Shown: one piece after another, positions 1 through 64,000 of the stretch
How the letters are laid out: every line of letters begins with the position of its first letter
Position numbering within the stretch: the stretch's first letter is position 1
Assembly: GCA_900318265.1 (NCBI GenBank)
Contig: ONKA01000007.1
Coordinates: forward strand, 1-64,000
Source: an uncultured Bacteroidales bacterium
Lineage (GTDB): Bacteria; Bacteroidota; Bacteroidia; Bacteroidales; F082
Direction: 5' to 3'
DNA length: 64,000 nt
Program-made: the position numbers and the translations under genes
The notes under the pieces: generated by a model
Databases searched by the model: none
The model's input: the letters and a program-made list of their open reading frames with translations, nothing else
What the model was told of the DNA's origin: nothing

Positions 1-141
1 TGAATGCTCTCGAAGATTAAATCGAGGAAGGTCTGTGGATCCATCTTCTATCTGGTTTACAAGTTCATCGATGATATGAAGTGTTGACTGTGTGAAGCCG
101 TCATTAGCAATTGCCTCATATAGGTCTTGAAAGCACTTCAT
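1..141 (-). CDS. Partial hypothetical protein (N-terminal 47 residues)
   Basis: An open frame starts with ATG at 141 on the minus strand and runs off the left edge of the window with no stop (47 codons, beginning MKCFQDLYEA). A complete promoter lies just upstream (-33 TTTG, 19-nt spacer, -7 TATTTTTG), which supports it as a real gene. There is no signal peptide and the visible part is acidic and soluble. I do not recognise the family. Confidence 0.6.
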   Translation of the reverse strand, partial: MKCFQDLYEAIANDGFTQSTLHIIDELVNQIEDGSTDLPRFNLREHS

Positions 142-156
142 CGTTTTTCATTTGTG

Positions 157-187
157 CAAAAATACACATTATTTCCAAAACCTCAAA
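157..187 (-). promoter_or_regulatory. Bacteroidota promoter for the partial gene at the left edge
   Basis: On the minus strand a TTTG (-33, 187-184) is followed after 19 nt by TATTTTTG (164-157), which matches the TTTG-N19-21-TAnnTTTG pattern of the primary sigma factor in this phylum. Transcription should start about 7 nt downstream, giving a short leader to the ATG at 141. Confidence 0.7.
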
Positions 188-233
188 AAACAATGTGCGG
201 ATTTGTGCGGGTTTTTGGCTATCGTACCGATAA

Positions 234-2039
234 TCAATTAGATGCAGATTCGCCCACAAAGCCTCGAAGCGTCACGGAAAGCGGTTCCTCGCTGCCAAAA
301 ACGCCTTTCAGTTTGCGGCTGCGCTCGCTCACTGTGTTGTAGGCGCGCTGCATCAGGGCGGAGATGTCGGCATCCGAAAGGCCGAGCAGGTAGAGGCAGC
401 AATAGTCCAGGTCACCACGGGTGAGCTCTGGATAGGCCTTGGCCAGTCGGCTCGTGAACTGCCCAAAGTGGCGGTCGGCAGCCTCGCGCAAGGCCATCAC
501 CTGCTCCTTGCCCAAGGCATAGTCCTGATAGAGCTTGCAGTCCATCTGCGCCTTGAACTGCCCTTCGTTGAACGACACCGCTTGCGCCTCCTGTTTCGGA
601 GCGCCGTTGCCCGCCTGTTGCCGCATCTGGTCCTTCAGCTCGCGCAGTTCCTGATTGCTCCGTTTCAGCCTTCCCGACATTGAGGCTTTCTCCAAGCGGT
701 GCGCCTCTCGTTCGGCCTCCATCTGTTGGCTCGCCATGTCGCGCTGTTGCTTTATCCTGCGCCTAATCAGCAGCCAAGCCAACAGCGCCGCCACCGCAAC
801 CAGAACGCTCACCACGACGATCATCCTGTTCCTCCGCTGCCGCGCCGCCTGCTGCCTCTCGGCTTCGGCTCGCTCTTGCTCCCACTGCAAATGCTGCTGG
901 AACAATTCGTTGAGTTGTGAGACTTGTGCGTTGCTTTCCGCTTGAGAAACTGCATTTTCCACTTGATATACAGCATATTGGGTAGCCATTAGTGTATCAC
1001 CTCGGCTTTGGTAAATGTCGCGTAAAAATCTGGCGGCAGATCTTTTCATTGCAGCATCACCTTTGTTTTCAAATACTTGAGTAAAGTAGACCAATGCAGA
1101 ATCATATTGATTGGTTAAATAATAAATGTTTGCAATGGTATTATATCGTGTCAACTTTTCGTCTTCAGTAGGTGATTGAACCGCCATACGTTTCAAATCA
1201 TTTACAGGTTCTTCGCCGCCTCTGTTTTCATCAAAATAAACAACGGCTGATAACGAAATCAAATCCCTGTAAATCATATTGTTTGTATCGTACAACAGCC
1301 TCAAGGACTCGTCAAGACAATACTTGGCACTATCCAATTGGTTTATTTTGTAGTATTGTTTTGTAAGGAGACTCCACGTTTTGGCCGTGCCATTAGGAGA
1401 GGTTGGCTCTATACTATTGAAAATGAGGGCTTTCTTGTAACAAATAATGGCGGGTTCCTGCATATATTGTTTCGAAAACAAATCACCTAGCCGCCCGTAT
1501 GTCAACGCCATAAACCGAGGCAGGTGGGCTATTGGTAGAGACGGTGTGCACACCGTCTCTACATTCGGGAAATGCGTCTCCATAATCTCCAGCGCCTTCA
1601 GATACTCACCGCAAGCCGCCACCACGCTATCCCGTTCATAGAATCCCACACCATTCATATAATGCGCCCGCGCCGCCAAAAACCCGTCATCGATGGAATC
1701 AAAATACCCCACCGCCTTCAGCACCTCCGTTCGGTTGCTTTGTGCATAGTCATTCTTATATAGCAGCTCCGCAATCAGCACCTGACAATAATGTCCTTCA
1801 AACACATCCAAGCTATCCGCCTCAGGGCTTGCCGCAAACTCCATCATCACCGCCAAGGCGCTGTCAGGCTGGTGCCACATGAGGGTGTCGATTTGAGATA
1901 ATGCTATGGTCGGCCCTTCGACGCTTCGACAAGGCTCAGCGACCTCAAGCTCAGGGACCTCAACTTTAGTTGGTTGGGAGCAAGCCACCAGCATGGCCAG
2001 CCCAATCAGAAAGCTCACTATGTGCAAACACCGTTTCAC
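234..2039 (-). CDS. Membrane-tethered TPR protein with C-terminal HTH (one-component regulator type)
   Basis: About 602 aa from a GTG start at 2039. I chose this start because it opens a lipoprotein-type signal (VKRCLHIVSFLIGLAMLVAC, cysteine at 20) and lies 4 nt after a TATTTTTG box; an in-frame ATG at 2114 lies upstream of that promoter. After the signal come TPR-like helices to about residue 390, one transmembrane helix at about 404-424, a coiled coil, and a C-terminal helix-turn-helix-like segment (about 535-585, ending AYNTVSERSRKLK). Two paralogues with the same layout lie at 10916-12568 and 52477-53823. Predicted topology puts the TPRs outside and the HTH in the cytoplasm, so it probably senses an envelope state and controls nearby genes. 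The coding region holds a 28-bp palindrome (1535-1562) and a nested 24-nt repeat (1912-1959). Confidence 0.8.
   Translation of the reverse strand: MKRCLHIVSFLIGLAMLVACSQPTKVEVPELEVAEPCRSVEGPTIALSQIDTLMWHQPDSALAVMMEFAASPEADSLDVFEGHYCQVLIAELLYKNDYAQSNRTEVLKAVGYFDSIDDGFLAARAHYMNGVGFYERDSVVAACGEYLKALEIMETHFPNVETVCTPSLPIAHLPRFMALTYGRLGDLFSKQYMQEPAIICYKKALIFNSIEPTSPNGTAKTWSLLTKQYYKINQLDSAKYCLDESLRLLYDTNNMIYRDLISLSAVVYFDENRGGEEPVNDLKRMAVQSPTEDEKLTRYNTIANIYYLTNQYDSALVYFTQVFENKGDAAMKRSAARFLRDIYQSRGDTLMATQYAVYQVENAVSQAESNAQVSQLNELFQQHLQWEQERAEAERQQAARQRRNRMIVVVSVLVAVAALLAWLLIRRRIKQQRDMASQQMEAEREAHRLEKASMSGRLKRSNQELRELKDQMRQQAGNGAPKQEAQAVSFNEGQFKAQMDCKLYQDYALGKEQVMALREAADRHFGQFTSRLAKAYPELTRGDLDYCCLYLLGLSDADISALMQRAYNTVSERSRKLKGVFGSEEPLSVTLRGFVGESASN
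1535..1562. repeat. 28-bp palindrome, perfect copy, inside the TPR/HTH gene
   Basis: GTAGAGACG-GTGTGCACAC-CGTCTCTAC is identical to its own reverse complement over all 28 bp. On the minus coding strand it reads V-E-T-V-C-T-P-S-L (residues about 160-168). Six further copies with different, mostly still palindromic centres occur at 28688, 46809, 48708, 52298, 56670 and 58650. Confidence 0.9.
1912..1959. repeat. Two nested 24-nt stem-loop repeats, in frame in the TPR/HTH gene
   Basis: The 48 nt resolve into an outer copy split after GGCCCTTCGAC and resumed with AAGCTCAGGGACC, with a second complete 24-nt copy (GCTTCGACAAGG-CTCAGCGACCTC) between the halves. Removing the inner copy restores a consensus 24-mer. 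Both units are multiples of three, so the frame is kept; the segment encodes residues about 27-43, directly after the lipoprotein cysteine. The repeat is antisense to the gene here, unlike the STGS-coding copies. Confidence 0.85.
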
Positions 2040-2043
2040 GCGG

Positions 2044-2051
2044 CAAAAATA
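2044..2051 (-). promoter_or_regulatory. -7 box for the TPR/HTH gene; near-leaderless start
   Basis: TATTTTTG on the minus strand is followed after only 4 nt by the GTG start at 2039, so transcription would begin at or next to the start codon. Confidence 0.55.
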
Positions 2052-2150
2052 CTCAAAATCCAGCATATTATATAAAAAGCCACCAAAGGCCTTAAACCGT
2101 CTCCATGTCGCCAATGGGATGGCTAAGCTTTCGATGGCTTTATCTAAATA

Positions 2151-3695
2151 TCAATCTACCACCACCAACCGCACATCGCTTTTGATCAAACCTTGCTCCA
2201 TCAGCAGAAACACCCGCTTCGTCTTGGATGCGGCATAGCTTTGGGCAGCGATGCCGGCAACGCCCTTGCCGTCGATGACATTCACGGTCTCGTTTCCGTC
2301 ATTATCCAAGATGATCTCGCGGAGCTTGGTCTGCAACAGTCGCGGGTCTTGTGTGGCGGCCACATCCGATGGATATTTATACTTGGAGCAGACCATCGAA
2401 TAATAGCAAAGGTTACCGTTGATGTCAAACAATTCATCGGTGACAACTTCTTTGGGGCCAATAATTCCATTCCTGTAAGGCTTCCTCCACAACAGTTTTC
2501 CGTCAGCATCGAACATGTTTAGAATGCCTCCAAGTTTTCCGAACTGGTAATACGCACCCGTATGTGTACTAATGACCTCATCATAATTGTAAACGCCTGT
2601 CACACATACGCGGCCGTCGTTCATGAGATAGGGATGAAAATCAATCCAATGGACCTCATTGTCTTTGCTCTTGCCTTCCTTGGCGTTGAGGTAAACATCT
2701 ACGTCTTCTTTTGTGAAAGAATACGTATCGGAAGTAACAACGGCTTGCTCTTTCAGGTCGAATACGGTAACATACATCCCGCAAAGGGCTGCGTTTCTGT
2801 TGAACAAAAACATCCTTTCGCCATAGTCTTTGCCTTTCAGCGAGCCTGTAACCCAAAGACGATTGCCGTTCAATGCAAGTTCCGCACTCCCGATATTGAC
2901 GGGCAAAGGGAATGCCATTTGTTCTTCTCCTTCGTTCGACATGACCACGAGCGCCGCTATCGCCTTGTCTTTGGAGTCGGCAAGATAATAGCCTGCCAAT
3001 ATGACCTTGCCGTCGTCAGTAGGCACGAAATCGGCAAAATGGAGATCCGTATCCCTGCTCCATAAGGTCGCACCTGTCTTGTTGTCCAACATCACGACCT
3101 TCCACACGCTGGGTGCGCCATTCTTGCACTGGTCAAGCCGCACAAGCGCACGATGGGATTGGTCAGGAGATAGTTTGCTGGAAACCGTGATGGCATCGCT
3201 CAACTTGATGGGATCCATGTTGATGACATGCTTTTTCCCGTCTTCGAAAGGCGAGAATCCGATGTCCTCGGTCGAGGCCAACGTCATGTCCGACTTTTTT
3301 ATCGTGAATTTTTCGAGGCGATAGCCCTCCGGCTCGCACTTTGCGGTAACCAGCTCAATGTTCTCGCCGAACACACCTCCATAAATGGGGAAACGCACCG
3401 ACAGTTTGGACTTGTATTCCTTCTCCACTTTCAGCGACAAGTCGGTCTTGCTGAAACCAAGGACGGCTGTCTTAATGGAACAGTCAAAGAAATAATAACA
3501 AGACTCGTCCTCTCCTATATACATGGCCTGATTGGTGAGTTTTACGCCTTTGGCCAAAGGGCCTTGCTTGATAGTCGGCATTTGGGCGAATGAGACACAA
3601 GTGCAGAACACACTCAACAGGACGATGAGCCATGCCTTGACTTGGCCCTGCTTCAGCGGATTTGCTGTACCTTTTTGTTTGTAGTCCTTTTTCAT
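2151..3695 (-). CDS. Secreted protein of unknown function, possibly beta-propeller-like
   Basis: 514 aa with an N-terminal signal peptide (hydrophobic stretch about residues 21-36, ending SFAQ). The mature part has many short beta-rich segments with tryptophan and aspartate-rich turns (for example GATLWSRDTDL, DGKLLWRKPYR), reminiscent of outer-membrane or extracellular propeller proteins, but I cannot place it in a named family. There is no T9SS sorting domain at the C terminus. It lies between the TPR/HTH gene and a Fib_succ_major-type lipoprotein on the same strand, in a run of envelope genes. Confidence 0.7.
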   Translation of the reverse strand: MKKDYKQKGTANPLKQGQVKAWLIVLLSVFCTCVSFAQMPTIKQGPLAKGVKLTNQAMYIGEDESCYYFFDCSIKTAVLGFSKTDLSLKVEKEYKSKLSVRFPIYGGVFGENIELVTAKCEPEGYRLEKFTIKKSDMTLASTEDIGFSPFEDGKKHVINMDPIKLSDAITVSSKLSPDQSHRALVRLDQCKNGAPSVWKVVMLDNKTGATLWSRDTDLHFADFVPTDDGKVILAGYYLADSKDKAIAALVVMSNEGEEQMAFPLPVNIGSAELALNGNRLWVTGSLKGKDYGERMFLFNRNAALCGMYVTVFDLKEQAVVTSDTYSFTKEDVDVYLNAKEGKSKDNEVHWIDFHPYLMNDGRVCVTGVYNYDEVISTHTGAYYQFGKLGGILNMFDADGKLLWRKPYRNGIIGPKEVVTDELFDINGNLCYYSMVCSKYKYPSDVAATQDPRLLQTKLREIILDNDGNETVNVIDGKGVAGIAAQSYAASKTKRVFLLMEQGLIKSDVRLVVVD

Positions 3696-3746
3696 TGTAG
3701 TTATCTTTTTTGATTCAATTCAATAGTTCGTTGACAAAGATTGTGT

Positions 3747-4484
3747 TTACTTTGCAGAACGAACCGCCCTGACAGAGAAGCCACAACAGCGTCTATAAAA
3801 GTCGCTGGTGAAAGCGCCATTCGTATTGACGATGAAATAATTCGCATAGACGGGGTCGTCAGCGCAAAGCGAATTCGACCAATAATAGCCGCACTCCCCA
3901 AGTTCAGTATGACCGCGTATGTCGAAATAGCCACCAGCGGGCAGGAAGAGGCTATGTCCATTCCCATGGAAGGCCAGTCCCCACACCTCGTTTTGTCTCA
4001 CCCATTCGTAAGTCGTGTTGTTGATCAGCTCTTCCCATTGCTCCAAATCTGGCGTACGCCAGTCGCTTCCCCAGTTTACGGTGGCAGCGTCATCATCGGG
4101 CTGTAACACAGTCAGGTCGTCGGTGAAGCCGTTGTAGCCGAAGGTCGCCACGTTGCAGTATTTGGTGAGGGTTCCTATCAGCCCCTTGCAGTATCGGTAA
4201 GTATTCCAATAATAATGGTCTTTTGGGCTGGTTTCAGCCCAAGCATAATAATCCCCATAGCCTTCAGGTGTGTCTGCTCCCACATTGCAGGTGGCCCACA
4301 GCGTGCCGCTCGGCAGCCCGAGGTCGACACTCTCCATGACTGGCGTCGTGCCGCCTCCATTGTTACCTCCTCCGTTATCTCCCCCGTTGTTGTCGCCGCC
4401 ATTGTTCGGCTCATCGGGTTTCGTGCAGCCTGCGGCAAAAATCATCATCAGCGCAAGCAGGGTGTAAAGTCTTGTTGCTTTCAT
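3747..4484 (-). CDS. Lipoprotein with Fib_succ_major-type domain
   Basis: 245 aa. The signal peptide MKATRLYTLLALMMIFAAGC ends in a lipobox, followed by a long Gly/Asn/Asp linker and a domain starting VDLGLPSGTLWATCNVGA, characteristic of the 'Fibrobacter succinogenes major paralogous' type; it contains WRTPDLEQWEEL and ends in FSVRAVR. Such domains occur on surface proteins of gut Bacteroidota and Fibrobacteres; their biochemical role is not known. The ATG overlaps the TGA stop of the upstream gene (ATGA), indicating translational coupling. The first 11 residues match the signal peptides of three unrelated T9SS proteins further upstream. Confidence 0.8.
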   Translation of the reverse strand: MKATRLYTLLALMMIFAAGCTKPDEPNNGGDNNGGDNGGGNNGGGTTPVMESVDLGLPSGTLWATCNVGADTPEGYGDYYAWAETSPKDHYYWNTYRYCKGLIGTLTKYCNVATFGYNGFTDDLTVLQPDDDAATVNWGSDWRTPDLEQWEELINNTTYEWVRQNEVWGLAFHGNGHSLFLPAGGYFDIRGHTELGECGYYWSNSLCADDPVYANYFIVNTNGAFTSDFYRRCCGFSVRAVRSAK

Positions 4485-5152
4485 TTTTTATATTTTTTCA
4501 GTAAGTCCTCCATTTGCTTTCGGTAAGTCTCGTCTTTCAGCGGATTGCTCTCGCGGTTCGCCGTGGCCACGTATGCCAGGTTGTTGTATTTGCTGTCGAC
4601 GATGATGAGGCCGCATTTGCTCATGTCTTTATAAGGTACGGTGTACATGGTTCCCATAGTAAGCACCCCGATTAGCACACCTTTCCCGATTTCTCCAGCA
4701 TAGTTGCCTCCGGTTCTGGTGAAGCCCCAATTGTAGGCCAACAAGCCGAAGCGCTCGTTCCGAGCCTCAAGGATAGAATCGATGACTGGCGGAATCGGGA
4801 TGTCCTTTGCCTTGACGTCGTTTTCGAGATAGTTCATCAACATGTAAATTTCATACTGAACCTTGTTGTTGACAACGGTGTCCTCTATGACGATGTGCCC
4901 TTTGACAGGCAAAGTTTTGCTTCGTGACAATTCTTTCTCAAAAAGCGTTTTGGCGACTTCCGTAAGCGAGTCACTGTAGGTGATATTGTTGCCCTTCTCG
5001 ATGATCCCGACATAATTCAGTGGTTCAAATTGCTGCACCTGTCTAATGTCGGCATGTGTCAACGAGGAAACAAAACCTCTGTTGGCAGTGCAAGATGCAA
5101 AGAATCCGACAAAGAGAAATGATGCAACGATGATTAAAAGTGTCTTTTTCAT
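4481..5152 (-). CDS. Small lipoprotein, GNA1162/DUF799-like
   Basis: About 223 aa from ATG 5152 (MKKTLLIIVASFLFVGFFAS, lipobox cysteine next). An in-frame ATG at 5191 lies upstream of the promoter box at 5173-5180, so I reject it. The mature protein has a central segment with glycines (GEIGKGVLIGVLTMGTMY) resembling small outer-membrane lipoproteins annotated GNA1162 or DUF799; this assignment is tentative. Its stop overlaps the next gene's start by 4 nt. Confidence 0.6.
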   Translation of the reverse strand: MKKTLLIIVASFLFVGFFASCTANRGFVSSLTHADIRQVQQFEPLNYVGIIEKGNNITYSDSLTEVAKTLFEKELSRSKTLPVKGHIVIEDTVVNNKVQYEIYMLMNYLENDVKAKDIPIPPVIDSILEARNERFGLLAYNWGFTRTGGNYAGEIGKGVLIGVLTMGTMYTVPYKDMSKCGLIIVDSKYNNLAYVATANRESNPLKDETYRKQMEDLLKKYKK

Positions 5153-5172
5153 TAGCGTTTGGTTTTCATTGG

Positions 5173-5180
5173 CAAAAGTA
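5173..5180 (-). promoter_or_regulatory. -7 box (TACTTTTG) for the 4481-5152 lipoprotein
   Basis: The TAnnTTTG match sits 20 nt upstream of ATG 5152, within the gap after the LRR lipoprotein gene. It probably drives 4481-5152 together with the overlapping 3747-4484. Confidence 0.5.
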
Positions 5181-5193
5181 AGCAAAATCATAT

Positions 5194-6204
5194 CTAAAAC
5201 CCTACAATTATATCAGCAAACTGACTCCATCCCCAAGCGGATTTATAGGCGTCCACGCTTGTTGATGGCACTTTGATTTCTTGCAAAGGACAGCCTAAAA
5301 ACGGGTTGTCACTGGCCTGGGGAGGATAATTGGTTACGGGTGGCGTGGTCGCATGGCAAGTCACTGACGTCAAGGACGTGCAGTCCCTGAAAGCATAATC
5401 CGTCAATTCCTCCAGAGTTTCAGGTAGTTCAATCGATTGCAGATTGGTGCAATTGCCGAAAGAAGTCCTGTTGATATGTTTCATGGCTGGCATCTTGATT
5501 TCTTTCAGGTTTTCGCAAGAAGTAAACGCCCCAGAAGCCAAAGAATACACCGAAGGCATCTCGACCGATGTCAGGTTCTTGCAAAAGGCGAACGCCATAA
5601 GGCCAATGGTCTCAACGGAATTGGGAACGTTGATTGAAGCCAAACTCTCGCAACCTTGGAATGTATAGTTATAAATCGTTTTCATTCCTTCGGGAAGGGT
5701 GATGGAAGTGAGTTTCTTGCATCCATAAAAAGCAGCATCATCGATTTCCTCGATATGGGAAGGCATCTTAACCCTCACTAACTCACTACATTCCGCAAAC
5801 GCGCCGCCATAAATATATTTGTTGACCGTTTCTGGAATTTCGACAGATGTCAGACCTTCGCAAGCATTGAACGCACCTCCACCAATGCCTACAACACGAT
5901 AGGTTTGTCCGAAATGCGTAAACTCTTCAGGAATAACGACATCCCCTTCATATTTCCAATCTGATTCATCTTCGAAATAAAACATGTTGGCGTATGTCAC
6001 ATCGGCTTCCGTTGCCGAAATGATACGGAAAAACATTCTTGTTGCGTCTTCGAAAGTAGCTTCCACAATAATACGCCCGTCGTTGGTCACTTCCTTAGTG
6101 GAAACGATTTTGAGGGTTTTATTCTCGTCTTGTTTTACACATCCTGTAACGACCAAGGCAAGCAATAGAAGCATGATACTCGTTATTATTCTCATCTTTT
6201 TCAT
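5194..6204 (-). CDS. BspA-like leucine-rich repeat lipoprotein
   Basis: 336 aa from ATG 6204. The signal peptide ends in a lipobox (LLLALVVTGC). The mature protein has an N-terminal cap of about 90 residues, then 7-8 LRR_5 repeats of the 'AFxxCxxLTSVxxPxxVxxI' type (for example FNACEGLTSVEIPETVNKY) and a C-terminal block with VPSTSVDAYKSAWGWSQFADII, the usual end of this family. LRR_5 proteins act at the surface in adhesion or binding; the ligand here is unknown. It is a paralogue of the next gene upstream (6223-7137), with the same cap and end. Confidence 0.9.
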   Translation of the reverse strand: MKKMRIITSIMLLLLALVVTGCVKQDENKTLKIVSTKEVTNDGRIIVEATFEDATRMFFRIISATEADVTYANMFYFEDESDWKYEGDVVIPEEFTHFGQTYRVVGIGGGAFNACEGLTSVEIPETVNKYIYGGAFAECSELVRVKMPSHIEEIDDAAFYGCKKLTSITLPEGMKTIYNYTFQGCESLASINVPNSVETIGLMAFAFCKNLTSVEMPSVYSLASGAFTSCENLKEIKMPAMKHINRTSFGNCTNLQSIELPETLEELTDYAFRDCTSLTSVTCHATTPPVTNYPPQASDNPFLGCPLQEIKVPSTSVDAYKSAWGWSQFADIIVGF

Positions 6205-6222
6205 ATTCAATGTTTTATGTGG

Positions 6223-7137
6223 TTAAAATCCAGTGATAATGTCGGCATAGCGCGACCAAACATAGTCGTTCTTGTAAGCTTCAACACTTTGCATAGGCAC
6301 ATAGATGGTTTCGAGCGAGTCGCTTAAAAACAAAGGACCTTCATAAATGATACCATACGGAGATTTTGCTGGGGGTGTCATGGGGCGACAAGTCAAGGAC
6401 TTCAGTGCGGAATGCATGAACACTTCCATGCCGATGGATTCAACTGATTCTGGAATCTCGAAGGTGGTAAGGGAAGGACATTCGCCAAAAGCCCAGTCGC
6501 CTATCCACACGATTGTATTGGGCAGTTTCACGGTGCTCAGGTGTTCGCAACCTGCAAAGCAACTGTGCATGATTTCCGTCATTGAATTAGGCACTTCTAC
6601 AGAAGTCAGACCTGTTCTGTCGAAGGCTGCATAGCCAATGTAAGTCAAAGAGTTGGGAAGATTGATGGAAACCAATTCGTCGCAGCTGTAAAATGCCTGG
6701 TCACCGATACGGGTGATAGTATTGGGCAATTCCACTTCGGTCACAAAACTGGCATAATAGAGACTATGCCCATCAAAGAAATAGCCAAAGGCATGGTCGC
6801 CAATGCCCACAACGGTGTAGTCTTTCCCAGAATGGGAAAACTTTTCGGGAATGGTTACTTTGCCCCGATAGATCCACCCCGCCGATTCATGCTCATAGTC
6901 GTAGAAGTCGTAGTAACTGACCACCTCGGCAGTGGTTTCGTCGAGCAGTCGGAAATACAATCTTGTGCTGTCGGAGTACAAGGCCTCGACAATCGTCCCA
7001 TCGGCATTTTCGACTTCCGTCGCGGAAACGAGCGAGATAACCACTGGCTCTTCTGGCTTCTTTTTGTCGCATCCTGAAAATGCAGTCAGGAGCAACAAAA
7101 CGAATGCAAATAGGTTTGTTTTCTTCAAGATTTTCAT
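6223..7137 (-). CDS. BspA-like leucine-rich repeat lipoprotein
   Basis: 304 aa. The lipoprotein signal (LLLLTAFSGC) is followed by a cap domain and about 5 LRR_5 repeats (for example YSCDELVSINLPNSLTYIG, FAGCEHLSTVKLPNTIVWIG), ending VPMQSVEAYKNDYVWSRYADIITGF. It is a tandem paralogue of 5194-6204. Only 4 nt separate it from the T9SS gene upstream, so it is probably co-transcribed from the promoter at 8037-8044. Confidence 0.9.
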   Translation of the reverse strand: MKILKKTNLFAFVLLLLTAFSGCDKKKPEEPVVISLVSATEVENADGTIVEALYSDSTRLYFRLLDETTAEVVSYYDFYDYEHESAGWIYRGKVTIPEKFSHSGKDYTVVGIGDHAFGYFFDGHSLYYASFVTEVELPNTITRIGDQAFYSCDELVSINLPNSLTYIGYAAFDRTGLTSVEVPNSMTEIMHSCFAGCEHLSTVKLPNTIVWIGDWAFGECPSLTTFEIPESVESIGMEVFMHSALKSLTCRPMTPPAKSPYGIIYEGPLFLSDSLETIYVPMQSVEAYKNDYVWSRYADIITGF

Positions 7138-7141
7138 GGTT

Positions 7142-8008
7142 TTATAACTTTATGATTTTATTCAAAAATAGGTTTCCGTCATTCATTGTGACCCGAATCG
7201 AGTAGATGCCCGCAGGCAAACCACTTACATTGATTTCGTTGCTGCCTTGAACAGTCTTCACCATCTGCCCAAGCCCATTATAAACCTGGACTTCGGCAGC
7301 CTCAACACCATCTATCGTCACTATTTCCATAGCAGGATTAGGATAAACAGAAATCACTTTTTCATTGATTTCTTCGACTGAAGTGATAACACATGCGTCG
7401 TATTCCGGATTTTGCCAAATGAGTTCCCCGTCTTGATGGAAGCAAAGGGCTCTATAGTAACCTCCACAGAAATAATAGGAACCACAATAGAGCAATCCTA
7501 AGTCACTGCCTATACCTTCTATCCATGTTTCCATAGCGTAAGGCTCTCCAGTAAAGTCATATTCTAATCCGAACCAAAACTTTTTCCGGTCAACCCCACC
7601 GATTTGCTCTATGCTGATAGAATCAAGAACGAAATAATCTCCATAGCCACAGACCAAAGAATCGCCTACATTGGCAGTGAAGTCATAGAGCAGTATTTCA
7701 GAATTACCATTATAGGTTTCCCATACCTTGCCATCCTCTTCCCTAAGCAAGGCAACCTGATAGGGAGTGCCCTCACCATTCAGGGTTTCCATGACTTTCG
7801 TATATCTCACTTCGTTAATCAGTGTGTCACCTGAAAGCCAATTGACTAAAGTGTTGTAATGACCTTCAGTATCTTTACACACTATAGCATCAAGCGTATA
7901 CCATTCGTTGCCCTCCTGGATCATAGGCTCATACTCTTGCGCTTGTGTTTTAACCCCTCCCGCCATCAGTAGGAGCGCAAGCAGGGTGAAAAATCTTGTT
8001 GCTTTCAT
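7142..8008 (-). CDS. T9SS type A sorting domain protein
   Basis: 288 aa from ATG 8008, chosen because the promoter box (8037-8044) would start transcription near 8031, after the alternative ATG at 8035. Signal peptide MKATRFFTLLALLLMAGGV... ends TQAQ. The middle domain (GDTLINEVRYTKVME, LLREEDGKVWE, LLYDFTANVGDSL) is a common secreted-protein domain in Bacteroidales and recurs near the C terminus of 53844-56852. The C-terminal about 75 residues are a sorting domain (VYPNPAMEIVTI, VYNGLGQMV, GLPAGIYSIRV). It should be exported by Sec, then by the type IX system. Confidence 0.88.
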   Translation of the reverse strand: MKATRFFTLLALLLMAGGVKTQAQEYEPMIQEGNEWYTLDAIVCKDTEGHYNTLVNWLSGDTLINEVRYTKVMETLNGEGTPYQVALLREEDGKVWETYNGNSEILLYDFTANVGDSLVCGYGDYFVLDSISIEQIGGVDRKKFWFGLEYDFTGEPYAMETWIEGIGSDLGLLYCGSYYFCGGYYRALCFHQDGELIWQNPEYDACVITSVEEINEKVISVYPNPAMEIVTIDGVEAAEVQVYNGLGQMVKTVQGSNEINVSGLPAGIYSIRVTMNDGNLFLNKIIKL

Positions 8009-8036
8009 TTCAATGTGTTTTTCTGCGTTATGCACG

Positions 8037-8044
8037 CAAAATTA
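8037..8044 (-). promoter_or_regulatory. -7 box (TAATTTTG) for the 7142-8008 operon
   Basis: A TAnnTTTG match on the minus strand; predicted start of transcription is near 8031, 23 nt before ATG 8008. The spacing of the next genes (4 and 18 nt) suggests one transcript through 5194. Confidence 0.55.
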
Positions 8045-8250
8045 TTCAAAAAAACACCAAAAAAGCCATCTGTCAAGCCCTAAAACGGTTTTGTCCCTAT
8101 CTATTTCGATTTTGAAATTTTCAATATATTGACGTTCAAATGTTTATGAAAAATCGGTTTTTGGGTTTGTCCATGTTTTTTTGGTTTAAGAAACCATCAA
8201 AATGCGGTATTCTTGGCTTATTTCGAACGGTCGAACCAGCATTTCGGCTT

Positions 8251-9204
8251 TTATTCTTTCACCCACTTCCCCTTCTCCACCAAGGTCCCTGAGACAGCGG
8301 TCCCTGAGCCCGTCGAAGGGCCGCCCACATACACCTTCCAAACATAAACGCCTTCAGCCCAATCCCCAGCATCAATCGCCGTCACATGCTCCGTTAGGGC
8401 TTGGCTGTGGACAAGCCTGCCGTTCATGTCATACACTTCCACGCGGGCATTCTGCAAGGCCGTGCGGATGTTAAGCGTGTTGCCGCCTGGGGTGGGATAG
8501 ACACTTGAGGTATTCTGTAATAATGATTCTTCCACGCCCCATGGGTCGTCGGTGATATATGCCCAAATCATGAACTGAAGTCGTTCCCACGGCCCATAAC
8601 TGGCGACATCAGCCCATTTGTTTTCCTCCATTTGTACCCAACGGGCATTGGGGTCGGGGTTGTCGTCGTAACAAACTGCAGCCGAAAAGGTCTCTGTCAT
8701 GTCGGTCTCGGAAAAGACAATCCAAAGATGCTTCGTGACATCAAGTTCAACGGGGTTGTCCAAGACAATATCGGTAAAGCCTTCATTGCCTGTCGGAGCA
8801 AAGACCTGCTCGTCAAGCAAGGTAAGAGGCATAAATTCGTTGCCATAGTAAACTCCCAAAATCAAGTTTCCCATGATATAATAGTTTTCATATATGGCCA
8901 CTCGGGTCAGGGTGAACCCGTCGTAGGATTGCAGGACAGAAGGTGGAAACGACACCGCCCATGAGAAAGGAATCTCTTGGGGACTATATGCAAGGTTGCT
9001 ACCATACACTTCGCTGCCATAATGGAGCCAAGCATCTTGTACAGAAACGACAGTGGGCTGTTTGAAAGGAATGGCATTTGGAGCCTTTTGACACGCAAAC
9101 AGACCAGTTGGCCTATCCGTGTTGCATTGTTCCTGGCCTTGCATCGTCACCCCTCCTGCCATCAGCAGGAGCGCAAGCAAGGTGTAAAATCTCATTGTTT
9201 TCAT
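8251..9204 (-). CDS. T9SS sorting domain protein
   Basis: 317 aa. The signal peptide MKTMRFYTLLALLLMAGGV ends MQGQ and closely matches its neighbours. The middle has a jelly-roll-like pattern (PPSVLQSYDGFTLTRVAIYE, LWIVFSETDMT) typical of secreted proteins. The sorting domain starts VYPTPGGNTLNIRTALQNA and ends EKGKWVKE; it is nearly the same as that of 9209-10762. Between the last strands, residues about 295-308 (PSTGSGTAVSG region) are encoded by a 39-nt repeat insertion (8284-8322). Downstream of 9209-10762 with only 4 nt between. Confidence 0.85.
   Translation of the reverse strand: MKTMRFYTLLALLLMAGGVTMQGQEQCNTDRPTGLFACQKAPNAIPFKQPTVVSVQDAWLHYGSEVYGSNLAYSPQEIPFSWAVSFPPSVLQSYDGFTLTRVAIYENYYIMGNLILGVYYGNEFMPLTLLDEQVFAPTGNEGFTDIVLDNPVELDVTKHLWIVFSETDMTETFSAAVCYDDNPDPNARWVQMEENKWADVASYGPWERLQFMIWAYITDDPWGVEESLLQNTSSVYPTPGGNTLNIRTALQNARVEVYDMNGRLVHSQALTEHVTAIDAGDWAEGVYVWKVYVGGPSTGSGTAVSGTLVEKGKWVKE
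8284..8322. repeat. 24-nt stem-loop repeat plus 15-nt partial copy, in frame
   Basis: On the plus strand GGTCCCTGAG-ACAGC precedes a full 24-mer GGTCCCTGAGCC-CGTCGAAGGGCC. The 39 nt keep the reading frame; the minus-strand gene reads GPSTGSGT then AVSGT. The outer bases pair (CCCT/AGGG). Confidence 0.85.
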
Positions 9205-9208
9205 TGTA

Positions 9209-10762
9209 TCATTGTTTTATCCATTTTCCTGTTTTCGCGAGGGTCGTTGAGCCTGTCGAAACGCCCGTTGTATAAACCTTCCAAACATAAACACCCTCAG
9301 CCCAATCCTCAGCATCAATCGCCGTCACATTCTCCGTGAGGGCTTGACTATGGATGAGCCTGCCGTTCATGTCGTACACTTCCACGCGGGCGTTTGGCAT
9401 TGTAGTGCGAATATTGAGCGTGCTACCACCTGGGTTGGGATAAGCTGTGGCAACGGCCAGTCCATGCAAATGGGCTTCCTCGACACTCACGAAATCCTCT
9501 GGCGTGATTTTGTAGATGCAATAGTCGCGATAGCCCGTGACGGTATTCCTACGAGTTGCGTAAACGAGGCAACCTCCATCGGGACAAAAATCGATAGTAT
9601 GGGGGATAACATGATAACCCGTGGGCTTGAAATAAATCTCATGCTGTTTGTTCAGGAATTCATCCGTTTGGGCCACATACAAATTATCATTGATATTGCT
9701 GCCTGCAACGCTGACGTCCATCCAACCCATCATATACACGGTGCCTTCGGGACTGAAAGCCATGCCATAACCTTCGTCGTTCATCCTAGGGTTGATGATG
9801 CCCCAATCCCAATTCAACACGGCAAACTCCTCGTCGAAGACCCTCATGAAGACATCCAAATCGCTTCTTGACTTGTTTTCCGCCTTTGCTTCATCTTTGC
9901 TCAAAGGGCCTTCACATCCAATTGAATAAGTCAACCCGTTGTAAGGATTAAGCCGAACAAAGTGAGGACACTCGAAATTTCCTATCCAACCGCTGATGTA
10001 AGGATGAGACTCGTAGACCTTCCCCGCGTCTTCCACGACGGCGACCGTGTTGAACTCGTCATCAAGGGTATGGCAATCAAATGCATACTGCACGGGGTTC
10101 CGCAAAATTATGCGGCATCCCAAAGAATCGGGAGCGGAAAAGAATTGGTTCGAGAGGGAAAAGGGTATGGAATCAAAAATGCGCTCGCTCACCTGGTTGC
10201 CTTGGCTGTCAAACTTGAACAAATGCATGGCTTCCGTTTCATTGAGGTGCCAAGCGCTGTCAACAGGATAGGAAATCAACAAGCTGCCGTCCTTTGAGAA
10301 CACGGAATGAATCATTTCGGAGTAAAGAAAAGTATTGTCAGGATGGTTGAAGTCGAGGCCTTCCCATTGACAAGGATAATAGGTCCACGACAAGTCCTCG
10401 GGATCCAATTCAATCACACAAAGCTTGGGCAACGTGTCGTTATCATCCGTACGGAACGACGCATAGCGGAACTTACCGTCATAAAACCCGCCGTGTCTCC
10501 ACTGGCTCATCCTATGGCTCGGGATAGGGGCTTCGTTGAGTACAACACCTTCGTAATTCATTCTCAACACCTTACATTTTTCCTCTTGGTTACCACCGAA
10601 AGCTAAAAAAGTCTTTTCGTTATAGTTCCTTATGGTATTGAGCCAAACGGAATCCGATTCGTATATCGTCGTGAGGTCACTGGGAATCTCCTGCGCCTGC
10701 ATCGTCACCCCTCCCACCATCAGCAGGAGCGCAAGCAGGGTGTAAAGCTTTACTTTTTTCAT
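9209..10762 (-). CDS. T9SS sorting domain protein
   Basis: 517 aa. Signal peptide MKKVKLYTLLALLLMVGGV ends MQAQ. The large middle region resembles extracellular propeller-like proteins (SWTYYPCQWEGLDF, NWDWGIINPRMNDEGYGMAF) without a named family. The sorting domain runs from YPNPGGSTLNIRT to the end (TGKWIKQ) and matches that of 8251-9204. Residues about 500-507 (GVSTGSTT) come from a 24-nt repeat at 9242-9265. First gene after the promoter at 10791-10798. Confidence 0.85.
   Translation of the reverse strand: MKKVKLYTLLALLLMVGGVTMQAQEIPSDLTTIYESDSVWLNTIRNYNEKTFLAFGGNQEEKCKVLRMNYEGVVLNEAPIPSHRMSQWRHGGFYDGKFRYASFRTDDNDTLPKLCVIELDPEDLSWTYYPCQWEGLDFNHPDNTFLYSEMIHSVFSKDGSLLISYPVDSAWHLNETEAMHLFKFDSQGNQVSERIFDSIPFSLSNQFFSAPDSLGCRIILRNPVQYAFDCHTLDDEFNTVAVVEDAGKVYESHPYISGWIGNFECPHFVRLNPYNGLTYSIGCEGPLSKDEAKAENKSRSDLDVFMRVFDEEFAVLNWDWGIINPRMNDEGYGMAFSPEGTVYMMGWMDVSVAGSNINDNLYVAQTDEFLNKQHEIYFKPTGYHVIPHTIDFCPDGGCLVYATRRNTVTGYRDYCIYKITPEDFVSVEEAHLHGLAVATAYPNPGGSTLNIRTTMPNARVEVYDMNGRLIHSQALTENVTAIDAEDWAEGVYVWKVYTTGVSTGSTTLAKTGKWIKQ
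9242..9265. repeat. 24-nt stem-loop repeat, in frame in a T9SS sorting domain
   Basis: GGTCGTTGAGCC-TGTCGAAACGCC on the plus strand; the gene reads G-V-S-T-G-S-T-T. Compared with the copy at 8284-8322 the stem changes from CCCT/AGGG to CGTT/AACG, so pairing is kept. Confidence 0.85.
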
Positions 10763-10790
10763 TGCAAATACTTTTTGAATTTGGTTTACG

Positions 10791-10798
10791 CAAAATTA
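10791..10798 (-). promoter_or_regulatory. -7 box (TAATTTTG) upstream of 9209-10762
   Basis: A TAnnTTTG match on the minus strand, about 29 nt upstream of ATG 10762. Likely drives 9209-10762 and 8251-9204 together. Confidence 0.55.
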
Positions 10799-10915
10799 AA
10801 TGAAAAACCAGCCATCACCCTTAACGAGGCATGGGAATACACAAAATACACTTTTGTTGGAATTACAATAAATTGATATTCAACAAAATAGAAAAAACAA
10901 AAATACACATTTTTC

Positions 10916-12568
10916 CTACCCACCAAAGGTGGAAAACGCATCGGAATCCAACTTTTTCCTGAGGTTGGAACGGTATTTACGGACGGTGTTTTCGCTTAGG
11001 CCTAGCAAGTCGGCCTCTTCCTTCGAGCGGAAACGGAGGAGATTGAGCAGGGCAAGTTGGCGTTCCGTCTCGCTCAGGTCGGGATGGTCTTTTTTCAGGT
11101 TCTCCACGGCTTGCGGATAGGCGGAATCGAATGCGTCGAGAATACGTTTCAGTTTGTCGTCTTGGTCAGATTGGTAAATGGCCAATGCTCGTTGCTGTAA
11201 CAATTGCATGGAATGCTGTGCAGCATGATCCAACTCCAATTGCAGTTTCTGCTGAGCCTCGCGCGACCTCAGGACTTCCAACTCCTTGGCTTTCCGATAG
11301 CGAAGCACCAAGACGATCACCGCAAGCAGGACAGCCAGCAACAAAGCTATCCATAGGTAAAGCCTATACCGCCTAATTTGCTGTTCGGCTTGCACTTTGT
11401 TGACTTCCATTTGCTTCTCGTATTCACCTTTCACCTCAGCGACAGATTGTTTGTTTTCAATCTCTTCTTGTTGTGCCACAATCAGTTTTTCCGCAAAAAA
11501 ACTGGCTTTTTCATTGTCGTCCAATGCCCTGTAGGAGTAGAACAGCCATTTGTACAGCAAACCACCCTGTTCGTGGCGGTCGGGCATTTCATAGGCTTGT
11601 GTTCCATAATAAATACACGAATCGTATTGATGGAGTTCGTAATAGGCTTCGGCCAAGTTTTCAACCAACCCCTTTTTGTAAATGCTTTCGATGGTATCGC
11701 CCAAAAGCGCCAATCCCTTGCGACTTTCCGCTATCATTCGACGCAATAGGCCTTCGCGTTCTTCTTCGTTTGAAAAAGCTTGTTTCTCAACCCGTTGCAT
11801 ACAATAAATGGAAAGACAACTATAATAAAAGACACAGTCGTTGATGCTACCATAGATTTGGGCATCGTGCAAACCGTTTTGGAAACACACAAGGCAGCTG
11901 TCGTATTCCTCCAAAGCAAGATAAGACATGCCTAAAGGAAACGTGCACACCATATATTCCTTATGATTCTGAGTTTCAGCATAATAGTTTTGCGCCGCTT
12001 TCAAATGCTCAATGGATTCCTTGTGATAGCCGGTGCTCCCGTATGACATGCCCAGTTTCTGATGGATGGCATATTTAACCTTGTCGATTTTCTCTTGTTC
12101 ACCAATCGGCGGCTCCGAGTAGCGCAACAAACGCTCATCAACATGCTGGCAGAGTTCTATGCTTTGCATGGCTTTTTGCCTATAGTCGAGAACGGTTTGT
12201 CGGGTTCCACCTTTAAATAGGTTCAGTCTGGCAAGCGACAGCAAAGTCATGGTCTCATAATACTTGTCACGACTTCCAACAAAGTAATTCTCAGCCACTT
12301 GCAATAAAGAATCGACTTCCGAGTCATATTGATTCTTCAATTCTTTCACCCACATCCGCACCAAGCAATAATGCGCCCGTTCCTTCTCTGATAGCACCGA
12401 AAGGTTCAACGTGTCAAGGATTTGCATAGCGCTGTCGGGATGGTTTGGATAGAAGCATTCCACGCGATAAAGCATGTCTTCCTCAGGCGGTGGAGGCGTT
12501 ACGTGCTTGGAGCAGGCGGACATCAACACGACAAAAAGCAAAAGTCCTATGAAAAACAAGCGTTTCAT
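10916..12568 (-). CDS. Membrane-tethered TPR protein with C-terminal LuxR-like HTH
   Basis: 550 aa from ATG 12568 (MKRLFFIGLLLFVVLMSAC, lipoprotein-type signal). An in-frame ATG at 12619 would add 17 residues before the signal and is unlikely. TPR-like repeats (for example KLGMSYGSTGYHKESIEHLKAA) reach about residue 370; a transmembrane helix is at about 401-422, then a coiled coil and a LuxR-type HTH (ETERQLALLNLLRF, ADLLGLSENTVRKYRSNLRK). A paralogue of 234-2039 and 52477-53823. It stands directly upstream of the T9SS genes on the same strand, consistent with being their local regulator; this is inferred. Confidence 0.85.
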   Translation of the reverse strand: MKRLFFIGLLLFVVLMSACSKHVTPPPPEEDMLYRVECFYPNHPDSAMQILDTLNLSVLSEKERAHYCLVRMWVKELKNQYDSEVDSLLQVAENYFVGSRDKYYETMTLLSLARLNLFKGGTRQTVLDYRQKAMQSIELCQHVDERLLRYSEPPIGEQEKIDKVKYAIHQKLGMSYGSTGYHKESIEHLKAAQNYYAETQNHKEYMVCTFPLGMSYLALEEYDSCLVCFQNGLHDAQIYGSINDCVFYYSCLSIYCMQRVEKQAFSNEEEREGLLRRMIAESRKGLALLGDTIESIYKKGLVENLAEAYYELHQYDSCIYYGTQAYEMPDRHEQGGLLYKWLFYSYRALDDNEKASFFAEKLIVAQQEEIENKQSVAEVKGEYEKQMEVNKVQAEQQIRRYRLYLWIALLLAVLLAVIVLVLRYRKAKELEVLRSREAQQKLQLELDHAAQHSMQLLQQRALAIYQSDQDDKLKRILDAFDSAYPQAVENLKKDHPDLSETERQLALLNLLRFRSKEEADLLGLSENTVRKYRSNLRKKLDSDAFSTFGG

Positions 12569-12621
12569 GGTCGCAAAGCATAAAAACCAAAGGCCGTGTA
12601 GCTTATCCGTGTTTTCCATGA

Positions 12622-13920
12622 TTACCCCACCACCACGAGGTAATAGTTCTTCTTGCCCTTCTGCATAAGGATGTACTTGCCGTCGATGAGGTCGTCGGTG
12701 GTCATGACCTTGTCCAGAGTGACCTTTTCCTTGTTGACGCTCACGCCGTTGGCTTGGGTCATCTTGCGGGCCTCGCCCTTTGAGGGGAAGATCTGCGTGT
12801 TGACGGCCATGAAGTCGACAATCGGGATGCCGGCTTCGAGGTCGGTGCGGGCGATGTGCTCCTGCGGCACGCCGTCGAAGATGTCCAAGAAGGTGGCTTC
12901 GTCGAGCTTCTCCAAGCCTTCCTTGGTCGACTTGCCAAAGAGGATGTTGGAGGCCTCGATGGCGGCATCCAAGGCTTCCTGCGAGTGCACCAACACGGTG
13001 ACTTCCTGAGCCAAACGCTTTTGCAGCACGCGCATGCCTGGGTCTTTCTTGTGCTCTTCAATCAGGGCGTCGATGGTTTCTTTGTCCAGCGAGGTGAAGA
13101 TCTTGATGTATTTCTCGGCGTCCTCGTCGCTGACGTTGAGCCAGAACTGGTAGAACTTGTATGGCGTGGTGCGCTTCGGGTCGAGCCAGATGTTGCCGCT
13201 CTCGGTCTTGCCGAACTTCTTGCCGTCGGCCTTGGTGATGAGCGGGCAAGTCAGGGCAAAGGCTTCGTTTTCGAAGCCCAAGGTGCGGCGAATCAGCTCC
13301 GTGCCCGTGGTGATGTTGCCCCATTGGTCGTTACCGCCCAACTGCAGCTTGCAGTTCTTGTGCTGGTAGAGCCAGAGGAAGTCGTAGCCTTGCAGAAGCT
13401 GGTAGGTGAACTCGGTGAAGCTGAGACCGTCGCGGGCGGTACCGTTGAGGCGTTGCTGCACGCTGTCCTTGGCCATCATGTAGTTCACGGTGATGTGCTT
13501 GCCCACCTCTCGAGCGAAGTCGAGGAATGTGAAGTCCTTCATCCAGTCGTAGTTGTTCACCATCTCGGCGGCATTCGGTTCTTTCGACTCGAAGTCCAAG
13601 AACTTTGCTACCTGGGCCTTGATGCACTCTTGATTGTGACGCAAGGTCTCTTCGTTGAGCAGGTTACGCTCTTGGCTCTTGCCCGAGGGGTCGCCAATCA
13701 TGCCCGTGGCACCACCCACCAGGATGATGGGCTTGTGGCCGCAGTGTTGCAGATGGCGCAGCATCATGATGCCGCAAAGGTGTCCGATATGTAAGGAGTC
13801 GGCAGTCGGGTCGGTGCCGAGGTATGCCGTTACCATTTCTTTCTGGAGGAGTTCTTCCGTGCCTGGCATGATCTGTGCCAGCATTCCGCGCCAGCGGAGT
13901 TCTTCAACAAAATTCTTCAT
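12622..13920 (-). CDS. tyrS: Tyrosyl-tRNA synthetase
   Basis: 432 aa, the usual bacterial length. It charges tRNA-Tyr with tyrosine in the cytoplasm. Class I signatures are visible: HIGH in [14 protein letters not shown] near residue 45, and a KMSKS equivalent in [13 protein letters not shown] near 233. The tyrosine pocket region ([22 protein letters not shown]) and a C-terminal S4 RNA-binding domain ([15 protein letters not shown]) are present. The leader (13921-13955) contains a diverged 24-nt stem-loop repeat. Confidence 0.97.
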
Positions 13921-13930
13921 CGTTAGTTAA

Positions 13931-13953
13931 GGTTATTGCGCTTGTCGTAATAA
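13931..13953. repeat. Diverged 24-nt stem-loop repeat in the tyrS leader
   Basis: GGTTATTGCGC-TTGTCGTAATAA resembles the copies in the aspS leader (24033-24056) and the DUF1846 leader (18001-18024), with the TTATT/AATAA stem intact and two changes inside. Its relation to the coding copies is weaker than for the other leader copies. Confidence 0.5.
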
Positions 13954-13961
13954 TTTGGGCG

Positions 13962-13969
13962 CAAAAATA
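13962..13969 (-). promoter_or_regulatory. -7 box (TATTTTTG) for tyrS
   Basis: A TAnnTTTG match on the minus strand, giving a leader of about 35 nt before ATG 13920. Confidence 0.6.
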
Positions 13970-14084
13970 CAAAGATTTTGGGCTTTTCAGAAGATTAAAG
14001 GCTTATTTGCTGAGTTTTTTCACCAAAAAGAGGACTTATTCACGGAAAATAATTGGGGTTTTCCATTAAATTCAAAATTTGCAC

Positions 14085-14092
14085 TATTTTTG
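14085..14092 (+). promoter_or_regulatory. -7 box (TATTTTTG) for 14165-14812
   Basis: A TAnnTTTG match 72 nt upstream of ATG 14165. It shows that a longer in-frame reading starting at 13955 is not the real start. Confidence 0.6.
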
Positions 14093-14164
14093 CACTTATA
14101 TACTTATGATGTCTCCCTTGCAAAGGAAACAACACACATTTATAAATCTTTAAAACTCAACAAA

Positions 14165-14812
14165 ATGAAAACAAACAAGCTTCTATTGACCGCTGCAACC
14201 ATGGTTTTGATGTTATTCGTCACCAATGTCGCAAATGCCCAGGATCCTTTCAAGGACTTGAAAAAGAACCCTGCCGTCGCCACTTTCAGGGTGCCCGACA
14301 TCGTTGATTTCGTCACTGTTTATCTGAGTAACCCCGACGACGAGCTGAGAGGCAGCATCGCCCCCGAATGGCAAAAATATCTGAAGAACGAGAAACTCAG
14401 CAAAGGCGTCACCTTCACCGTGGACAAGAACAACGGTTATGTGCGCTACGACCGGGTCGATAAGAAATCGAACGAAAAGTCATACGTGGAGTACTGCTAT
14501 TGGAACTGCGCCGACGGCCTCCACAAACTGTTTGCCGAAAACGTTGGCATCACCATAAACGACAAGCCCGTTTTCACCGAGTTCTCTGGCCTTTACATCT
14601 ATGTCTACGACAATGCCACCCAGAAGCTCTATATGATTGACCAGGATTTGCTCGGCTTGGGTGAAGAGACCCATGGAATGGTCACCTTCAGCCTGCCTCG
14701 CACGGGCAAGGACATCGAAGTGACCTACGCTAACGGTTCGAAGAAAAAACTCACATGGAACGGCAAAGGCTTCTCCTTTAACGGTAAAGGCTTCACACCA
14801 AAAAGCAAGTAA
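14165..14812 (+). CDS. Secreted hypothetical protein
   Basis: 215 aa from ATG 14165 (MKTNKLLLTAATMVLMLFVT, signal peptide ending NVANAQ). The mature protein is hydrophilic, with tyrosine- and aspartate-rich strands (YVEYCYWNCADGLHKLF, LYIYVYDNATQKLYMID) and a repeated NGKGFSFNGKGF at the C terminus. No known domain is recognised and there is no sorting domain, so it is probably periplasmic. Confidence 0.75.
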   Translation: MKTNKLLLTAATMVLMLFVTNVANAQDPFKDLKKNPAVATFRVPDIVDFVTVYLSNPDDELRGSIAPEWQKYLKNEKLSKGVTFTVDKNNGYVRYDRVDKKSNEKSYVEYCYWNCADGLHKLFAENVGITINDKPVFTEFSGLYIYVYDNATQKLYMIDQDLLGLGEETHGMVTFSLPRTGKDIEVTYANGSKKKLTWNGKGFSFNGKGFTPKSK

Positions 14813-14834
14813 AGTTACCTGACCTCATCCGAAC

Positions 14835-14873
14835 GATTTCCGAGCATCATTCGTCGGAAGATACTCGGAAATC
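14835..14873 (+). terminator. Hairpin between two secreted-protein genes (terminator or processing site)
   Basis: A perfect 10-bp inverted repeat (GATTTCCGAG ... CTCGGAAATC) with a 19-nt loop lies 22 nt after the stop at 14812. No long T-run follows, so intrinsic termination is uncertain. Confidence 0.4.
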
Positions 14874-14906
14874 TTAGCATGTTTAACACCAAGAACAATT
14901 ATTAAT

Positions 14907-15452
14907 ATGAAGAAGAATAGCTTTTTTGCAAAACATGGACGGGCGCTTCTCATCGTATGCGTCGCTGTTTGTTTTGCTTCAACTGGAGTCCTGACCTCTT
15001 GTGGTCCTTCAAACGACTCGTTCGGCAAAGACCATCCCATACCCCAAGGTATGGCCTACGAAATCCCCATGGAGGAAAACGCACCTGCATCTGCCATTGA
15101 CACCCTGTCGGATGACAGCTACCTGCAACTCTGGAATGGCGTTCAAGGCGGAGTCTACAATTACAGCCTGTATTATCCCGCATTGACCGACGGCGAAGTA
15201 TACCTGCGTTGCTTCGAGGCCACGGAAAACATCGAATTGTCGGCCTCACGCCTGCGTGGAGCTTCAACAGTGGAAGTCAAGAACCACACTGCCTTCGGTT
15301 TGGTTGCCGACAAGCAACAATTCTCCATCTACGAAGGTGACTGGGATGACTATTATGCCGCCCGCATCGAGGTGTGGCACAAGGATGCCCGCACTGGGAT
15401 AGAGACCAAGCTGTTGGAAAAGGTCTATCGCGTTGAGGGTTGGATGCGATAA
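14907..15452 (+). CDS. Hypothetical lipoprotein
   Basis: 181 aa. An unusually basic N terminus (MKKNSFFAKHGR) is followed by a hydrophobic stretch and the lipobox LTSC at about residues 29-32. The mature region is short and beta-rich (GVYNYSLYYPALTDGEVYLR). The family is not recognised. Its last 28 nt overlap the end of the convergent hydrolase gene (15425-16432). Confidence 0.7.
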   Translation: MKKNSFFAKHGRALLIVCVAVCFASTGVLTSCGPSNDSFGKDHPIPQGMAYEIPMEENAPASAIDTLSDDSYLQLWNGVQGGVYNYSLYYPALTDGEVYLRCFEATENIELSASRLRGASTVEVKNHTAFGLVADKQQFSIYEGDWDDYYAARIEVWHKDARTGIETKLLEKVYRVEGWMR

Positions 15453-16432
15453 AAAGCATCTAACCTGCATCTCATATTCTCCACTACGTTGCCTCCAAAC
15501 AACCAGGAGTCAGCGAAGTGGAGATTTCCTTTTGGAAACATCTTCTCGTAAGCCGGGATGAAGACCATCTCTGGATCGAGGTCGGGACAGACCGTGTTGT
15601 GCTTGTATAGATAAGTCCTCGTCGGACAAGGCACGATGAGAACGCTGTCGCGGGTCTCGTTGTATTTGGCCATGCCCAAGTGGAACTCGGCTGGAACGGT
15701 GTCCGGCTCCATCGTCCAAGTCGTAGGGTTGACACCAACCACATCGCCGCGCGAAACCATGCCGATGGCCGTTGTATCGGTCACGGAATTGAAGACGACA
15801 AGACCTTGCATCGTACTATCAGTGGCGGGTTGCAAAGCCTTGGGATAGGCAGCCAATTCTTCTGCACTAACGTGATATCCAATGCAATAGGCAGCCACCA
15901 TCAGTTTTCTTTGTTCTTCGGTCATGCCATTTTTCAATAACTCGATGAGCATCTGCGAGCCTTGGCTGTGCCCCATCAGGAAGAAAGGACGGCCGTGGTT
16001 GTAATGCGTCATATAATATTGGAAGGCATCTGTGACATCCTTCGCCGCAATTTGTGCCAACGAGTCCAACACCGGTGAAGGCTGGCTATACGCCTCGAAA
16101 ATCATTTGTCGATAATAGGGCGCATAAAAGTTGTAATCGCCATAAAGCATCTTGTTAAACCGTTGGTTGCCGTTGGCCTCCTCCCTTACTTCGGGCACGG
16201 TGATGTCTGCAAACCACGAGGAGTCGTTATCGACAAAAGAGATGGTCGATACAGTAGGATAGACATAAAACACATCGGCAGTCTTGGTCGTGTCGCCACA
16301 ACTGTACCAATAAGCGGTGTCGGAATAGTCAATGGAAACAATGGCGGCTTCTGTCGTTTTTTTCTCCGAACAAGACACGAAGAATGAGGCCAAAATGGCC
16401 AAACTTAGGGCGAATAAACGAAGGTTTTTCAT
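15425..16432 (-). CDS. DUF3089 alpha/beta-hydrolase-like lipoprotein
   Basis: 335 aa from ATG 16432 (MKNLRLFALSLAILASFFVSC, lipobox). An in-frame ATG at 16507 lies upstream of the promoter box and is rejected. The fold signatures fit DUF3089: DVFYVYPTVS near the mature start, FLMGHSQGSQMLIELL carrying the G-H-S-Q-G nucleophile elbow, and a C-terminal HFADSWLFGGNVVENMRCR. It probably hydrolyses an ester or amide in the envelope; the substrate is unknown. Its 3' end overlaps the convergent lipoprotein gene by 28 nt. Confidence 0.85.
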   Translation of the reverse strand: MKNLRLFALSLAILASFFVSCSEKKTTEAAIVSIDYSDTAYWYSCGDTTKTADVFYVYPTVSTISFVDNDSSWFADITVPEVREEANGNQRFNKMLYGDYNFYAPYYRQMIFEAYSQPSPVLDSLAQIAAKDVTDAFQYYMTHYNHGRPFFLMGHSQGSQMLIELLKNGMTEEQRKLMVAAYCIGYHVSAEELAAYPKALQPATDSTMQGLVVFNSVTDTTAIGMVSRGDVVGVNPTTWTMEPDTVPAEFHLGMAKYNETRDSVLIVPCPTRTYLYKHNTVCPDLDPEMVFIPAYEKMFPKGNLHFADSWLFGGNVVENMRCRLDAFYRIQPSTR

Positions 16433-16455
16433 ATCGTAAACCATTTTTCGGGCGA

Positions 16456-16463
16456 CAAAGGTA
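16456..16463 (-). promoter_or_regulatory. -7 box (TACCTTTG) for the DUF3089 gene
   Basis: A TAnnTTTG match on the minus strand, 23 nt upstream of ATG 16432, in the divergent region shared with glyA. Confidence 0.6.
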
Positions 16464-16578
16464 GTAAAAGTTAGATTTTTTGTCGAAGACTCAATTAATT
16501 TTCGCAACTTTGCAGCGGAATTAGCCTCTGGCAGTCCAGTGTCAAAAGAACAACAATCAAATCAACAATAATCAACAA

Positions 16579-17877
16579 ATGAAAAGAGACGAAAAAATCT
16601 TTGATCTGATTCGCCAAGAGAAAGAGCGTCAGATGCACGGAATCGAGCTCATCGCTTCTGAAAACTTTGTCAGCGAGCAAGTGCTGGAAGCCATGGGTTC
16701 TGTCATGACCAACAAATATGCCGAGGGTTATCCTGGCAAGCGTTACTACGGCGGCTGCCAAATCGTCGACCAGAGCGAGCAAATCGCCATCGACCGCGCC
16801 TGCCAGCTGTTCAACGCCACCTTCGCCAACGTGCAGCCCCACTCGGGCGCACAGGCCAACATGGCTGTGATGCAAGCTTTGCTTGAACCCGGCGACACCT
16901 TCATGGGTCTCGACCTCTCGCACGGTGGTCACCTCTCACACGGCAGCCCGGTCAACGCTTCGGGTATGCTCTACAAGCCCGTCGCCTACCACGTGGCCAA
17001 GGAAACCGGTCGCGTCGACTACGACGAGATGGAAAAAATCGCCCTCGAGTGCCATCCGAAACTCATCATCGCTGGTGCTTCTGCTTACAGCCGTGACTGG
17101 GACTACAAGCGCATGCGTGAAATCGCCGACAAGGTGGGAGCCGTCCTCATGGCCGACGTCAGCCACCCCGCTGGCCTCATCGCCAAGGGCCTGCTCAATG
17201 ACCCGTTGGAGTACTGCCACATCATCACCACCACGACTCACAAGACCCTCCGTGGTCCCCGTGGCGGCATGATCCTCATCCGTCATGACTTCGAAGACCC
17301 GCGTGGCCGCAAGACCCCGAAGGGCGAGACGAAGATGATGTCGGCTTTGATCAACAGCGCAGTGTTCCCGGGCATCCAAGGTGGTCCTCTGGAGCACGTC
17401 ATCGCCTCCAAGGCCGTTGCTTTCGGCGAAGCCCTCAGCGACGAGTACATGGAGTACATCCAACAGGTGAGAAAGAACGCCGCCTTCATGGCCAGAGCTT
17501 TCATGGATAAGGGCTACGATGTCATCAGCGGTGGTACCGACAACCACTCCATGCTGATCGACCTCCGCGGCAAGTTCCCGGAGATCACCGGTAAGATGGT
17601 GGAGAACACCCTCGTCCTTGCCGACATCACCGTCAACAAGAACATGGTGCCCTTCGACACCCGCTCGCCTTTCTTGACCTCTGGTCTGCGCGTTGGCACG
17701 CCTGCCATCACCACCCGTGGTCTGAAACAAGACAAGATGGCCGTCATCGTCGAATTGATTGACGACGTCATCAGCGACATCAATCCTGAGACCAAGACCG
17801 CTTCAGAGGCCAAGATCAACGCCGTCCGCGCCGAGGTCAACAAGATGATGAAGGATTATCCGCTCTTCGCTTGGTAA
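16579..17877 (+). CDS. glyA: Serine hydroxymethyltransferase
   Basis: 432 aa, near the usual 415-430. It interconverts serine and glycine with tetrahydrofolate, feeding one-carbon units to purine, thymidylate and methionine synthesis. Characteristic segments: [36 protein letters not shown], the PLP lysine in [14 protein letters not shown] (Lys about 222), and [18 protein letters not shown] near the C terminus. A strong intrinsic terminator follows. Confidence 0.98.
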
Positions 17878-17901
17878 ACCCAGCAAAGACAAGAAAACGT
17901 C

Positions 17902-17932
17902 AAAAAGTCGCTCCAATGGAGCGACTTTTTTT
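17902..17932 (+). terminator. Intrinsic terminator after glyA
   Basis: A 13-bp stem (AAAAAGTCGCTCC / GGAGCGACTTTTT) with an AAT loop ends in a T-run, 24 nt after the glyA stop. Confidence 0.9.
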
Positions 17933-17965
17933 GTTCCAGATTGTCTCTGATGTTCCAAAAACTCC

Positions 17966-17973
17966 TATCTTTG
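17966..17973 (+). promoter_or_regulatory. -7 box (TATCTTTG) for the DUF1846 gene
   Basis: A TAnnTTTG match between the glyA terminator and ATG 18025; leader of about 45 nt. Confidence 0.6.
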
Positions 17974-18000
17974 CATCCCGTATTTTTAATTCCTAGGCAC

Positions 18001-18024
18001 CATATTTCGATAAGCTCAATAACC
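18001..18024. repeat. 24-nt stem-loop repeat abutting the DUF1846 start codon
   Basis: CATATTTCGATA-AGCTCAATAACC fills the 24 nt directly before ATG 18025. The TATT/AATA stem flanks the TCGATAAGCTC core. It has the same orientation relative to transcription as the aspS-leader copy and could form a hairpin over the ribosome-binding region. Confidence 0.7.
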
Positions 18025-19500
18025 ATGAAAACCACTAAAAAATACGGGTTCGACAACGAAAAATACCTTAAAATCCAGTCAGAACACATCAAGGAACGCA
18101 TTGCGAAATTCGGCGATAAACTGTATCTCGAATTTGGCGGCAAACTCTTTGACGACTTCCATGCCAGCCGCGTGCTGCCCGGCTTCCAGCCCGACAGTAA
18201 GCTGAAAATGCTCTCTCAACTGATTGACGTGGCTGAAATCATTATCGTCATCAGCGCCGTCGACATCGAGAAGAACAAGGTGCGCGGCGACTTGGGCATT
18301 ACCTACGATGTGGATGTGCTTCGCCTGCGCGAGGAATTCATGAACCGTGGTTTCATGGTGAGTTCGGTGGTGGTCACCCACTACAACGGACAGGCCAGCA
18401 CCGACGCCTATCGCAAGCGTTTGGAGCGTATGGGCATCAAAGTTTATTACCACCGCATTATTGAAGGCTACCCAAACAATGTTGCCCTCATCGACTCGGA
18501 GGAAGGCTTTGGTCGCAATGACTACGTAGAGACCACACGCCCGTTGGTGGTGGTCACCGCCCCAGGTCCTGGCAGCGGTAAGATGGCCGTCTGCCTCAGC
18601 CAGCTCTATCACGAGAACAAGCGCGGCATCAAGGCGGGTTATGCCAAATTTGAGACCTTCCCCGTGTGGAACCTGCCGCTGAAGCACCCCGTCAACGTGG
18701 CCTATGAAGCCGCTACCGCCGACCTCAGCGACGTCAACATGATCGACCCGTTCCATCTGGAAGCTTATGGCAAGACCGCCGTCAACTACAACCGCGACAT
18801 CGAAATCTTCCCTGTGCTGAATGCCATCTTCGAAAGCATTTACGGGGAGAATCCCTACAAGTCGCCGACCGATATGGGCGTCAACATGGTGGGTTACTGT
18901 CTGAGCGACGACGAGGTGTGCTGTGAGGCTTCGAAACAAGAAATCATCCGTCGTTACTATACCGCCTTGTGTAACCTGGCCAAAGGCAAAGGCACCGAGA
19001 GCGAGGTGAACAAGATTGCCCTGCTGATGAAACAAGCCAAGATCACCACTGCCTTGCGCAAGACCACCATCGCTGCCAAGGAGAGGAAGGAGAAGGAAGG
19101 TGTGGCCTCTGCCGCCATCGAATTGGAAGACGGCACCCTTATCACAGCCCACACCAGCGACCTGCTCGGCCCCAGCGCCGCATTGATCCTGAATGCCACC
19201 AAACACATCGCTGGCATACCCCATGAGGTGAAACTCATCCCGCAAGCCATGATTGAGCCCATCCAGACCACCAAGGTGAACTATCTGCACGGCAACAACC
19301 CACGCCTACACACCGACGAGGTGCTTGTAGCCCTATCGATGCTCAGCCTCTGGGACGAGAACTGCAAGAAAGCCTTGGAATGCCTGCCTCAACTTAATGG
19401 TTGTCAAGTGCATAGCACGGTGATGCTCAGCGAAGTGGACCAAAAAATCTTCAAGAAACTGGGTATTGGCCTGACTTGCGACCCAGTGGCGAAGAAATAA
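18025..19500 (+). CDS. DUF1846 family protein
   Basis: 491 aa from ATG 18025 (MKTTKKYGFDNEKYLKIQSE); a longer in-frame reading from 17941 overlaps the promoter and is rejected. The sequence fits the DUF1846/UPF0371 family: LYLEFGGKLFDDFHASRVLPG near the N terminus, a glycine-rich VVTAPGPGSGKMAVCLSQLY that may bind nucleotide, and VEVxx-like C-terminal segments (LHGNNPRLHTDEVLVALS). The family is conserved in anaerobes and Firmicutes; its biochemical function is not established. Confidence 0.92.
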   Translation: MKTTKKYGFDNEKYLKIQSEHIKERIAKFGDKLYLEFGGKLFDDFHASRVLPGFQPDSKLKMLSQLIDVAEIIIVISAVDIEKNKVRGDLGITYDVDVLRLREEFMNRGFMVSSVVVTHYNGQASTDAYRKRLERMGIKVYYHRIIEGYPNNVALIDSEEGFGRNDYVETTRPLVVVTAPGPGSGKMAVCLSQLYHENKRGIKAGYAKFETFPVWNLPLKHPVNVAYEAATADLSDVNMIDPFHLEAYGKTAVNYNRDIEIFPVLNAIFESIYGENPYKSPTDMGVNMVGYCLSDDEVCCEASKQEIIRRYYTALCNLAKGKGTESEVNKIALLMKQAKITTALRKTTIAAKERKEKEGVASAAIELEDGTLITAHTSDLLGPSAALILNATKHIAGIPHEVKLIPQAMIEPIQTTKVNYLHGNNPRLHTDEVLVALSMLSLWDENCKKALECLPQLNGCQVHSTVMLSEVDQKIFKKLGIGLTCDPVAKK

Positions 19501-19697
19501 GCCTCCCATGTCATTTCGGACAGCCTCCTATGTCATTCCTGCAGTGGGATGTGGGTGAGAGGGAATCTATAGGAGGCGGTATAAGAGGCAAAACTTATTA
19601 TGGGCAGTCTCAACAGGCATAGATCCCAAGCCACCGCGCAGTCCCTCGCAGGGATGACATACCTGTTGAGGCCTGAACGGTCCAGTGTTGGATGATC
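19501..19697. repeat. Noncoding palindromic repeat element (TGTCATTCCTGC type)
   Basis: No gene is visible here. TGTCATTCCTGC (19531-19542) pairs with GCAGGGATGACA (19648-19659), and GGGAATCTATA pairs with CATAGATCCC inside it. A further CTCAACAGG/CCTGTTGAG pair overlaps the right arm, and a second partial TGTCATT lies at about 19509. The whole resembles dispersed GTCATTCC-type palindromic repeats that form long hairpins. It sits between two convergent genes, so it may also stop transcription. Confidence 0.7.
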
Positions 19698-20324
19698 TCA
19701 AAAATTCCTTATAGCCCTTACATAGAAGACCTGGTCTTTCACAGCTTCCTTAATGACAATACTGCTGTCTTGCACCTGCAGGGCGGCAGCACTTCTTGTG
19801 CCCGTCTCGGTGCTCGACCAATAGGTCTTGCCTTCCAAAGTCGGATACCCCATCGCGGCTAAGGTGGCGTTCACAGCCTCTTGGTTTTGCAAGAGGTAGC
19901 GCATCTCCGTCGTCGAAGGAACGTACCACTGCTTGTTGATGATTTTCCTATGGGGATAATTCACCAGATGCCAGGTGTTTTTGAGGTAACTCCATTGAAT
20001 GGCCGGATAACGGCTCATGTCGTACACATCCATCAAGATGTTGGTATTATTCCACCCTTCGTAGGGATTGGTGGCACCCGTCAGGCAATTGATATTACCA
20101 GGCACACACCATGACACACAAACCTCGTCAAGGCTGACCATCAAGCCGTTATGGTCGCCATAATTCCAAAACACAATCCCTTCCAAGGTGTCATTATGGT
20201 AATACTCCCCTACCTCGTATACATGCTGATAGGGCTCATGCGGCTCACCGCCTTGTGGGGTCTCCGGCTTTTGGCAGGAGACCAACGCACACAAAACGAC
20301 TAAGAAATACAACTCTTTTCTCAT
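19698..20324 (-). CDS. Lipoprotein with DUF1566-like domain
   Basis: 208 aa. The signal peptide ends in a lipobox (LVVLCALVSC). The mature domain has YPAIQWSYLKN, QWYVPSTTEMRYLLQN and KTYWSSTETGTRSAAALQ, a pattern shared by DUF1566-like surface lipoproteins of Bacteroidota (role unknown). It ends VFYVRAIRNF, like the Fib_succ_major type. Its ATG overlaps the pfkA stop (ATGA), an odd coupling of a glycolytic gene to a surface lipoprotein. Confidence 0.75.
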   Translation of the reverse strand: MRKELYFLVVLCALVSCQKPETPQGGEPHEPYQHVYEVGEYYHNDTLEGIVFWNYGDHNGLMVSLDEVCVSWCVPGNINCLTGATNPYEGWNNTNILMDVYDMSRYPAIQWSYLKNTWHLVNYPHRKIINKQWYVPSTTEMRYLLQNQEAVNATLAAMGYPTLEGKTYWSSTETGTRSAAALQVQDSSIVIKEAVKDQVFYVRAIRNF

Positions 20325-21415
20325 ATACCGAGAGAGATGTTCAATCCTCGCGCGGTATTCACCAAATCGCTGTCGATGGTGACGAGGTTGGGCTTGGAGA
20401 TGGCTTCCTTGAGCGAGACAGCCACCACATCAGGATGATGGTAAGCCACCATTTGACCAAATTGTCCGTTAAGCACCATCTCAAAGGCCTTCACGCCAAA
20501 CTCAGCTGACAAAACGCGGTCGTAAGCAATCGGCACACCACCGCGCTGCAAGTGACCAAGAGTGGTTTCGCGCATGTCGTGGGTGAAACCCGCCGCCTTC
20601 ATCTCCTCGATGAATCGGCGACCGATGCCGCCCAGTTTCTTGTTTTCGTAACCGACCTCAGTGCTGATCTCATACACTTGCTGGCCATCCTTAGGACGTG
20701 CGCCTTCCGAAGCCACCACCACGGCAAAGCCACGGTCATGGTTGAAACGCTGCTCCAGACGAGCCTTCACCACATTAATGTCGTATGGGAACTCAGGCAA
20801 CAGACATACCTCTGCACCACCTGCGATAGCAGAATGCAAGGCAATCCAGCCTGCATCGCGACCCATCACTTCGAGTACGAAGACACGGTTGTGCGAAGCG
20901 GCCGTGGTGACGAGTTTGTCGACGGCCTCGGTGGCAATCTGCACGGCGGTCTGGAAGCCGAAGGTGCATTCTGTCGATGAGAGGTCGTTGTCGATGGTCT
21001 TGGGCACGCCGATGATGTTTAAGCCCTTCTCGTAGAGTTTCTGCGAGATGCGCTGCGAGCCGTCGCCGCCGATACTGATGACTGCGTCGATGCCCATGTA
21101 TTGCAGCTTACGGAGCATTTCATCCGAGCGGTCGACGGTGGTCCAAGTGCCGTCGGCGTTCTTGACGGGCCAGTTGAACGGGCCGCCCTTGTTGGTGGTC
21201 TCGATGATGGTGCCGCCACGGAAGTGGATGCCGCGCACCACTTCTGGCGTCAGCCTGACGACCTCGGTGGGTTCCCACAGGATGCCGTTGTAGGCTTGTA
21301 TGCTACCGAGCACTTCCCAATCTTTCTCTTGGGCGGCTCTCTTGACGATGGCGCGAATCACGGCGTTGAGGCCTGGGCAATCGCCGCCACCGGTTAATAC
21401 GAGTAGTCTTTTCAT
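20321..21415 (-). CDS. pfkA: 6-phosphofructokinase
   Basis: 364 aa. It phosphorylates fructose 6-phosphate in glycolysis. Signatures: GGGDCPGLN (9-17), the phosphoryl-donor motif GGDGS (116-120), where glycine favours ATP over pyrophosphate, PKTIDND (138-144) with the lysine typical of the mixed or PPi-related subgroup, and EVMGRDAGWIA. By the GGDGS glycine I predict ATP as donor, with the lysine leaving some doubt. It lies 24 nt after a DUF4919 lipoprotein gene and overlaps the next gene by 4 nt. Confidence 0.95.
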   Translation of the reverse strand: MKRLLVLTGGGDCPGLNAVIRAIVKRAAQEKDWEVLGSIQAYNGILWEPTEVVRLTPEVVRGIHFRGGTIIETTNKGGPFNWPVKNADGTWTTVDRSDEMLRKLQYMGIDAVISIGGDGSQRISQKLYEKGLNIIGVPKTIDNDLSSTECTFGFQTAVQIATEAVDKLVTTAASHNRVFVLEVMGRDAGWIALHSAIAGGAEVCLLPEFPYDINVVKARLEQRFNHDRGFAVVVASEGARPKDGQQVYEISTEVGYENKKLGGIGRRFIEEMKAAGFTHDMRETTLGHLQRGGVPIAYDRVLSAEFGVKAFEMVLNGQFGQMVAYHHPDVVAVSLKEAISKPNLVTIDSDLVNTARGLNISLGI

Positions 21416-21439
21416 ATTTTAGTTGTTATTATTTAAAAC

Positions 21440-22177
21440 TCAAAATCCAAACATTTTGTTCATCGCTGCCATGCTCGCCGTAATGTTGAAGTACATGGAT
21501 TTCAATCCATATTTATTCTCCTGCAAGTCCATCACATCGTATGATTGGCCTTTGTCCTCCACCAACGACTGCATCGTGGGCGACAAACCAAAGATTTCCA
21601 AAATGCCATATTCATCAGCGACGCTGATCACATGAAATGCCTTTTCTTTCGAGCTACCATCGCCCGTTGAGGTCACCGCCGAAAGGAGCATAACAACTTG
21701 ATTATGGGCATCGAAGGTCTTTTCTGACTCTGGACCATACAAGTTGCTATAGATAATGTGTTTATACAGGTGAAATCTGAGATTAGTCGGGTCCGTTTCC
21801 AACTCCTTATCAATTTCCTGTGCAGCTTTTTCCCAGTCTTCCTTCCCAGAGGTATCCTTTTCAAATGCTTCACGCAGAGCATCAAATTTGGGCATCTTAT
21901 AAGGATTATAATCCGACCGGGTGGCTGTTCCAAAATAAAAATGGCGTAATTGCTCAAGATTCAATGTCGTATCCGCCGCTTGGAAACGTCTCAATAACTC
22001 AGGATAATAGAACTCGCCAGCCTTTGAATTAATGGCTTTCTTGATCTGTTTATAATCCGGGGCGTTTGTGGCAACGGTTGTATCTCTTTTTGAAGTCGCT
22101 GTCTTTTTGCTGGTTGAACATGAGAAGGTCAACAAACCCAACAGGATGAAGAGACATGTTTTTATGTTTGTTTTCAT
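21440..22177 (-). CDS. DUF4919 lipoprotein
   Basis: About 245 aa from ATG 22177 (MKTNIKTCLFILLGLLTFSC, lipobox); an ATG two codons upstream is also possible. The mature part has FYYPELLRRFQAADTTLNLEQ and RHFYFGTATRSDYNPY, which mark DUF4919, a Bacteroidota family of unknown role. Its place between aspS and pfkA on the same strand suggests co-transcription, although a strong palindrome (22195-22229) separates it from aspS. Confidence 0.85.
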   Translation of the reverse strand: MKTNIKTCLFILLGLLTFSCSTSKKTATSKRDTTVATNAPDYKQIKKAINSKAGEFYYPELLRRFQAADTTLNLEQLRHFYFGTATRSDYNPYKMPKFDALREAFEKDTSGKEDWEKAAQEIDKELETDPTNLRFHLYKHIIYSNLYGPESEKTFDAHNQVVMLLSAVTSTGDGSSKEKAFHVISVADEYGILEIFGLSPTMQSLVEDKGQSYDVMDLQENKYGLKSMYFNITASMAAMNKMFGF

Positions 22178-22194
22178 GGTCATTTTTTATAATA

Positions 22195-22229
22195 ATTGTA
22201 GGGCTGCCATACTATGACAGCCCTACAAT
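22195..22229. terminator. 35-nt near-perfect palindrome after aspS
   Basis: ATTGTAGGGCTG pairs with CAGCCCTACAAT (12 bp), and most of the 11-nt centre is also self-complementary. It lies 6 nt after the aspS stop. There is no clear T-run, so it may be a processing site, a weak terminator or a dispersed palindrome. Confidence 0.55.
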
Positions 22230-22235
22230 CCATTT

Positions 22236-23990
22236 TCATTTCAAATTCAGCGCAATCTGCAGCTCATCCAGCTGCTCTTGGGCAATCGGGGCGGGCGAGC
22301 CGCTCATCACGTCGCGACCAGCGTTGTTCTTCGGGAAGGCGATGAAGTCGCGGATGCTGTCGGCGCCGCCGAAGAGCGAGCAGAGACGGTCGAAGCCGAA
22401 AGCCAGACCAGCGTGAGGCGGTGCGCCGTACTCGAAGGCACCCATCAGGAAGCCGAACTGCTCCTGGGCCTTCTCATCGGTGAAGCCGAGGGTGTGGAAC
22501 ATCTTGTTCTGCAAAGTGCGGTCGTGGATACGAATAGAGCCGCCACCAACCTCTACGCCGTTCATCACGATGTCGTAGGCGTTGGCGCGGATGTCGCCCC
22601 ACTTCGTTGGGTCGTCGAGCAAGGCCTCGTCCTCGGGCTTAGGAGCGGTGAAGGGATGGTGCATGGCGTAGTAGCGTTGCGTCTCCTCGTCCCATTCGAG
22701 CAACGGGAAGTCGATGACCCACAGCGGTGCATATTCGTCGGGCTTGCGCAAGCCGAGTTGGTTACCCATCTCCAAGCGCAAGGCGTTCAGTTGCACGCGG
22801 GTCTTCATGGCATCACCGCAGAGGATGAGCATCAGGTCGCCAGGCTTGGCACCGAACTTGTCGGCGATGACCTTCAGATCTTCGGGCGTGTAGAACTTAT
22901 CCACCGACGACTTGAAGGTGCCATCGGTGTTGTATTTGATGTAGACCATACCACCGGCACCCACCTGTGGACGCTTCACAAATTCGGTGAGCTGGTCAAG
23001 TTGCTTGCGGGTGTATTCCGAGCAGCCCTCGGCGCAGATACCTACCACGAGATCGGCGTTGTCGAAGAGGCCGAAGCCCTTGTCTTTCACCACATCGTTG
23101 AGTTCCACGAACTTCATACCGAAACGGATGTCGGGCTTGTCGGAACCATAGTATTTCATGGCATCGTGCCAGGTCATGCGTGGGAATTGGCCAAATTCGA
23201 GGCCTTTCATCTCCTTAAAGAGGTGCTTGGCCAAACCTTCGAAGGTGTTGAGCACATCTTCTTGCTCCACAAACGACATCTCACAATCGATTTGCGTGAA
23301 CTCGGGCTGACGGTCAGCGCGGAGGTCCTCATCGCGGAAGCAACGCACGATTTGGAAATAACGGTCCATGCCAGCCACCATCAGCAACTGCTTGTACTGC
23401 TGCGGGCTTTGCGGCAGGGCGTAGAACTCACCAGGGTTCATACGGCTCGGCACCACGAAGTCGCGGGCACCCTCGGGCGTGCTCTTGATGAGCATCGGGG
23501 TCTCGATTTCGAGGAAGTTGAGGTTACTCAAATAGTTGCGCACGAGCATGGCCATGCGGTGGCGCAGTTCGAGGTTCTGGCGAACAGGGTTACGACGGAT
23601 GTCCAAATAACGGTACTTCATGCGGAGGTCGTCGCCACCGTCGCTGACATCTTCGATGGTGAAAGGCGGGGTCTTGCTGCTATTAAGTAGTTTGAACTCA
23701 TTGACTTTCAGCTCAATGTCGCCTGTCGGCATGTTCGGGTTCTTTGATTCACGTTCGATGACGGTGCCTTTGGCCTGAATCACGAATTCACGACCGAAGG
23801 TACGAGCCTGTTCGATGAGTTTCGGGTCGCTGCTGCCATCCAAGAAAAGCTGGGTGATGCCATAACGGTCGCGGAGGTCAATCCAAACGAGGGAGCCTTT
23901 GTCGCGGGTGCGCTGCACCCAGCCAGCCAATGTCACTTCCTTGCCAGCGTCGGCAAGACGAAGTTCGCCACAAGTATGTGTTCTGTACAT
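22236..23990 (-). CDS. aspS: Aspartyl-tRNA synthetase
   Basis: 584 aa, the typical bacterial length. It charges tRNA-Asp. An N-terminal OB-fold anticodon-binding domain ([20 protein letters not shown]) is followed by the class II core with motif 2 ([20 protein letters not shown]), the bacterial insertion, and motif 3 ([15 protein letters not shown]). The leader holds a stem-loop repeat and a TTTGAATTTTAAAT-type repeat. Confidence 0.98.
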
Positions 23991-23999
23991 ATTTCGAGA

Positions 24000-24032
24000 T
24001 TTAAAGATTTAAAATTCAAAATTCAAAGACTA
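24000..24032 (-). repeat. AT-rich leader repeat before aspS
   Basis: In the aspS sense: TTTGAATTTTGAATTTTAAATC-type sequence followed by TTTAAATC, ending about 10 nt before the ATG. Similar repeats precede the DUF3098 gene (37025-37053) and glyS (42388-42417). Confidence 0.55.
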
Positions 24033-24056
24033 TGTTATTGAGCTTGTCGAAATAAA
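24033..24056. repeat. 24-nt stem-loop repeat in the aspS leader
   Basis: The plus strand reads TGTTATTGAGCT-TGTCGAAATAAA; TTATT pairs with AATAA around the GAGCTTGTCGA core. It lies at or just after the predicted aspS transcription start, in the same orientation relative to transcription as in the DUF1846 leader. Confidence 0.75.
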
Positions 24057-24061
24057 ACTTG

Positions 24062-24069
24062 CAAAGATA
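24062..24069 (-). promoter_or_regulatory. -7 box (TATCTTTG) for aspS
   Basis: A TAnnTTTG match on the minus strand, about 70 nt upstream of ATG 23990. It is divergent from the box at 24112-24119. Confidence 0.6.
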
Positions 24070-24111
24070 CTAATTCATTTCGGAATGGTGCGCAAGTAGG
24101 TCAGTTTTTAT

Positions 24112-24119
24112 TATTTTTG
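24112..24119 (+). promoter_or_regulatory. -7 box (TATTTTTG) for the Ig-like protein; near-leaderless
   Basis: It is followed after 4 nt by the GTG at 24124, so the transcript begins at or very near the start codon. A GTG at 24136 would leave about 10 nt of leader. Confidence 0.55.
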
Positions 24120-24123
24120 CCCC

Positions 24124-25935
24124 GTGATTCGGAAAGTGAAATACCTATATTTTTGCCTCGCGCTGCTGCTCACGGCCTTCCTTGCCCAGCGTTGCGCCAA
24201 TGCGGTGGCACCCACAGGCGGACCCAAGGATGACAAACCGCCCGTGGTCGTCGAAGCCGTGCCTGAAAACCATTGCATCAACTTCAACGGCAAAAAGATA
24301 GAAATCACCTTCGACGAGTACATCACCCTCGAAAACGCCAGCCAAAACGTGATGATTTCGCCGCCTTTGAGCGAGAAACCCGACATCAAACTGAAAAACA
24401 AGACGGTCGTCATCAAGTTCAAGGAAGACTTGGCAGCCAACACCACCTATACCATTAACTTTGGTGCGGCCATCAAGGACTTGCACGAGGGCAACCAGTT
24501 CAAGGACTATGTGTACAGCTTCTCAACGGGTGACCATATCGACACCCTTGCCATCGCAGGTAAGGTACTGAATGCCAGTGATAAGAAACCCGTTGACGGA
24601 GTCTACGTCTCCTTGTATGCCGCCGACCGCGACAACCTGGATTCCTTGCCGATAACTACGATTCCCGATTACATCACCAAGACCGACAAAGAGGGTAAGT
24701 TCAGCCTCAACGGCCTGGCCGACAAGAAATACCTCGTCTTTGCCTTGAAGGATGCCAACGCTAACCTCTATTTCGACTTGCCCAATGAGGAGGTAGCCTA
24801 TTTGGACACGTTGGTGCAGGCTTCATGTCTGAAAAAGCCCGCCCCGCCTGTGGTGGATTCGATAGCGAAGGACAGCTTGGCCATGCAGATGGATTCGCTT
24901 GCTTTTGACACGATTGCAAAACCGCTGGACACCATCGCCTTCGACACAACATCGGCGACAATGTACCACCCAAACGCCTTAGACCTCACGTTGTATATGT
25001 TCACCGAAGTAGACTCCACGCAGGTGCTTTTGGAGAAGAAACTCGTTGAGGAAGGCTTGTTGCGCTTCGTGTTTCGCCATCCCGCCAAGGAGGCCCTAGT
25101 GATGACACCGGAGATGCTGCCTGACACCTTTGACTTGGTCACGATGCATTCGCCCGAATACGATACGATTTTATGGTATTTCACACCCAACGTCAAAGAC
25201 AGCCTGTGGGTGCAGGTGAAATACGACACCGTCATCAACGACTCGTCGCGTTACAGCTTGAAATTCAAGGAAGCGGGGGGCAACAGAAGACGCAAGGCAG
25301 AACCTAAAAAACTGACTGTCAACAACAACCTACTCGGCCGCGGCGGACTCATCCCTGGTCAAGACCTCATACTGAAGTTTTCTGAACCCATCATCAGCTA
25401 CCAGATGCGTGATACGGCCGTATTCAAATGCGACTCAGCGACCTATTACGACCGACTCGCTTTTGAGCCTGCCGATGAATATGGTATGAAATATCGCCTC
25501 ACCACGCCTTTCTCAGCCGATTCGAGCTACCATTTCGAAATACCCGACTCGGTGTTTTGGAGCATCCGTGGCCGCACCAACGACGTCATTAAGACAGATT
25601 TCCACGTGCTGAAGGACGACGAATACGGCAACATCTACATCACCGTGGTTCCGCCCGAAGGCATGAAACAGGTCGTGGTGCAACTCACTAACGAAAGCGG
25701 CAAGGTGTTGAAAGAAGAGGCCATCACCAAGAAACAAGAGGTGATGTTCGACCACCTCATGCCTGCCAAATACAAGCTCCGCGCCCTATTGGACGCCGAC
25801 GGCAACGGCAAATGGAGCACTGGCAACTATCACCGTCACACCCTACCCGAAACCATCCTCGACTACAAAGACCCGCTCGACCTCAAAGCCGGCTGGGACA
25901 TTGACTTGGAGGAAGTTTGGGACCTGGCCCATTAA
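24124..25935 (+). CDS. Ig-like domain surface lipoprotein
   Basis: 603 aa from GTG 24124 (GTG 24136 is possible). The signal region YLYFCLALLLTAFLAQRC leads into ANAVAPTGGPKDDKPP, the family hallmark of Bacteroidota proteins with an N-terminal Ig-like domain. Then come an Ig-like beta-sandwich (KIEITFDEYITLENA, NTTYTINFGAAIKDLHEGN), a carboxypeptidase-regulatory-like segment (LAIAGKVLNASDKKPVDGVYV) and a long C-terminal part ending PLDLKAGWDIDLEEVWDL. Probably an outer-membrane lipoprotein; role unknown, often placed among housekeeping genes. Confidence 0.88.
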   Translation: MIRKVKYLYFCLALLLTAFLAQRCANAVAPTGGPKDDKPPVVVEAVPENHCINFNGKKIEITFDEYITLENASQNVMISPPLSEKPDIKLKNKTVVIKFKEDLAANTTYTINFGAAIKDLHEGNQFKDYVYSFSTGDHIDTLAIAGKVLNASDKKPVDGVYVSLYAADRDNLDSLPITTIPDYITKTDKEGKFSLNGLADKKYLVFALKDANANLYFDLPNEEVAYLDTLVQASCLKKPAPPVVDSIAKDSLAMQMDSLAFDTIAKPLDTIAFDTTSATMYHPNALDLTLYMFTEVDSTQVLLEKKLVEEGLLRFVFRHPAKEALVMTPEMLPDTFDLVTMHSPEYDTILWYFTPNVKDSLWVQVKYDTVINDSSRYSLKFKEAGGNRRRKAEPKKLTVNNNLLGRGGLIPGQDLILKFSEPIISYQMRDTAVFKCDSATYYDRLAFEPADEYGMKYRLTTPFSADSSYHFEIPDSVFWSIRGRTNDVIKTDFHVLKDDEYGNIYITVVPPEGMKQVVVQLTNESGKVLKEEAITKKQEVMFDHLMPAKYKLRALLDADGNGKWSTGNYHRHTLPETILDYKDPLDLKAGWDIDLEEVWDLAH

Positions 25936-25963
25936 TAATCATGCAAGGAAAAGGAATTATCCG

Positions 25964-25971
25964 TATCTTTG
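25964..25971 (+). promoter_or_regulatory. -7 box (TATCTTTG) for the Fe-S scaffold / GGGtGRT operon
   Basis: A TAnnTTTG match about 38 nt upstream of ATG 26009. Confidence 0.6.
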
Positions 25972-26008
25972 CAGGCCTATTTTTAGAATCAACTTAAACA
26001 GCGAAATA

Positions 26009-26701
26009 ATGATTTACACACAAGAAGTGCAACACCAATGTTGCGTGAAGAAAGGCGCCAACCATCCTTGCGCTCCGATTCCGGAGGAAGGCAAGTGGGT
26101 GCGCGTCAAAGATGTGAAAGACATCAGCGGTTTCACTCACGGCATCGGCTGGTGCGCCCCCCAACAGGGTGCCTGCAAGCTGACCCTCAACGTGAAGGAC
26201 GGCATCATCCAAGAGGCCTTGGTGGAGACCATCGGTTGCTCTGGCATGACCCACTCAGCCGCCATGGCTTCTGAGATCTTGCCTGGCAAGACCGTTCTCG
26301 AAGCCCTCAACACCGACCTCGTGTGCGACGCCATCAACACCGCCATGCGCGAGATCTTCCTGCAGATTGTCTACGGTCGCTCCCAGTCGGCCTTCTCCGA
26401 AGGCGGCTTGCTCGTCGGCGCTTCACTCGAAGACCTCGGTAAGGGCCTGCGCAGCCAGATCGGCACGATGTTCGGCACCCTCGAGAAGGGTCCCCGTTAC
26501 CTGGAGATGACCGAAGGCTACTGCACCCGTATCGCCCTCGATGAGAACAGCGAGATTATCGGCTACGAATTCGTCAGCCTCGGCAAGATGATGGACTTCA
26601 TTAAGAAAGGCGACGATGCCAATGAAGCCCTGAAGAAAGCCACCGGCACCTACGGCCGTTTCGCCGATGCAGCCAAATATATTGACCCACGTAAAGAATA
26701 A
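26009..26701 (+). CDS. NifU-like iron-sulfur cluster assembly scaffold
   Basis: 230 aa from ATG 26009, preceded by the promoter; a longer in-frame reading from 25901 would overlap the previous gene. Cysteines sit in HQCCVKKGANHPC, GWCAPQQGAC, TIGCSGMTHSA and EGYCTR. The IGCSGMTHSAAMASE region matches the U-type scaffold fold, in which a conserved cysteine binds the nascent cluster. It is longer than IscU (about 130 aa), as in the anaerobe-type group found next to GGGtGRT genes. It is cytoplasmic and likely supplies clusters or acts with the next gene. Confidence 0.85.
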   Translation: MIYTQEVQHQCCVKKGANHPCAPIPEEGKWVRVKDVKDISGFTHGIGWCAPQQGACKLTLNVKDGIIQEALVETIGCSGMTHSAAMASEILPGKTVLEALNTDLVCDAINTAMREIFLQIVYGRSQSAFSEGGLLVGASLEDLGKGLRSQIGTMFGTLEKGPRYLEMTEGYCTRIALDENSEIIGYEFVSLGKMMDFIKKGDDANEALKKATGTYGRFADAAKYIDPRKE

Positions 26702-26707
26702 GGAGGA
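26702..26707 (+). promoter_or_regulatory. Strong Shine-Dalgarno (GGAGGA) for the GGGtGRT gene
   Basis: GGAGGA directly follows the TAA of the scaffold gene, 8 nt before ATG 26715. Most other starts in the window lack such a sequence. Confidence 0.7.
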
Positions 26708-26714
26708 CTAGACT

Positions 26715-27725
26715 ATGGCAAGAAGAGAAGTGAAATTCGAAAGTCAGGAACGCCGCATGGCCAATGTCCTGAAGGTTTTGAACCAATACGGCATCAAGAG
26801 CATCGAAGAAGCCGACGAGATCTGCGAAGCCAAGGGCATCGACCCCTACAAGATGGCTGAGGAGACCCAGCCCATCTGCTTCGAGAACGTGAAGTGGGCC
26901 TACACCTGCGGTGCCGCCATCGCCATCAAGAAGGGTTGCAAGAACGCTGCTGACGCTGCTGAAGCCATCGGCGAAGGCCTGCAATCATTCTGCATCGATG
27001 GTTCCGTCGCCGACGACCGTAAGGTCGGCATCGGCCACGGCAACCTCGCCGCCCGTTTGCTCCGTGAGGAGACCGAGTGCTTCGCTTTCCTGGCTGGCCA
27101 CGAGAGTTTCGCCGCTGCCGAAGGCGCCATCAAGATCGCAGAGATGGCCAACAAGGTGCGCCAAAAGCCCTTGCGCGTCATCCTCAACGGCCTCGGCAAA
27201 GACGCTGCCAAGATCATCAGCCGCATCAACGGCTTCACCTATTGCCGCACCGAGTTCGATTACTACACCGGCAAGGTGACTGTCGTGGAACGCATCCCCT
27301 ATTCGACGGGTCTACGCTCGAAGGTGAACTGCTACGGTGCCGACGACGTCCGCGAGGGCGTGGCCATCCTGTGGCTGGAGAACGTCGACGTGTCCATCAC
27401 GGGCAACTCGACCAACCCGACCCGCTTCCAGCACCCCGTGGCGGGCACCTATAAGAAAGAACGCCTGTTGGCAGGCAAGCCCTACTTCTCCGTCGCCTCT
27501 GGCGGTGGCACGGGCCGCACCCTGCACCCCGACAACATGGCTGCTGGTCCGGCTAGCTATGGCATGACCGACACCATGGGCCGTATGCACAGCGACGCCC
27601 AGTTTGCAGGTTCCTCATCCGTCCCGGCACACGTGGAGATGATGGGTTACCTCGGCATGGGCAACAACCCGATGGTGGGCGCCACCGTCGCCGTGGCCGT
27701 CGCCGTGGAACAGGCTATGAAATAA
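26715..27725 (+). CDS. GGGtGRT protein
   Basis: 336 aa. The naming motif is SGGGTGRTLHPDNM near residue 258. Other segments: GIKSIEEADEICEAKGIDPY, CFENVKWAYTCGAAIAIKKGC with three cysteines, and FRQ-like FQHPVAG and AHVEMMGYLGMGNNPMVGATVAVAVAVEQ at the end. The family is conserved in strict anaerobes and has no known activity. The pairing with the Fe-S scaffold (13-nt gap, shared promoter) suggests a metal- or redox-linked role; this is inference from context. Confidence 0.9.
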   Translation: MARREVKFESQERRMANVLKVLNQYGIKSIEEADEICEAKGIDPYKMAEETQPICFENVKWAYTCGAAIAIKKGCKNAADAAEAIGEGLQSFCIDGSVADDRKVGIGHGNLAARLLREETECFAFLAGHESFAAAEGAIKIAEMANKVRQKPLRVILNGLGKDAAKIISRINGFTYCRTEFDYYTGKVTVVERIPYSTGLRSKVNCYGADDVREGVAILWLENVDVSITGNSTNPTRFQHPVAGTYKKERLLAGKPYFSVASGGGTGRTLHPDNMAAGPASYGMTDTMGRMHSDAQFAGSSSVPAHVEMMGYLGMGNNPMVGATVAVAVAVEQAMK

Positions 27726-27743
27726 TTCAGCAACCTGAAGACG

Positions 27744-27776
27744 AAAAAAGGTTCCGAAGCATCGGAACCTTTTTTT
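27744..27776. terminator. Bidirectional intrinsic terminator
   Basis: AAAAAAGGTTCCGA-AGCA-TCGGAACCTTTTTT lies between the convergent GGGtGRT and L,D-transpeptidase genes. The flanking A-run and T-run let it work in both directions. Confidence 0.9.
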
Positions 27777-27778
27777 GT

Positions 27779-28399
27779 TTATTCGTCAGCGAGGATGACC
27801 ACTCGCATTCCAACAAAAGCATATTTGGCTTTCAACTCGTTCAAGTCGTCGTTGCGCAATCGGATGCAGCCTTCGCTGCCACGTCCCGGCACCGAACTCT
27901 CGTTGTTGGTGCTGCCATGGATGCCGATGCCCGTATGGCCTGGTGTCTTCAAACGCATGAACCAATCGCCGTAGGCCAATATGTCACCACGACCGTCACC
28001 AAAGTCGTGGGTCCATTTCGAAGCATCCACAATCTCCGTGATGGAAAATGGTTTGGCTGCCGTACATTCCGGTGTCTTCATGTCGCCTGGCTTTTGTTTC
28101 TGGCCTTTGTTTTTGCCCACGCAAACGGGATAATGCACACGCTTGAGCGTATCGCCGTTCACCACCTCGCAGACATACAGTCTATATTCAGGCTTCGAGA
28201 TGACAATGAAGCAGTTTTTCTTGTTGACGACTTCGGAATAAAACGTCGCCGAATCGGCAGGAATAGTTGTAACGGTATCAGTCACCGTTTCAATAGTGTT
28301 TTTATTCTCTTGCTCAGTAACTTGACTCTCTGAAGAGCCACACGACGGCAGGGCAAACAATGCCGCCAACACATACATTAATAACATTGTATTCTTCAT
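27779..28399 (-). CDS. L,D-transpeptidase (YkuD) lipoprotein
   Basis: 206 aa. The lipoprotein signal ends ALFALPSC. The YkuD catalytic signature reads IGIHGSTN ... SEGCIRL, with the catalytic cysteine near residue 178 and the histidine near 161. The domain starts NCFIVISKPEYRLYVCE. Such enzymes form or attach peptidoglycan crosslinks (3-3 bonds or lipoprotein anchoring). It follows the GH97 gene by 25 nt on the same strand. Confidence 0.93.
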   Translation of the reverse strand: MKNTMLLMYVLAALFALPSCGSSESQVTEQENKNTIETVTDTVTTIPADSATFYSEVVNKKNCFIVISKPEYRLYVCEVVNGDTLKRVHYPVCVGKNKGQKQKPGDMKTPECTAAKPFSITEIVDASKWTHDFGDGRGDILAYGDWFMRLKTPGHTGIGIHGSTNNESSVPGRGSEGCIRLRNDDLNELKAKYAFVGMRVVILADE

Positions 28400-28424
28400 C
28401 TTTTGGTTTATTCTAAATTTGTAA

Positions 28425-30725
<2,301 letters not shown>

Positions 30726-30755
30726 TCAGATTAGGGTTTGTCGTAATAGAAAGCA

Positions 30756-30784
30756 CAAAAATAAGAAAAAGATTCGTAATTTTG
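30756..30784. promoter_or_regulatory. Overlapping divergent promoters for GH97 and rlmN
   Basis: TATTTTTG on the minus strand (30763-30756, for GH97) and TAATTTTG on the plus strand (30777-30784, for rlmN) are only 13 nt apart, so RNA polymerase should not occupy both at once. Confidence 0.6.
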
Positions 30785-30810
30785 CCACGTCATCACGAGA
30801 AACGAAGCAA

Positions 30811-31830
30811 ATGGAAGAAAAACAGATACTCTTAGGCATGACCCCTGTCGAGATTCAGGAGGTCGTCGAGCAGCTGGGGCTGCCGAAGTTCACGGGCAAG
30901 CAATTGGTGGACTGGATCTACATGAAACGTTGCGCCACGTTTGAGGATATGACCAACCTCAGCAAGAGCACAAGGGCATTATTGGCCGAACACTATGAAA
31001 CCGGACTGAAAGCTCCCGTCAAGGAACAGGTCTCGACCGACGGCACGAAGAAATACCTCTTCCCTGCTGGCAATCATTTCATCGAAGCTGCCTACATCCC
31101 CGACCGCGATCGCGCCACACTCTGCGTCTCCACACAGGTGGGCTGCCAGATGGACTGCCTCTTCTGCGCCACGGGCAAACAAGGTTTCCAGAAAAACCTC
31201 TCCGTGGCCGAGATCATGAACCAAATCCTCAGCCTGCCCGAGTTCGACACGCTGAGCAACATCGTCTTCATGGGTATGGGCGAGCCTTTGGCCAACTACG
31301 ACAACTTGATGCGCTCGCTCGACATCCTCACGCAGGAATGGGCCCTCGGCTGGAGCCCCACCCGCATCACCGTGTCGACTAGTGGCCTGATTCCCAATCT
31401 GAAACGTTTCCTCGAAGAGTCGAAGTGCAACCTCGCCATCAGCATGCATAGCCCCTTCCACGACGAGCGCCTCAAACTGATGCCCGTCGAAAAAAGCTAT
31501 CCCATCAAGGAGGTGATCCATACCGTAAAGCAACACGACTGGCATGGACAACGTCGTCTCTCGTTCGAGTACATCATCTTTAAGGACCTCAACCACAGCA
31601 AGGACCACGTCAAGGAAATCGCACGTTTGTTGGGAAGCACGCGTTGCCGCTTTAATTTAATAAGGTATCACGCTGTGCCAGGCATCCCGCTAAAGAGTCC
31701 CGATGCCGCCACGATGACATGGTTCCGCGATGCCTTGAATGACAAGGGCATCATCGCCACCATACGTGCCTCACGCGGGCAAGACATCGATGCCGCGTGT
31801 GGGCTGTTGTCTACCAAAAACTTACTCTGA
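30811..31830 (+). CDS. rlmN: 23S rRNA A2503 methyltransferase / tRNA A37 methyltransferase
   Basis: 339 aa from ATG 30811, which follows the promoter; an in-frame ATG at 30721 is upstream of it. A radical-SAM enzyme making C2-methyladenosine in 23S rRNA and some tRNAs. The cluster-binding CxxxCxxC is GCQMDCLFCATG (cysteines 112, 116, 119), and the C-terminal catalytic cysteine is in DIDAACGLL (about 330). The last 9 nt overlap the convergent lipoprotein gene. Confidence 0.96.
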   Translation: MEEKQILLGMTPVEIQEVVEQLGLPKFTGKQLVDWIYMKRCATFEDMTNLSKSTRALLAEHYETGLKAPVKEQVSTDGTKKYLFPAGNHFIEAAYIPDRDRATLCVSTQVGCQMDCLFCATGKQGFQKNLSVAEIMNQILSLPEFDTLSNIVFMGMGEPLANYDNLMRSLDILTQEWALGWSPTRITVSTSGLIPNLKRFLEESKCNLAISMHSPFHDERLKLMPVEKSYPIKEVIHTVKQHDWHGQRRLSFEYIIFKDLNHSKDHVKEIARLLGSTRCRFNLIRYHAVPGIPLKSPDAATMTWFRDALNDKGIIATIRASRGQDIDAACGLLSTKNLL

Positions 31831-33000
31831 CTTTGTTTCAGGCCTCAAAGCCACAATCAGCGAAGAGCCCTTATAGTTGTAACCGAAGCGGAAGCCCAAG
31901 GGACGGATGTCCTTACGGGTGGTGTAGGCATCGTTCAACGCCTTCTGGTACACACTGCTCGAGAACAAATCAATAGGATGGGTGTAGGTGCCATACAAAA
32001 TGGTCTGCCATCCCCTATCAACATAGGTCCTGTAGGTAATGCCTGTGTCATCTTGGACAACGGCAAACGAATGTTTGAGGATATCCTCTCTGATTTGTGA
32101 GAATGTACCATAGTGCAGGCAATAAGAGCACGACTTGACGAAGGAGACCGTTGAATCCGGATTGATCTTGTCGATCATCGCCTGAACATTCGGGTCAAAC
32201 TCTTTGTCCAACAGATTGGTGCAGAGATAATACAAGGTCTTCTCCTTGTTCTCCTCGGGATGGAAGAAGCGGATGGCCACAAAGGGACTGCGTTTTTCGG
32301 TCGCAACCCATTCGCCCTCTTTGTTAAGGGTTTGGAAGTCTATGGAGATAATCTCATAGCCCATCCTTGCCATAAGCACCATGAAAATCGGAACGGTGCC
32401 GTCAATCTCGCTATTGTGAAGGTCCGAACTCATGTAACTCGTGATAAAATAGCTGCGACGCAACAAGTCGAGAAGGGCCTTTTGATACTTTTCGTAGGTT
32501 TTTTTGCCAAACTCCTTGGCCGTAATCGGCGAACCTGCACGCTCCAAGCCCATCATGTAATAGGTCTCAGCCTTGGGGAAAAACGTCGCCATAAACGGAA
32601 AATCGGGACCGCTGAAGGAATAGAAGACGTTTTTGGCACGTGCGGTGATATCACCCAAATCGTTTGTACGGATGGCTTCCACCTTGTTAAGCGTCTCCTG
32701 GCTGTTGGCCCACATACGATTCAATTCAGCTGAATGGTTCTTCCACTCTTCTGTCTGAGTCATGGCATACAGCGTGTCGCCTTCCTGCAAAGGAATTCCA
32801 GCCAAAATGCGTGCCAAGGAATTGAGAAGAGGATCACCCACAAGTTTGACGACTTCTTTCTCAACAGGCATGGTATCGACGACGGTGATGGTATCGGTTT
32901 GCGGGTTTTGGGAAGCACCGCGAGAATTGAAGCCGTCGCATCCAGCCAACACGAACGACAAAGCAGCGATAACCACTATGCGAAAAGTAACATTTCTCAT
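31822..33000 (-). CDS. Hypothetical lipoprotein
   Basis: 392 aa, lipobox in FVLAGC. The mature part is mainly helical in its first half, with a segment CTNLLDKEFDPNVQAMIDKI and several cysteines. I do not recognise the family. Its ATG overlaps the stop of the APC permease gene (4 nt), so the two are probably translated together; a role linked to transport is conceivable but unproven. Confidence 0.7.
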   Translation of the reverse strand: MRNVTFRIVVIAALSFVLAGCDGFNSRGASQNPQTDTITVVDTMPVEKEVVKLVGDPLLNSLARILAGIPLQEGDTLYAMTQTEEWKNHSAELNRMWANSQETLNKVEAIRTNDLGDITARAKNVFYSFSGPDFPFMATFFPKAETYYMMGLERAGSPITAKEFGKKTYEKYQKALLDLLRRSYFITSYMSSDLHNSEIDGTVPIFMVLMARMGYEIISIDFQTLNKEGEWVATEKRSPFVAIRFFHPEENKEKTLYYLCTNLLDKEFDPNVQAMIDKINPDSTVSFVKSCSYCLHYGTFSQIREDILKHSFAVVQDDTGITYRTYVDRGWQTILYGTYTHPIDLFSSSVYQKALNDAYTTRKDIRPLGFRFGYNYKGSSLIVALRPETKSE

Positions 33001-34343
33001 TGCATTTGTTTTTTAGTAATTATTCTATTGATGAAATAAACGATGATTCCGGAAACAAGGGTAAAGGCGCTCATGAGGGTCATCCACATCACGGGTTGCT
33101 CACCGTTGGCAAACTTGATATAGTCCTCATACACCAGATAAACGATACTCCAAAGGATGAGCAAACAGAAAATGATGGGCGTCACGGGATAACCCAAGGT
33201 CTTGTATTTGCGCTCAATGTTGGGGAACTTGCGGCGATGCCTGAAGATGCCCAACACAGTGAGTAACGAGCACATCGACAGCAGGATGCCCGTATACTTG
33301 GTGATCATCTCAAACGAATTGGTGATGATGAGCAGAAAACTGATGACATATTGGAAGAGGATGGCTGCCATGGGCACGCCCCTCTTATTCTTGTACGACA
33401 AAAAGCGAAGGATCCTGTGGTCCTCACCCATCACCTGTGCGACGCGCGGCCCCATGAAGACCATGGCGCTGATGCTCGAAAGCAACAGGAGCGAAATGAT
33501 CAGACCCATCATATTACCGATGTTGTTGCCAAAGATGTTATGGGCACTGATAAGTCCCACCTCGATTTGTCCTTCCAAATCGGCCATGGGGGTGGAACGC
33601 AGGAAGACATAGTTCAACAACAAGTAGAGCAACGTCACGATGAGGGTGGAAAGGATGAGCGACAATGGCAGGTTCTTCCTTGGGTTTTCAATCTCACTCG
33701 CCATATAGGTCGAAGCATTCCAACCCGAATAGGCGTAATACACCCAAATTAAGGAGATGGCGAAACCTGGATTGAAGATGTCTTTGGATTCGAGATGCTG
33801 GGTGCTATAGTCTTGGACGTTTTCGGGAAGGATGAACCCGCAGACGATGAAAATGACTATCATGATGATCTTCAACACCGTGAAGATATTCTGGAACGAT
33901 CCGCTGAACTTCAAATCACGGGTGTGCATCAAAGTGATTAAGGTAAGGACGCCCAAAGCAATCCACTTGGGATCCAAGACGGGAAAGATGCGACAAACGT
34001 ACGACGACAAAGCCATGCAAGTGAGTGCCACAGGAGCCGCAAAGCCCACAATCAACGAAATCCAACCCGAAACAAAACCTACCGAAGGATGATATATCTC
34101 GCCGAGATAATGGTACTCGCCGCCCGAACGGGGCATGGCCGAGCCCAATTCCGCGTATGTGAGCGCACCACAAAGTGCCACCACGCCGCCAAACAGCCAA
34201 AGCATCATGACGGCGCCCAACTGATGCGTTCCCAGCAGCTGAAAACCAAGCGAGGTGAACACGCCCGTGCCTATCATGTTAGCAATGACGAAGGCAGAGG
34301 CCGTCCACATTCCGATTTTTCTAGTCTTCTTTTCTTCCACCAT
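32997..34343 (-). CDS. APC-family amino acid permease
   Basis: 448 aa with about 12 hydrophobic segments, beginning IGMWTASAFVIANMIGTGVF, the consensus first helix (GxG motif) of amino acid/polyamine/organocation transporters. YAELGSAMPRSGGEYHYLGE marks helix 3 as in LAT-type antiporters. It should carry amino acids across the inner membrane; the exact substrate cannot be read. It has its own promoter at 34373-34380. Confidence 0.92.
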   Translation of the reverse strand: MVEEKKTRKIGMWTASAFVIANMIGTGVFTSLGFQLLGTHQLGAVMMLWLFGGVVALCGALTYAELGSAMPRSGGEYHYLGEIYHPSVGFVSGWISLIVGFAAPVALTCMALSSYVCRIFPVLDPKWIALGVLTLITLMHTRDLKFSGSFQNIFTVLKIIMIVIFIVCGFILPENVQDYSTQHLESKDIFNPGFAISLIWVYYAYSGWNASTYMASEIENPRKNLPLSLILSTLIVTLLYLLLNYVFLRSTPMADLEGQIEVGLISAHNIFGNNIGNMMGLIISLLLLSSISAMVFMGPRVAQVMGEDHRILRFLSYKNKRGVPMAAILFQYVISFLLIITNSFEMITKYTGILLSMCSLLTVLGIFRHRRKFPNIERKYKTLGYPVTPIIFCLLILWSIVYLVYEDYIKFANGEQPVMWMTLMSAFTLVSGIIVYFINRIITKKQMQ

Positions 34344-34372
34344 CAGGAGCGTTTCTTCGTTAAAAAAGCGCG

Positions 34373-34380
34373 CAAAAATA
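34373..34380 (-). promoter_or_regulatory. -7 box (TATTTTTG) for the permease operon
   Basis: A TAnnTTTG match on the minus strand about 30 nt before ATG 34343. Confidence 0.6.
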
Positions 34381-34408
34381 CACTATTTTCCCATTACTCA
34401 CAAAAAAA

Positions 34409-36016
34409 CTACATTCTGAACACACCAAACTGTTGTGGCGGGAAGGGTTGGTTCAAGGATGCGGCGATGCCTAAGGCCAATATTTTTCTTGTATCCATGG
34501 GGTCGATGATGCCATCGTCCCAAAGACGGGCAGTGCTGTAAAATGCAGATCCTTCATAGTCGTATTTGGCCAAAATGTCATTTTTCAACTGGGCGATTTC
34601 GTCGGTCGGCACCTCCAAACCCTTGTACTTGTATTGGTCTTCCTTCACCGTAGCCAACACACTGGCTGCCTGCTCGCCACCCATGACGGAAATCTTGGCG
34701 TTGGGCCACATGAACAACAAGCGAGGACTATAAGCTCTGCCAGCCATGCCATAGTTGCCTGCACCAAACGAGCCCCCGAAGATGACTGTGAACTTGGGCA
34801 CGTTGGCATTGGAGACGGCATGCACCATCTTGGCGCCGTCCTTGGCAATGCCGCCCTGTTCGTACTGCTTACCCACCATGAAACCCGTGATGTTCTGCAA
34901 AAACACTAATGGGATGTTGCGTTGGCAACACAACTCGATGAAGTGCGTGGCTTTCAGTGCTGACTCTGAAAACAATACACCAAAATTAGCGATAATGCCT
35001 ACAGGGAAACCCATGAGGTGGGCAAAGCCACAGACGATAGTGGTGGCATAGCGCGACTTGAACTCTTGGAAGCGGCTGCCGTCGACGATACGGGCGATGA
35101 TCTCCCTAGGGTCGACAAGTTTGTGGAAGTCGATGGGCGCGAGGCCATAGAGGTCGTGTGGGTCGTATAAAGGAGCCTCCACGGGCAGCATGTCCAGCTT
35201 CTGACGGTGACTCTTTTCCAAGGTCTTGAAGATGTTGCGACAGATCTGCAAGGCGTGTTGGTCGTTCTCAGCCAAGTGGTCGGCAACGCCCGACACAGAA
35301 GTGTGCATCTCACCACCGCCTAGTTCCTCCGCTGTGACCACCTCGCCAGTGGCAGCCTTCACCAACGGAGGACCGCCGAGATAGATGGTGCCTTGGTTGC
35401 GCACGATGATGGTCTCGTCGCTCATGGCAGGCACGTAAGCACCACCAGCGGTACACATGCCCATCACGATGGCAATCTGCGGGATACCCATGGCCGACAT
35501 ACGCGCCTGGTTGTAGAAGAAACGCCCGAAATGGTCGCGGTCGGGGAAGACCGTGTCCTGCTCAGGCAGGAAGGCGCCGCCGCTGTCGACCATATAGACA
35601 CAGGGCAGATGGTTCTCCATGGCAATCTCTTGGGCGCGAAGATGTTTCTTCACCGTGTACTGCATGTAGGTGCCACCTTTCACCGTGGCATCGTTGGCCA
35701 CGATGACAGCTTCTCTACCTTGAATCACGCCGATGCCGGTGATGATGCCTGCCGAGGGAAAGTCGTTGTTGTAGGTGCCGTATGCCGCCATTGGCGAGAG
35801 TTCCAAGAAAGGCGTGTTGGGGTCGATGAGCAGGTCTATGCGCTCACGAGCGAGGAGCTTGTGGCGTTTCTTGTGCTTGGCCACGGCCGCCTCGCCACCA
35901 CCCTGCATGGAGGCCGACATCGCCTCGCGGTATTGCGCCATCAAGGCAAGGAAGTTCTTCTCGTTCTGCTTGAACTCCTCGGAGTCGGTGCGTATGTTGG
36001 ATTTCAGTACTTGCAT
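34409..36016 (-). CDS. Acyl-CoA carboxylase carboxyltransferase (beta) subunit, MccB-like
   Basis: 535 aa from ATG 36016, just after the promoter at 36036-36043; the longer reading from 36148 overlaps ftsX upstream sequence. The two carboxyltransferase halves are visible: [53 protein letters not shown], and [20 protein letters not shown] near the C terminus. The length and these motifs fit methylcrotonyl-CoA carboxylase beta better than propionyl-CoA carboxylase. No biotin-carrying alpha subunit is in the window. Cytoplasmic; leucine or isoprenoid breakdown is the likely pathway. Confidence 0.88.
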
Positions 36017-36035
36017 AAGAGTGAGTTTGAAACGA

Positions 36036-36043
36036 CAAAAATA
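36036..36043 (-). promoter_or_regulatory. -7 box (TATTTTTG) for the carboxylase gene
   Basis: A TAnnTTTG match on the minus strand; leader about 13 nt to ATG 36016. Confidence 0.6.
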
Positions 36044-36097
36044 GGGAATTTTTATTACGACGAAATCAAAATTTTCTGGTACAGCGCATAAAATGTT

Positions 36098-36105
36098 TAT
36101 CTTTG
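36098..36105 (+). promoter_or_regulatory. -7 box (TATCTTTG) for ftsX
   Basis: A TAnnTTTG match 14 nt before ATG 36120, divergent from the carboxylase promoter. Confidence 0.6.
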
Positions 36106-36119
36106 CCGTTTCATTCATA

Positions 36120-37004
36120 ATGAACATGTCCGAAAAGAGTTCAAGCAAACGCCGTGTGGCAGGATCTTATTTCATGTCGCTGATGAGTATCGCGCTGGTA
36201 CTCTTCCTCCTTGGCGTGTTTGCCCTGCTCATGCTACATGCGCAGAAACTCTCCAACCATCTCAAGGAAAACATCGGCTTCGAAGTGGTGATGAACAGCA
36301 ATGCCAACGAAGACAACATCCTCAAGCTGCAAAAAGAACTCGATGCCATGCCCGCCGTGAAGTCGACGACCTACATCACCAAGGACGAAGCCATCCGCCG
36401 CCTGAGCGAGGACCTCGGCGAGGACTTCCTGCAATGGCTTGGCAACGAGGACAACCCTTTGCTTCCCTCCATCGACGTGCGTTTCAAGGCAGACTACGCC
36501 AACAATGACAGCCTCAAACTCATCCAAGCCCAGCTACTGAAAAACAAAGACATCAAGGAAATCTACTACCATAAGTCGTTGGTCAACCTTATCAACCAGA
36601 ACATGAACCGTATTGGTCTCGGACTGATGATTGCCAGCTTGGTGCTGCTCATCATCGCCATCACACTGATACGCAACACCATACGACTCAGCATCTACTC
36701 CAAGCGTTTCCTCGTGCGCAGTATGCAACTCGTAGGCGCCACGCCGGCCTATATCCGCCGACCTTTTATCAGGAGCGGCATCACGCAGGGCTTCTTCGGG
36801 GCTTTGATTGCCGATGCTTTCTTGGCCTTGCTGCTTTACGGCCTCTACCAACGCTTGCCCGAATTGACTCTAGTACAAGACTATACCATCATTATATGCA
36901 TCTTTGGTGGCATCATCGTCCTTGGCATCCTGCTTGGTGGACTCTCCACCCGCTTCGCCCTACGCAAATACCTCAACGCCGATGTCGACAAACTATACGC
37001 ATAA
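36120..37004 (+). CDS. ftsX: Cell division ABC-type permease FtsX
   Basis: 294 aa from ATG 36120 (ATG 36126 also possible). FtsX with FtsE controls peptidoglycan hydrolases at the septum. It has the family layout: one membrane helix ([13 protein letters not shown]), a periplasmic domain of about 110 aa, and three C-terminal helices with the FtsX signature ([31 protein letters not shown]). No ftsE is adjacent. Followed by DUF3098, uppP and truB on the same strand, a common order in Bacteroidota. Confidence 0.93.
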
Positions 37005-37024
37005 AACCAAGGGCTCCTGAGCCT

Positions 37025-37053
37025 GAATTTTGAATATTAAATCTTGAATATTA
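37025..37053 (+). repeat. AT-rich leader repeat before the DUF3098 gene
   Basis: TTTTGAATATTAAATC followed by TTGAATATTAAATC, ending 13 nt before ATG 37066. Similar to repeats upstream of aspS and glyS. Confidence 0.5.
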
Positions 37054-37065
37054 AATCAACACAAT

Positions 37066-37341
37066 ATGGCAAAAGACATAAAAAAACCACAAGCAAAAAC
37101 CACCGATGCGGCTGACAACCAAAAGGTCATGCCCTTCGGCAGAATGAACTACATCCTCGTCATCGTCGGCATCGCACTCATTGCCCTGGGATTCATCCTC
37201 ATGATTGGCGGCGGCTCGTCGAATCCCGACGTGTTCAACGAGGAAATGTTTAATTTCAGACGACTCACCTTGGCGCCCATATTGGTATTGGCAGGCTTTG
37301 TCGTGGAAATCGTTGCAATCTTTTGGAAAGGGAAAAAATAA
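37066..37341 (+). CDS. DUF3098 small membrane protein
   Basis: 91 aa with two membrane helices (MNYILVIVGIALIALGFILM and LAPILVLAGFVVEIVAIFW) joined by a short loop with GGGSSNPDVFNEEMF, the family hallmark. DUF3098 is widely linked to ftsX and uppP in Bacteroidota; the function is not known. Confidence 0.92.
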   Translation: MAKDIKKPQAKTTDAADNQKVMPFGRMNYILVIVGIALIALGFILMIGGGSSNPDVFNEEMFNFRRLTLAPILVLAGFVVEIVAIFWKGKK

Positions 37342-37350
37342 AAAAGAATA

Positions 37351-37497
37351 ATCACAAAACCTGCAAAATCACAAAACCTAATTTGGATTGTTTAGGAAAG
37401 CGGCCAACTGGCACGCTTTCCTGCGGCAACCCGGTTGGGTGCCGCGGACACAAAATAATGATGTTTTGAAGGTTTTGGGAGTTTTGTGACAAAACAA
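37351..37497 (+). promoter_or_regulatory. Structured noncoding region upstream of uppP
   Basis: Two strong adjacent hairpins: GGAAAGCG-GCC-AACT-GGC-A-CGCTTTCC (37395-37421, 11 bp with one bulged A) and GCGGCA-A-CCC-GGTT-GGG-TGCCGC (37423-37445, 9 bp with one bulged A). They are flanked by an imperfect inverted repeat: ATCACAAAACCT occurs twice on the left, and AGGTTTTGGGAGTTTTGTGA lies on the right. It could be a leader RNA, an sRNA or a transcript-end structure. No T-run terminator is present. Confidence 0.5.
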
Positions 37498-37503
37498 ATC
37501 ATT

Positions 37504-38337
37504 ATGGATTGGTTACAAGCATTAATTCTTGGTATCATCCAAGGCCTGACGGAATACCTGCCCGTCAGCAGCAGCGGCCATTTGGCCATCGGTCAAGCCC
37601 TCTTCGGCCTTGAAGACGGCGAATCGAACCTCGCCTTCACGGTCTTGCTCCACGTGGCCACCGTGCTCAGCACCTTGGTCATCCTGTGGAAGGAAATCGT
37701 GTGGATCTTCAAGGACCTGTTTGCCAAACAGTCGTGGCGCAAATACTGCAACCTAAACGATGGCACGAAATACGTCTTCAACATCTTTATCTCCATGATT
37801 CCTGTGATGATCGTCGGTCTGTTTTTCAAGGACAAGGTGGAAGAAGTCTTCGGATCGGGCCTGCTCATCGTGGGCATCTGCCTCCTCATCACTGCGACGC
37901 TGTTGGCCTTCTCCTATTTCGCCAAACCGCGACAGAAGGAAAACATCAGTGGCTGGCACGCCTTCATCATCGGTATCGCACAGGCTTGCGCCGTGATGCC
38001 AGGTCTTTCACGTTCGGGTAGTACCATCGCGACGGGTTTGCTGCTGGGCAACAAAAAGGAAAAGCTGGCACAGTTCTCCTTCCTGATGGTCATCCCACCC
38101 ATTCTCGGCGAGGCCCTACTCGACGTCAAGGATATGTTTGAAGTCGGCTTCAGCGAGGCCATGAGTGGCATCTCGCCCGTGGCGGCCATCGTGGGCTTCC
38201 TGGCAGCCTTCATCTTCGGTTGCATCGCCTGCAAGTGGATGATCAGCATCGTGAAGAAAGGCAAACTGATTTGGTTTGCTATCTATTGCGCTATCGTAGG
38301 TATACTGGCTATTGTTCTACCTTATATCCTCAAGTAA
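37504..38337 (+). CDS. uppP: Undecaprenyl-diphosphatase
   Basis: 277 aa from ATG 37504. It removes a phosphate from undecaprenyl diphosphate to recycle the lipid carrier for cell wall synthesis (also called BacA). The two active-site segments are [18 protein letters not shown] (13-30) and [14 protein letters not shown]; about 8 membrane helices. The order DUF3098-uppP-truB is typical of the phylum. Confidence 0.96.
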
Positions 38338-38338
38338 T

Positions 38339-38386
38339 TGCTTCGAAGAAGCATCGTCGGCAGCCCGATAAGGGCAAGCCGACAGA
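38339..38386 (+). promoter_or_regulatory. Two hairpins between uppP and truB
   Basis: TGCTTC-gaa-GAAGCA (about 38340-38354) and GTCGGC-a-GCCC ... GGGC-aa-GCCGAC (about 38358-38384). They follow the uppP stop immediately and lie about 50 nt before the truB start. No T-run follows, so an RNA-processing or attenuation role is possible. Confidence 0.4.
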
Positions 38387-38435
38387 CAGAGATAGGAAAA
38401 GATTCAAGATTTACGTAAGATTTGCTTCCAAAATA

Positions 38436-39182
38436 ATGTTCAATTTCGAAGAAGGCGAGGTCATCCTCATCGACAAGCCCTTGGACTGGACGTCGTTCGA
38501 CACGGTCAACTTCATCCGTTCCCTGCTCAACCGCTGCTACGGCATCCGCAAGCTGAAGGTAGGCCATGCCGGCACGCTTGACCCTTTGGCCACCGGACTG
38601 CTCATCCTCTGCACGGGCAAGATGACCAAGCAGATCGACAACTACCAGGCGCAGGTGAAGACCTACACGGGCACCATCCTGCTCGGCCAGACCACCCCGA
38701 CCTTCGACTTGGAGAGCGAGCCCGACGCTTTCTTCCCCACCAACGGCATCACGCCCGAGCAGATTGAAACTGCACGACAGCAGTTCATCGGTGACATCAA
38801 ACAATATCCACCCAAGTATTCCGCCATTAAAATCAAGGGGAAACGTGCCTTCGACTATGCCCGCTCCGACGAGGAAATCGAGCTGAAAGCCCGCGATGTC
38901 CGCATCGACGACTTCAAACTGAACCTCGACCGCTTTCCTGAACTCGACTTCGAGGTCACCTGCAGCAAAGGCACCTACATCCGTAGCCTCGCCAACGACT
39001 TCGGCAAGGCGTTGGGCAACGGCGCCTGTCTCACCGCGCTGCGCCGCACCCGTATTGGTGACTTCTGTGTGGAAGACGCCTGGCCTTTGGAGAAGCTGAG
39101 ACAGTATATTGTTGATACGGGTGATGAGTATAAGGCCTGGAAGAAAAAATGTCTTGATGGAACAATTGCTATTCGCAAATGA
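38436..39182 (+). CDS. truB: tRNA pseudouridine-55 synthase
   Basis: 248 aa from ATG 38436. It makes pseudouridine at position 55 of the tRNA T-loop. The N-terminal ILIDKPLDWTSFDTVN and the catalytic motif KVGHAGTLDPLATG (Asp49) are intact, as are QYPPKYSAIKIKGKRAFDYAR and CSKGTYIRSLANDFG. A longer reading from 38220 would overlap uppP and is rejected. Confidence 0.96.
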   Translation: MFNFEEGEVILIDKPLDWTSFDTVNFIRSLLNRCYGIRKLKVGHAGTLDPLATGLLILCTGKMTKQIDNYQAQVKTYTGTILLGQTTPTFDLESEPDAFFPTNGITPEQIETARQQFIGDIKQYPPKYSAIKIKGKRAFDYARSDEEIELKARDVRIDDFKLNLDRFPELDFEVTCSKGTYIRSLANDFGKALGNGACLTALRRTRIGDFCVEDAWPLEKLRQYIVDTGDEYKAWKKKCLDGTIAIRK

Positions 39183-39190
39183 GTTTAAAC

Positions 39191-40855
39191 CTATTTTTGC
39201 TGTATCATCGGTATACGCTTCACATAATTTTTTTTGTTCTTATCCGTGATGAGCAGCAAGTATATTCCCTTAGGTAAACCTGCAACATCAATTACATTCG
39301 TACCATGCTCTACTTTCACCAACTGCCCTTGGGCATTGTAAATCCGAAACTCTGAAACCATTGACTCAGGGGGCATCTCAATTATTATCGTATTGCTACT
39401 CGGGTTGGGGTAAACCTGAATTGTTTGTGTTGGCTGTTCATGCCATTCATGTATGCCTATGGTACTGTAATCCACCGTATCCGTAATATGAAGCACCCAA
39501 TAGTTACTATAGGAATTCATTAAATAGGCTGTGTCGTTTGAACAGTTATAGTCACCGCAAGGCATCTCACCTCCTGAACTATCTGCTTGCCCGAGAATGG
39601 TGTATTCTCTATCATTGTGCTTGATAACATCTTCTAAATATTCATCAGATTCCGTTTGAGTGCCTATGGCTCTTTCCCAAAGTAGGTTACCGTTGCTGTC
39701 AGTTCGGAAAACCCACAACTTGTTTCCAATTTCAAGATTCCAAGCAGGCTTCAAGTTATTTGCACTTTGGGAGTCGCCATCCAATGACATAGTGGTTCCA
39801 AAAACGGTAAATCCCCCGTCTTCATTCTGGAAGAAACCGACAAACCTTTCGTGTTTTGTGCCCCCATAACACTTGCTCCATAGCACATTGCCATCCAAAT
39901 CAGTACGTAGCAACCAAATATCGGAAGTCAAAGGCATGTAAGGTTGTCCATACCAATGCCCAAGATGATAGCCAGCACCTTGAAGGTCGCCATCTGATGA
40001 CGATGAAGATCCACCCAACAAATAGCCATCAGGCAGTTCCATGAATCTGGATACGACATCATGATTGTTTCCTCCATAACAACGATTCCATTCCACTTCG
40101 CCATTGGCATTCATCTTGACGAATATACCATCGGAATATCCACCAGGTCGGGTACAATTCTCTATGCTACCGTTCCACGATTGATTATCTGCATCACCAA
40201 GAACATATAAACCGCCATCATCAGCGATAGCAACTCTATTATCCATTTCATCTCCATTTGTCCCCAAAGTCGTTTCCCATTCCAATTCACCATTTTCGTC
40301 TAATTTTACGACCCAAATATCCAAACCGCCAAAATATAAACTGACATCTCCACATGCCCATTCACCTTTGTCCGTGGTACAAACAATGCCACCGTCATCG
40401 GTGATAACTCCATGAACTGCGTATGGGAAAAAGTGTTCCTCACACCCCAAAATACGTTCCCAAATGATGTTGAGATCATCATCCGTTCGGATTACTAGAA
40501 TTCCTGAATTACCTGTTGAAGGGAACACTTTTTTCCCATAAATATAGTATCCCATGTCATTTGCTTTCAAGATGCCATGATAGCCTTGGGAACAGTCTTG
40601 ATTGACAATTTCATGATCCTCGTCAATTTCTATGACCCATGAACCAGTTGATCCTTGGTCACCGCAAACAATCATTCCACTCCCTAAATCAGAGGATCCC
40701 AATATGATGTAGCCTTCGTTTTTAGGTAGGAAACCGGCTGGTTCATCAAATCCCAATCCCCCATAGCATTGCTGCCAATCAATGCGTAGTTGGGCAAAGG
40801 AGTTAACAACAGCTAAAAGGAACGCAATTAGTAAGACGATTTTTTTTATTTTCAT
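39191..40855 (-). CDS. T9SS type A sorting domain protein with propeller-like repeats
   Basis: 554 aa. The signal peptide ends VVNSFAQ. The body is built of repeats of about 55-60 aa with the pattern W-x-x-x-G-[TG]-x-x-D-E/G ... D-G-G-[IYF] (for example EWETTLGTNGDEMDNRVAIA, LWSKCYGGTKHERFVGFFQN), the kind found in secreted beta-propeller proteins. The sorting domain starts VYPNPSSNTIIIEMPP and ends YVKRIPMIQQK. It lacks both repeat insertions seen in other T9SS genes. Base composition is visibly more AT-rich than in truB and queA, suggesting different history. Confidence 0.88.
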   Translation of the reverse strand: MKIKKIVLLIAFLLAVVNSFAQLRIDWQQCYGGLGFDEPAGFLPKNEGYIILGSSDLGSGMIVCGDQGSTGSWVIEIDEDHEIVNQDCSQGYHGILKANDMGYYIYGKKVFPSTGNSGILVIRTDDDLNIIWERILGCEEHFFPYAVHGVITDDGGIVCTTDKGEWACGDVSLYFGGLDIWVVKLDENGELEWETTLGTNGDEMDNRVAIADDGGLYVLGDADNQSWNGSIENCTRPGGYSDGIFVKMNANGEVEWNRCYGGNNHDVVSRFMELPDGYLLGGSSSSSDGDLQGAGYHLGHWYGQPYMPLTSDIWLLRTDLDGNVLWSKCYGGTKHERFVGFFQNEDGGFTVFGTTMSLDGDSQSANNLKPAWNLEIGNKLWVFRTDSNGNLLWERAIGTQTESDEYLEDVIKHNDREYTILGQADSSGGEMPCGDYNCSNDTAYLMNSYSNYWVLHITDTVDYSTIGIHEWHEQPTQTIQVYPNPSSNTIIIEMPPESMVSEFRIYNAQGQLVKVEHGTNVIDVAGLPKGIYLLLITDKNKKNYVKRIPMIQQK

Positions 40856-41236
40856 TACTATATTGTTATTTCGTATGTGCTATTACCAAATTCACTATTG
40901 TCAATAGCATGAAGAGAAGGATTTTTTTCATTAACATACAATATAATTTCATGTTGGTGATTGTTTTTATGCTAGTTGTCGTGGCAAAAATAAACATTTT
41001 TTCCAATTACGCAAAGACTTTTCGAGTTTTTGATAGCGGATATGTCTATTTACAAAAACCATTACGAGCAATAATTGTGCTGTTGCAAAAACAAATATAT
41101 CTATGGTATTAATAATAAAACAATAAAATATCGTATTAAAAATCAACATCTTAATAAATAACACTTGACAAAACTTTTGTCCTGCACTATCTTTGCAGCC
41201 CTTTTTTAAGTAAAAGAATATCAAACTACATACACA
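40856..41236. other. 381-bp AT-rich intergenic region with divergent promoters
   Basis: No convincing gene is visible. A minus-strand TATTTTTG (40992-40985) can serve the T9SS gene with a leader of about 120 nt; a plus-strand TTGACA/TATCTTTG pair (41165-41195) serves queA. Short open frames here (67 and 94 codons) have no family features. Confidence 0.6.
41165..41195 (+). promoter_or_regulatory. queA promoter (TTGACA ... TATCTTTG)
   Basis: The TTG of TTGACA lies 20 nt before TATCTTTG, the standard -33/-7 spacing of the phylum. Leader of about 35 nt to ATG 41237. Confidence 0.75.
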
Positions 41237-42286
41237 ATGAAACTCTCGCAATTCAAATTCAACCTACCGAGCGAACTCATCGCCCTGCAACCCACGCAGA
41301 ACCGCGACGAAGCCCGCATGATGGTCGTCGACCGCAAGACCGGCAAGATTGAGCACCGTGTCTTCAAGGACCTGGTGGACTATGTGAAAGACGGCGATGT
41401 GTTCGTCATTAATAATACTAAGGTGTTCCCCGCCAAACTCTATGGCGAAAAAGAAAAGACCGGCGCCAAGATCGAGGTGCTGCTGCTCCGTGAGCTGGAC
41501 CATGAGAGCCGTCTGTGGGACGTGCTCGTCGACCCGGCCCGTAAGATCCGTATCGGCAACAAACTCTACTTCGGCGAAGGCGACGAACTGGTTGCCGAAG
41601 TCATCGACAACACCACCTCGCGCGGCCGCACGCTGCGTTTCCTCTATGACGGCACCTATGACGAGTTCAAGAAGACCCTCTCGGGGCTTGGCCACACGCC
41701 CATCCCAAAGGAACTCAACCGTGAGGAACGTCCCGAAGACGCCGAAGACTTCCAAACCATCTACGCCAAGGTGGAAGGCGCCGTTTCGGCACCCACCGCT
41801 GGCATGCACTTCAGCAAGATCCTGATGAAACGCCTCGAAATCGTAGGCGCTTCCTTCGCCGAGCTAACCCTACACCCCGGCATGGGCAACTTCCGCGACA
41901 TCGAAGTGGAAGACCTCACCAAACACAAGCCCGACTCGGAGGAGATGTACATCGACGAAGAGTGCTGCACCTTGGTCAACGAGGCCAACCAACGCCATAA
42001 CACCGTCTTTGCCGTGGGCACCACCTCGCTGAAAGCCTTGGAGACTGCCCAGACCATCAGCGGCAAGATCAAGCCTTTCAAAGGCTGGACAAACAAGTTC
42101 ATCTTCCCGCCTTACACCTTCTCGGTGGCCAATGCCATGATTACCAACTTCCACCTGCCCAAGTCACCTATGATGATGGAAGTGGCCGCTTTCGCGGGTT
42201 ATGATCTTCTCATGAAGGCTTATAAGGAAGCTATCGCTGAGAAGTATCGGTTCTTCACATACGGTGATGCGATGTTAATCATTTAG
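41237..42286 (+). CDS. queA: S-adenosylmethionine:tRNA ribosyltransferase-isomerase
   Basis: 349 aa. It transfers the ribosyl part of SAM to preQ1-tRNA to make epoxyqueuosine. The family segments are [23 protein letters not shown] (N terminus), [33 protein letters not shown] and [23 protein letters not shown]. The stop codon lies within a TCAGC-type repeat (42285-42352). Confidence 0.97.
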
Positions 42287-42352
42287 CTATCAGCCATCAG
42301 CAGTCAGCTATCAGCTCAGTTTTGCTGGCTGAATGCTGATTGCTGAATGCTG
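42285..42352. repeat. TCAGC/GCTGA repeat hairpin between queA and glyS
   Basis: AGCTATCAGC occurs twice on the left, and GCTGAATGCTGA-type units occur on the right. The two halves are complementary and can form a long imperfect stem with a TTTT loop. Confidence 0.6.
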
Positions 42353-42387
42353 AAATACGTAGTATTCAACGTAGTTAAAGCCAATTT

Positions 42388-42417
42388 TGAATCTTAAATC
42401 TTTGAATCTTAAATAAC
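42388..42417 (+). repeat. AT-rich leader repeat before glyS
   Basis: TTTTGAATCTTAAATC and TTTGAATCTTAAAT in tandem, ending about 10 nt before ATG 42426. Confidence 0.55.
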
Positions 42418-42425
42418 TACCAATA

Positions 42426-43949
42426 ATGAACCAAGAAGATTTTTTCAAGAAAATAACCGCTCATGCGAAGGAATATGGTTTCATTTTCCCTTCGAGCGAG
42501 ATTTATGACGGACTGTCAGCTGTTTACGACTACGGCCAGAACGGCGTGGAGTTGAAGAAGAACATCCGCGAATACTGGTGGAAGGCCATGGTGCAGATGC
42601 ACGAGAACATTGTCGGCATCGATGCCGCCATCTTCATGCATCCCACCACTTGGAAGGCCTCGGGCCACGTCGACGCCTTCAACGACCCGCTCATCGACAA
42701 CCGCGACAGCAAGAAACGCTACCGCGCCGATGTGCTCGTCGAAGACTATATGGCCAAGATTGAGGAGAAAATTAATAAAGAGGTGGAGAAAGCCCGCAAG
42801 CGCTTCGGCGATGCCTTCAACGAGGAACAGTTTGTGACCACCAACCCGCGCGTGCTCGAACACAAGGCCAAAATCGAGGAAATCAGCCACCGCCTCTATG
42901 GCGCCATGGAGCGTAACGACCTCGACGCCATCAAGCAGCTCATCCTCGACCTAGAAATCGTCTGCCCCATCAGCGGCACCCGCAACTGGACGGATGTGCG
43001 TCAGTTCAACCTGATGTTCGCCACCAAAATGGGCAGCGTGGCCGATGGCTCCGACACCATCTACCTGCGTCCCGAGACGGCCCAAGGCATCTTTGTCAAC
43101 TACCTCAACGTGCAGAAGACCGGCCGCATGAAGATCCCGTTCGGCATCGCCCAGACCGGCAAGGCCTTCCGTAACGAGATTGTGGCCCGTCAATTCATCT
43201 TCCGTATGCGTGAGTTTGAGCAGATGGAGATGCAGTTCTTCGTCCGTCCTGGCACGGAGCTTGAATGGTTCCAGCACTGGAAGCAGGAACGCCTCGCTTG
43301 GCACCTCTCGCTGGGTCTGCCCGCCGAGAAATACCGCTTCCACGACCACGAGAAGCTGGCCCACTACGCCAACGCCGCCACCGACATCGAGTTCGACTTC
43401 CCCTTTGGCTTCAAGGAGCTGGAAGGCATCCACAGCCGCACGGACTTCGACCTCTCGGCGCACGCCAAGTATTCGGGCAAGAAACTCCAGTACTTCGACC
43501 CCGACACCAACGAGAGCTACACACCTTACGTCATCGAGACCTCCATCGGCCTCGACCGCATGTTCCTCGCCATGTTCAGCAACGCCTTCACCGAGGAGAA
43601 GCTGGAAGACGGCTCGGAGCGCGTGGTGCTGAAGTTGCCGGCCATCCTTGCACCTTACAAAGTCGCCGTGCTGCCCTTGGTCAAGAAAGACGGTCTGCCG
43701 GAGAAGGCCCGCGAGATCATCGACTCGCTAAAGGCCGACTTCATGTGCCAATACGAGGAGAAAGACTCCATCGGCAAGCGTTACAGAAGACAAGATGCCA
43801 TCGGCACGCCGATGTGCGTCACCGTCGACAACGACACCTTGGTGGACAACACCGTCACCGTGCGCGACCGCGACACAATGGCCCAGGTGCGCGTGCCAAT
43901 CGAGAACCTTCGCAACATGATCTTCGATGAATTAAAACCTAAGAAATAA
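42426..43949 (+). CDS. glyS: Glycyl-tRNA synthetase (homodimeric type)
   Basis: 507 aa, the alpha2-type class II enzyme. Segments: EYGFIFPSSEIYDGLSAVYDYG at the N terminus, YLRPETAQGIFVNYLNV, FRNEIVARQFIFRMREFEQME (motif 2), ETSIGLDRMFLAMF (motif 3), and the C-terminal anticodon-binding domain (APYKVAVLPLVKKDGLPEKA). It charges tRNA-Gly. Confidence 0.97.
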   Translation: MNQEDFFKKITAHAKEYGFIFPSSEIYDGLSAVYDYGQNGVELKKNIREYWWKAMVQMHENIVGIDAAIFMHPTTWKASGHVDAFNDPLIDNRDSKKRYRADVLVEDYMAKIEEKINKEVEKARKRFGDAFNEEQFVTTNPRVLEHKAKIEEISHRLYGAMERNDLDAIKQLILDLEIVCPISGTRNWTDVRQFNLMFATKMGSVADGSDTIYLRPETAQGIFVNYLNVQKTGRMKIPFGIAQTGKAFRNEIVARQFIFRMREFEQMEMQFFVRPGTELEWFQHWKQERLAWHLSLGLPAEKYRFHDHEKLAHYANAATDIEFDFPFGFKELEGIHSRTDFDLSAHAKYSGKKLQYFDPDTNESYTPYVIETSIGLDRMFLAMFSNAFTEEKLEDGSERVVLKLPAILAPYKVAVLPLVKKDGLPEKAREIIDSLKADFMCQYEEKDSIGKRYRRQDAIGTPMCVTVDNDTLVDNTVTVRDRDTMAQVRVPIENLRNMIFDELKPKK

Positions 43950-43983
43950 TCCTATCATTCAATAACTTAAACAAACTAAGACA

Positions 43984-44694
43984 ATGAAAGCAAAGTCTTT
44001 ATTACTTGGTACATTAGCTTTATGTATCGGCATGGGCCTCTTCACGGCCTGTGACAACAGCAACAAAAAACCTGAGACTCCTGAAGCACCTGCAAAACTG
44101 GTCATGACTGCACCTCAAGTGGCAGCTAACGAGTCAGGTTTCATCTTCCTGGAGGATTTCCCGGAAACCGACCCCCATCTTGCTGTGAAGGTCTCCGAGG
44201 ACTTCACCACGGCCACCATCAGCTACGATGGCAAGGAAATCCAAACCGTTACTTCTGACGAATTGGCCTCCGACGATCCCATTGTGCGTTTCCTTGATGC
44301 CAACTTCGACGGCCTTACCGACATCTACATCGGACCTGGCGTGCCTCGCACTGCCAACAGCCTGTTGGTGTGGAACGAAAACGACCAGAAGTACGTCCTC
44401 GTCGACGGTTCCTCCCTGCAAAACGCCATGCTTGAACCCCAGACCAAAAGCTTCATCGAAGGTGGCAGCAACTCGGCTGTCGAGTATTACATCAGCCGCA
44501 GCCTCTTTAACGGAGACAAGAAGGAAATGCAGGAAGAACTCCGCGTCATCATGGCTCCTGAAGAATATGCCAACAACAACGTAGAGCACAAATACACCTT
44601 GTCGGATCCTGATGGTAAGGTCCTGTGCTCCACCGAAACCGCCGACCAATTGCCTGAGCTTTGGCAGAAGATCGTCACCGTTTTTGACTATTAA
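43984..44694 (+). CDS. Lipoprotein with FG-GAP-like segment
   Basis: 236 aa with a lipobox in GLFTAC. The segment FLDANFDGLTDIYIGPGVPR (DxNxDGxxDI) is the calcium-binding-type loop of FG-GAP or XAC2610-like proteins. Role unknown; envelope. It follows glyS by 34 nt and probably shares its transcript. Confidence 0.75.
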   Translation: MKAKSLLLGTLALCIGMGLFTACDNSNKKPETPEAPAKLVMTAPQVAANESGFIFLEDFPETDPHLAVKVSEDFTTATISYDGKEIQTVTSDELASDDPIVRFLDANFDGLTDIYIGPGVPRTANSLLVWNENDQKYVLVDGSSLQNAMLEPQTKSFIEGGSNSAVEYYISRSLFNGDKKEMQEELRVIMAPEEYANNNVEHKYTLSDPDGKVLCSTETADQLPELWQKIVTVFDY

Positions 44695-44707
44695 TACCAA
44701 GAGGTAA

Positions 44708-45499
44708 ATGCAGATTAAATGCAACTACTGCGGCGCGCTGATTGAAGAGACGAGCGAGACTTGTCCGAAATGCGGCGCGCCGCTTTCTGGTTCTCACCGT
44801 ACGGCCAAGGAGCAGCCTAAGACCATCGCGGAGCTGCAGGAATGGTATGTGGCGCATCATCTGCCGCCCGAGGAGATCACAAGATTCTTCATCGGCAAGA
44901 ACATCACCGAGCCGAAGGCCTTCGGCATCTACCGTGACGACAACGGCGACTTCGTGGTCTACAAGAACAAGTCGACTGGCGAGCGCGCCATCCGCTACAA
45001 AGGTGCTGACGAGCAGTATGCCGTCAACGAGCTGTACCAACGCCTGAAGGCCGAGATCGCCGACCAGAAGGGCAATCGTCCAAGCAGCCAACAGCCCGTG
45101 GTGGACAACACCAAAAAGAAAAAGAAGAAAAAAGGCTGCCTAATTGCCATCATCATCTTATGCGTCATAGGCATCTTGGGCGCCATCTTCGACAAAACAC
45201 CGCCTAATGGATACTACCATTATAACGGTGCCCAATACTATCACCAAGGCTCGTCGTGGTACTACTACGACAAGGAGAAAGACGATTGGTTCCCGTCCAC
45301 CGAGGAGATCGACATCGACAAGAAAAACGCCAAGGATTTCCAGACCGACCAGCATTACGGCAAGGACTTTGAGTCAAGCTCATGGTACGACTCGGGCAGC
45401 CACAGCGACGACAACGACTCTTGGGACAACGACAGCGACTGGGACAGCGGTAGCGACTCGTGGGACAGCGGCAGCACCGACTGGGATTCGGACTGGTAG
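44708..45499 (+). CDS. Zinc-ribbon membrane protein with acidic Trp-rich tail
   Basis: 263 aa. A zinc ribbon (C5, C8, C19, C22: CNYCGALIEETSETCPKC), then a soluble domain (YVAHHLPPEEITRFFIGKN), a run of seven lysines, one membrane helix (about 142-160) and a Tyr-rich outer segment (PPNGYYHYNGAQYYHQG). The last about 28 residues are DSW/DSDW repeats, rich in Asp, Ser and Trp. Topology suggests the ribbon inside and the tail outside. The family is not recognised beyond the ribbon. Confidence 0.75.
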   Translation: MQIKCNYCGALIEETSETCPKCGAPLSGSHRTAKEQPKTIAELQEWYVAHHLPPEEITRFFIGKNITEPKAFGIYRDDNGDFVVYKNKSTGERAIRYKGADEQYAVNELYQRLKAEIADQKGNRPSSQQPVVDNTKKKKKKKGCLIAIIILCVIGILGAIFDKTPPNGYYHYNGAQYYHQGSSWYYYDKEKDDWFPSTEEIDIDKKNAKDFQTDQHYGKDFESSSWYDSGSHSDDNDSWDNDSDWDSGSDSWDSGSTDWDSDW

Positions 45500-45529
45500 C
45501 GCCGCAATAACATAGACAACCCTATAGAC

Positions 45530-45582
45530 AAAGATTGGATTTCGATTTTCTAACAAATTGAAATCCAATCTTTTATTTTTTT
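45530..45582 (+). terminator. Intrinsic terminator after the zinc-ribbon gene
   Basis: A 14-bp perfect stem (AAAGATTGGATTTC / GAAATCCAATCTTT) with a 16-nt loop is followed by a T-rich tract. It ends the glyS-to-zinc-ribbon transcript. Confidence 0.85.
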
Positions 45583-45621
45583 ACTATCTTTGCGAGATGA
45601 TAGACAAGCCCCCAAAAGGCC

Positions 45622-45652
45622 TTGACAAGCGCTAATTGTTGTTCTACTTTTG
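45622..45652 (+). promoter_or_regulatory. Promoter of the second T9SS cluster
   Basis: TTGACA (45622) and TACTTTTG (45645-45652) with 20 nt between TTG and TA, 49 nt before ATG 45702. A second box, TATCTTTG at 45585-45592, lies just after the terminator and could give a longer leader. Confidence 0.7.
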
Positions 45653-45701
45653 TGCAAACATTTGAAAACAACAATACAAACCTTCAAAAAAACACTGCAC
45701 T

Positions 45702-46991
45702 ATGAAAAAATCAATGATCACAATTATCATCGCAGTCATGGTCGTCAGCATCGGTCATGCACAGTATTTGGATGGCACGATAACCCAACCCACTCACGTC
45801 GTCGCCAGGAGGATCAACTCTGACGGAGAGGTCACTAAGGAGTTTGCATCGGACTTTCACTATTACGAAGACGGGAAGCTGTCGCGCTACGAAATCCCCG
45901 AGTATTACTTGACAGCCACCTACACCTATACCGATGATTACCTCGAACACGAACGCATTGTCCACAATGGAGGCCATCCATTATTCGAAGAAAACAACCA
46001 CTACACCTATGAGAATGGACAAATCAAGACCATGAGCCATTTAATGGATCAAATGGGCTTCAGCTCGTTTTGGGTTTACAGCTATTATCCCGATGGCCGG
46101 CTGGAAAGAAAGGACTACAGGGAAGAAGACGAGAACGATTTCCACACGCATTGGCTGTACGAGTATGAGAACGAAGGCAAGACTGTCGTAGAGTCGTATT
46201 GCACGTCGTGGCCTTCGCAGGGAATGCTCCTGAGAAAGAAGACAACCAAACAGTATGACGACAATTTCGTCTTGTCTTCGACATATACGGAGAACTACAG
46301 TGAATCAGGAGAATTGACTTCAGCCACACGGACTGACTATGGCTATTCAGCCAGCGGACTGCTAGAGACGAAAACCACACAGACACTTATCGAAGACGAA
46401 TGGCACAATTCCTCTATTACGCGCTATTCGTATGATAATCAGGGGCAAATCACCGAACAGCTCGACTGCACATGGGACGCCGAAAACTCCGAATGGAACC
46501 CCACACACAAAATCGTTTTCGAAACCTCGGAACCAGAACAAACCTATACGGTTTCGTTTTATAAGAAAAGCGGTGGCGAATGGGTATGGGACGTCTTCAA
46601 CAGGCATACCATATTATTCGGTTCCAACCTAAAAGCCCAACAAAGTGCCTTGGGCTATTTTGTGTATGAGGAGATGAACGGCTATGGAAACATCAACCAA
46701 TTTGTGTTTACCATGGAGATGATGAATGAGCCGGTCTATTTGTCGGTTGAAGACCGCACGGGGTCAACTATTAATGTATATCCCAACCCCGCCAAGGGCA
46801 TTCTGTTTGTAGAGACGCGGCGCGCCACGTCTCTACCAGACAAAACCTACCGCATCACCAATATCATGGGACAAACTCTGCTGCAAGGCCACATCACCGC
46901 CGAAACACAACAAATTAATATAGCATCTCTGCCAGCGGGAATGTATTTCATTATCTTTGCGGGTGAGACACGAAAATTTGTCGTGAAATAA
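45702..46991 (+). CDS. T9SS protein with YD-like repeats
   Basis: 429 aa. The signal peptide ends SIGHAQ. The body has Y-Y/Y-x-D-G repeats (HYYEDGKLSRYEIPEYY, YSYYPDGRLERKDYREED, YSYDNQGQITEQLD) like YD/RHS-type beta-repeats in secreted proteins. The sorting domain starts INVYPNPAKGILFVET and ends GETRKFVVK; the 28-bp palindrome lies in it (46809-46836, VETRRATSL). First gene of the cluster; 18 nt to the next. Confidence 0.87.
   Translation: MKKSMITIIIAVMVVSIGHAQYLDGTITQPTHVVARRINSDGEVTKEFASDFHYYEDGKLSRYEIPEYYLTATYTYTDDYLEHERIVHNGGHPLFEENNHYTYENGQIKTMSHLMDQMGFSSFWVYSYYPDGRLERKDYREEDENDFHTHWLYEYENEGKTVVESYCTSWPSQGMLLRKKTTKQYDDNFVLSSTYTENYSESGELTSATRTDYGYSASGLLETKTTQTLIEDEWHNSSITRYSYDNQGQITEQLDCTWDAENSEWNPTHKIVFETSEPEQTYTVSFYKKSGGEWVWDVFNRHTILFGSNLKAQQSALGYFVYEEMNGYGNINQFVFTMEMMNEPVYLSVEDRTGSTINVYPNPAKGILFVETRRATSLPDKTYRITNIMGQTLLQGHITAETQQINIASLPAGMYFIIFAGETRKFVVK
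46809..46836. repeat. 28-bp palindrome in a T9SS sorting domain
   Basis: GTAGAGACG-CGGCGCGCCA-CGTCTCTAC, palindromic except one base pair. It reads V-E-T-R-R-A-T-S-L. Confidence 0.88.
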
Positions 46992-47009
46992 ACAAAAAAA
47001 CCTAATACC

Positions 47010-48890
47010 ATGAAAAAGCTATTTATAATTTCTGTATTAATGGCCTTGGTCATAAATGGATTCACGCAAAACCAATACGATTTCTCGTCTGTTTGTGAGA
47101 CAGGACAAACATTATTCTACCGCATTACCGATGCGGAAACGCACACCGTAACTTTAACACATCCTTGCTCGGAAAACGACCCCGGGTTCGAGGGCGATTA
47201 TTACGGGTATCATCCCCACCCAGAAGGTGTCATCGTTATCCCTTCCGAAGTGACTTACAACGGCATTGATTACTCAGTAACAGCCATTGATTCTCGTTCT
47301 TTCTGGGACTGCCTCATTACATCTATTTTTATACCAAACAGCGTAAACAATATCGTTCCTGGAGCATTTTCATCTTGTGAGTTTTTGGAATCCATCTCTA
47401 TGGACGAAGAAAACCCGACATACTATTCGGAAAACAACACCATCATCAGAAGGGAAGACAATGCGTTAGTAGTGGGATGCAAGGCAAGTATAATTCCTGA
47501 AGACATTGAGATTATTTGTCGGAACGCTTTCTTTTGCATGGGCAGCAGTGGTGTTTTGACAATTCCCAATTCTGTTAGAATTATTGAAGAATATGCTTTT
47601 GCGTATAATCATTTTTCGGGTTCGCTCACTCTCCCTGAATCGTTGGAAACCATAGGCGCAATGGCTTTCTATGTAGGCGGTTTTTCAGGGTCATTGACCA
47701 TGCCCAATTCGGTGACAGAAATAGGACATCATGCTTTTTATGGCTGTCATTTTAGTGGCAGCTTGACACTGTCTTCTTCGCTTTCTACAATTGAGAATTG
47801 CGCCTTTGCGAGATGCCATTTTTCTGGAACGCTCGTCATACCAAATTCTGTAAGCCTTATTGTTGGTGCTGCTTTTACTGAAAACGACTTTTCAGAACTT
47901 GTATTAGGAGAATCTGTAACTACTATCGAAAGCATCGCTTTTTCAGATTGCACCAATCTAACAGGAACATTAAGACTACCTGCCTCTCTTACACTGATTG
48001 ATCAAATGGCTTTCATTAACACTTCTTTCAACGAGATTTATTCTCCAAACAGATTGCCGCCTACGTTGGCTTCCAATGCCTTCCAAGGATATGACCCCAA
48101 CATCCCGATCCATATACCTTTCGGCTGCACCGAAGCTTATCAAAACGCCGAAGGGTGGAACTATTTCACCAACTTCATCGAAGAAGAGCCCATCATCTTT
48201 ACCATATTTGAGCCAGATACCTGCTTCACATTAAACTATCAAGACACTATTTATTGGGACCTTAACCAAGATGGGAACCAAGACATCTACTTTTATTTGG
48301 TTTGGCATTCTGCTGGAGGTTATATGACATTCATGAAGCCCAAAGCCAATTGGAAATGGAGCAACTCCATAAAAATCGATCAAACTCATTTTCAACCTTT
48401 GACGTACACCACAACGATAGATGAATCTTTATATTGGGAAGCCGGAGATTCATTTATCAATGGTTATGAAGAACCCGAATGGTGGCATTTTGCTTTTCGG
48501 CACCAAGCCGAGGATGGCATACACTATGGTTGGGCGCATATCAAAAACGCCGGGTATCGCCAGTTTTGTATCTCCGGCATGGGCTACTGCACCATACCAA
48601 ACTATCCCATCGTCTGGGGGCAAACCAATATTACCGAAGGCATGGAAGAAGAGACAATAGAAAATGATTTTTCGGTCTATCCCAACCCCGCCAACGGCGT
48701 CCTGTTCGTACAGACGCGCCATGGCACGTCTCTACCAGATCCAACCTACCGCATCACCAACATCATGGGACAAACCCTCCTTTCGGGTAACATCACCGAT
48801 GAGACCCAGCAGATTAATTTAGAATCGCTGCCTGCGGGCATGTATTTTATTACCTTTGCAGGTGAGACACGAAAATTTGTTGTGAGATAA
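47010..48890 (+). CDS. T9SS protein: LRR_5 repeats plus YPLVWGQT-type domain
   Basis: 626 aa. Signal peptide ends NGFTQ. Residues about 75-390 are LRR_5 repeats with a shared SGSLTLPxSLxTI pattern (BspA type). Residues about 395-538 are a domain ending YCTIPNYPIVWGQTN that also occurs twice in the next gene and once in 50211-50972. The sorting domain starts SVYPNPANGVLFVQT and carries the 28-bp palindrome (48708-48735). Surface adhesin-like; the ligand is unknown. Confidence 0.9.
   Translation: MKKLFIISVLMALVINGFTQNQYDFSSVCETGQTLFYRITDAETHTVTLTHPCSENDPGFEGDYYGYHPHPEGVIVIPSEVTYNGIDYSVTAIDSRSFWDCLITSIFIPNSVNNIVPGAFSSCEFLESISMDEENPTYYSENNTIIRREDNALVVGCKASIIPEDIEIICRNAFFCMGSSGVLTIPNSVRIIEEYAFAYNHFSGSLTLPESLETIGAMAFYVGGFSGSLTMPNSVTEIGHHAFYGCHFSGSLTLSSSLSTIENCAFARCHFSGTLVIPNSVSLIVGAAFTENDFSELVLGESVTTIESIAFSDCTNLTGTLRLPASLTLIDQMAFINTSFNEIYSPNRLPPTLASNAFQGYDPNIPIHIPFGCTEAYQNAEGWNYFTNFIEEEPIIFTIFEPDTCFTLNYQDTIYWDLNQDGNQDIYFYLVWHSAGGYMTFMKPKANWKWSNSIKIDQTHFQPLTYTTTIDESLYWEAGDSFINGYEEPEWWHFAFRHQAEDGIHYGWAHIKNAGYRQFCISGMGYCTIPNYPIVWGQTNITEGMEEETIENDFSVYPNPANGVLFVQTRHGTSLPDPTYRITNIMGQTLLSGNITDETQQINLESLPAGMYFITFAGETRKFVVR
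48708..48735. repeat. 28-bp palindrome in a T9SS sorting domain
   Basis: GTACAGACG-CGCCATGGCA-CGTCTCTAC; reads V-Q-T-R-H-G-T-S-L. Confidence 0.87.
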
Positions 48891-48911
48891 ACAAGCCAAA
48901 AAACTAATACC

Positions 48912-50129
48912 ATGAAAAAACTATTGATATTCTTAGCCATCCTAACCTGGACTTCATTGGCATTGAATGCCCAGCAGGGCGAAATCATCTACATAGATTT
49001 TGAACCTGACTCCTTAGTTGAACTTAAGCAATACGACCTCTATCCAGAGAGCAAAATGATGATAGATTTCGATTACGATGGTCACCCTGATATAAGAATC
49101 ACCAGTTATGTTTACTCTGCAGGAGGTTGGTTTGATATGATTTGTTATGAACCAGAATGGGAATTACACGAATTCAGACCTTGCGACACGCTGACACCAA
49201 TGAATGAACCAGAGCATTATTGGTCTACAAGGATTGCCTGGATGTGGGATTATTGTAACGGGATAGATACTATAAGCGACAAGTTTGCTGTTAGGCACAA
49301 AGTAGGAGACGCTTATTACTATGGATGGTTTAGGGTTTATATCACTCGTTGTCCGCCAAGTCCATATCCATGGGTTGCTTTAGATAAAATGGCCTATTGC
49401 ACCGATCCAAATTATCCTTTGGTTTGGGGACAAACAGAGATTCCACCCCAACCCGCAATCATCTATACTGATTATGATCCAGACTCCTGTATCACAGACC
49501 AATACACTAAACTTTGGGTTGATTTTGACGATGATGGCAATGGCGATATTTGTCTAAAAATGGATTATACAAGTACTGGATATTGGCCAGAAATCATCTC
49601 CTCAGATGACTGGGAGATAACATGGTTGGATGATGACGATACAGACACCATACCTAACATTGACCATTGGGGACACTCTTATCTATGGTTAGATGATGAA
49701 GGCCAAAGTCGTTTTGCCGCGCGAAAACAAATCGGAAACAATTACATATTTACTTGGTTTGAGGCATACAACTATGTGACATTTAATCCGTTTATTTGTC
49801 ATGTTTGTTTCGACAAATATGTCTATTGCACCGTTCCAAACTATCCTTTGGTGTGGGGACAAACCGAACTATTGGCCATAAAAGAAAACGACTATTCCAA
49901 CACCTTCGCCAGCGTCCACCCCAACCCCACCACAGGCCTCGTCACCATCGCAGGCGAGAACCTCAGGCAAGCCGAAGTGCTCAACATGCTCGGGCAGCAA
50001 ATGCTCAGCGTGCAGGGCGAGGGCAACGAGCTCCGCATCGACATGGCTGCACTGCCCGCAGGCGTCTACTTCTTCAACGTCACTGACGATGAAGGGCGCA
50101 AGTGCGTGCGGAAGGTGGTGAAAGAATAG
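48912..50129 (+). CDS. T9SS protein with two tandem YPLVWGQT-type domains
   Basis: 405 aa. Signal peptide ends ALNAQ. Two copies of one domain: residues about 25-175 and 183-319. Both start with IIY-x-D-[FY]-[ED]-P-D-S, have an Asp-rich loop (DFDYDGHPDI, DFDDDGNGDI), and end YCTxPNYPLVWGQTE. The sorting domain (VHPNPTTGLVTIAGENLRQA) is of a different type from the flanking genes, lacks the palindrome, and is shared only with 50211-50972. No named domain is recognised. Confidence 0.85.
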   Translation: MKKLLIFLAILTWTSLALNAQQGEIIYIDFEPDSLVELKQYDLYPESKMMIDFDYDGHPDIRITSYVYSAGGWFDMICYEPEWELHEFRPCDTLTPMNEPEHYWSTRIAWMWDYCNGIDTISDKFAVRHKVGDAYYYGWFRVYITRCPPSPYPWVALDKMAYCTDPNYPLVWGQTEIPPQPAIIYTDYDPDSCITDQYTKLWVDFDDDGNGDICLKMDYTSTGYWPEIISSDDWEITWLDDDDTDTIPNIDHWGHSYLWLDDEGQSRFAARKQIGNNYIFTWFEAYNYVTFNPFICHVCFDKYVYCTVPNYPLVWGQTELLAIKENDYSNTFASVHPNPTTGLVTIAGENLRQAEVLNMLGQQMLSVQGEGNELRIDMAALPAGVYFFNVTDDEGRKCVRKVVKE

Positions 50130-50160
50130 TAAAGATAATGCAGCCATGAAATAGTTTATC

Positions 50161-50168
50161 TACCTTTG
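50161..50168 (+). promoter_or_regulatory. -7 box and duplicated leader, copy 1
   Basis: TACCTTTG, followed by a leader that matches that at 51007 over the first 34 nt except one base. It contains ATG-AAG-CGG-TAA (50173-50184). Confidence 0.65.
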
Positions 50169-50210
50169 CGATATGAAGCGGTAACTAAACAACTTAAAAA
50201 CAATCATACC

Positions 50211-50972
50211 ATGAAAACAAAACTAATCTCTTTAGCCGTTTTATTGTTGTCCGCTTTCGCCATGAAAGCCCAGCAAGGCGAAATCATCTATAGGGATTTC
50301 GAGCCAGATTCCACATTGAAATTATGGAGCGATATCCGTTCTATGACGATTGACCTTGATGGAGAAGGTTCGCCAGATATAGAATTGTATTATACAATCG
50401 GAGGAGGATTGGGTATAATTTCTCCGCACATTCATTCTAATAAACCAGATGTTCTTGAGCTGTGCGCAATTGATTCGGTTTACGTTATTCCCAACAATGA
50501 AGCATGGGTTACGGATGTTAGCGAGTGGGTTGTACGGGCCAATGATTGTTATGCCTTTCGTTATAAACATAACGACGGGTATTTGTACGGCTGGTTTGAA
50601 ACCTTTAAGAAAGAAGTCATAGAAAACGGGCTTCGTGAAGTTTATTGGGGCGTTGATAGGGTCGCTTTCTGCACAATTCAGGATTATCCATTGGTTTGGG
50701 GCCAAACAAACTTCACGGGTATATATGAAAATGACAACCCATCCACCTTCACCACCATTCATCCCAACCCCACCACAGGCCTCGTAACCATCACTGGCGA
50801 CAACCTGCAACAGGCCGAAGTGCTCAACATGCTCGGGCAGCAGGTGCTCAGCGTGCAGGGCGAGGGCAACGAGCTCCGCATCGACATGGCTGCGCTGCTC
50901 GCAGGCGTCTACTTTGTCAACGTCACCAACGAGGAAGGGCGCAGGTGCGTGCGGAAGGTGGTGAAGGAATAA
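50211..50972 (+). CDS. T9SS protein with one YPLVWGQT-type domain
   Basis: 253 aa from ATG 50211 (MKTKLISLAVLLLSAFAMKA, then QQGEIIYRDFEPDS). One copy of the repeated domain (about 24-166, DLDGEGSPDIE, ending DYPLVWGQTN), then the same sorting domain type as the preceding gene (PNPTTGLVTITGDNLQQAEV). It looks like a shortened paralogue of 48912-50129. In this cluster it is the first gene behind its own promoter. Confidence 0.85.
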   Translation: MKTKLISLAVLLLSAFAMKAQQGEIIYRDFEPDSTLKLWSDIRSMTIDLDGEGSPDIELYYTIGGGLGIISPHIHSNKPDVLELCAIDSVYVIPNNEAWVTDVSEWVVRANDCYAFRYKHNDGYLYGWFETFKKEVIENGLREVYWGVDRVAFCTIQDYPLVWGQTNFTGIYENDNPSTFTTIHPNPTTGLVTITGDNLQQAEVLNMLGQQVLSVQGEGNELRIDMAALLAGVYFVNVTNEEGRRCVRKVVKE

Positions 50973-51006
50973 ACATATAGAATACCCAGCCATATAAAAA
51001 CTTATT

Positions 51007-51014
51007 TACCTTTG
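51007..51014 (+). promoter_or_regulatory. -7 box and duplicated leader, copy 2
   Basis: TACCTTTG with a leader nearly identical to that at 50161, including ATG-AAG-CGA-TAA (51019-51030). It drives an unrelated gene. Confidence 0.65.
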
Positions 51015-51055
51015 CGATATGAAGCGATAACTAAACAACTATAACAACCAATACC

Positions 51056-52480
51056 ATGAAAAAGACAATCATTACCTTAATCATTGCCCTCGGCTGCTTC
51101 AGCTTTCTTGAGGCTCAATCCATTCAAAAGCCAGAACGGGTTTATAAACGCTACACCTATGCCGATATCTTTAACAACGATACCATTACAGAAGAAATGA
51201 CACTAGAAGGGACTTTTCATTACAACATCCATGATTTGGTCTCATCTTATGAATGCTCAATACAATATGGCAGCTATGGCAACGAATATTACAGAAAAAA
51301 CTATTGGTATGACAACGACTCGCATATTATCAAATATTCATTTAGCGGGTATGATGGTGGCGGTATAATTGGCGACGACAGCGTCTACTATGTATATGAT
51401 AACGACTTGCTATCTTATTCCAAAAAGCTTTATGTCAACAAATGGGGAGGATGGTACTATACAGATAGCGTAGCTTACTATTATTATGACGATGGTACTC
51501 TAAAACGAAAAGAGCAATACGGCAGAAACCCTGATGATTTGCATTGGCCTTCTTCTCCAAGTATAGTTACCGAGATCGCTTATGATGAAACAGGGGCGGA
51601 AAAGATAAAGACTGAAACTCAGATTCGTAATGGGAAAGTCTATTACCGCAAAACCTCCCACTATGACCTAAACGACCATATCATATACTTCCTAAATGAA
51701 GGCTATAACGGTTATGACTATTTATGGGCGGGTTATACTATAGCCTATGGATACGAAAACGGACTTTGCCAAACCAAAACACGGCAAAAATGGGTTGTTG
51801 CCGACAGTTGCTGGGTCAACGATTCAAGTTTTATTTTCCAATACAATGATATAGGGATTAGGACAGAAGAGCTTGCGCAAATATGGGTTGATAACGAATG
51901 GCAAAACGCACAACGAACCCGATGGGAAGTGGATGAAGACGACACCATGCACAGTATCACATACGAAGTGTGGAACGATAGCCTATTCACCAACAGCAAA
52001 AGGGTGGAATACCAATATGAAAACGGACTGTGCATAGGTTTGGTTGGATTGGTGTGGTCAGGAGATAGTTGGGTGTATGGAATGGCAGGAGTGAATGGGG
52101 TTGGCGGAAACAATGAACGCATATTTTGGGATGAATCGCTCAGCACTGAAGACAATCTGATCAGGGTAACTCATCACAGCTTCACGAACACCACAATAAT
52201 CTGGCAAACCCTGTATGAAGGCATCGACGAAAAAGAAGAAAAAACCAAAGCGAGTGATTTCACGGTCTATCCCAATCCTGCCAACAACATCCTATTTGTA
52301 GAGACCCGCCATGGCACGTCACTACCAGACCAAACCTACCGCATCACCAACATCATGGGACAAACCCTCTTGCAAGGTTCGATTAACGCTGAAATCCAGC
52401 AGATTAATATAGCATCCCTACCCGCAGGATTGTATTTCCTCAGCGTGGGCAACACGACGCAGAAATTTGTGAAACAATGA
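51056..52480 (+). CDS. T9SS protein with YD-like repeats
   Basis: 474 aa. Signal peptide ends FLEAQ. Repeats such as KYSFSGYDGG, YYYDDGTLKRKEQYG, ALCQTKTRQKW-type strands recall 45702-46991, of which it is a distant paralogue. The sorting domain starts TVYPNPANNILFVET with the palindrome at 52298-52325 and ends NTTQKFVKQ. Its stop overlaps the TPR/HTH gene start (ATGA). Confidence 0.86.
   Translation: MKKTIITLIIALGCFSFLEAQSIQKPERVYKRYTYADIFNNDTITEEMTLEGTFHYNIHDLVSSYECSIQYGSYGNEYYRKNYWYDNDSHIIKYSFSGYDGGGIIGDDSVYYVYDNDLLSYSKKLYVNKWGGWYYTDSVAYYYYDDGTLKRKEQYGRNPDDLHWPSSPSIVTEIAYDETGAEKIKTETQIRNGKVYYRKTSHYDLNDHIIYFLNEGYNGYDYLWAGYTIAYGYENGLCQTKTRQKWVVADSCWVNDSSFIFQYNDIGIRTEELAQIWVDNEWQNAQRTRWEVDEDDTMHSITYEVWNDSLFTNSKRVEYQYENGLCIGLVGLVWSGDSWVYGMAGVNGVGGNNERIFWDESLSTEDNLIRVTHHSFTNTTIIWQTLYEGIDEKEEKTKASDFTVYPNPANNILFVETRHGTSLPDQTYRITNIMGQTLLQGSINAEIQQINIASLPAGLYFLSVGNTTQKFVKQ
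52298..52325. repeat. 28-bp palindrome in a T9SS sorting domain
   Basis: GTAGAGACC-CGCCATGGCA-CGTCACTAC; reads V-E-T-R-H-G-T-S-L. Less perfect at the ends. Confidence 0.85.
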
Positions 52481-53823
52481 AAACACGATGTATCATCATG
52501 GCAGTCCTTCTGTTGGTGGGCCTCGCGTCTTGCCAGCAAGGCGCACGTAGCCTAAAAGAAGCCGAGACGCTCTTTCAACAAGGCGTAGAGCAACGTGCCG
52601 ACAAACATACGGAGGCCGCTGCCGAAAGCTTCAGCCAGGCCCTGCTCGCCATCGAACGCTGCGACACGGAACAACCTGAGGTGCAGCGGCTGAAAGCCCA
52701 GATCGAGGACAACCTCGGCTTCTGCTACTGGAAACACGAGCTGTTTGCGGAAGCCCTGCCGCTGCATGCCGACGCCGCCACCCGGGCCCGCGAACTCAAC
52801 GACTCCACACTATTGATGACCTCCCTGCGCAACAGCGGTCGCGCTGTGGCCTCGTCGGGCGACATCGACGCGGCAGAACAGCATTACAAGGAAGCCCTTG
52901 CCATCGCCAAAGCCTTGAATGACAAATCCATGGAAAGCGACATCCTGCTTGAGTTGAGCCGCGATGTGTACATACCCAAAGGAGCCTACAACCATTCGGT
53001 GAAATGCGTCACCCAAGCTTTGGAAGGCGGAGCCGATGCCGACATCTGCCACCTGACCTTGGGTTTGGCACACTATTATTTGGCCCACGACAGCCTCGCC
53101 ATGCTGCATCTCGAAGAAGCCACCAAGAGCAAACAAGCCGGCACCCGAATGTCGGCCTACCAAACTCTGTCGTTCATTTACCAAATTGCAAAAGACTACC
53201 AAAAATCTCTTGAATGCCAAGAGCTTTTCTATAACAACCTGATGCAGGCCGACCAAGAGCATCGCAGCGAGCAGGTGCAGCGCATCAAAGGTGAATATGA
53301 GCTCCAAATGCAGAAAAACAGCCTACAAGCCGAGCAAAAACTGAAGAGCCTCTATCTCTACCTCATTTTAGGCGGCTTGGTGGTGGCCTTGGCCGTTGTG
53401 TTGCTGCTGTTGCGACAAAAATCGCTCAGTGCCAAGCTGAAAGCCGAAGAGATGAAGAACCAGTTGGAGACCGAGCTGAAAAAGAACAAGGTCTACGTTA
53501 CCGCCTTGGCCCTCACCGAGCAAATCACAGCCTCGACCCTCGACTTCGACCTGAAGGACAGCGAATGGGACGACTTCGTGGTGCTCATCGACAAGGTGTA
53601 CGGCGACTTCACCCAACGCCTCACGACACAATACCCCTCCCTTACCAAGAGCGACCTGCAAATCTGCTGCCTCACCAAGCAAGGCTTCAGCAACCAGGTC
53701 ATCTCCATCCTGATGAACCTACAAACCAACAGCTACGCCCGCCGCAAGTCGCGCATCAAGCAAGAGAAGATGAACGGGCTGGAAGACGAACGGAGCTTTG
53801 AGGAGATAATCAACGAGATATGA
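52477..53823 (+). CDS. Membrane-tethered TPR protein with C-terminal HTH
   Basis: 448 aa. Lipoprotein signal (MKTRCIIMAVLLLVGLASC), TPR-like repeats to about residue 270, a transmembrane helix at about 290-312, a coiled coil (SLSAKLKAEEMKNQLETELK) and an HTH-like C terminus (YPSLTKSDLQICCLTKQGFS, NLQTNSYARRKSRIKQE). The third paralogue of this architecture. The 4-nt overlap with the T9SS gene before it puts translation of regulator and cargo in step. Probably a local regulator of this cluster; inferred. Confidence 0.87.
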   Translation: MKTRCIIMAVLLLVGLASCQQGARSLKEAETLFQQGVEQRADKHTEAAAESFSQALLAIERCDTEQPEVQRLKAQIEDNLGFCYWKHELFAEALPLHADAATRARELNDSTLLMTSLRNSGRAVASSGDIDAAEQHYKEALAIAKALNDKSMESDILLELSRDVYIPKGAYNHSVKCVTQALEGGADADICHLTLGLAHYYLAHDSLAMLHLEEATKSKQAGTRMSAYQTLSFIYQIAKDYQKSLECQELFYNNLMQADQEHRSEQVQRIKGEYELQMQKNSLQAEQKLKSLYLYLILGGLVVALAVVLLLLRQKSLSAKLKAEEMKNQLETELKKNKVYVTALALTEQITASTLDFDLKDSEWDDFVVLIDKVYGDFTQRLTTQYPSLTKSDLQICCLTKQGFSNQVISILMNLQTNSYARRKSRIKQEKMNGLEDERSFEEIINEI

Positions 53824-53843
53824 ACGAATAAAAACACCATACA

Positions 53844-56800
53844 ATGAAAAAGCTAACCTTAATCAACATCTTGTTTTTCTTTGCCATAAATGGTTTCGCG
53901 CAAGAAGTCCATTTCGATTTCTCGGTCATCAATTCGACGGGCTATGAGATTTTTTACCGCATTGTTGACCCAGTGAACCATTGGGTGGAAGCCACCTACC
54001 CTTGCCAAAACGGCGACAACTATTGGTGGGGCTACGACAAGCCCGAGGGCAAGCTCATCCTCGCCGACAGCGTTACCCATGAGGGGACAACCTACACCCT
54101 TGTTGCCATCGGTGACCACGCCTTTTGTGGTTGTTCAGGCTTGAGAGGCACGCTTGCATTGCCACAAACCATCACCGCCATCGGAGACGGAGCCTTTAAA
54201 GGCTGCTCCAACATAAACGGCAATTTGAACATTCCAACCTTGGTGACACATATCGGAAACGAAGCATTTTACGATTGTTCAAAACTGTCGGGACAATTGT
54301 TTTTAAGCGACTCGTTGACTTACATCGGCGACAAGGCTTTCTATCATTGCAACAGGTTGTCCGACAGGTTGGTCATCCCCGGCAGAACCACTTATATCGG
54401 CAACAACGCCTTCGAACAATGCGGGTTCAGTGGCAGAATCCTGCTCCCAGTAACGTTGGAAACCATCGGAACAGAGGCATTTAAAGGCATGTCGGACATC
54501 AGCAGTATCTGCAGCAAGGCCATCGTGCCACCCTCCACAGACGAAAGCGCTTTTGAGGGCATATCCCGATGGATTTACCTGGTTGTACCCTACAATACGA
54601 TTGAAGCCTATCAAAACGCACCTGGCTGGTCGCGTTTCAACCAAAGAACCATCGAAAAATCCATTTGGAACGGCACCGCCGAGCCCTGGACCAAAGGCAG
54701 CGGCACCCGCGAAAACCCTTATCTTATCGAGTCGGCCGAAAATCTAGCGTGGTTGGCCCAATCAGTGAACCAAGCTGTGAACATCAGCATCGACACGGTT
54801 TTGAATACAAATGGCGATATGCAAGTCGACACCACATATCATGACGTTTTGGCCTATCAGGGCATCTATTTCCGACAGGTGATTGACATCGACCTCCAAA
54901 GAGACTATGGCTTTTTATGGGATCCCATCGGCAACATGCATTATGGAGACAACATCGACTACTGCACCTATTTCTGTGGACATTATGACGGCAACGGCCA
55001 CAAGATAAGGAACTTTAAGATTAACATACCAACAAACTATGCGATTACCACAAACGACTATTATTATGGTTTGTTCGGAATCGTAATGAACGGTAGCCTT
55101 ACCAACATTAACACTTCAGTCGTTGTCATTGAAGTTGAAGATCAACAAAACAAATGCATTGGAGGCCTTGTAGGAAAAGCCGTCAACGCCCAATTGATTA
55201 ACTGTCATAACGGTGGACAGTGGCTCCGTTGCGGACTTCTCGAGCAAGAGTACGTCTTACACGTGTTCAACACCTCCGTTGGAGGCATCGTAGGCGTGGC
55301 CGAAAAGAGCCTCATCGAGAATTGCAGCAATTCAGGCGGAATAAAAGTTGTTTACGGTTCATCCTCAACCAGCAAGAATGGTGTTGGAGGCGTGGTCGGT
55401 GTTTTCCTATGTGATGAGGAACCCACCGGAAACAATGGTATCATTGGATGCAGTTTCACTGGCAATTTAGAGGCCCATGGTTTCATGACAGAGGCCGATG
55501 GAGGTGGAATTGTAGGACTATGTGCCAGCAGTGCAGAAGGTTCGGGATCAATAAAACTTGAAAGATGTTCCAGTAAAGGAATGGTGTTCGGCGACTGCAT
55601 CCATGGAAATGAACCAAAGATGATCAGCTTAGGTGGTATTGTGGGCAATGTGCTTGATATTGACACTTTATCTGTAATCAGCTGCTATTCAAACGACTCC
55701 TTGCCCGCCAATGCCGAAGACATGGAATCCTATGCGGGCGGTATCATCGGAAAGGCCCATCCCAACACCACGCTCTTCGTCAAGAACTGCTATCACACTG
55801 GTTCGATCACTTCATACAATAGCGGAGGCATCGTGGTCCAAAACACCAACATGACCCTTGTCAGAAACTGCTATTTCGACGAAACCGTGGCTCCCGACGA
55901 CGGCTTTGGCATTCCCTTGGACAACGATTATATGAAGTCGGCGGCTTTTGTCAACCAACTCAATAACGGCAGCTCCGTGTTCATGAAAGACCACGAGCCC
56001 TATGTAAACGACGGCTATCCCATCTTTGGCACCGACGGCCTCATCTTTGTGGGCGCAGAATGGTATTACGAAATCGTGGAAAACGATGGTACCATCTGCT
56101 ATCAGCATTTGCAGTGCACAGGCGACACCACCATCAACGAAGATCGGCCCAAGGTCCTCGTGCGCAGCAACACGCAATACGACCGTGGCAAACACACCGA
56201 GGTGACACACGAATACGTCTATGAAAAAGACGGAAAGGTGTATTGGTGGAACAAAGAACTGCAAGTTTTCACCGTGCTCTACGACTTCGGCGCTGAGGTG
56301 GGCGACGAATGGGAGATCCTGGTAGGTTCGGATAGCATCGCCACAAAAGTCTACGAGATTGAGAACTATCTGATAGAAGGCATTCCCTACAAGAAAATGA
56401 CCATTGGCGATGCCAACAACCTCTTCAGCGGCACACTCATCAGCACCATCGGCCACCTCACCAGCTTCTTCCCCGAAAAACTGATGACGCGCGGCAAAGG
56501 CTACCAAGTGGATGGCCTGCGCTGCTACTGGCTCGACGGCGACCTCATGCTCAAACTCGGCGACCACGATTGCGACGAGGTGTATCAGCAATACCACAAT
56601 GGCATCGACGAGCCGACGGATGATGCGGTGTTTGCGGTATATCCCAATCCGACCAACGGCGTCCTCTTTGTAGAGACGGTGTGCACACCGTCACTACCAG
56701 CGGAAACCTACCGCATCTCCGACCCCATGGGGCAAACCCTGCTGCAAGGCAATATCACCGCTGAGACGCAACAGATTAATATCGAAAACCTGCCTGCCGG

Positions 56801-56852
56801 AATGTATTTCATTACCGTTGCAGGCGAGACACGGAAATTTATAGTCAAATGA
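53844..56852 (+). CDS. T9SS protein: LRR_5 repeats, beta-helix-like region, sorting domain
   Basis: 1002 aa. Signal peptide ends NGFAQ. LRR_5 repeats about 75-265 (FCGCSGLRGTLALPQTITAI), then a region from GSGTRENPYLIESAENLAWL to about 720 with GLUG-like repeats (GGIVGVAEKSLIENCSNSGG), a domain like that of 7142-8008 (GDTTINEDRPKVLV, LYDFGAEVGDEWEI) and the sorting domain VYPNPTNGVLFVETV with a palindrome at 56670. The largest cargo of the cluster; likely a surface adhesin or binding protein. Confidence 0.88.
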   Translation: MKKLTLINILFFFAINGFAQEVHFDFSVINSTGYEIFYRIVDPVNHWVEATYPCQNGDNYWWGYDKPEGKLILADSVTHEGTTYTLVAIGDHAFCGCSGLRGTLALPQTITAIGDGAFKGCSNINGNLNIPTLVTHIGNEAFYDCSKLSGQLFLSDSLTYIGDKAFYHCNRLSDRLVIPGRTTYIGNNAFEQCGFSGRILLPVTLETIGTEAFKGMSDISSICSKAIVPPSTDESAFEGISRWIYLVVPYNTIEAYQNAPGWSRFNQRTIEKSIWNGTAEPWTKGSGTRENPYLIESAENLAWLAQSVNQAVNISIDTVLNTNGDMQVDTTYHDVLAYQGIYFRQVIDIDLQRDYGFLWDPIGNMHYGDNIDYCTYFCGHYDGNGHKIRNFKINIPTNYAITTNDYYYGLFGIVMNGSLTNINTSVVVIEVEDQQNKCIGGLVGKAVNAQLINCHNGGQWLRCGLLEQEYVLHVFNTSVGGIVGVAEKSLIENCSNSGGIKVVYGSSSTSKNGVGGVVGVFLCDEEPTGNNGIIGCSFTGNLEAHGFMTEADGGGIVGLCASSAEGSGSIKLERCSSKGMVFGDCIHGNEPKMISLGGIVGNVLDIDTLSVISCYSNDSLPANAEDMESYAGGIIGKAHPNTTLFVKNCYHTGSITSYNSGGIVVQNTNMTLVRNCYFDETVAPDDGFGIPLDNDYMKSAAFVNQLNNGSSVFMKDHEPYVNDGYPIFGTDGLIFVGAEWYYEIVENDGTICYQHLQCTGDTTINEDRPKVLVRSNTQYDRGKHTEVTHEYVYEKDGKVYWWNKELQVFTVLYDFGAEVGDEWEILVGSDSIATKVYEIENYLIEGIPYKKMTIGDANNLFSGTLISTIGHLTSFFPEKLMTRGKGYQVDGLRCYWLDGDLMLKLGDHDCDEVYQQYHNGIDEPTDDAVFAVYPNPTNGVLFVETVCTPSLPAETYRISDPMGQTLLQGNITAETQQINIENLPAGMYFITVAGETRKFIVK
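56670..56697. repeat. 28-bp palindrome in a T9SS sorting domain
   Basis: GTAGAGACG-GTGTGCACAC-CGTCACTAC; reads V-E-T-V-C-T-P-S-L, matching the perfect copy at 1535 except one base. Confidence 0.88.
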
Positions 56853-56951
56853 TTTAAAACCGAGGCGCAACTCTCACATAACAGTCCCAAAGGAACAAAC
56901 CAAATTGGTGGCTGTTTAGCTAGAACTATGTCATAATCAAAACTGAAAAGA

Positions 56952-58835
56952 ATGGAAAATAAAGAACATAAATCATTGATTTTCATAATATTAATAGGAG
57001 TTTCAATGAATATTTTCGGCCAAACGGAGAAGGTTGTTTTCTCCGCTCCAGGAGGTTTTTATGAGACCAGCTTTTCATTGTCGTTGGAATGTCTGTCCGC
57101 CCTACACCACGTGCGATACACCACAAACGGAGCCTCACCCAACACCACTTCCCGTCTGTACGAACAACCGCTTTGGCTTGACAAGAGCCTATACTCGCAT
57201 TCCGACATCTACACTATCCAAACTGGTCCGGAAAACATCTTCTACCTGCCCGATTCCGTCCAACACTGCATCGTCATTCGTGCCGCCGTATTCGACGAAA
57301 ACGACAGTTGCATTAGTGCGACCACAACCCAATCCTATCTGATCCGTGACTTGGACAACATTGACACTCAACTCCCCATGCTCTCCATCTGTGCTGATTC
57401 CCTCGACCTGTTTGACAACGAGCAAGGCATTATGGTGCCAGGCGTTTTCTTCGACAACACCAACCTCGACCATTCGGGCAACTATTATCAAACGGGAAGG
57501 GAATGGGAACGTGTTGTGAATGTGGAATATCATGATCCTGCCAACAATAGCGGCATCAACCAGACCTGTGGGCTAAGAACCCACGGCAACCGTGCCCGTC
57601 GCTATCCACAAAAAGGCTTGAAAATCTATGCCCGCGAGGAATACGGTAAGAAACGCTTCACATACCCATTCTTCGAAAACAGCCCGCTCAACAGTTTCAA
57701 ACACTTGGTCATCAAGCCCTATTCGTCACTTTATCCCTATACTGGCATTCAAGACTATATTTGCAGCCAGACCGCTATCGACATGGGCTTGGAGGCAGGA
57801 CTATCGCGACCTGTCGTGCTCTTTCTTAACGGCGAATACTGGGGCATTTATTTCCTACAGGAGAAAACGGATGAGCGGTATCTTGAAGACCATTTCGGGA
57901 TTGACATAGACCATTGCCAAATCGTTAGCAACTGGAACGGATTGGCCCAATACGGCGGTCAAGTCGACGACTATGGCGACAACATCGAGTTTGCGAACAT
58001 GATGGATTGGCTTGAGACGGTTAACCTTTCGAGAGAAAGTGACTATCAACACCTGTGTGAACTCATCGACATCGACAACTTCATAGACTACATCATCCTG
58101 GAAACTTTCATCGCCAACAACGACTGGCCCGCCAACAATATGCGGTGTTGGAAAATGGACGAAGGCAGATGGCGTTGGATGTTCTTTGACGGTGACGCCG
58201 CACTCAACAACTTTAACCTCGATCCTTTCGGCAACGCCATCCCTCTCGATGTTTTCGGCAACGCCACCTACACAGGAGAATATAACTGGCCATCAAGCCG
58301 AAAAGCAACCCTACTATTTAGGAGATGCCTTGAAAACCATGAGTTTACATCCCGTTTCGAAAGCAGAATGTCGCAATTGTGCAACGAGGTTCTTACCTAT
58401 GAAAAAACGGGGGCGTATTATCATCACATCTTAGAATTGTTGCATCCGGAAATAACGGCACAATCCTTCAGGTTTGGCTATCCATCCCATGTCAATTATT
58501 GGAACTGGGCTTGCACCCTTATCGACGACTTCCTATCAAACCGAGTGAATACTTATTTTGCTGAATACGAGAATCATGTGGGACTAGATGAATATTCGGC
58601 ATCGACCTCGTTTTCCTTATATCCCAATCCTGCTAACGGTGTCCTGTTCGTTGAGACGGTGCATGCACCGTCTCTACAAGACCAAACCGCGTACCGCATT
58701 TCCAACCTCATGGGACAAACCTTGCTACAAGGCAAAATAACTGCTGAGACGCAACAGATTAATATCGAAAACCTGCCTGCCGGAATGTATTTCATTACCG
58801 TTGCGGGCGAGACACGGAAATTCATGGTACAATAA
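56952..58835 (+). CDS. T9SS protein with CotH kinase-like domain
   Basis: 627 aa. A signal sequence (SLIFIILIGVSMNIFGQ) is followed by a chitobiase-like N-terminal domain (FSAPGGFYETSFSLSLECLS, IRYTTNGASPN-type). A CotH domain follows, with NGEYWGIYFLQEKTDERYL (near 294) and RWRWMFFDGDAALNNF (near 405). CotH family members are atypical protein kinases or surface proteins; activity here is unproven. The sorting domain starts SLYPNPANGVLFVETV with a palindrome at 58650. Last gene of the cluster, before a strong terminator. Confidence 0.88.
   Translation: MENKEHKSLIFIILIGVSMNIFGQTEKVVFSAPGGFYETSFSLSLECLSALHHVRYTTNGASPNTTSRLYEQPLWLDKSLYSHSDIYTIQTGPENIFYLPDSVQHCIVIRAAVFDENDSCISATTTQSYLIRDLDNIDTQLPMLSICADSLDLFDNEQGIMVPGVFFDNTNLDHSGNYYQTGREWERVVNVEYHDPANNSGINQTCGLRTHGNRARRYPQKGLKIYAREEYGKKRFTYPFFENSPLNSFKHLVIKPYSSLYPYTGIQDYICSQTAIDMGLEAGLSRPVVLFLNGEYWGIYFLQEKTDERYLEDHFGIDIDHCQIVSNWNGLAQYGGQVDDYGDNIEFANMMDWLETVNLSRESDYQHLCELIDIDNFIDYIILETFIANNDWPANNMRCWKMDEGRWRWMFFDGDAALNNFNLDPFGNAIPLDVFGNATYTGEYNWPSSRKATLLFRRCLENHEFTSRFESRMSQLCNEVLTYEKTGAYYHHILELLHPEITAQSFRFGYPSHVNYWNWACTLIDDFLSNRVNTYFAEYENHVGLDEYSASTSFSLYPNPANGVLFVETVHAPSLQDQTAYRISNLMGQTLLQGKITAETQQINIENLPAGMYFITVAGETRKFMVQ
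58650..58677. repeat. 28-bp palindrome in a T9SS sorting domain
   Basis: GTTGAGACG-GTGCATGCAC-CGTCTCTAC; reads V-E-T-V-H-A-P-S-L. The centre differs from the neighbouring copy but is still palindromic. Confidence 0.88.
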
Positions 58836-58843
58836 TACCAGAC

Positions 58844-58877
58844 AAAAAACGGAGGAACTGAGGTTCCTCCGTTTTTA
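58844..58877. terminator. Intrinsic terminator, likely bidirectional
   Basis: AAAAACGGAGGAAC-TGAG-GTTCCTCCGTTTTT between the convergent CotH-like and nucleoside hydrolase genes. The stem is 14 bp with A and T tracts on both sides. Confidence 0.9.
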
Positions 58878-58907
58878 TTTCCTTTGACAAAACGTCAAAC
58901 CCAAGGA

Positions 58908-60002
58908 TTAGAATCTCTTCAGATAGTCCTCCACCATGCTCCAAAGACGTTCACCGTCGACCTTCAGCAGGATGCGGGCTTGCTGCGAACCTACGGGTTG
59001 GTTCTTGTCGAAAGCCACAGCCTGACCGTAGGAGAATCCGAATTGCGAGTTGACGTCGACATAACGCGTCACCTCGTCCTTGATCAAGGTAGGATCAATG
59101 ACGATGCAAGCGGCAATGACGTCCCAAATGTAATGGGTGTAATTGGCATCGTCAATGAAGAGCTGGTTCAGGAAGTTGCGTTGCAACATGTTCTGAATGA
59201 TGGGGTTCTTGGTGACGGACTTGATGTGGTCATAGCGGTCCTTGCGGAAAGGCATGGTCTCACAAACATCCAAGCCCACGATGATCTGCTCCTTGAAAGG
59301 CGAGCGGACAGCCATCTTGGCGGCATCGGGGTCCAACCACCAGTTGAACTCGGCGGTAGGCGTGGTATTACCCGGCTGGAAGAAGGAACCACCCATGTAG
59401 ACGATACGCTTCACCAAAGGCACAATCTCGGGAGCGATGCGCACCGCCGTGGCAATGTTGACACAGGTGCCGATGGCGATGATGGTGATCTCGCCAGGAT
59501 GGGCCTTCACCTGGTCGATGATGAAGTTGACGGCCTTCACGTCAAGCGGCTTCACGGTAGGCTCCTTGCCGTAATGCTGTAGATAAACCGACTCCCACGA
59601 CTTGGGCTCGGGATAACCGGCGGCGCCCACGTAGGCATCACCGATACCGAACAGGATGCGCTCGTTCTTGATGGTCTCGAAACGGTTGGGATACATGGGT
59701 TGACGAATACCCGGCACCACGGGGATGTCGGTGCGGTTGATGGCCTCCAACTGGCGAATGCCATAGGCAATGCCTTCGGGCACCCAAGTGTTGCCGATGA
59801 CAGTGGTCACACCAATCAAGTCGATGTTGGGTGCCGTAGCGAGCATCATCATGGCGATGCCGTCGTCAAACACCTCAACCATGTCGGTGTCGAGGATAAC
59901 CTTCTCTTTCTTTTGGGCATTGGCGGTCAATGCGCTGGTCAACATGGCGGCGAGCAGGACTCCAGCGACCATGCTTTTTCTAAAGTTGTACAGTTTTTTC
60001 AT
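58908..60002 (-). CDS. Exported nucleoside hydrolase-like protein
   Basis: 364 aa. Signal peptide ends LTANAQ, so it should act in the periplasm. It matches the inosine-uridine nucleoside hydrolase fold: KVILDTDMVEVFDDGIAMMML (metal site), IGVTTVIGNTWVPEGIAYGI, YMGGSFFQ and AEFNWWLDPDAAKMAV. The metal motif is DTD-MVEVF-DD instead of the usual DTD-PGI-DD, two residues longer, so the substrate may differ from ordinary nucleosides. Own promoter at 60028-60035. Confidence 0.85.
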   Translation of the reverse strand: MKKLYNFRKSMVAGVLLAAMLTSALTANAQKKEKVILDTDMVEVFDDGIAMMMLATAPNIDLIGVTTVIGNTWVPEGIAYGIRQLEAINRTDIPVVPGIRQPMYPNRFETIKNERILFGIGDAYVGAAGYPEPKSWESVYLQHYGKEPTVKPLDVKAVNFIIDQVKAHPGEITIIAIGTCVNIATAVRIAPEIVPLVKRIVYMGGSFFQPGNTTPTAEFNWWLDPDAAKMAVRSPFKEQIIVGLDVCETMPFRKDRYDHIKSVTKNPIIQNMLQRNFLNQLFIDDANYTHYIWDVIAACIVIDPTLIKDEVTRYVDVNSQFGFSYGQAVAFDKNQPVGSQQARILLKVDGERLWSMVEDYLKRF

Positions 60003-60027
60003 AACGTATTAGATTTGTTTGAGACTT

Positions 60028-60035
60028 CAAAAATA
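60028..60035 (-). promoter_or_regulatory. -7 box (TATTTTTG) for the nucleoside hydrolase-like gene
   Basis: A TAnnTTTG match on the minus strand, about 26 nt before ATG 60002. Confidence 0.6.
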
Positions 60036-60081
60036 GGAAAAAACCCATTGCTCCAAGCAAGCTTGCTGAAAAAAGGTCGTT

Positions 60082-63000
60082 TTACCTCACGTTGGATTTC
60101 AGGCGGTCGGCGATTTTCTTCTTCAATTCGTAGTACATCTGTTCGGTGTCGTTACGCTTGTTGGGCTTATAAAGATTGGGGTATTTACAGTCTTCGAGCT
60201 TGTATTCCAGCTTGTTGAACGGTCCCGAAATCTTCAGACCCAAGCGCACCGGCAGCGGCGACTGCGTCACGGACAGATGGTATTCGCCGTTCCTATCGAG
60301 GGTCATGCGACCATCCACCGTTACCTTGTATTTTCCGATGGCGATTTGTGAAGGCCACAGGTCGATTTCGTTCTTGAAGGCGGTGAGCTGCACGTCGAGG
60401 CTGTCGACACGATAGGAGCCGTTGGTGCTGATGTCGAGCATGTCGGTGATCTTCGTGAAGGTGAACTTGTCGTTCACAGTGAGGTTCTTACCCTCAATAT
60501 CGGCAGCAGCACGCAAGGTAGAAATCTTGGGCTCGTAGTTCGACTTTAGGTTGGTCTCGGCTCCGATGTGGAACTCTGCCTGTCCGTCGAAGGTCTTCAG
60601 CATAGGCACCAAAGTGTCGATGTAGGGAATCATCGTCAACAGGTCGTTGATCTGCACCCTGAGCAGGTGGAAATCCATGGCAAGGAAGAGGTTGTTCTTG
60701 CGCGGCGACTGATACATGGCCGTCAACTGCATCTCAGCGGCCTTGTTGGTAAAGCCGATTTCACGCAGGAGCAGTGTGCCATCCTTCACAGTCATGGTGC
60801 CTTTGAGATTGTTCATGTCGAAGTTGTCGTACAAGGCCCGCTGGGTGTTGAGAACGAAGTTGAAGTCAATGCCTTCGGGCACCATGAAAGGATTGTCTTC
60901 CTTTTTTTCAGGTTGAGAATCGGTCGCTGAGCCCGTCGAAGCGCCGTTTTCTTCAGTCCTACCCAAACCGCTAGTCAAATCCATAATCTCATTGATGTCC
61001 AAAAACTCGGAAGAGACCTGTAATTCGCCTTTCATCAAGTTTTTATGGTCTTCGATCCACTCCTTGATGCCAACCACGCTGCCTTGCATGCTCATGTCGG
61101 ACTGCCCGATGCGGAAGGTGCTCCTCTTGAAATCGAGCTCATGCGAGTTGAACAGGAAGTCGATATTGCTGATGCGGATGAGTTCGTCGATGCCGTCCAC
61201 TTTTACCAAGGCGGTACCCAAAACGAAGTCCGCAGAAGGATTCCATTGGTTGAGGAAGTCCTTCTTGGCTTTGTTTTGACTCACCGCAGCATTGACTTTC
61301 AGTGAGTTGGAGTTCAAGGCATAAGCCTGGCCCATATTGGCCACCACGTCCTTGCCATCCAAGGTGATGCGGGCGTTCAAGCCCTTGGCCGTCTTCCCTG
61401 GCGTGGTCACAAAAGTGAGCGCAGGCGCATCAATGTTGGCGTGTATGGTGTCGTAGTCCACGTCCAGATGACTGAATTTCATGTCGGCATTCAACAACAT
61501 CTTCTCGAAACCGCCCTTGAAACTGTCGGCCGCCAATTTGATGTCGGGGTTTTTCAGATTGGCCTTGATGCCTTTCCCCACCCTAGCATCCAACTGGCTG
61601 GTAGTAAGGGTGATGTAAGCTCCTTTCTGCCCCTTTTGCTTGGCCGAGGCAGGCAAGGTCAGACCCACGTTGAGCGAAGGCGCTGAGGCATGGATGGTGT
61701 CCATGTCGAAGGTGAAACTGTTGACCCTCAGGTTGGCCTTGGCCGAGAGGCGGTTTAGGTTGTAGTCGTCGAGCGACTTCATCAGCTGCTCCACGGTGAA
61801 GTTGGTCGTCAGGTCGAGGTTGGTTTGCCCGTTGAGTTTGACGTTTTTGGGCAGGAAACTCTTGATATCCGTCAGCGGCACATCGCCTTTCACCTTGAGT
61901 TTCAACCCAATGTCACCCAACAAATCATCCACCACGCCATCAGCCGTGAAGCTGCTACGGTTGAATTTGGCGCTCACACTATTGACGGTCAAGCTATTGG
62001 CATCGGAGTTGAGGTCCAAGTCCAAATCGCCATCCAATTTGACCTCAGTGAAGGGATAAGGCAGTTCTTTCACGTTGACTTTCAGGTTGTCGGTCAGCAC
62101 CTTGGCCTTGATCAGTGGCATCAGGCTGTCGTTGACAGTGCCTTTCACCTCGACATCGGAGAGGGTCGCTTTGCCCGTATACTCAATGCTACTGAGCTTC
62201 TTTTGCACCTTCTCGGGCAGGTAGGTCAACACGTCTTCGACCACCAAGGTATTGGTGTTCAGGGCTAAATCCAAATCGACATCGCCGTTTTTGGCAATCG
62301 CCACATCACCTCCCACATCAATGAGATAGCGGTTTAGCCCGATCTGTGCCTTGTCAAGATGTCCCTTCATGTCTTTCAGGCTGAACTGCACAGGCAAGTT
62401 CAGGTTCAGCGTGTCATTTTCTAGATAAGGCTCGTTCAGGTTGAGACTGATGTCGGGCGTAGTCAGTTTCAGTGTGCCATCGATTTGGTCGTATTGGGTG
62501 ACTTCACCGTCAAAATCGAGGTCCACGGCCTTCAATGCCAACTGGATGGCTTTCATATTCAACGACAAATCATCGGCATTCAGGGTCAGGTCAGCATCAA
62601 TGTCCTTGTCCTGCATTTTGCCTTTCAGGTCCAGGTTAAGGCCTTGGGCTTGCGCGGTCATCTGATTGCGGTCGTCGGTATAGAGCAAGGTATTGTTTTT
62701 CAGCTTTACCTCCTCGATATCAACCAAATAGTCAAAAGAACTAGTGGTATCGCTATCCTCCTTCGTCTTGAAAACATTGAAATTGTTATTGCCAAGTGTG
62801 TCGGTATACAGATTGACAAAAGCATCTTCGAGAATGCACTTCCTGATGACAATCTCCTTCTCTTTCAGCAGTTTCTTGAGGTCGAGCACCACCGTCAAGT
62901 CATCGATGTTGGCCAAGGTGTCGGAGGGCGAGCCCGCCATCGGGTTGATGAGGGCCACGTTTTCGATATCGATGCCCACATTGGGGAAGCTCTTGAACAG

Positions 63001-63180
63001 GGTGAGGTCGGCCTTGCCCAGTTCCATCTCGCAGGTGATGAACTGCGGCGCGTATTTCTTCACCATTTTGGTCAGCCGCCCCGACGAGGTGAGCATGCCC
63101 ACAGCGATGCCGACCACGATGAGCACCACGCCCACGAGAGAGGCCAGGACGATGCCGGTTATCTTCAGTGCTTTTTTCAT
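60082..63180 (-). CDS. AsmA-family envelope protein
   Basis: 1032 aa from ATG 63180 (MKKALKITGIVLASLVGVVL); a longer reading from 63222 overlaps the previous gene. One N-terminal membrane helix and a very long body of beta-strands with repeated DLDLxxN patterns, as in AsmA/TamB-type proteins that bridge the periplasm and may carry lipids to the outer membrane. C-terminal AsmA segment: GKYKVTVDGRMTLDRNGEYH. A 24-nt repeat (60922-60945) adds GASTGSAT at residues about 746-753. It starts 1 nt after the stop of the small lipoprotein gene. Confidence 0.88.
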   Translation of the reverse strand: MKKALKITGIVLASLVGVVLIVVGIAVGMLTSSGRLTKMVKKYAPQFITCEMELGKADLTLFKSFPNVGIDIENVALINPMAGSPSDTLANIDDLTVVLDLKKLLKEKEIVIRKCILEDAFVNLYTDTLGNNNFNVFKTKEDSDTTSSFDYLVDIEEVKLKNNTLLYTDDRNQMTAQAQGLNLDLKGKMQDKDIDADLTLNADDLSLNMKAIQLALKAVDLDFDGEVTQYDQIDGTLKLTTPDISLNLNEPYLENDTLNLNLPVQFSLKDMKGHLDKAQIGLNRYLIDVGGDVAIAKNGDVDLDLALNTNTLVVEDVLTYLPEKVQKKLSSIEYTGKATLSDVEVKGTVNDSLMPLIKAKVLTDNLKVNVKELPYPFTEVKLDGDLDLDLNSDANSLTVNSVSAKFNRSSFTADGVVDDLLGDIGLKLKVKGDVPLTDIKSFLPKNVKLNGQTNLDLTTNFTVEQLMKSLDDYNLNRLSAKANLRVNSFTFDMDTIHASAPSLNVGLTLPASAKQKGQKGAYITLTTSQLDARVGKGIKANLKNPDIKLAADSFKGGFEKMLLNADMKFSHLDVDYDTIHANIDAPALTFVTTPGKTAKGLNARITLDGKDVVANMGQAYALNSNSLKVNAAVSQNKAKKDFLNQWNPSADFVLGTALVKVDGIDELIRISNIDFLFNSHELDFKRSTFRIGQSDMSMQGSVVGIKEWIEDHKNLMKGELQVSSEFLDINEIMDLTSGLGRTEENGASTGSATDSQPEKKEDNPFMVPEGIDFNFVLNTQRALYDNFDMNNLKGTMTVKDGTLLLREIGFTNKAAEMQLTAMYQSPRKNNLFLAMDFHLLRVQINDLLTMIPYIDTLVPMLKTFDGQAEFHIGAETNLKSNYEPKISTLRAAADIEGKNLTVNDKFTFTKITDMLDISTNGSYRVDSLDVQLTAFKNEIDLWPSQIAIGKYKVTVDGRMTLDRNGEYHLSVTQSPLPVRLGLKISGPFNKLEYKLEDCKYPNLYKPNKRNDTEQMYYELKKKIADRLKSNVR
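60922..60945. repeat. 24-nt stem-loop repeat, in frame in the AsmA-family gene
   Basis: GGTCGCTGAGCC-CGTCGAAGCGCC on the plus strand; the gene reads G-A-S-T-G-S-A-T. Stem bases are CGCT/AGCG, a third variant that keeps pairing. Confidence 0.87.
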
Positions 63181-63181
63181 T

Positions 63182-63580
63182 TTATTCAACCTTTGAGAAA
63201 TGATGCGTCTTACCGTAGTCATCCTTATACACCAAATGACTGGAAGTGAGCATGGTAATGGTATAGATTTTCGGGACCATCACGAATGTACCCACATGCT
63301 CGTGCTTGAGCGTGGTGCCCGTCAAGGTCCAATTGAAGAGTTGGGCTTCTTCCTCGGTCACATCATCGGCTTCATCCCAAGTGGTGCCGTTCACATGCAC
63401 GGTGTCGCCATTCAACAGGACACGCTCGATGAGCGATTCATAATAACGCTCATAGACCGAGCCTTCCTGCCATTTGCCATAGAGCATGGAGGCATCGTAA
63501 CTGATCTCCGTCGGTTTGTGGCAAGCGGCAAAACCGAATAGGATGAACAGAAACAGGAAGATATGGAGTAGCTTTTTCAT
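63182..63580 (-). CDS. Small lipocalin-like lipoprotein
   Basis: 132 aa. Lipobox in LFGFAAC. MLYGKWQEGSVYERY and LTGTTLKHEHVGTFVMVPKIYTITMLT give the short beta-barrel pattern of lipocalin-like Bacteroidota lipoproteins (DUF-type; function unknown). Between Nudix and AsmA-family genes, with a 1-nt gap to the latter. Confidence 0.75.
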   Translation of the reverse strand: MKKLLHIFLFLFILFGFAACHKPTEISYDASMLYGKWQEGSVYERYYESLIERVLLNGDTVHVNGTTWDEADDVTEEEAQLFNWTLTGTTLKHEHVGTFVMVPKIYTITMLTSSHLVYKDDYGKTHHFSKVE

Positions 63581-63595
63581 TGGTTTTTCGTTCTT

Positions 63596-64000
63596 TTACT
63601 TGTTCAATTCTTCTTTTATCTCATTGTTTGACAAGGCTTTTTGTATGATCAGCTCATGGTCGAAAGCCAAACTCGGCAAATGGTCCAAGGCGAACCATCG
63701 GGCTTGGGCGGCATCGTCGCTGCCTACAGCTTGCCGCTGCGTGTCGTCAATGCCCCAAAAGGCGATGCTGATGGTGCGATGACGTGGGTCGCGGTTGGGC
63801 GCGCCGAAGGCATAGAGCTGGTGCAAGTTGATACCCGTCAGTCCCGTCTCTTCCTGCAATTCCCGTGCCGCACAGGTGTCGAGGTCTTCCTCCATCTCCA
63901 AAAACCCACCCGGCAAAGCCCAACAACCTTTGAAAGGCTCATTGCCACGCTCGATGAGCAGCAAGCTCCATACCGAATCTATCTTTCTGAAAATCAAACA
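63596..64000 (-). CDS. Nudix hydrolase (5' end cut by window)
   Basis: At least 134 codons; the frame is open to the right edge (upstream codon reads Cys, giving CLIFRK), so the true start is outside. The Nudix box is complete: GGFLEMEEDLDTCAARELQEETGL-type pattern G-x5-E-x7-REUxEExGU, following ERGNEPFKGCWALPG. It hydrolyses a nucleoside diphosphate derivative; the substrate cannot be told from the sequence. Confidence 0.93.
   Translation of the reverse strand, partial: CLIFRKIDSVWSLLLIERGNEPFKGCWALPGGFLEMEEDLDTCAARELQEETGLTGINLHQLYAFGAPNRDPRHRTISIAFWGIDDTQRQAVGSDDAAQARWFALDHLPSLAFDHELIIQKALSNNEIKEELNK

Follow-up and report, generated by a model that had tools for sequence, protein, structure and literature searches.

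The window, i.e. the whole 64,000-nt stretch analyzed (positions 1 to 64,000 of the forward strand of contig ONKA01000007.1, assembly GCA_900318265.1, from an uncultured Bacteroidales bacterium of F082), contains eleven T9SS sorting domains detected with PF18962, five of which carry a 28-bp palindrome (Table 1). All five palindrome-bearing domains were matched by PF18962, and the profile scores of two of them were 45.3 and 47.9 bits for TIGR04183 (cut-off 23) and 51.4 and 51.6 bits for PF18962 (cut-off 27). The sorting domains at 7151, 8323, 9263, and 39218 contained no arm match at up to one mismatch. A structure model of the sorting domain (pLDDT 86) was consistent with the fold of known sorting domains; the best Foldseek match of the model was the mirolase C-terminal domain (8qb1_A, E 3e-3, TMq 0.73), followed by 8glk_D (E 0.049), with nothing at E <=0.001. 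According to this model, the palindrome lies in the predicted beta1-beta2 loop of one T9SS sorting-domain subfamily, a position hereafter termed the slot.

Table 1. Palindromes, sorting domains, and associated genes of the window.
Feature	Positions	Strand	Details
Double-foot REP	1535..1562	-	Centre GTGTGCACAC; exact arms; 14/14 pairs; in frame in TPR-protein ORF on - strand
Double-foot REP	28688..28715	-	Sense centre TTTCAGGAAA; exact arms; 13/14 pairs; in frame in GH97 linker
GH97 glycoside hydrolase gene	28425..30722	-	Linker contains the REP at 28688
T9SS type A sorting domain	46776..46988	+	Gene 45702-46991
Double-foot REP	46809..46836	+	Centre CGGCGCGCCA; both arms exact; slot 1 of T9SS sorting domain; VETRRATSLP
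T9SS sorting domain	48675..48887	+	Gene 47010-48890
Double-foot REP	48708..48735	+	Centre CGCCATGGCA; 1 arm mismatch (E to Q); slot 1; VQTRHGTSLP
T9SS sorting domain	49914..50126	+	Other subfamily, without REP (comparison)
T9SS sorting domain	50757..50969	+	Other subfamily, without REP (comparison)
T9SS sorting domain	52265..52477	+	Gene 51056-52480; its slot underlies the orthologue comparison across 13 genomes
Double-foot REP	52298..52325	+	Centre CGCCATGGCA; 2 arm mismatches, both synonymous; slot 1; VETRHGTSLP
Conserved gene adjoining sorting domain	52477..53823	+	Synteny anchor
T9SS sorting domain	56637..56849	+	Gene 53844-56852
Double-foot REP	56670..56697	+	Centre GTGTGCACAC; 1 synonymous arm mismatch; slot 1; VETVCTPSLP
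T9SS sorting domain	58617..58832	+	CotH-like gene 56952-58835
Double-foot REP	58650..58677	+	Centre GTGCATGCAC; 1 synonymous arm mismatch; slot 1; VETVHAPSLQ

The five sorting-domain copies listed in the first-pass annotation were all recovered with the centres and peptides given there, while two copies with exact arms outside sorting domains (1535 and 28688) had been overlooked. The arm pattern said to be common to the five, GTAGAGACG/CGTCTCTAC, is present in each, but both arms are exact only at 46809 and the others differ by one or two bases. Likewise, the centres described as self-complementary are largely so, with CGGCGCGCCA and CGCCATGGCA pairing at 4/5 positions owing to an outer C/A mismatch; total pairing in the five copies, in order of position, was 13, 12, 11, 13, and 13 of 14. 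The window palindromes do not represent chance matches, because exact arm matches (three in the window) were absent from 100 shuffles, the 60 exact matches of the whole source genome compare with 0 in a reversed control, and only six 28-bp frames in the entire window paired at >=13/14, five of them belonging to this same palindrome family. The feet of the window copies read 5' GT[AG]G and 3' C[TC]AC on the palindrome, with exceptions at one foot in the copies at 48708 (GTAC) and 58650 (GTTG).

The palindromes belong to an already described kind of short, gene-less element, the double-foot GTAG REPs of RAYT/TnpAREP subclass 2.4 / group 4, with the self-complementary centre marking the family of each copy. 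Correspondence between centre and transposase was examined in 25 of 30 RAYT loci (L101-L105, partial matches, were left out), with open frames and the REP position after MPNHxH read from translations. The palindrome was found inside the transposase ORF in 18/25 loci, and at least one flanking centre agreed with the internal centre, within one base, in all 17 loci having both. Of the other loci, L098 had an internal copy only, L093 flanking copies only, and six had no copy of this arm type. Several RAYTs (L080, L081, and L082) have additional flanking copies of other centres. Neither CGGCGCGCCA nor GTGCATGCAC was detected as the centre of a RAYT in the 25 loci. The RAYT gene of the source genome (G000; C6:57758-58321) was located via the palindrome within its ORF and carries GTGTGCACAC both inside the ORF and just outside. 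The protein motifs are NHLH, WQ, and YIENNV, with NHVH, NHIH, or NHFH in other RAYTs (subclass motifs NH[IFV]H, WQ, and YIxNNP), and the profile scores fell under the cut-offs of NCBIfam NF047646 (59 bits, cut-off 80) and Pfam Y1_Tnp (18.7, cut-off 23). A total of 23 copies of GTGTGCACAC were present in G000 and 20 in G002, the only genomes in which a RAYT of this centre was observed, compared to <=9 in each of 38 other genomes. The median number of palindrome copies was 22 in 25 genomes with a RAYT and 4 in 11 genomes without (p 0.003, the genomes not being independent).

The palindrome is a dispersed repeat. It was present in 43/60 relatives and in 37/296 genomes of the phylum, the source genome being counted in both and many of the compared genomes being incomplete drafts. 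All five centre pairs were formed in 57/87 copies from 80 loci in many phyla among the matches listed; since centres are palindromic at dispersed copies everywhere, the symmetry is not special to secretion tags. Outside the genus, a RAYT match overlapped the palindrome or lay within ~70 bases of it at 7/80 loci, again among the matches listed. In the source genome, 8/52 distinct exact copies examined (of 60) fell within sorting domains, which make up ~1% of the genome; no p-value is attached to this enrichment because the copies share descent. Inspection by eye of 2 bases per side in 54 rows, none of them paired with an empty site, gave no consistent direct repeat of the kind left as target-site duplication by a MITE.

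The first-pass annotation regarded the palindrome as fixed inside sorting domains, which holds within the one subfamily and not for sorting domains at large, as 14 REP-bearing domains were seen in G000 among at least 150 (of 175 candidates), not each inspected. Within close sorting domains of four genomes, 31/33 slots contained a REP, 2/33 another repeat, and none was empty, in a sample collected with a profile built from REP-bearing domains and therefore biased toward filled slots. Since no empty slot of the subfamily was found among these 33, the first insertion is undatable and the insertion ends are undefined. Loop length was about equal in sorting domains of other kinds, and one slot was occupied by a REP doublet (L310).

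In order to compare orthologous slots, the sorting domain adjoining the conserved gene was examined in 13 genomes. A REP was present in all 13, with at least seven types represented, two of which are canonical REPs with other arms that were likewise found at RAYT loci (L094/L100 and L095). The orthologues of G002 and G024 have different centres, yet are 93% alike across the 45 bases 3' of the REP. Different REP families thus occupy the same site, and the suggestion in the annotation that different family members were inserted at one site is borne out, the centres being those of dispersed REP families, for many of which a corresponding RAYT exists.

The sharing and decay of centres were assessed in 43 of 52 parsed sorting domains, kept for <=3 arm mismatches; shared descent connects these slot copies with one another, as it does the 25 RAYT loci. 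In this preselected set, 40/43 copies retained at least four of five centre pairs, in agreement with the claim that the copies are palindromic. Symmetry is lost in slot copies through one-sided substitutions, and a single compensated event was found, which lends no support in the slot to the proposal that the dyad itself is maintained or regenerated. The reading frame was identical across slot copies.

Results are probably best explained by a loop that tolerates REPs, into which families of double-foot REPs with RAYTs have entered or replaced one another, with later copying between sorting domains. RAYT lineages bear their own centre beside and within their gene, and a REP would have come in frame into the beta1-beta2 loop of one sorting-domain lineage, where it was tolerated. 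New families may have entered by insertion beside the resident REP or in its place (cf. the L310 doublet), and spread among sorting domains may have proceeded by duplication and short-tract gene conversion, while slot copies decayed through mutation. REPs function as hairpins, which would account for the palindromic centres in place of a protein need; the explanation requires no benefit to the host. A more specific version, in which RAYTs drive cassette exchange by cutting the REP already in place at the GTAG/CTAC feet and substituting another, or by inserting a neighbour with later collapse, appears unlikely.

Gene conversion alone offers a possible alternative, if a less probable one, according to which REP families long ago entered different sorting domains that were empty at the time, and have since been shuffled between paralogues by short-tract conversion, with no exchange at the REP itself. 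Centres are indeed shared within genomes, as copying between sorting domains would give under either explanation: identity between sorting domains was 33/131 within and 113/772 between genomes (p 0.013), and the nearest-flank neighbour had the same centre in 22/43 slot copies (p 0.0002). Furthermore, the arm variant GTACAGACG with TTGCGCGCAA occurs in three sorting domains of G033 and one of G022, and all 13 asymmetric slot centres are in a single orientation, which peptide selection could also cause. Near-flank comparisons were available in both directions for seven genomes. The same-genome paralogue was closer than the orthologue in G000 (0.93 vs 0.91), G024 (0.96 vs 0.93), and G019 (0.69 vs 0.58), G021 gave a tie, and the orthologue was closer in G002, G028, and G033; in G002 and G033, the near flank matched orthologues with a different REP better (0.93 and 0.87) than paralogues of the same genome that share the REP (0.84 and 0.80), contrary to conversion alone. 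These sequence comparisons are therefore split on whether entry and replacement or copying between sorting domains would be the dominant process. The absence of an empty slot among the 33 also argues against ancient entry into separate domains, as does the downstream peptide DQTY, which accompanies five centre families by nearest-family assignment.

Two further readings fit less well. It is improbable that the loop peptide VETxxxxSLP serves the sorting domain and that its codons yield the palindrome as a by-product: slot copies do share one reading frame and arm changes were synonymous in 13/29 cases vs 0.315 expected, but this excess is weak (p 0.09; 0.04 once one shared change was collapsed), the inner four residues vary freely, very unlike peptides occupy the slot (VRLPQCDSPT, VRTHAVRPYE, and IHHSAFRIHHSEF), and identical 28-mers are found outside ORFs of 100 codons. 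Slightly less probable still is maintenance in place, by which an arm mutation is repaired from the other arm through hairpin template switching, or an mRNA hairpin is selected, and centres evolve where they stand. Compensated pairs consistent with it exist. The one in slot copies (GTTG..CAAC) is an event common to G012 and G007, and copies of this variant were found at 8 places in 6/40 genomes; outside the slot, compensated pairs within the genus exceeded independence at pair 1 (4 vs 0.97) and pair 2 (2 vs 0.43), seven were found in other phyla at pairs 5, 6, 7, and 9 (under 0.1 expected), and the GH97 centre is inverted between G000 and G029. An apparent covariation at pair 3 (9 compensated vs 1.5 expected) was set aside, as 7/9 copies came from loci fetched by searching that variant. 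Against maintenance in place, slot centres are those of dispersed families, several of which have a RAYT of their own, the slot also accommodates canonical REPs whose arms differ, and one-sided changes in slot copies have been left uncorrected.

Related systems share parts of this arrangement. In the account of Quentin et al. 2018, double-foot REPs of TnpAREP subclass 2.4 / RAYT group 4 bear GTAG and CTAC at their opposite ends and occur in Cyanobacteria and Bacteroidetes; the parts of that account consulted describe neither sorting domains nor family replacement at an orthologous coding site (PMC6006769). Intragenic GTAG and CGTC REPs were reported by Di Nocera et al. 2013 in frame within many genes, with linkers or loops suggested as their location, and recB of X. 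campestris and X. oryzae has different REPs at approximately the same site; GTAG repeats are assigned in the portions consulted to Proteobacteria, Cyanobacteria, Chloroflexi, and PVC and not to Bacteroidetes, and those portions include no multi-genome series at one slot (PMC3733652). Rickettsia palindromic elements (RPEs) are likewise short palindromic repeats in frame within protein genes, but RPE-4 and RPE-6 have a CGTC tag, and repeats of that type are described in the same portions as lacking an associated transposase, whereas the repeats examined here have GTAG/CTAC feet and matching RAYTs (PMC3733652). For TnpAREP/REP pairs studied in vitro, transposase and palindrome have co-evolved, and recognition uses GTAG and the hairpin (Corneloup et al. 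2021); the sections consulted compare TnpAREP/REP pairs of groups 2 and 3, without a group 4 double-foot pair (PMC8266576). No report of REPs in T9SS sorting domains was found in open-licence full texts, where listed matches to the arm string were unrelated by title, and the REP slot in one T9SS sorting-domain subfamily appears to be new.

The mechanism of REP movement is described as poorly understood in the sections consulted of the in vitro study (PMC8266576). A slot within a gene, marked by flanks that can be recognised, was filled in all genomes compared but by differing REP families, and amounts to a natural assay of this movement, in which replacement may be followed at base resolution and traced to donor families and their transposases. 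The protein loop would thus serve as a natural record of how REPs move, and the secretion signal would appear to withstand having one of its loops replaced repeatedly by mobile DNA. Were cassette exchange to operate, the coding REP would be a docking site reloaded in frame by different RAYT systems, with the loop in the sorting tags of secreted proteins diversified as a result.

A PF01797 search of the source genome yielded four further matches, which were rejected as the partner of the palindrome; no family palindrome was detected at <=4 arm mismatches within ~1.5 kb per side of these loci. By their motifs, three of the ORFs presumably resemble IS200-type TnpA, and that of L019 a RAYT with other palindromes.

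An arm-pattern scan of the window recovered all five palindromes reported by the first-pass annotation and raised the total to seven. The five do lie in type IX sorting domains, where they encode the peptide V-(E/Q)-T-xxxx-S-L in a single common frame. Each is a 28-bp double-foot GTAG REP, in which two arms enclose a ten-base self-complementary centre that labels the REP family. Just six 28-bp frames in the window had at least 13 of 14 positions paired, five of them belonging to this palindrome family. The whole genome (G000) contained 60 exact-arm copies (reversed control, 0), of which 52 distinct copies were read for context (54 rows, two places being entered twice); identical centres were found both within and outside ORFs, GTGTGCACAC being the most frequent. 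An exact-arm copy was present in 37 of 296 sampled genomes of the phylum, G000 counted. A scan of named genomes yielded at least 118 loci, 80 of them displayed; of the 146 exact copies in these 118 loci, 4 were in sorting domains. Records among the matches listed came from Bacteroidota, many Cyanobacteria and scattered other phyla, and all five centre positions were paired in 57 of 87 copies (80 displayed loci among the matches listed). Since the same centres occur in and outside ORFs and paired centres occur in many phyla, palindromic symmetry belongs to the element and not to the sorting domain.

In G000, one copy is situated within an ORF bearing the motif MPNHLH, the product of which matches the NCBIfam family REP_Tyr_transpos with a score under the cut-off; the same palindrome recurs just beyond one gene end, and others lie on the opposite side. 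Of 40 genomes of the genus, 26 (G000 included) had relatives of this RAYT, a REP-associated transposase. Thirty RAYT loci (L-numbers) were fetched and 25 examined, L101-L105 being omitted. A palindrome of this arm type was located inside the ORF region at 18 of the 25, and 17 of these also had outside copies within 400 bases. At each of the 17, one or more outside centres agreed with the inside one to within one base; additional outside copies at L080, L081 and L082 carried other centres. The palindrome was inside only at L098, outside only at L093, and absent from both positions, for this arm type, at L092, L094, L095, L096, L099 and L100. Centre GTGTGCACAC occurred in 23 copies in G000 and 20 in G002, both with a RAYT of that centre, and in at most 9 in 38 other genomes. 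Median palindrome copy number across 36 genomes was 22 with a RAYT versus 4 without (p 0.003, a guide value since the genomes are related). Outside the genus, a RAYT match lay over or close to the palindrome in 7 of the 80 displayed loci, among the matches listed. The association of element and transposase is already known, because Quentin et al. 2018 (PMC6006769) describe double-foot REPs of which subclass 2.4 transposase genes contain in-frame copies.

Within one sorting-domain subfamily, the REP sits in frame in the beta1-beta2 loop, here termed the slot. One domain was represented by a predicted model (pLDDT 86); known sorting domains were among its top structural matches, with modest E-values. 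In the model, REP-coded residues 12-21 run from the last part of strand 1 (9-13) into the loop preceding strand 2 (24-28), and fall in the lowest-confidence block. A profile search of four genomes returned 44 sorting domains, 33 of which were close (E 4e-16 or better). The slot held a REP in 31 of the 33, two of these domains, both from G000 contig C16, being partial; at L328 and L329 (G000:C10 and C11) it held a short tandem repeat that encodes IHHSAFRIHHSEF or something similar, and no REP. Empty slots numbered 0 of 33 in these four genomes, with a profile that was derived from REP-bearing domains and favours filled slots, and a REP of this type was in the slot of 0 of 10 weaker matches parsed (11 in total, G000:C20:199-294 left out). 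As PF18962 matches at least 150 sorting domains in G000, the REP-bearing ones are a minority there. A second sorting-domain loop also carries a REP (L232/L239, L275, and L198 and L213 from other Bacteroidales); at L232 and L239 (G012, G007) one domain has REPs of different families in its two loops.

Orthologous comparison was possible because the sorting domain at 52265 directly precedes a conserved gene. Across 13 genomes, G000 among them, a REP occupies the orthologous slot in every one. The G019 domain terminates somewhat farther from the conserved gene, and the G029 contig holds the gene's end only. Relatives of the canonical slot REPs, with 1-3 mismatches, were found at RAYT loci L095 and L094/L100. 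The slot varies likewise in the closest five CotH-like relatives (L051-L055), being decayed in two; more distant ones have sorting domains of other kinds.

Table. Palindromes and REP centres in the window, at RAYT loci and at the orthologous slot (G, genome of the genus; C, contig; L, fetched locus)
Feature	Location	Centre or sequence	Remark
Palindrome	window 1535		exact arms; within TPR-protein ORF, frame as in sorting-domain copies
Palindrome	window 28688		exact arms; within GH97 gene, frame as in sorting-domain copies
Palindrome	window 46809		exact arms
Palindrome	window 48708		one or two arm mismatches
Palindrome	window 52298		one or two arm mismatches
Palindrome	window 56670		one or two arm mismatches
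Palindrome	window 58650		one or two arm mismatches
Strong palindrome	window 27746-27773		13 of 14 pairs; just past ORF end, terminator-like
Strong palindrome	window 58847-58874		12 of 14 pairs; just past ORF end, terminator-like
Canonical REP	window 22198-22226	GTAGGGCTGCCATACTATGACAGCCCTAC	five mismatches to G030 slot REP
Two REPs	L004 (G000:C7), 1501 and 1613		near start of ORF resembling, by eye, window TPR gene 234-2114
Differing palindromes	L019 (G000:C17), 1154-1174 and 1866-1886	CTGCAATCGGCCCGATTGCAG, CGTCAGTCGGGCCGACTGACG	flank a second RAYT-like gene
Inside RAYT	L080, L081	GTGTGCACAC	
Inside RAYT	L082, L084	TAGCGCGCTA-like	
Inside RAYT	L083, L085, L088, L107	CGCCATGGCA	
Inside RAYT	L086	ATGTGCACAT	
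Inside RAYT	L087	TTTCAGGAAA	
Inside RAYT	L089-L091	CAAAATTTTG-like	
Inside RAYT	L097	CGGCATGCCA	
Inside RAYT	L098	CACGGCCGTG	
Inside RAYT	L106, L108, L109	CGATGAATCG	
Orthologous slot	G000, G019	CGCCATGGCA	
Orthologous slot	G012, G007, G024	CGATTAATCG	
Orthologous slot	G021	CGACCAATCG	
Orthologous slot	G016	TTGCATGCAC	
Orthologous slot	G033	TTGCGCGCAA	
Orthologous slot	G002	GTGTGCACAC	
Orthologous slot	G028	CAGCGCGTCA	decayed
Orthologous slot	G018, G022 (one kind); G030 (another)		canonical single-foot REP with other arms

Parsing of 52 sorting domains left 43 slot copies with this arm type, and each centre was placed in whichever of seven families lay closest. A centre was shared by 33 of 131 within-genome domain pairs versus 113 of 772 between-genome pairs (p 0.013), the nearest domain by flanks had the same centre in 22 of 43 cases (p 0.0002) and a different one in 21, and asymmetric centres lay in one orientation in 13 of 13, one with an altered last base. 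This within-genome sharing, the flank neighbours and the single orientation favour copying among sorting domains. Pointing instead to change confined to the REP, the orthologues from G002 and G024 carry different REPs and are 93% identical after the REP, versus 84% for the closest domain within G002, which has the same REP. Both comparisons could be made in seven genomes: the sequence flanking the REP closely was nearer to orthologues in three, nearer to a paralogue of the same genome in another three, and equally near to both in the seventh; neither process is therefore established alone. An in-frame tandem REP doublet in the slot at L310 (G033:C1; centres TTTCCCGAAA and TTTCAGGAAA) is what arrival of a second REP beside the first would give, and is a possible intermediate of replacement. 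We favour a reading in which a REP would enter or be replaced at the slot and then spread between sorting domains.

The first-pass annotation had offered, as one of two options, that the dyad itself is maintained or regenerated. This was not supported for the slot, where copies decay via one-sided changes; outside the slot, compensated arm pairs exceed by a few the number expected under independence, which is consistent with such maintenance, and these pairs may mark subfamilies. The compensated GTTG..CAAC arms within the slot represent one shared event. Peptide selection on the slot is at most weak. Double-foot REPs with their RAYTs, a tolerated slot, and entry or replacement followed by spread together make up the best explanation, which we regard as reasonably probable, our confidence being kept slightly lower because the flank comparisons split. 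As far as literature searches reach, a coding slot in a secretion signal that is regularly occupied and reloaded by REPs is new.

Of 30 GH97 loci fetched, 29 were parsed; the linker carried a REP in 4, which represent three centre families, and the remaining 25 had other linkers. Relative to G029, G000 has the linker centre inverted. Other repeat-like runs, e.g. CCAACTCCTTACTCC and CTCTCACCTCTAACC, occur in this linker at L027, L031-L033, L037, L038 and L048, so that inserts of several kinds seem to be tolerated there.
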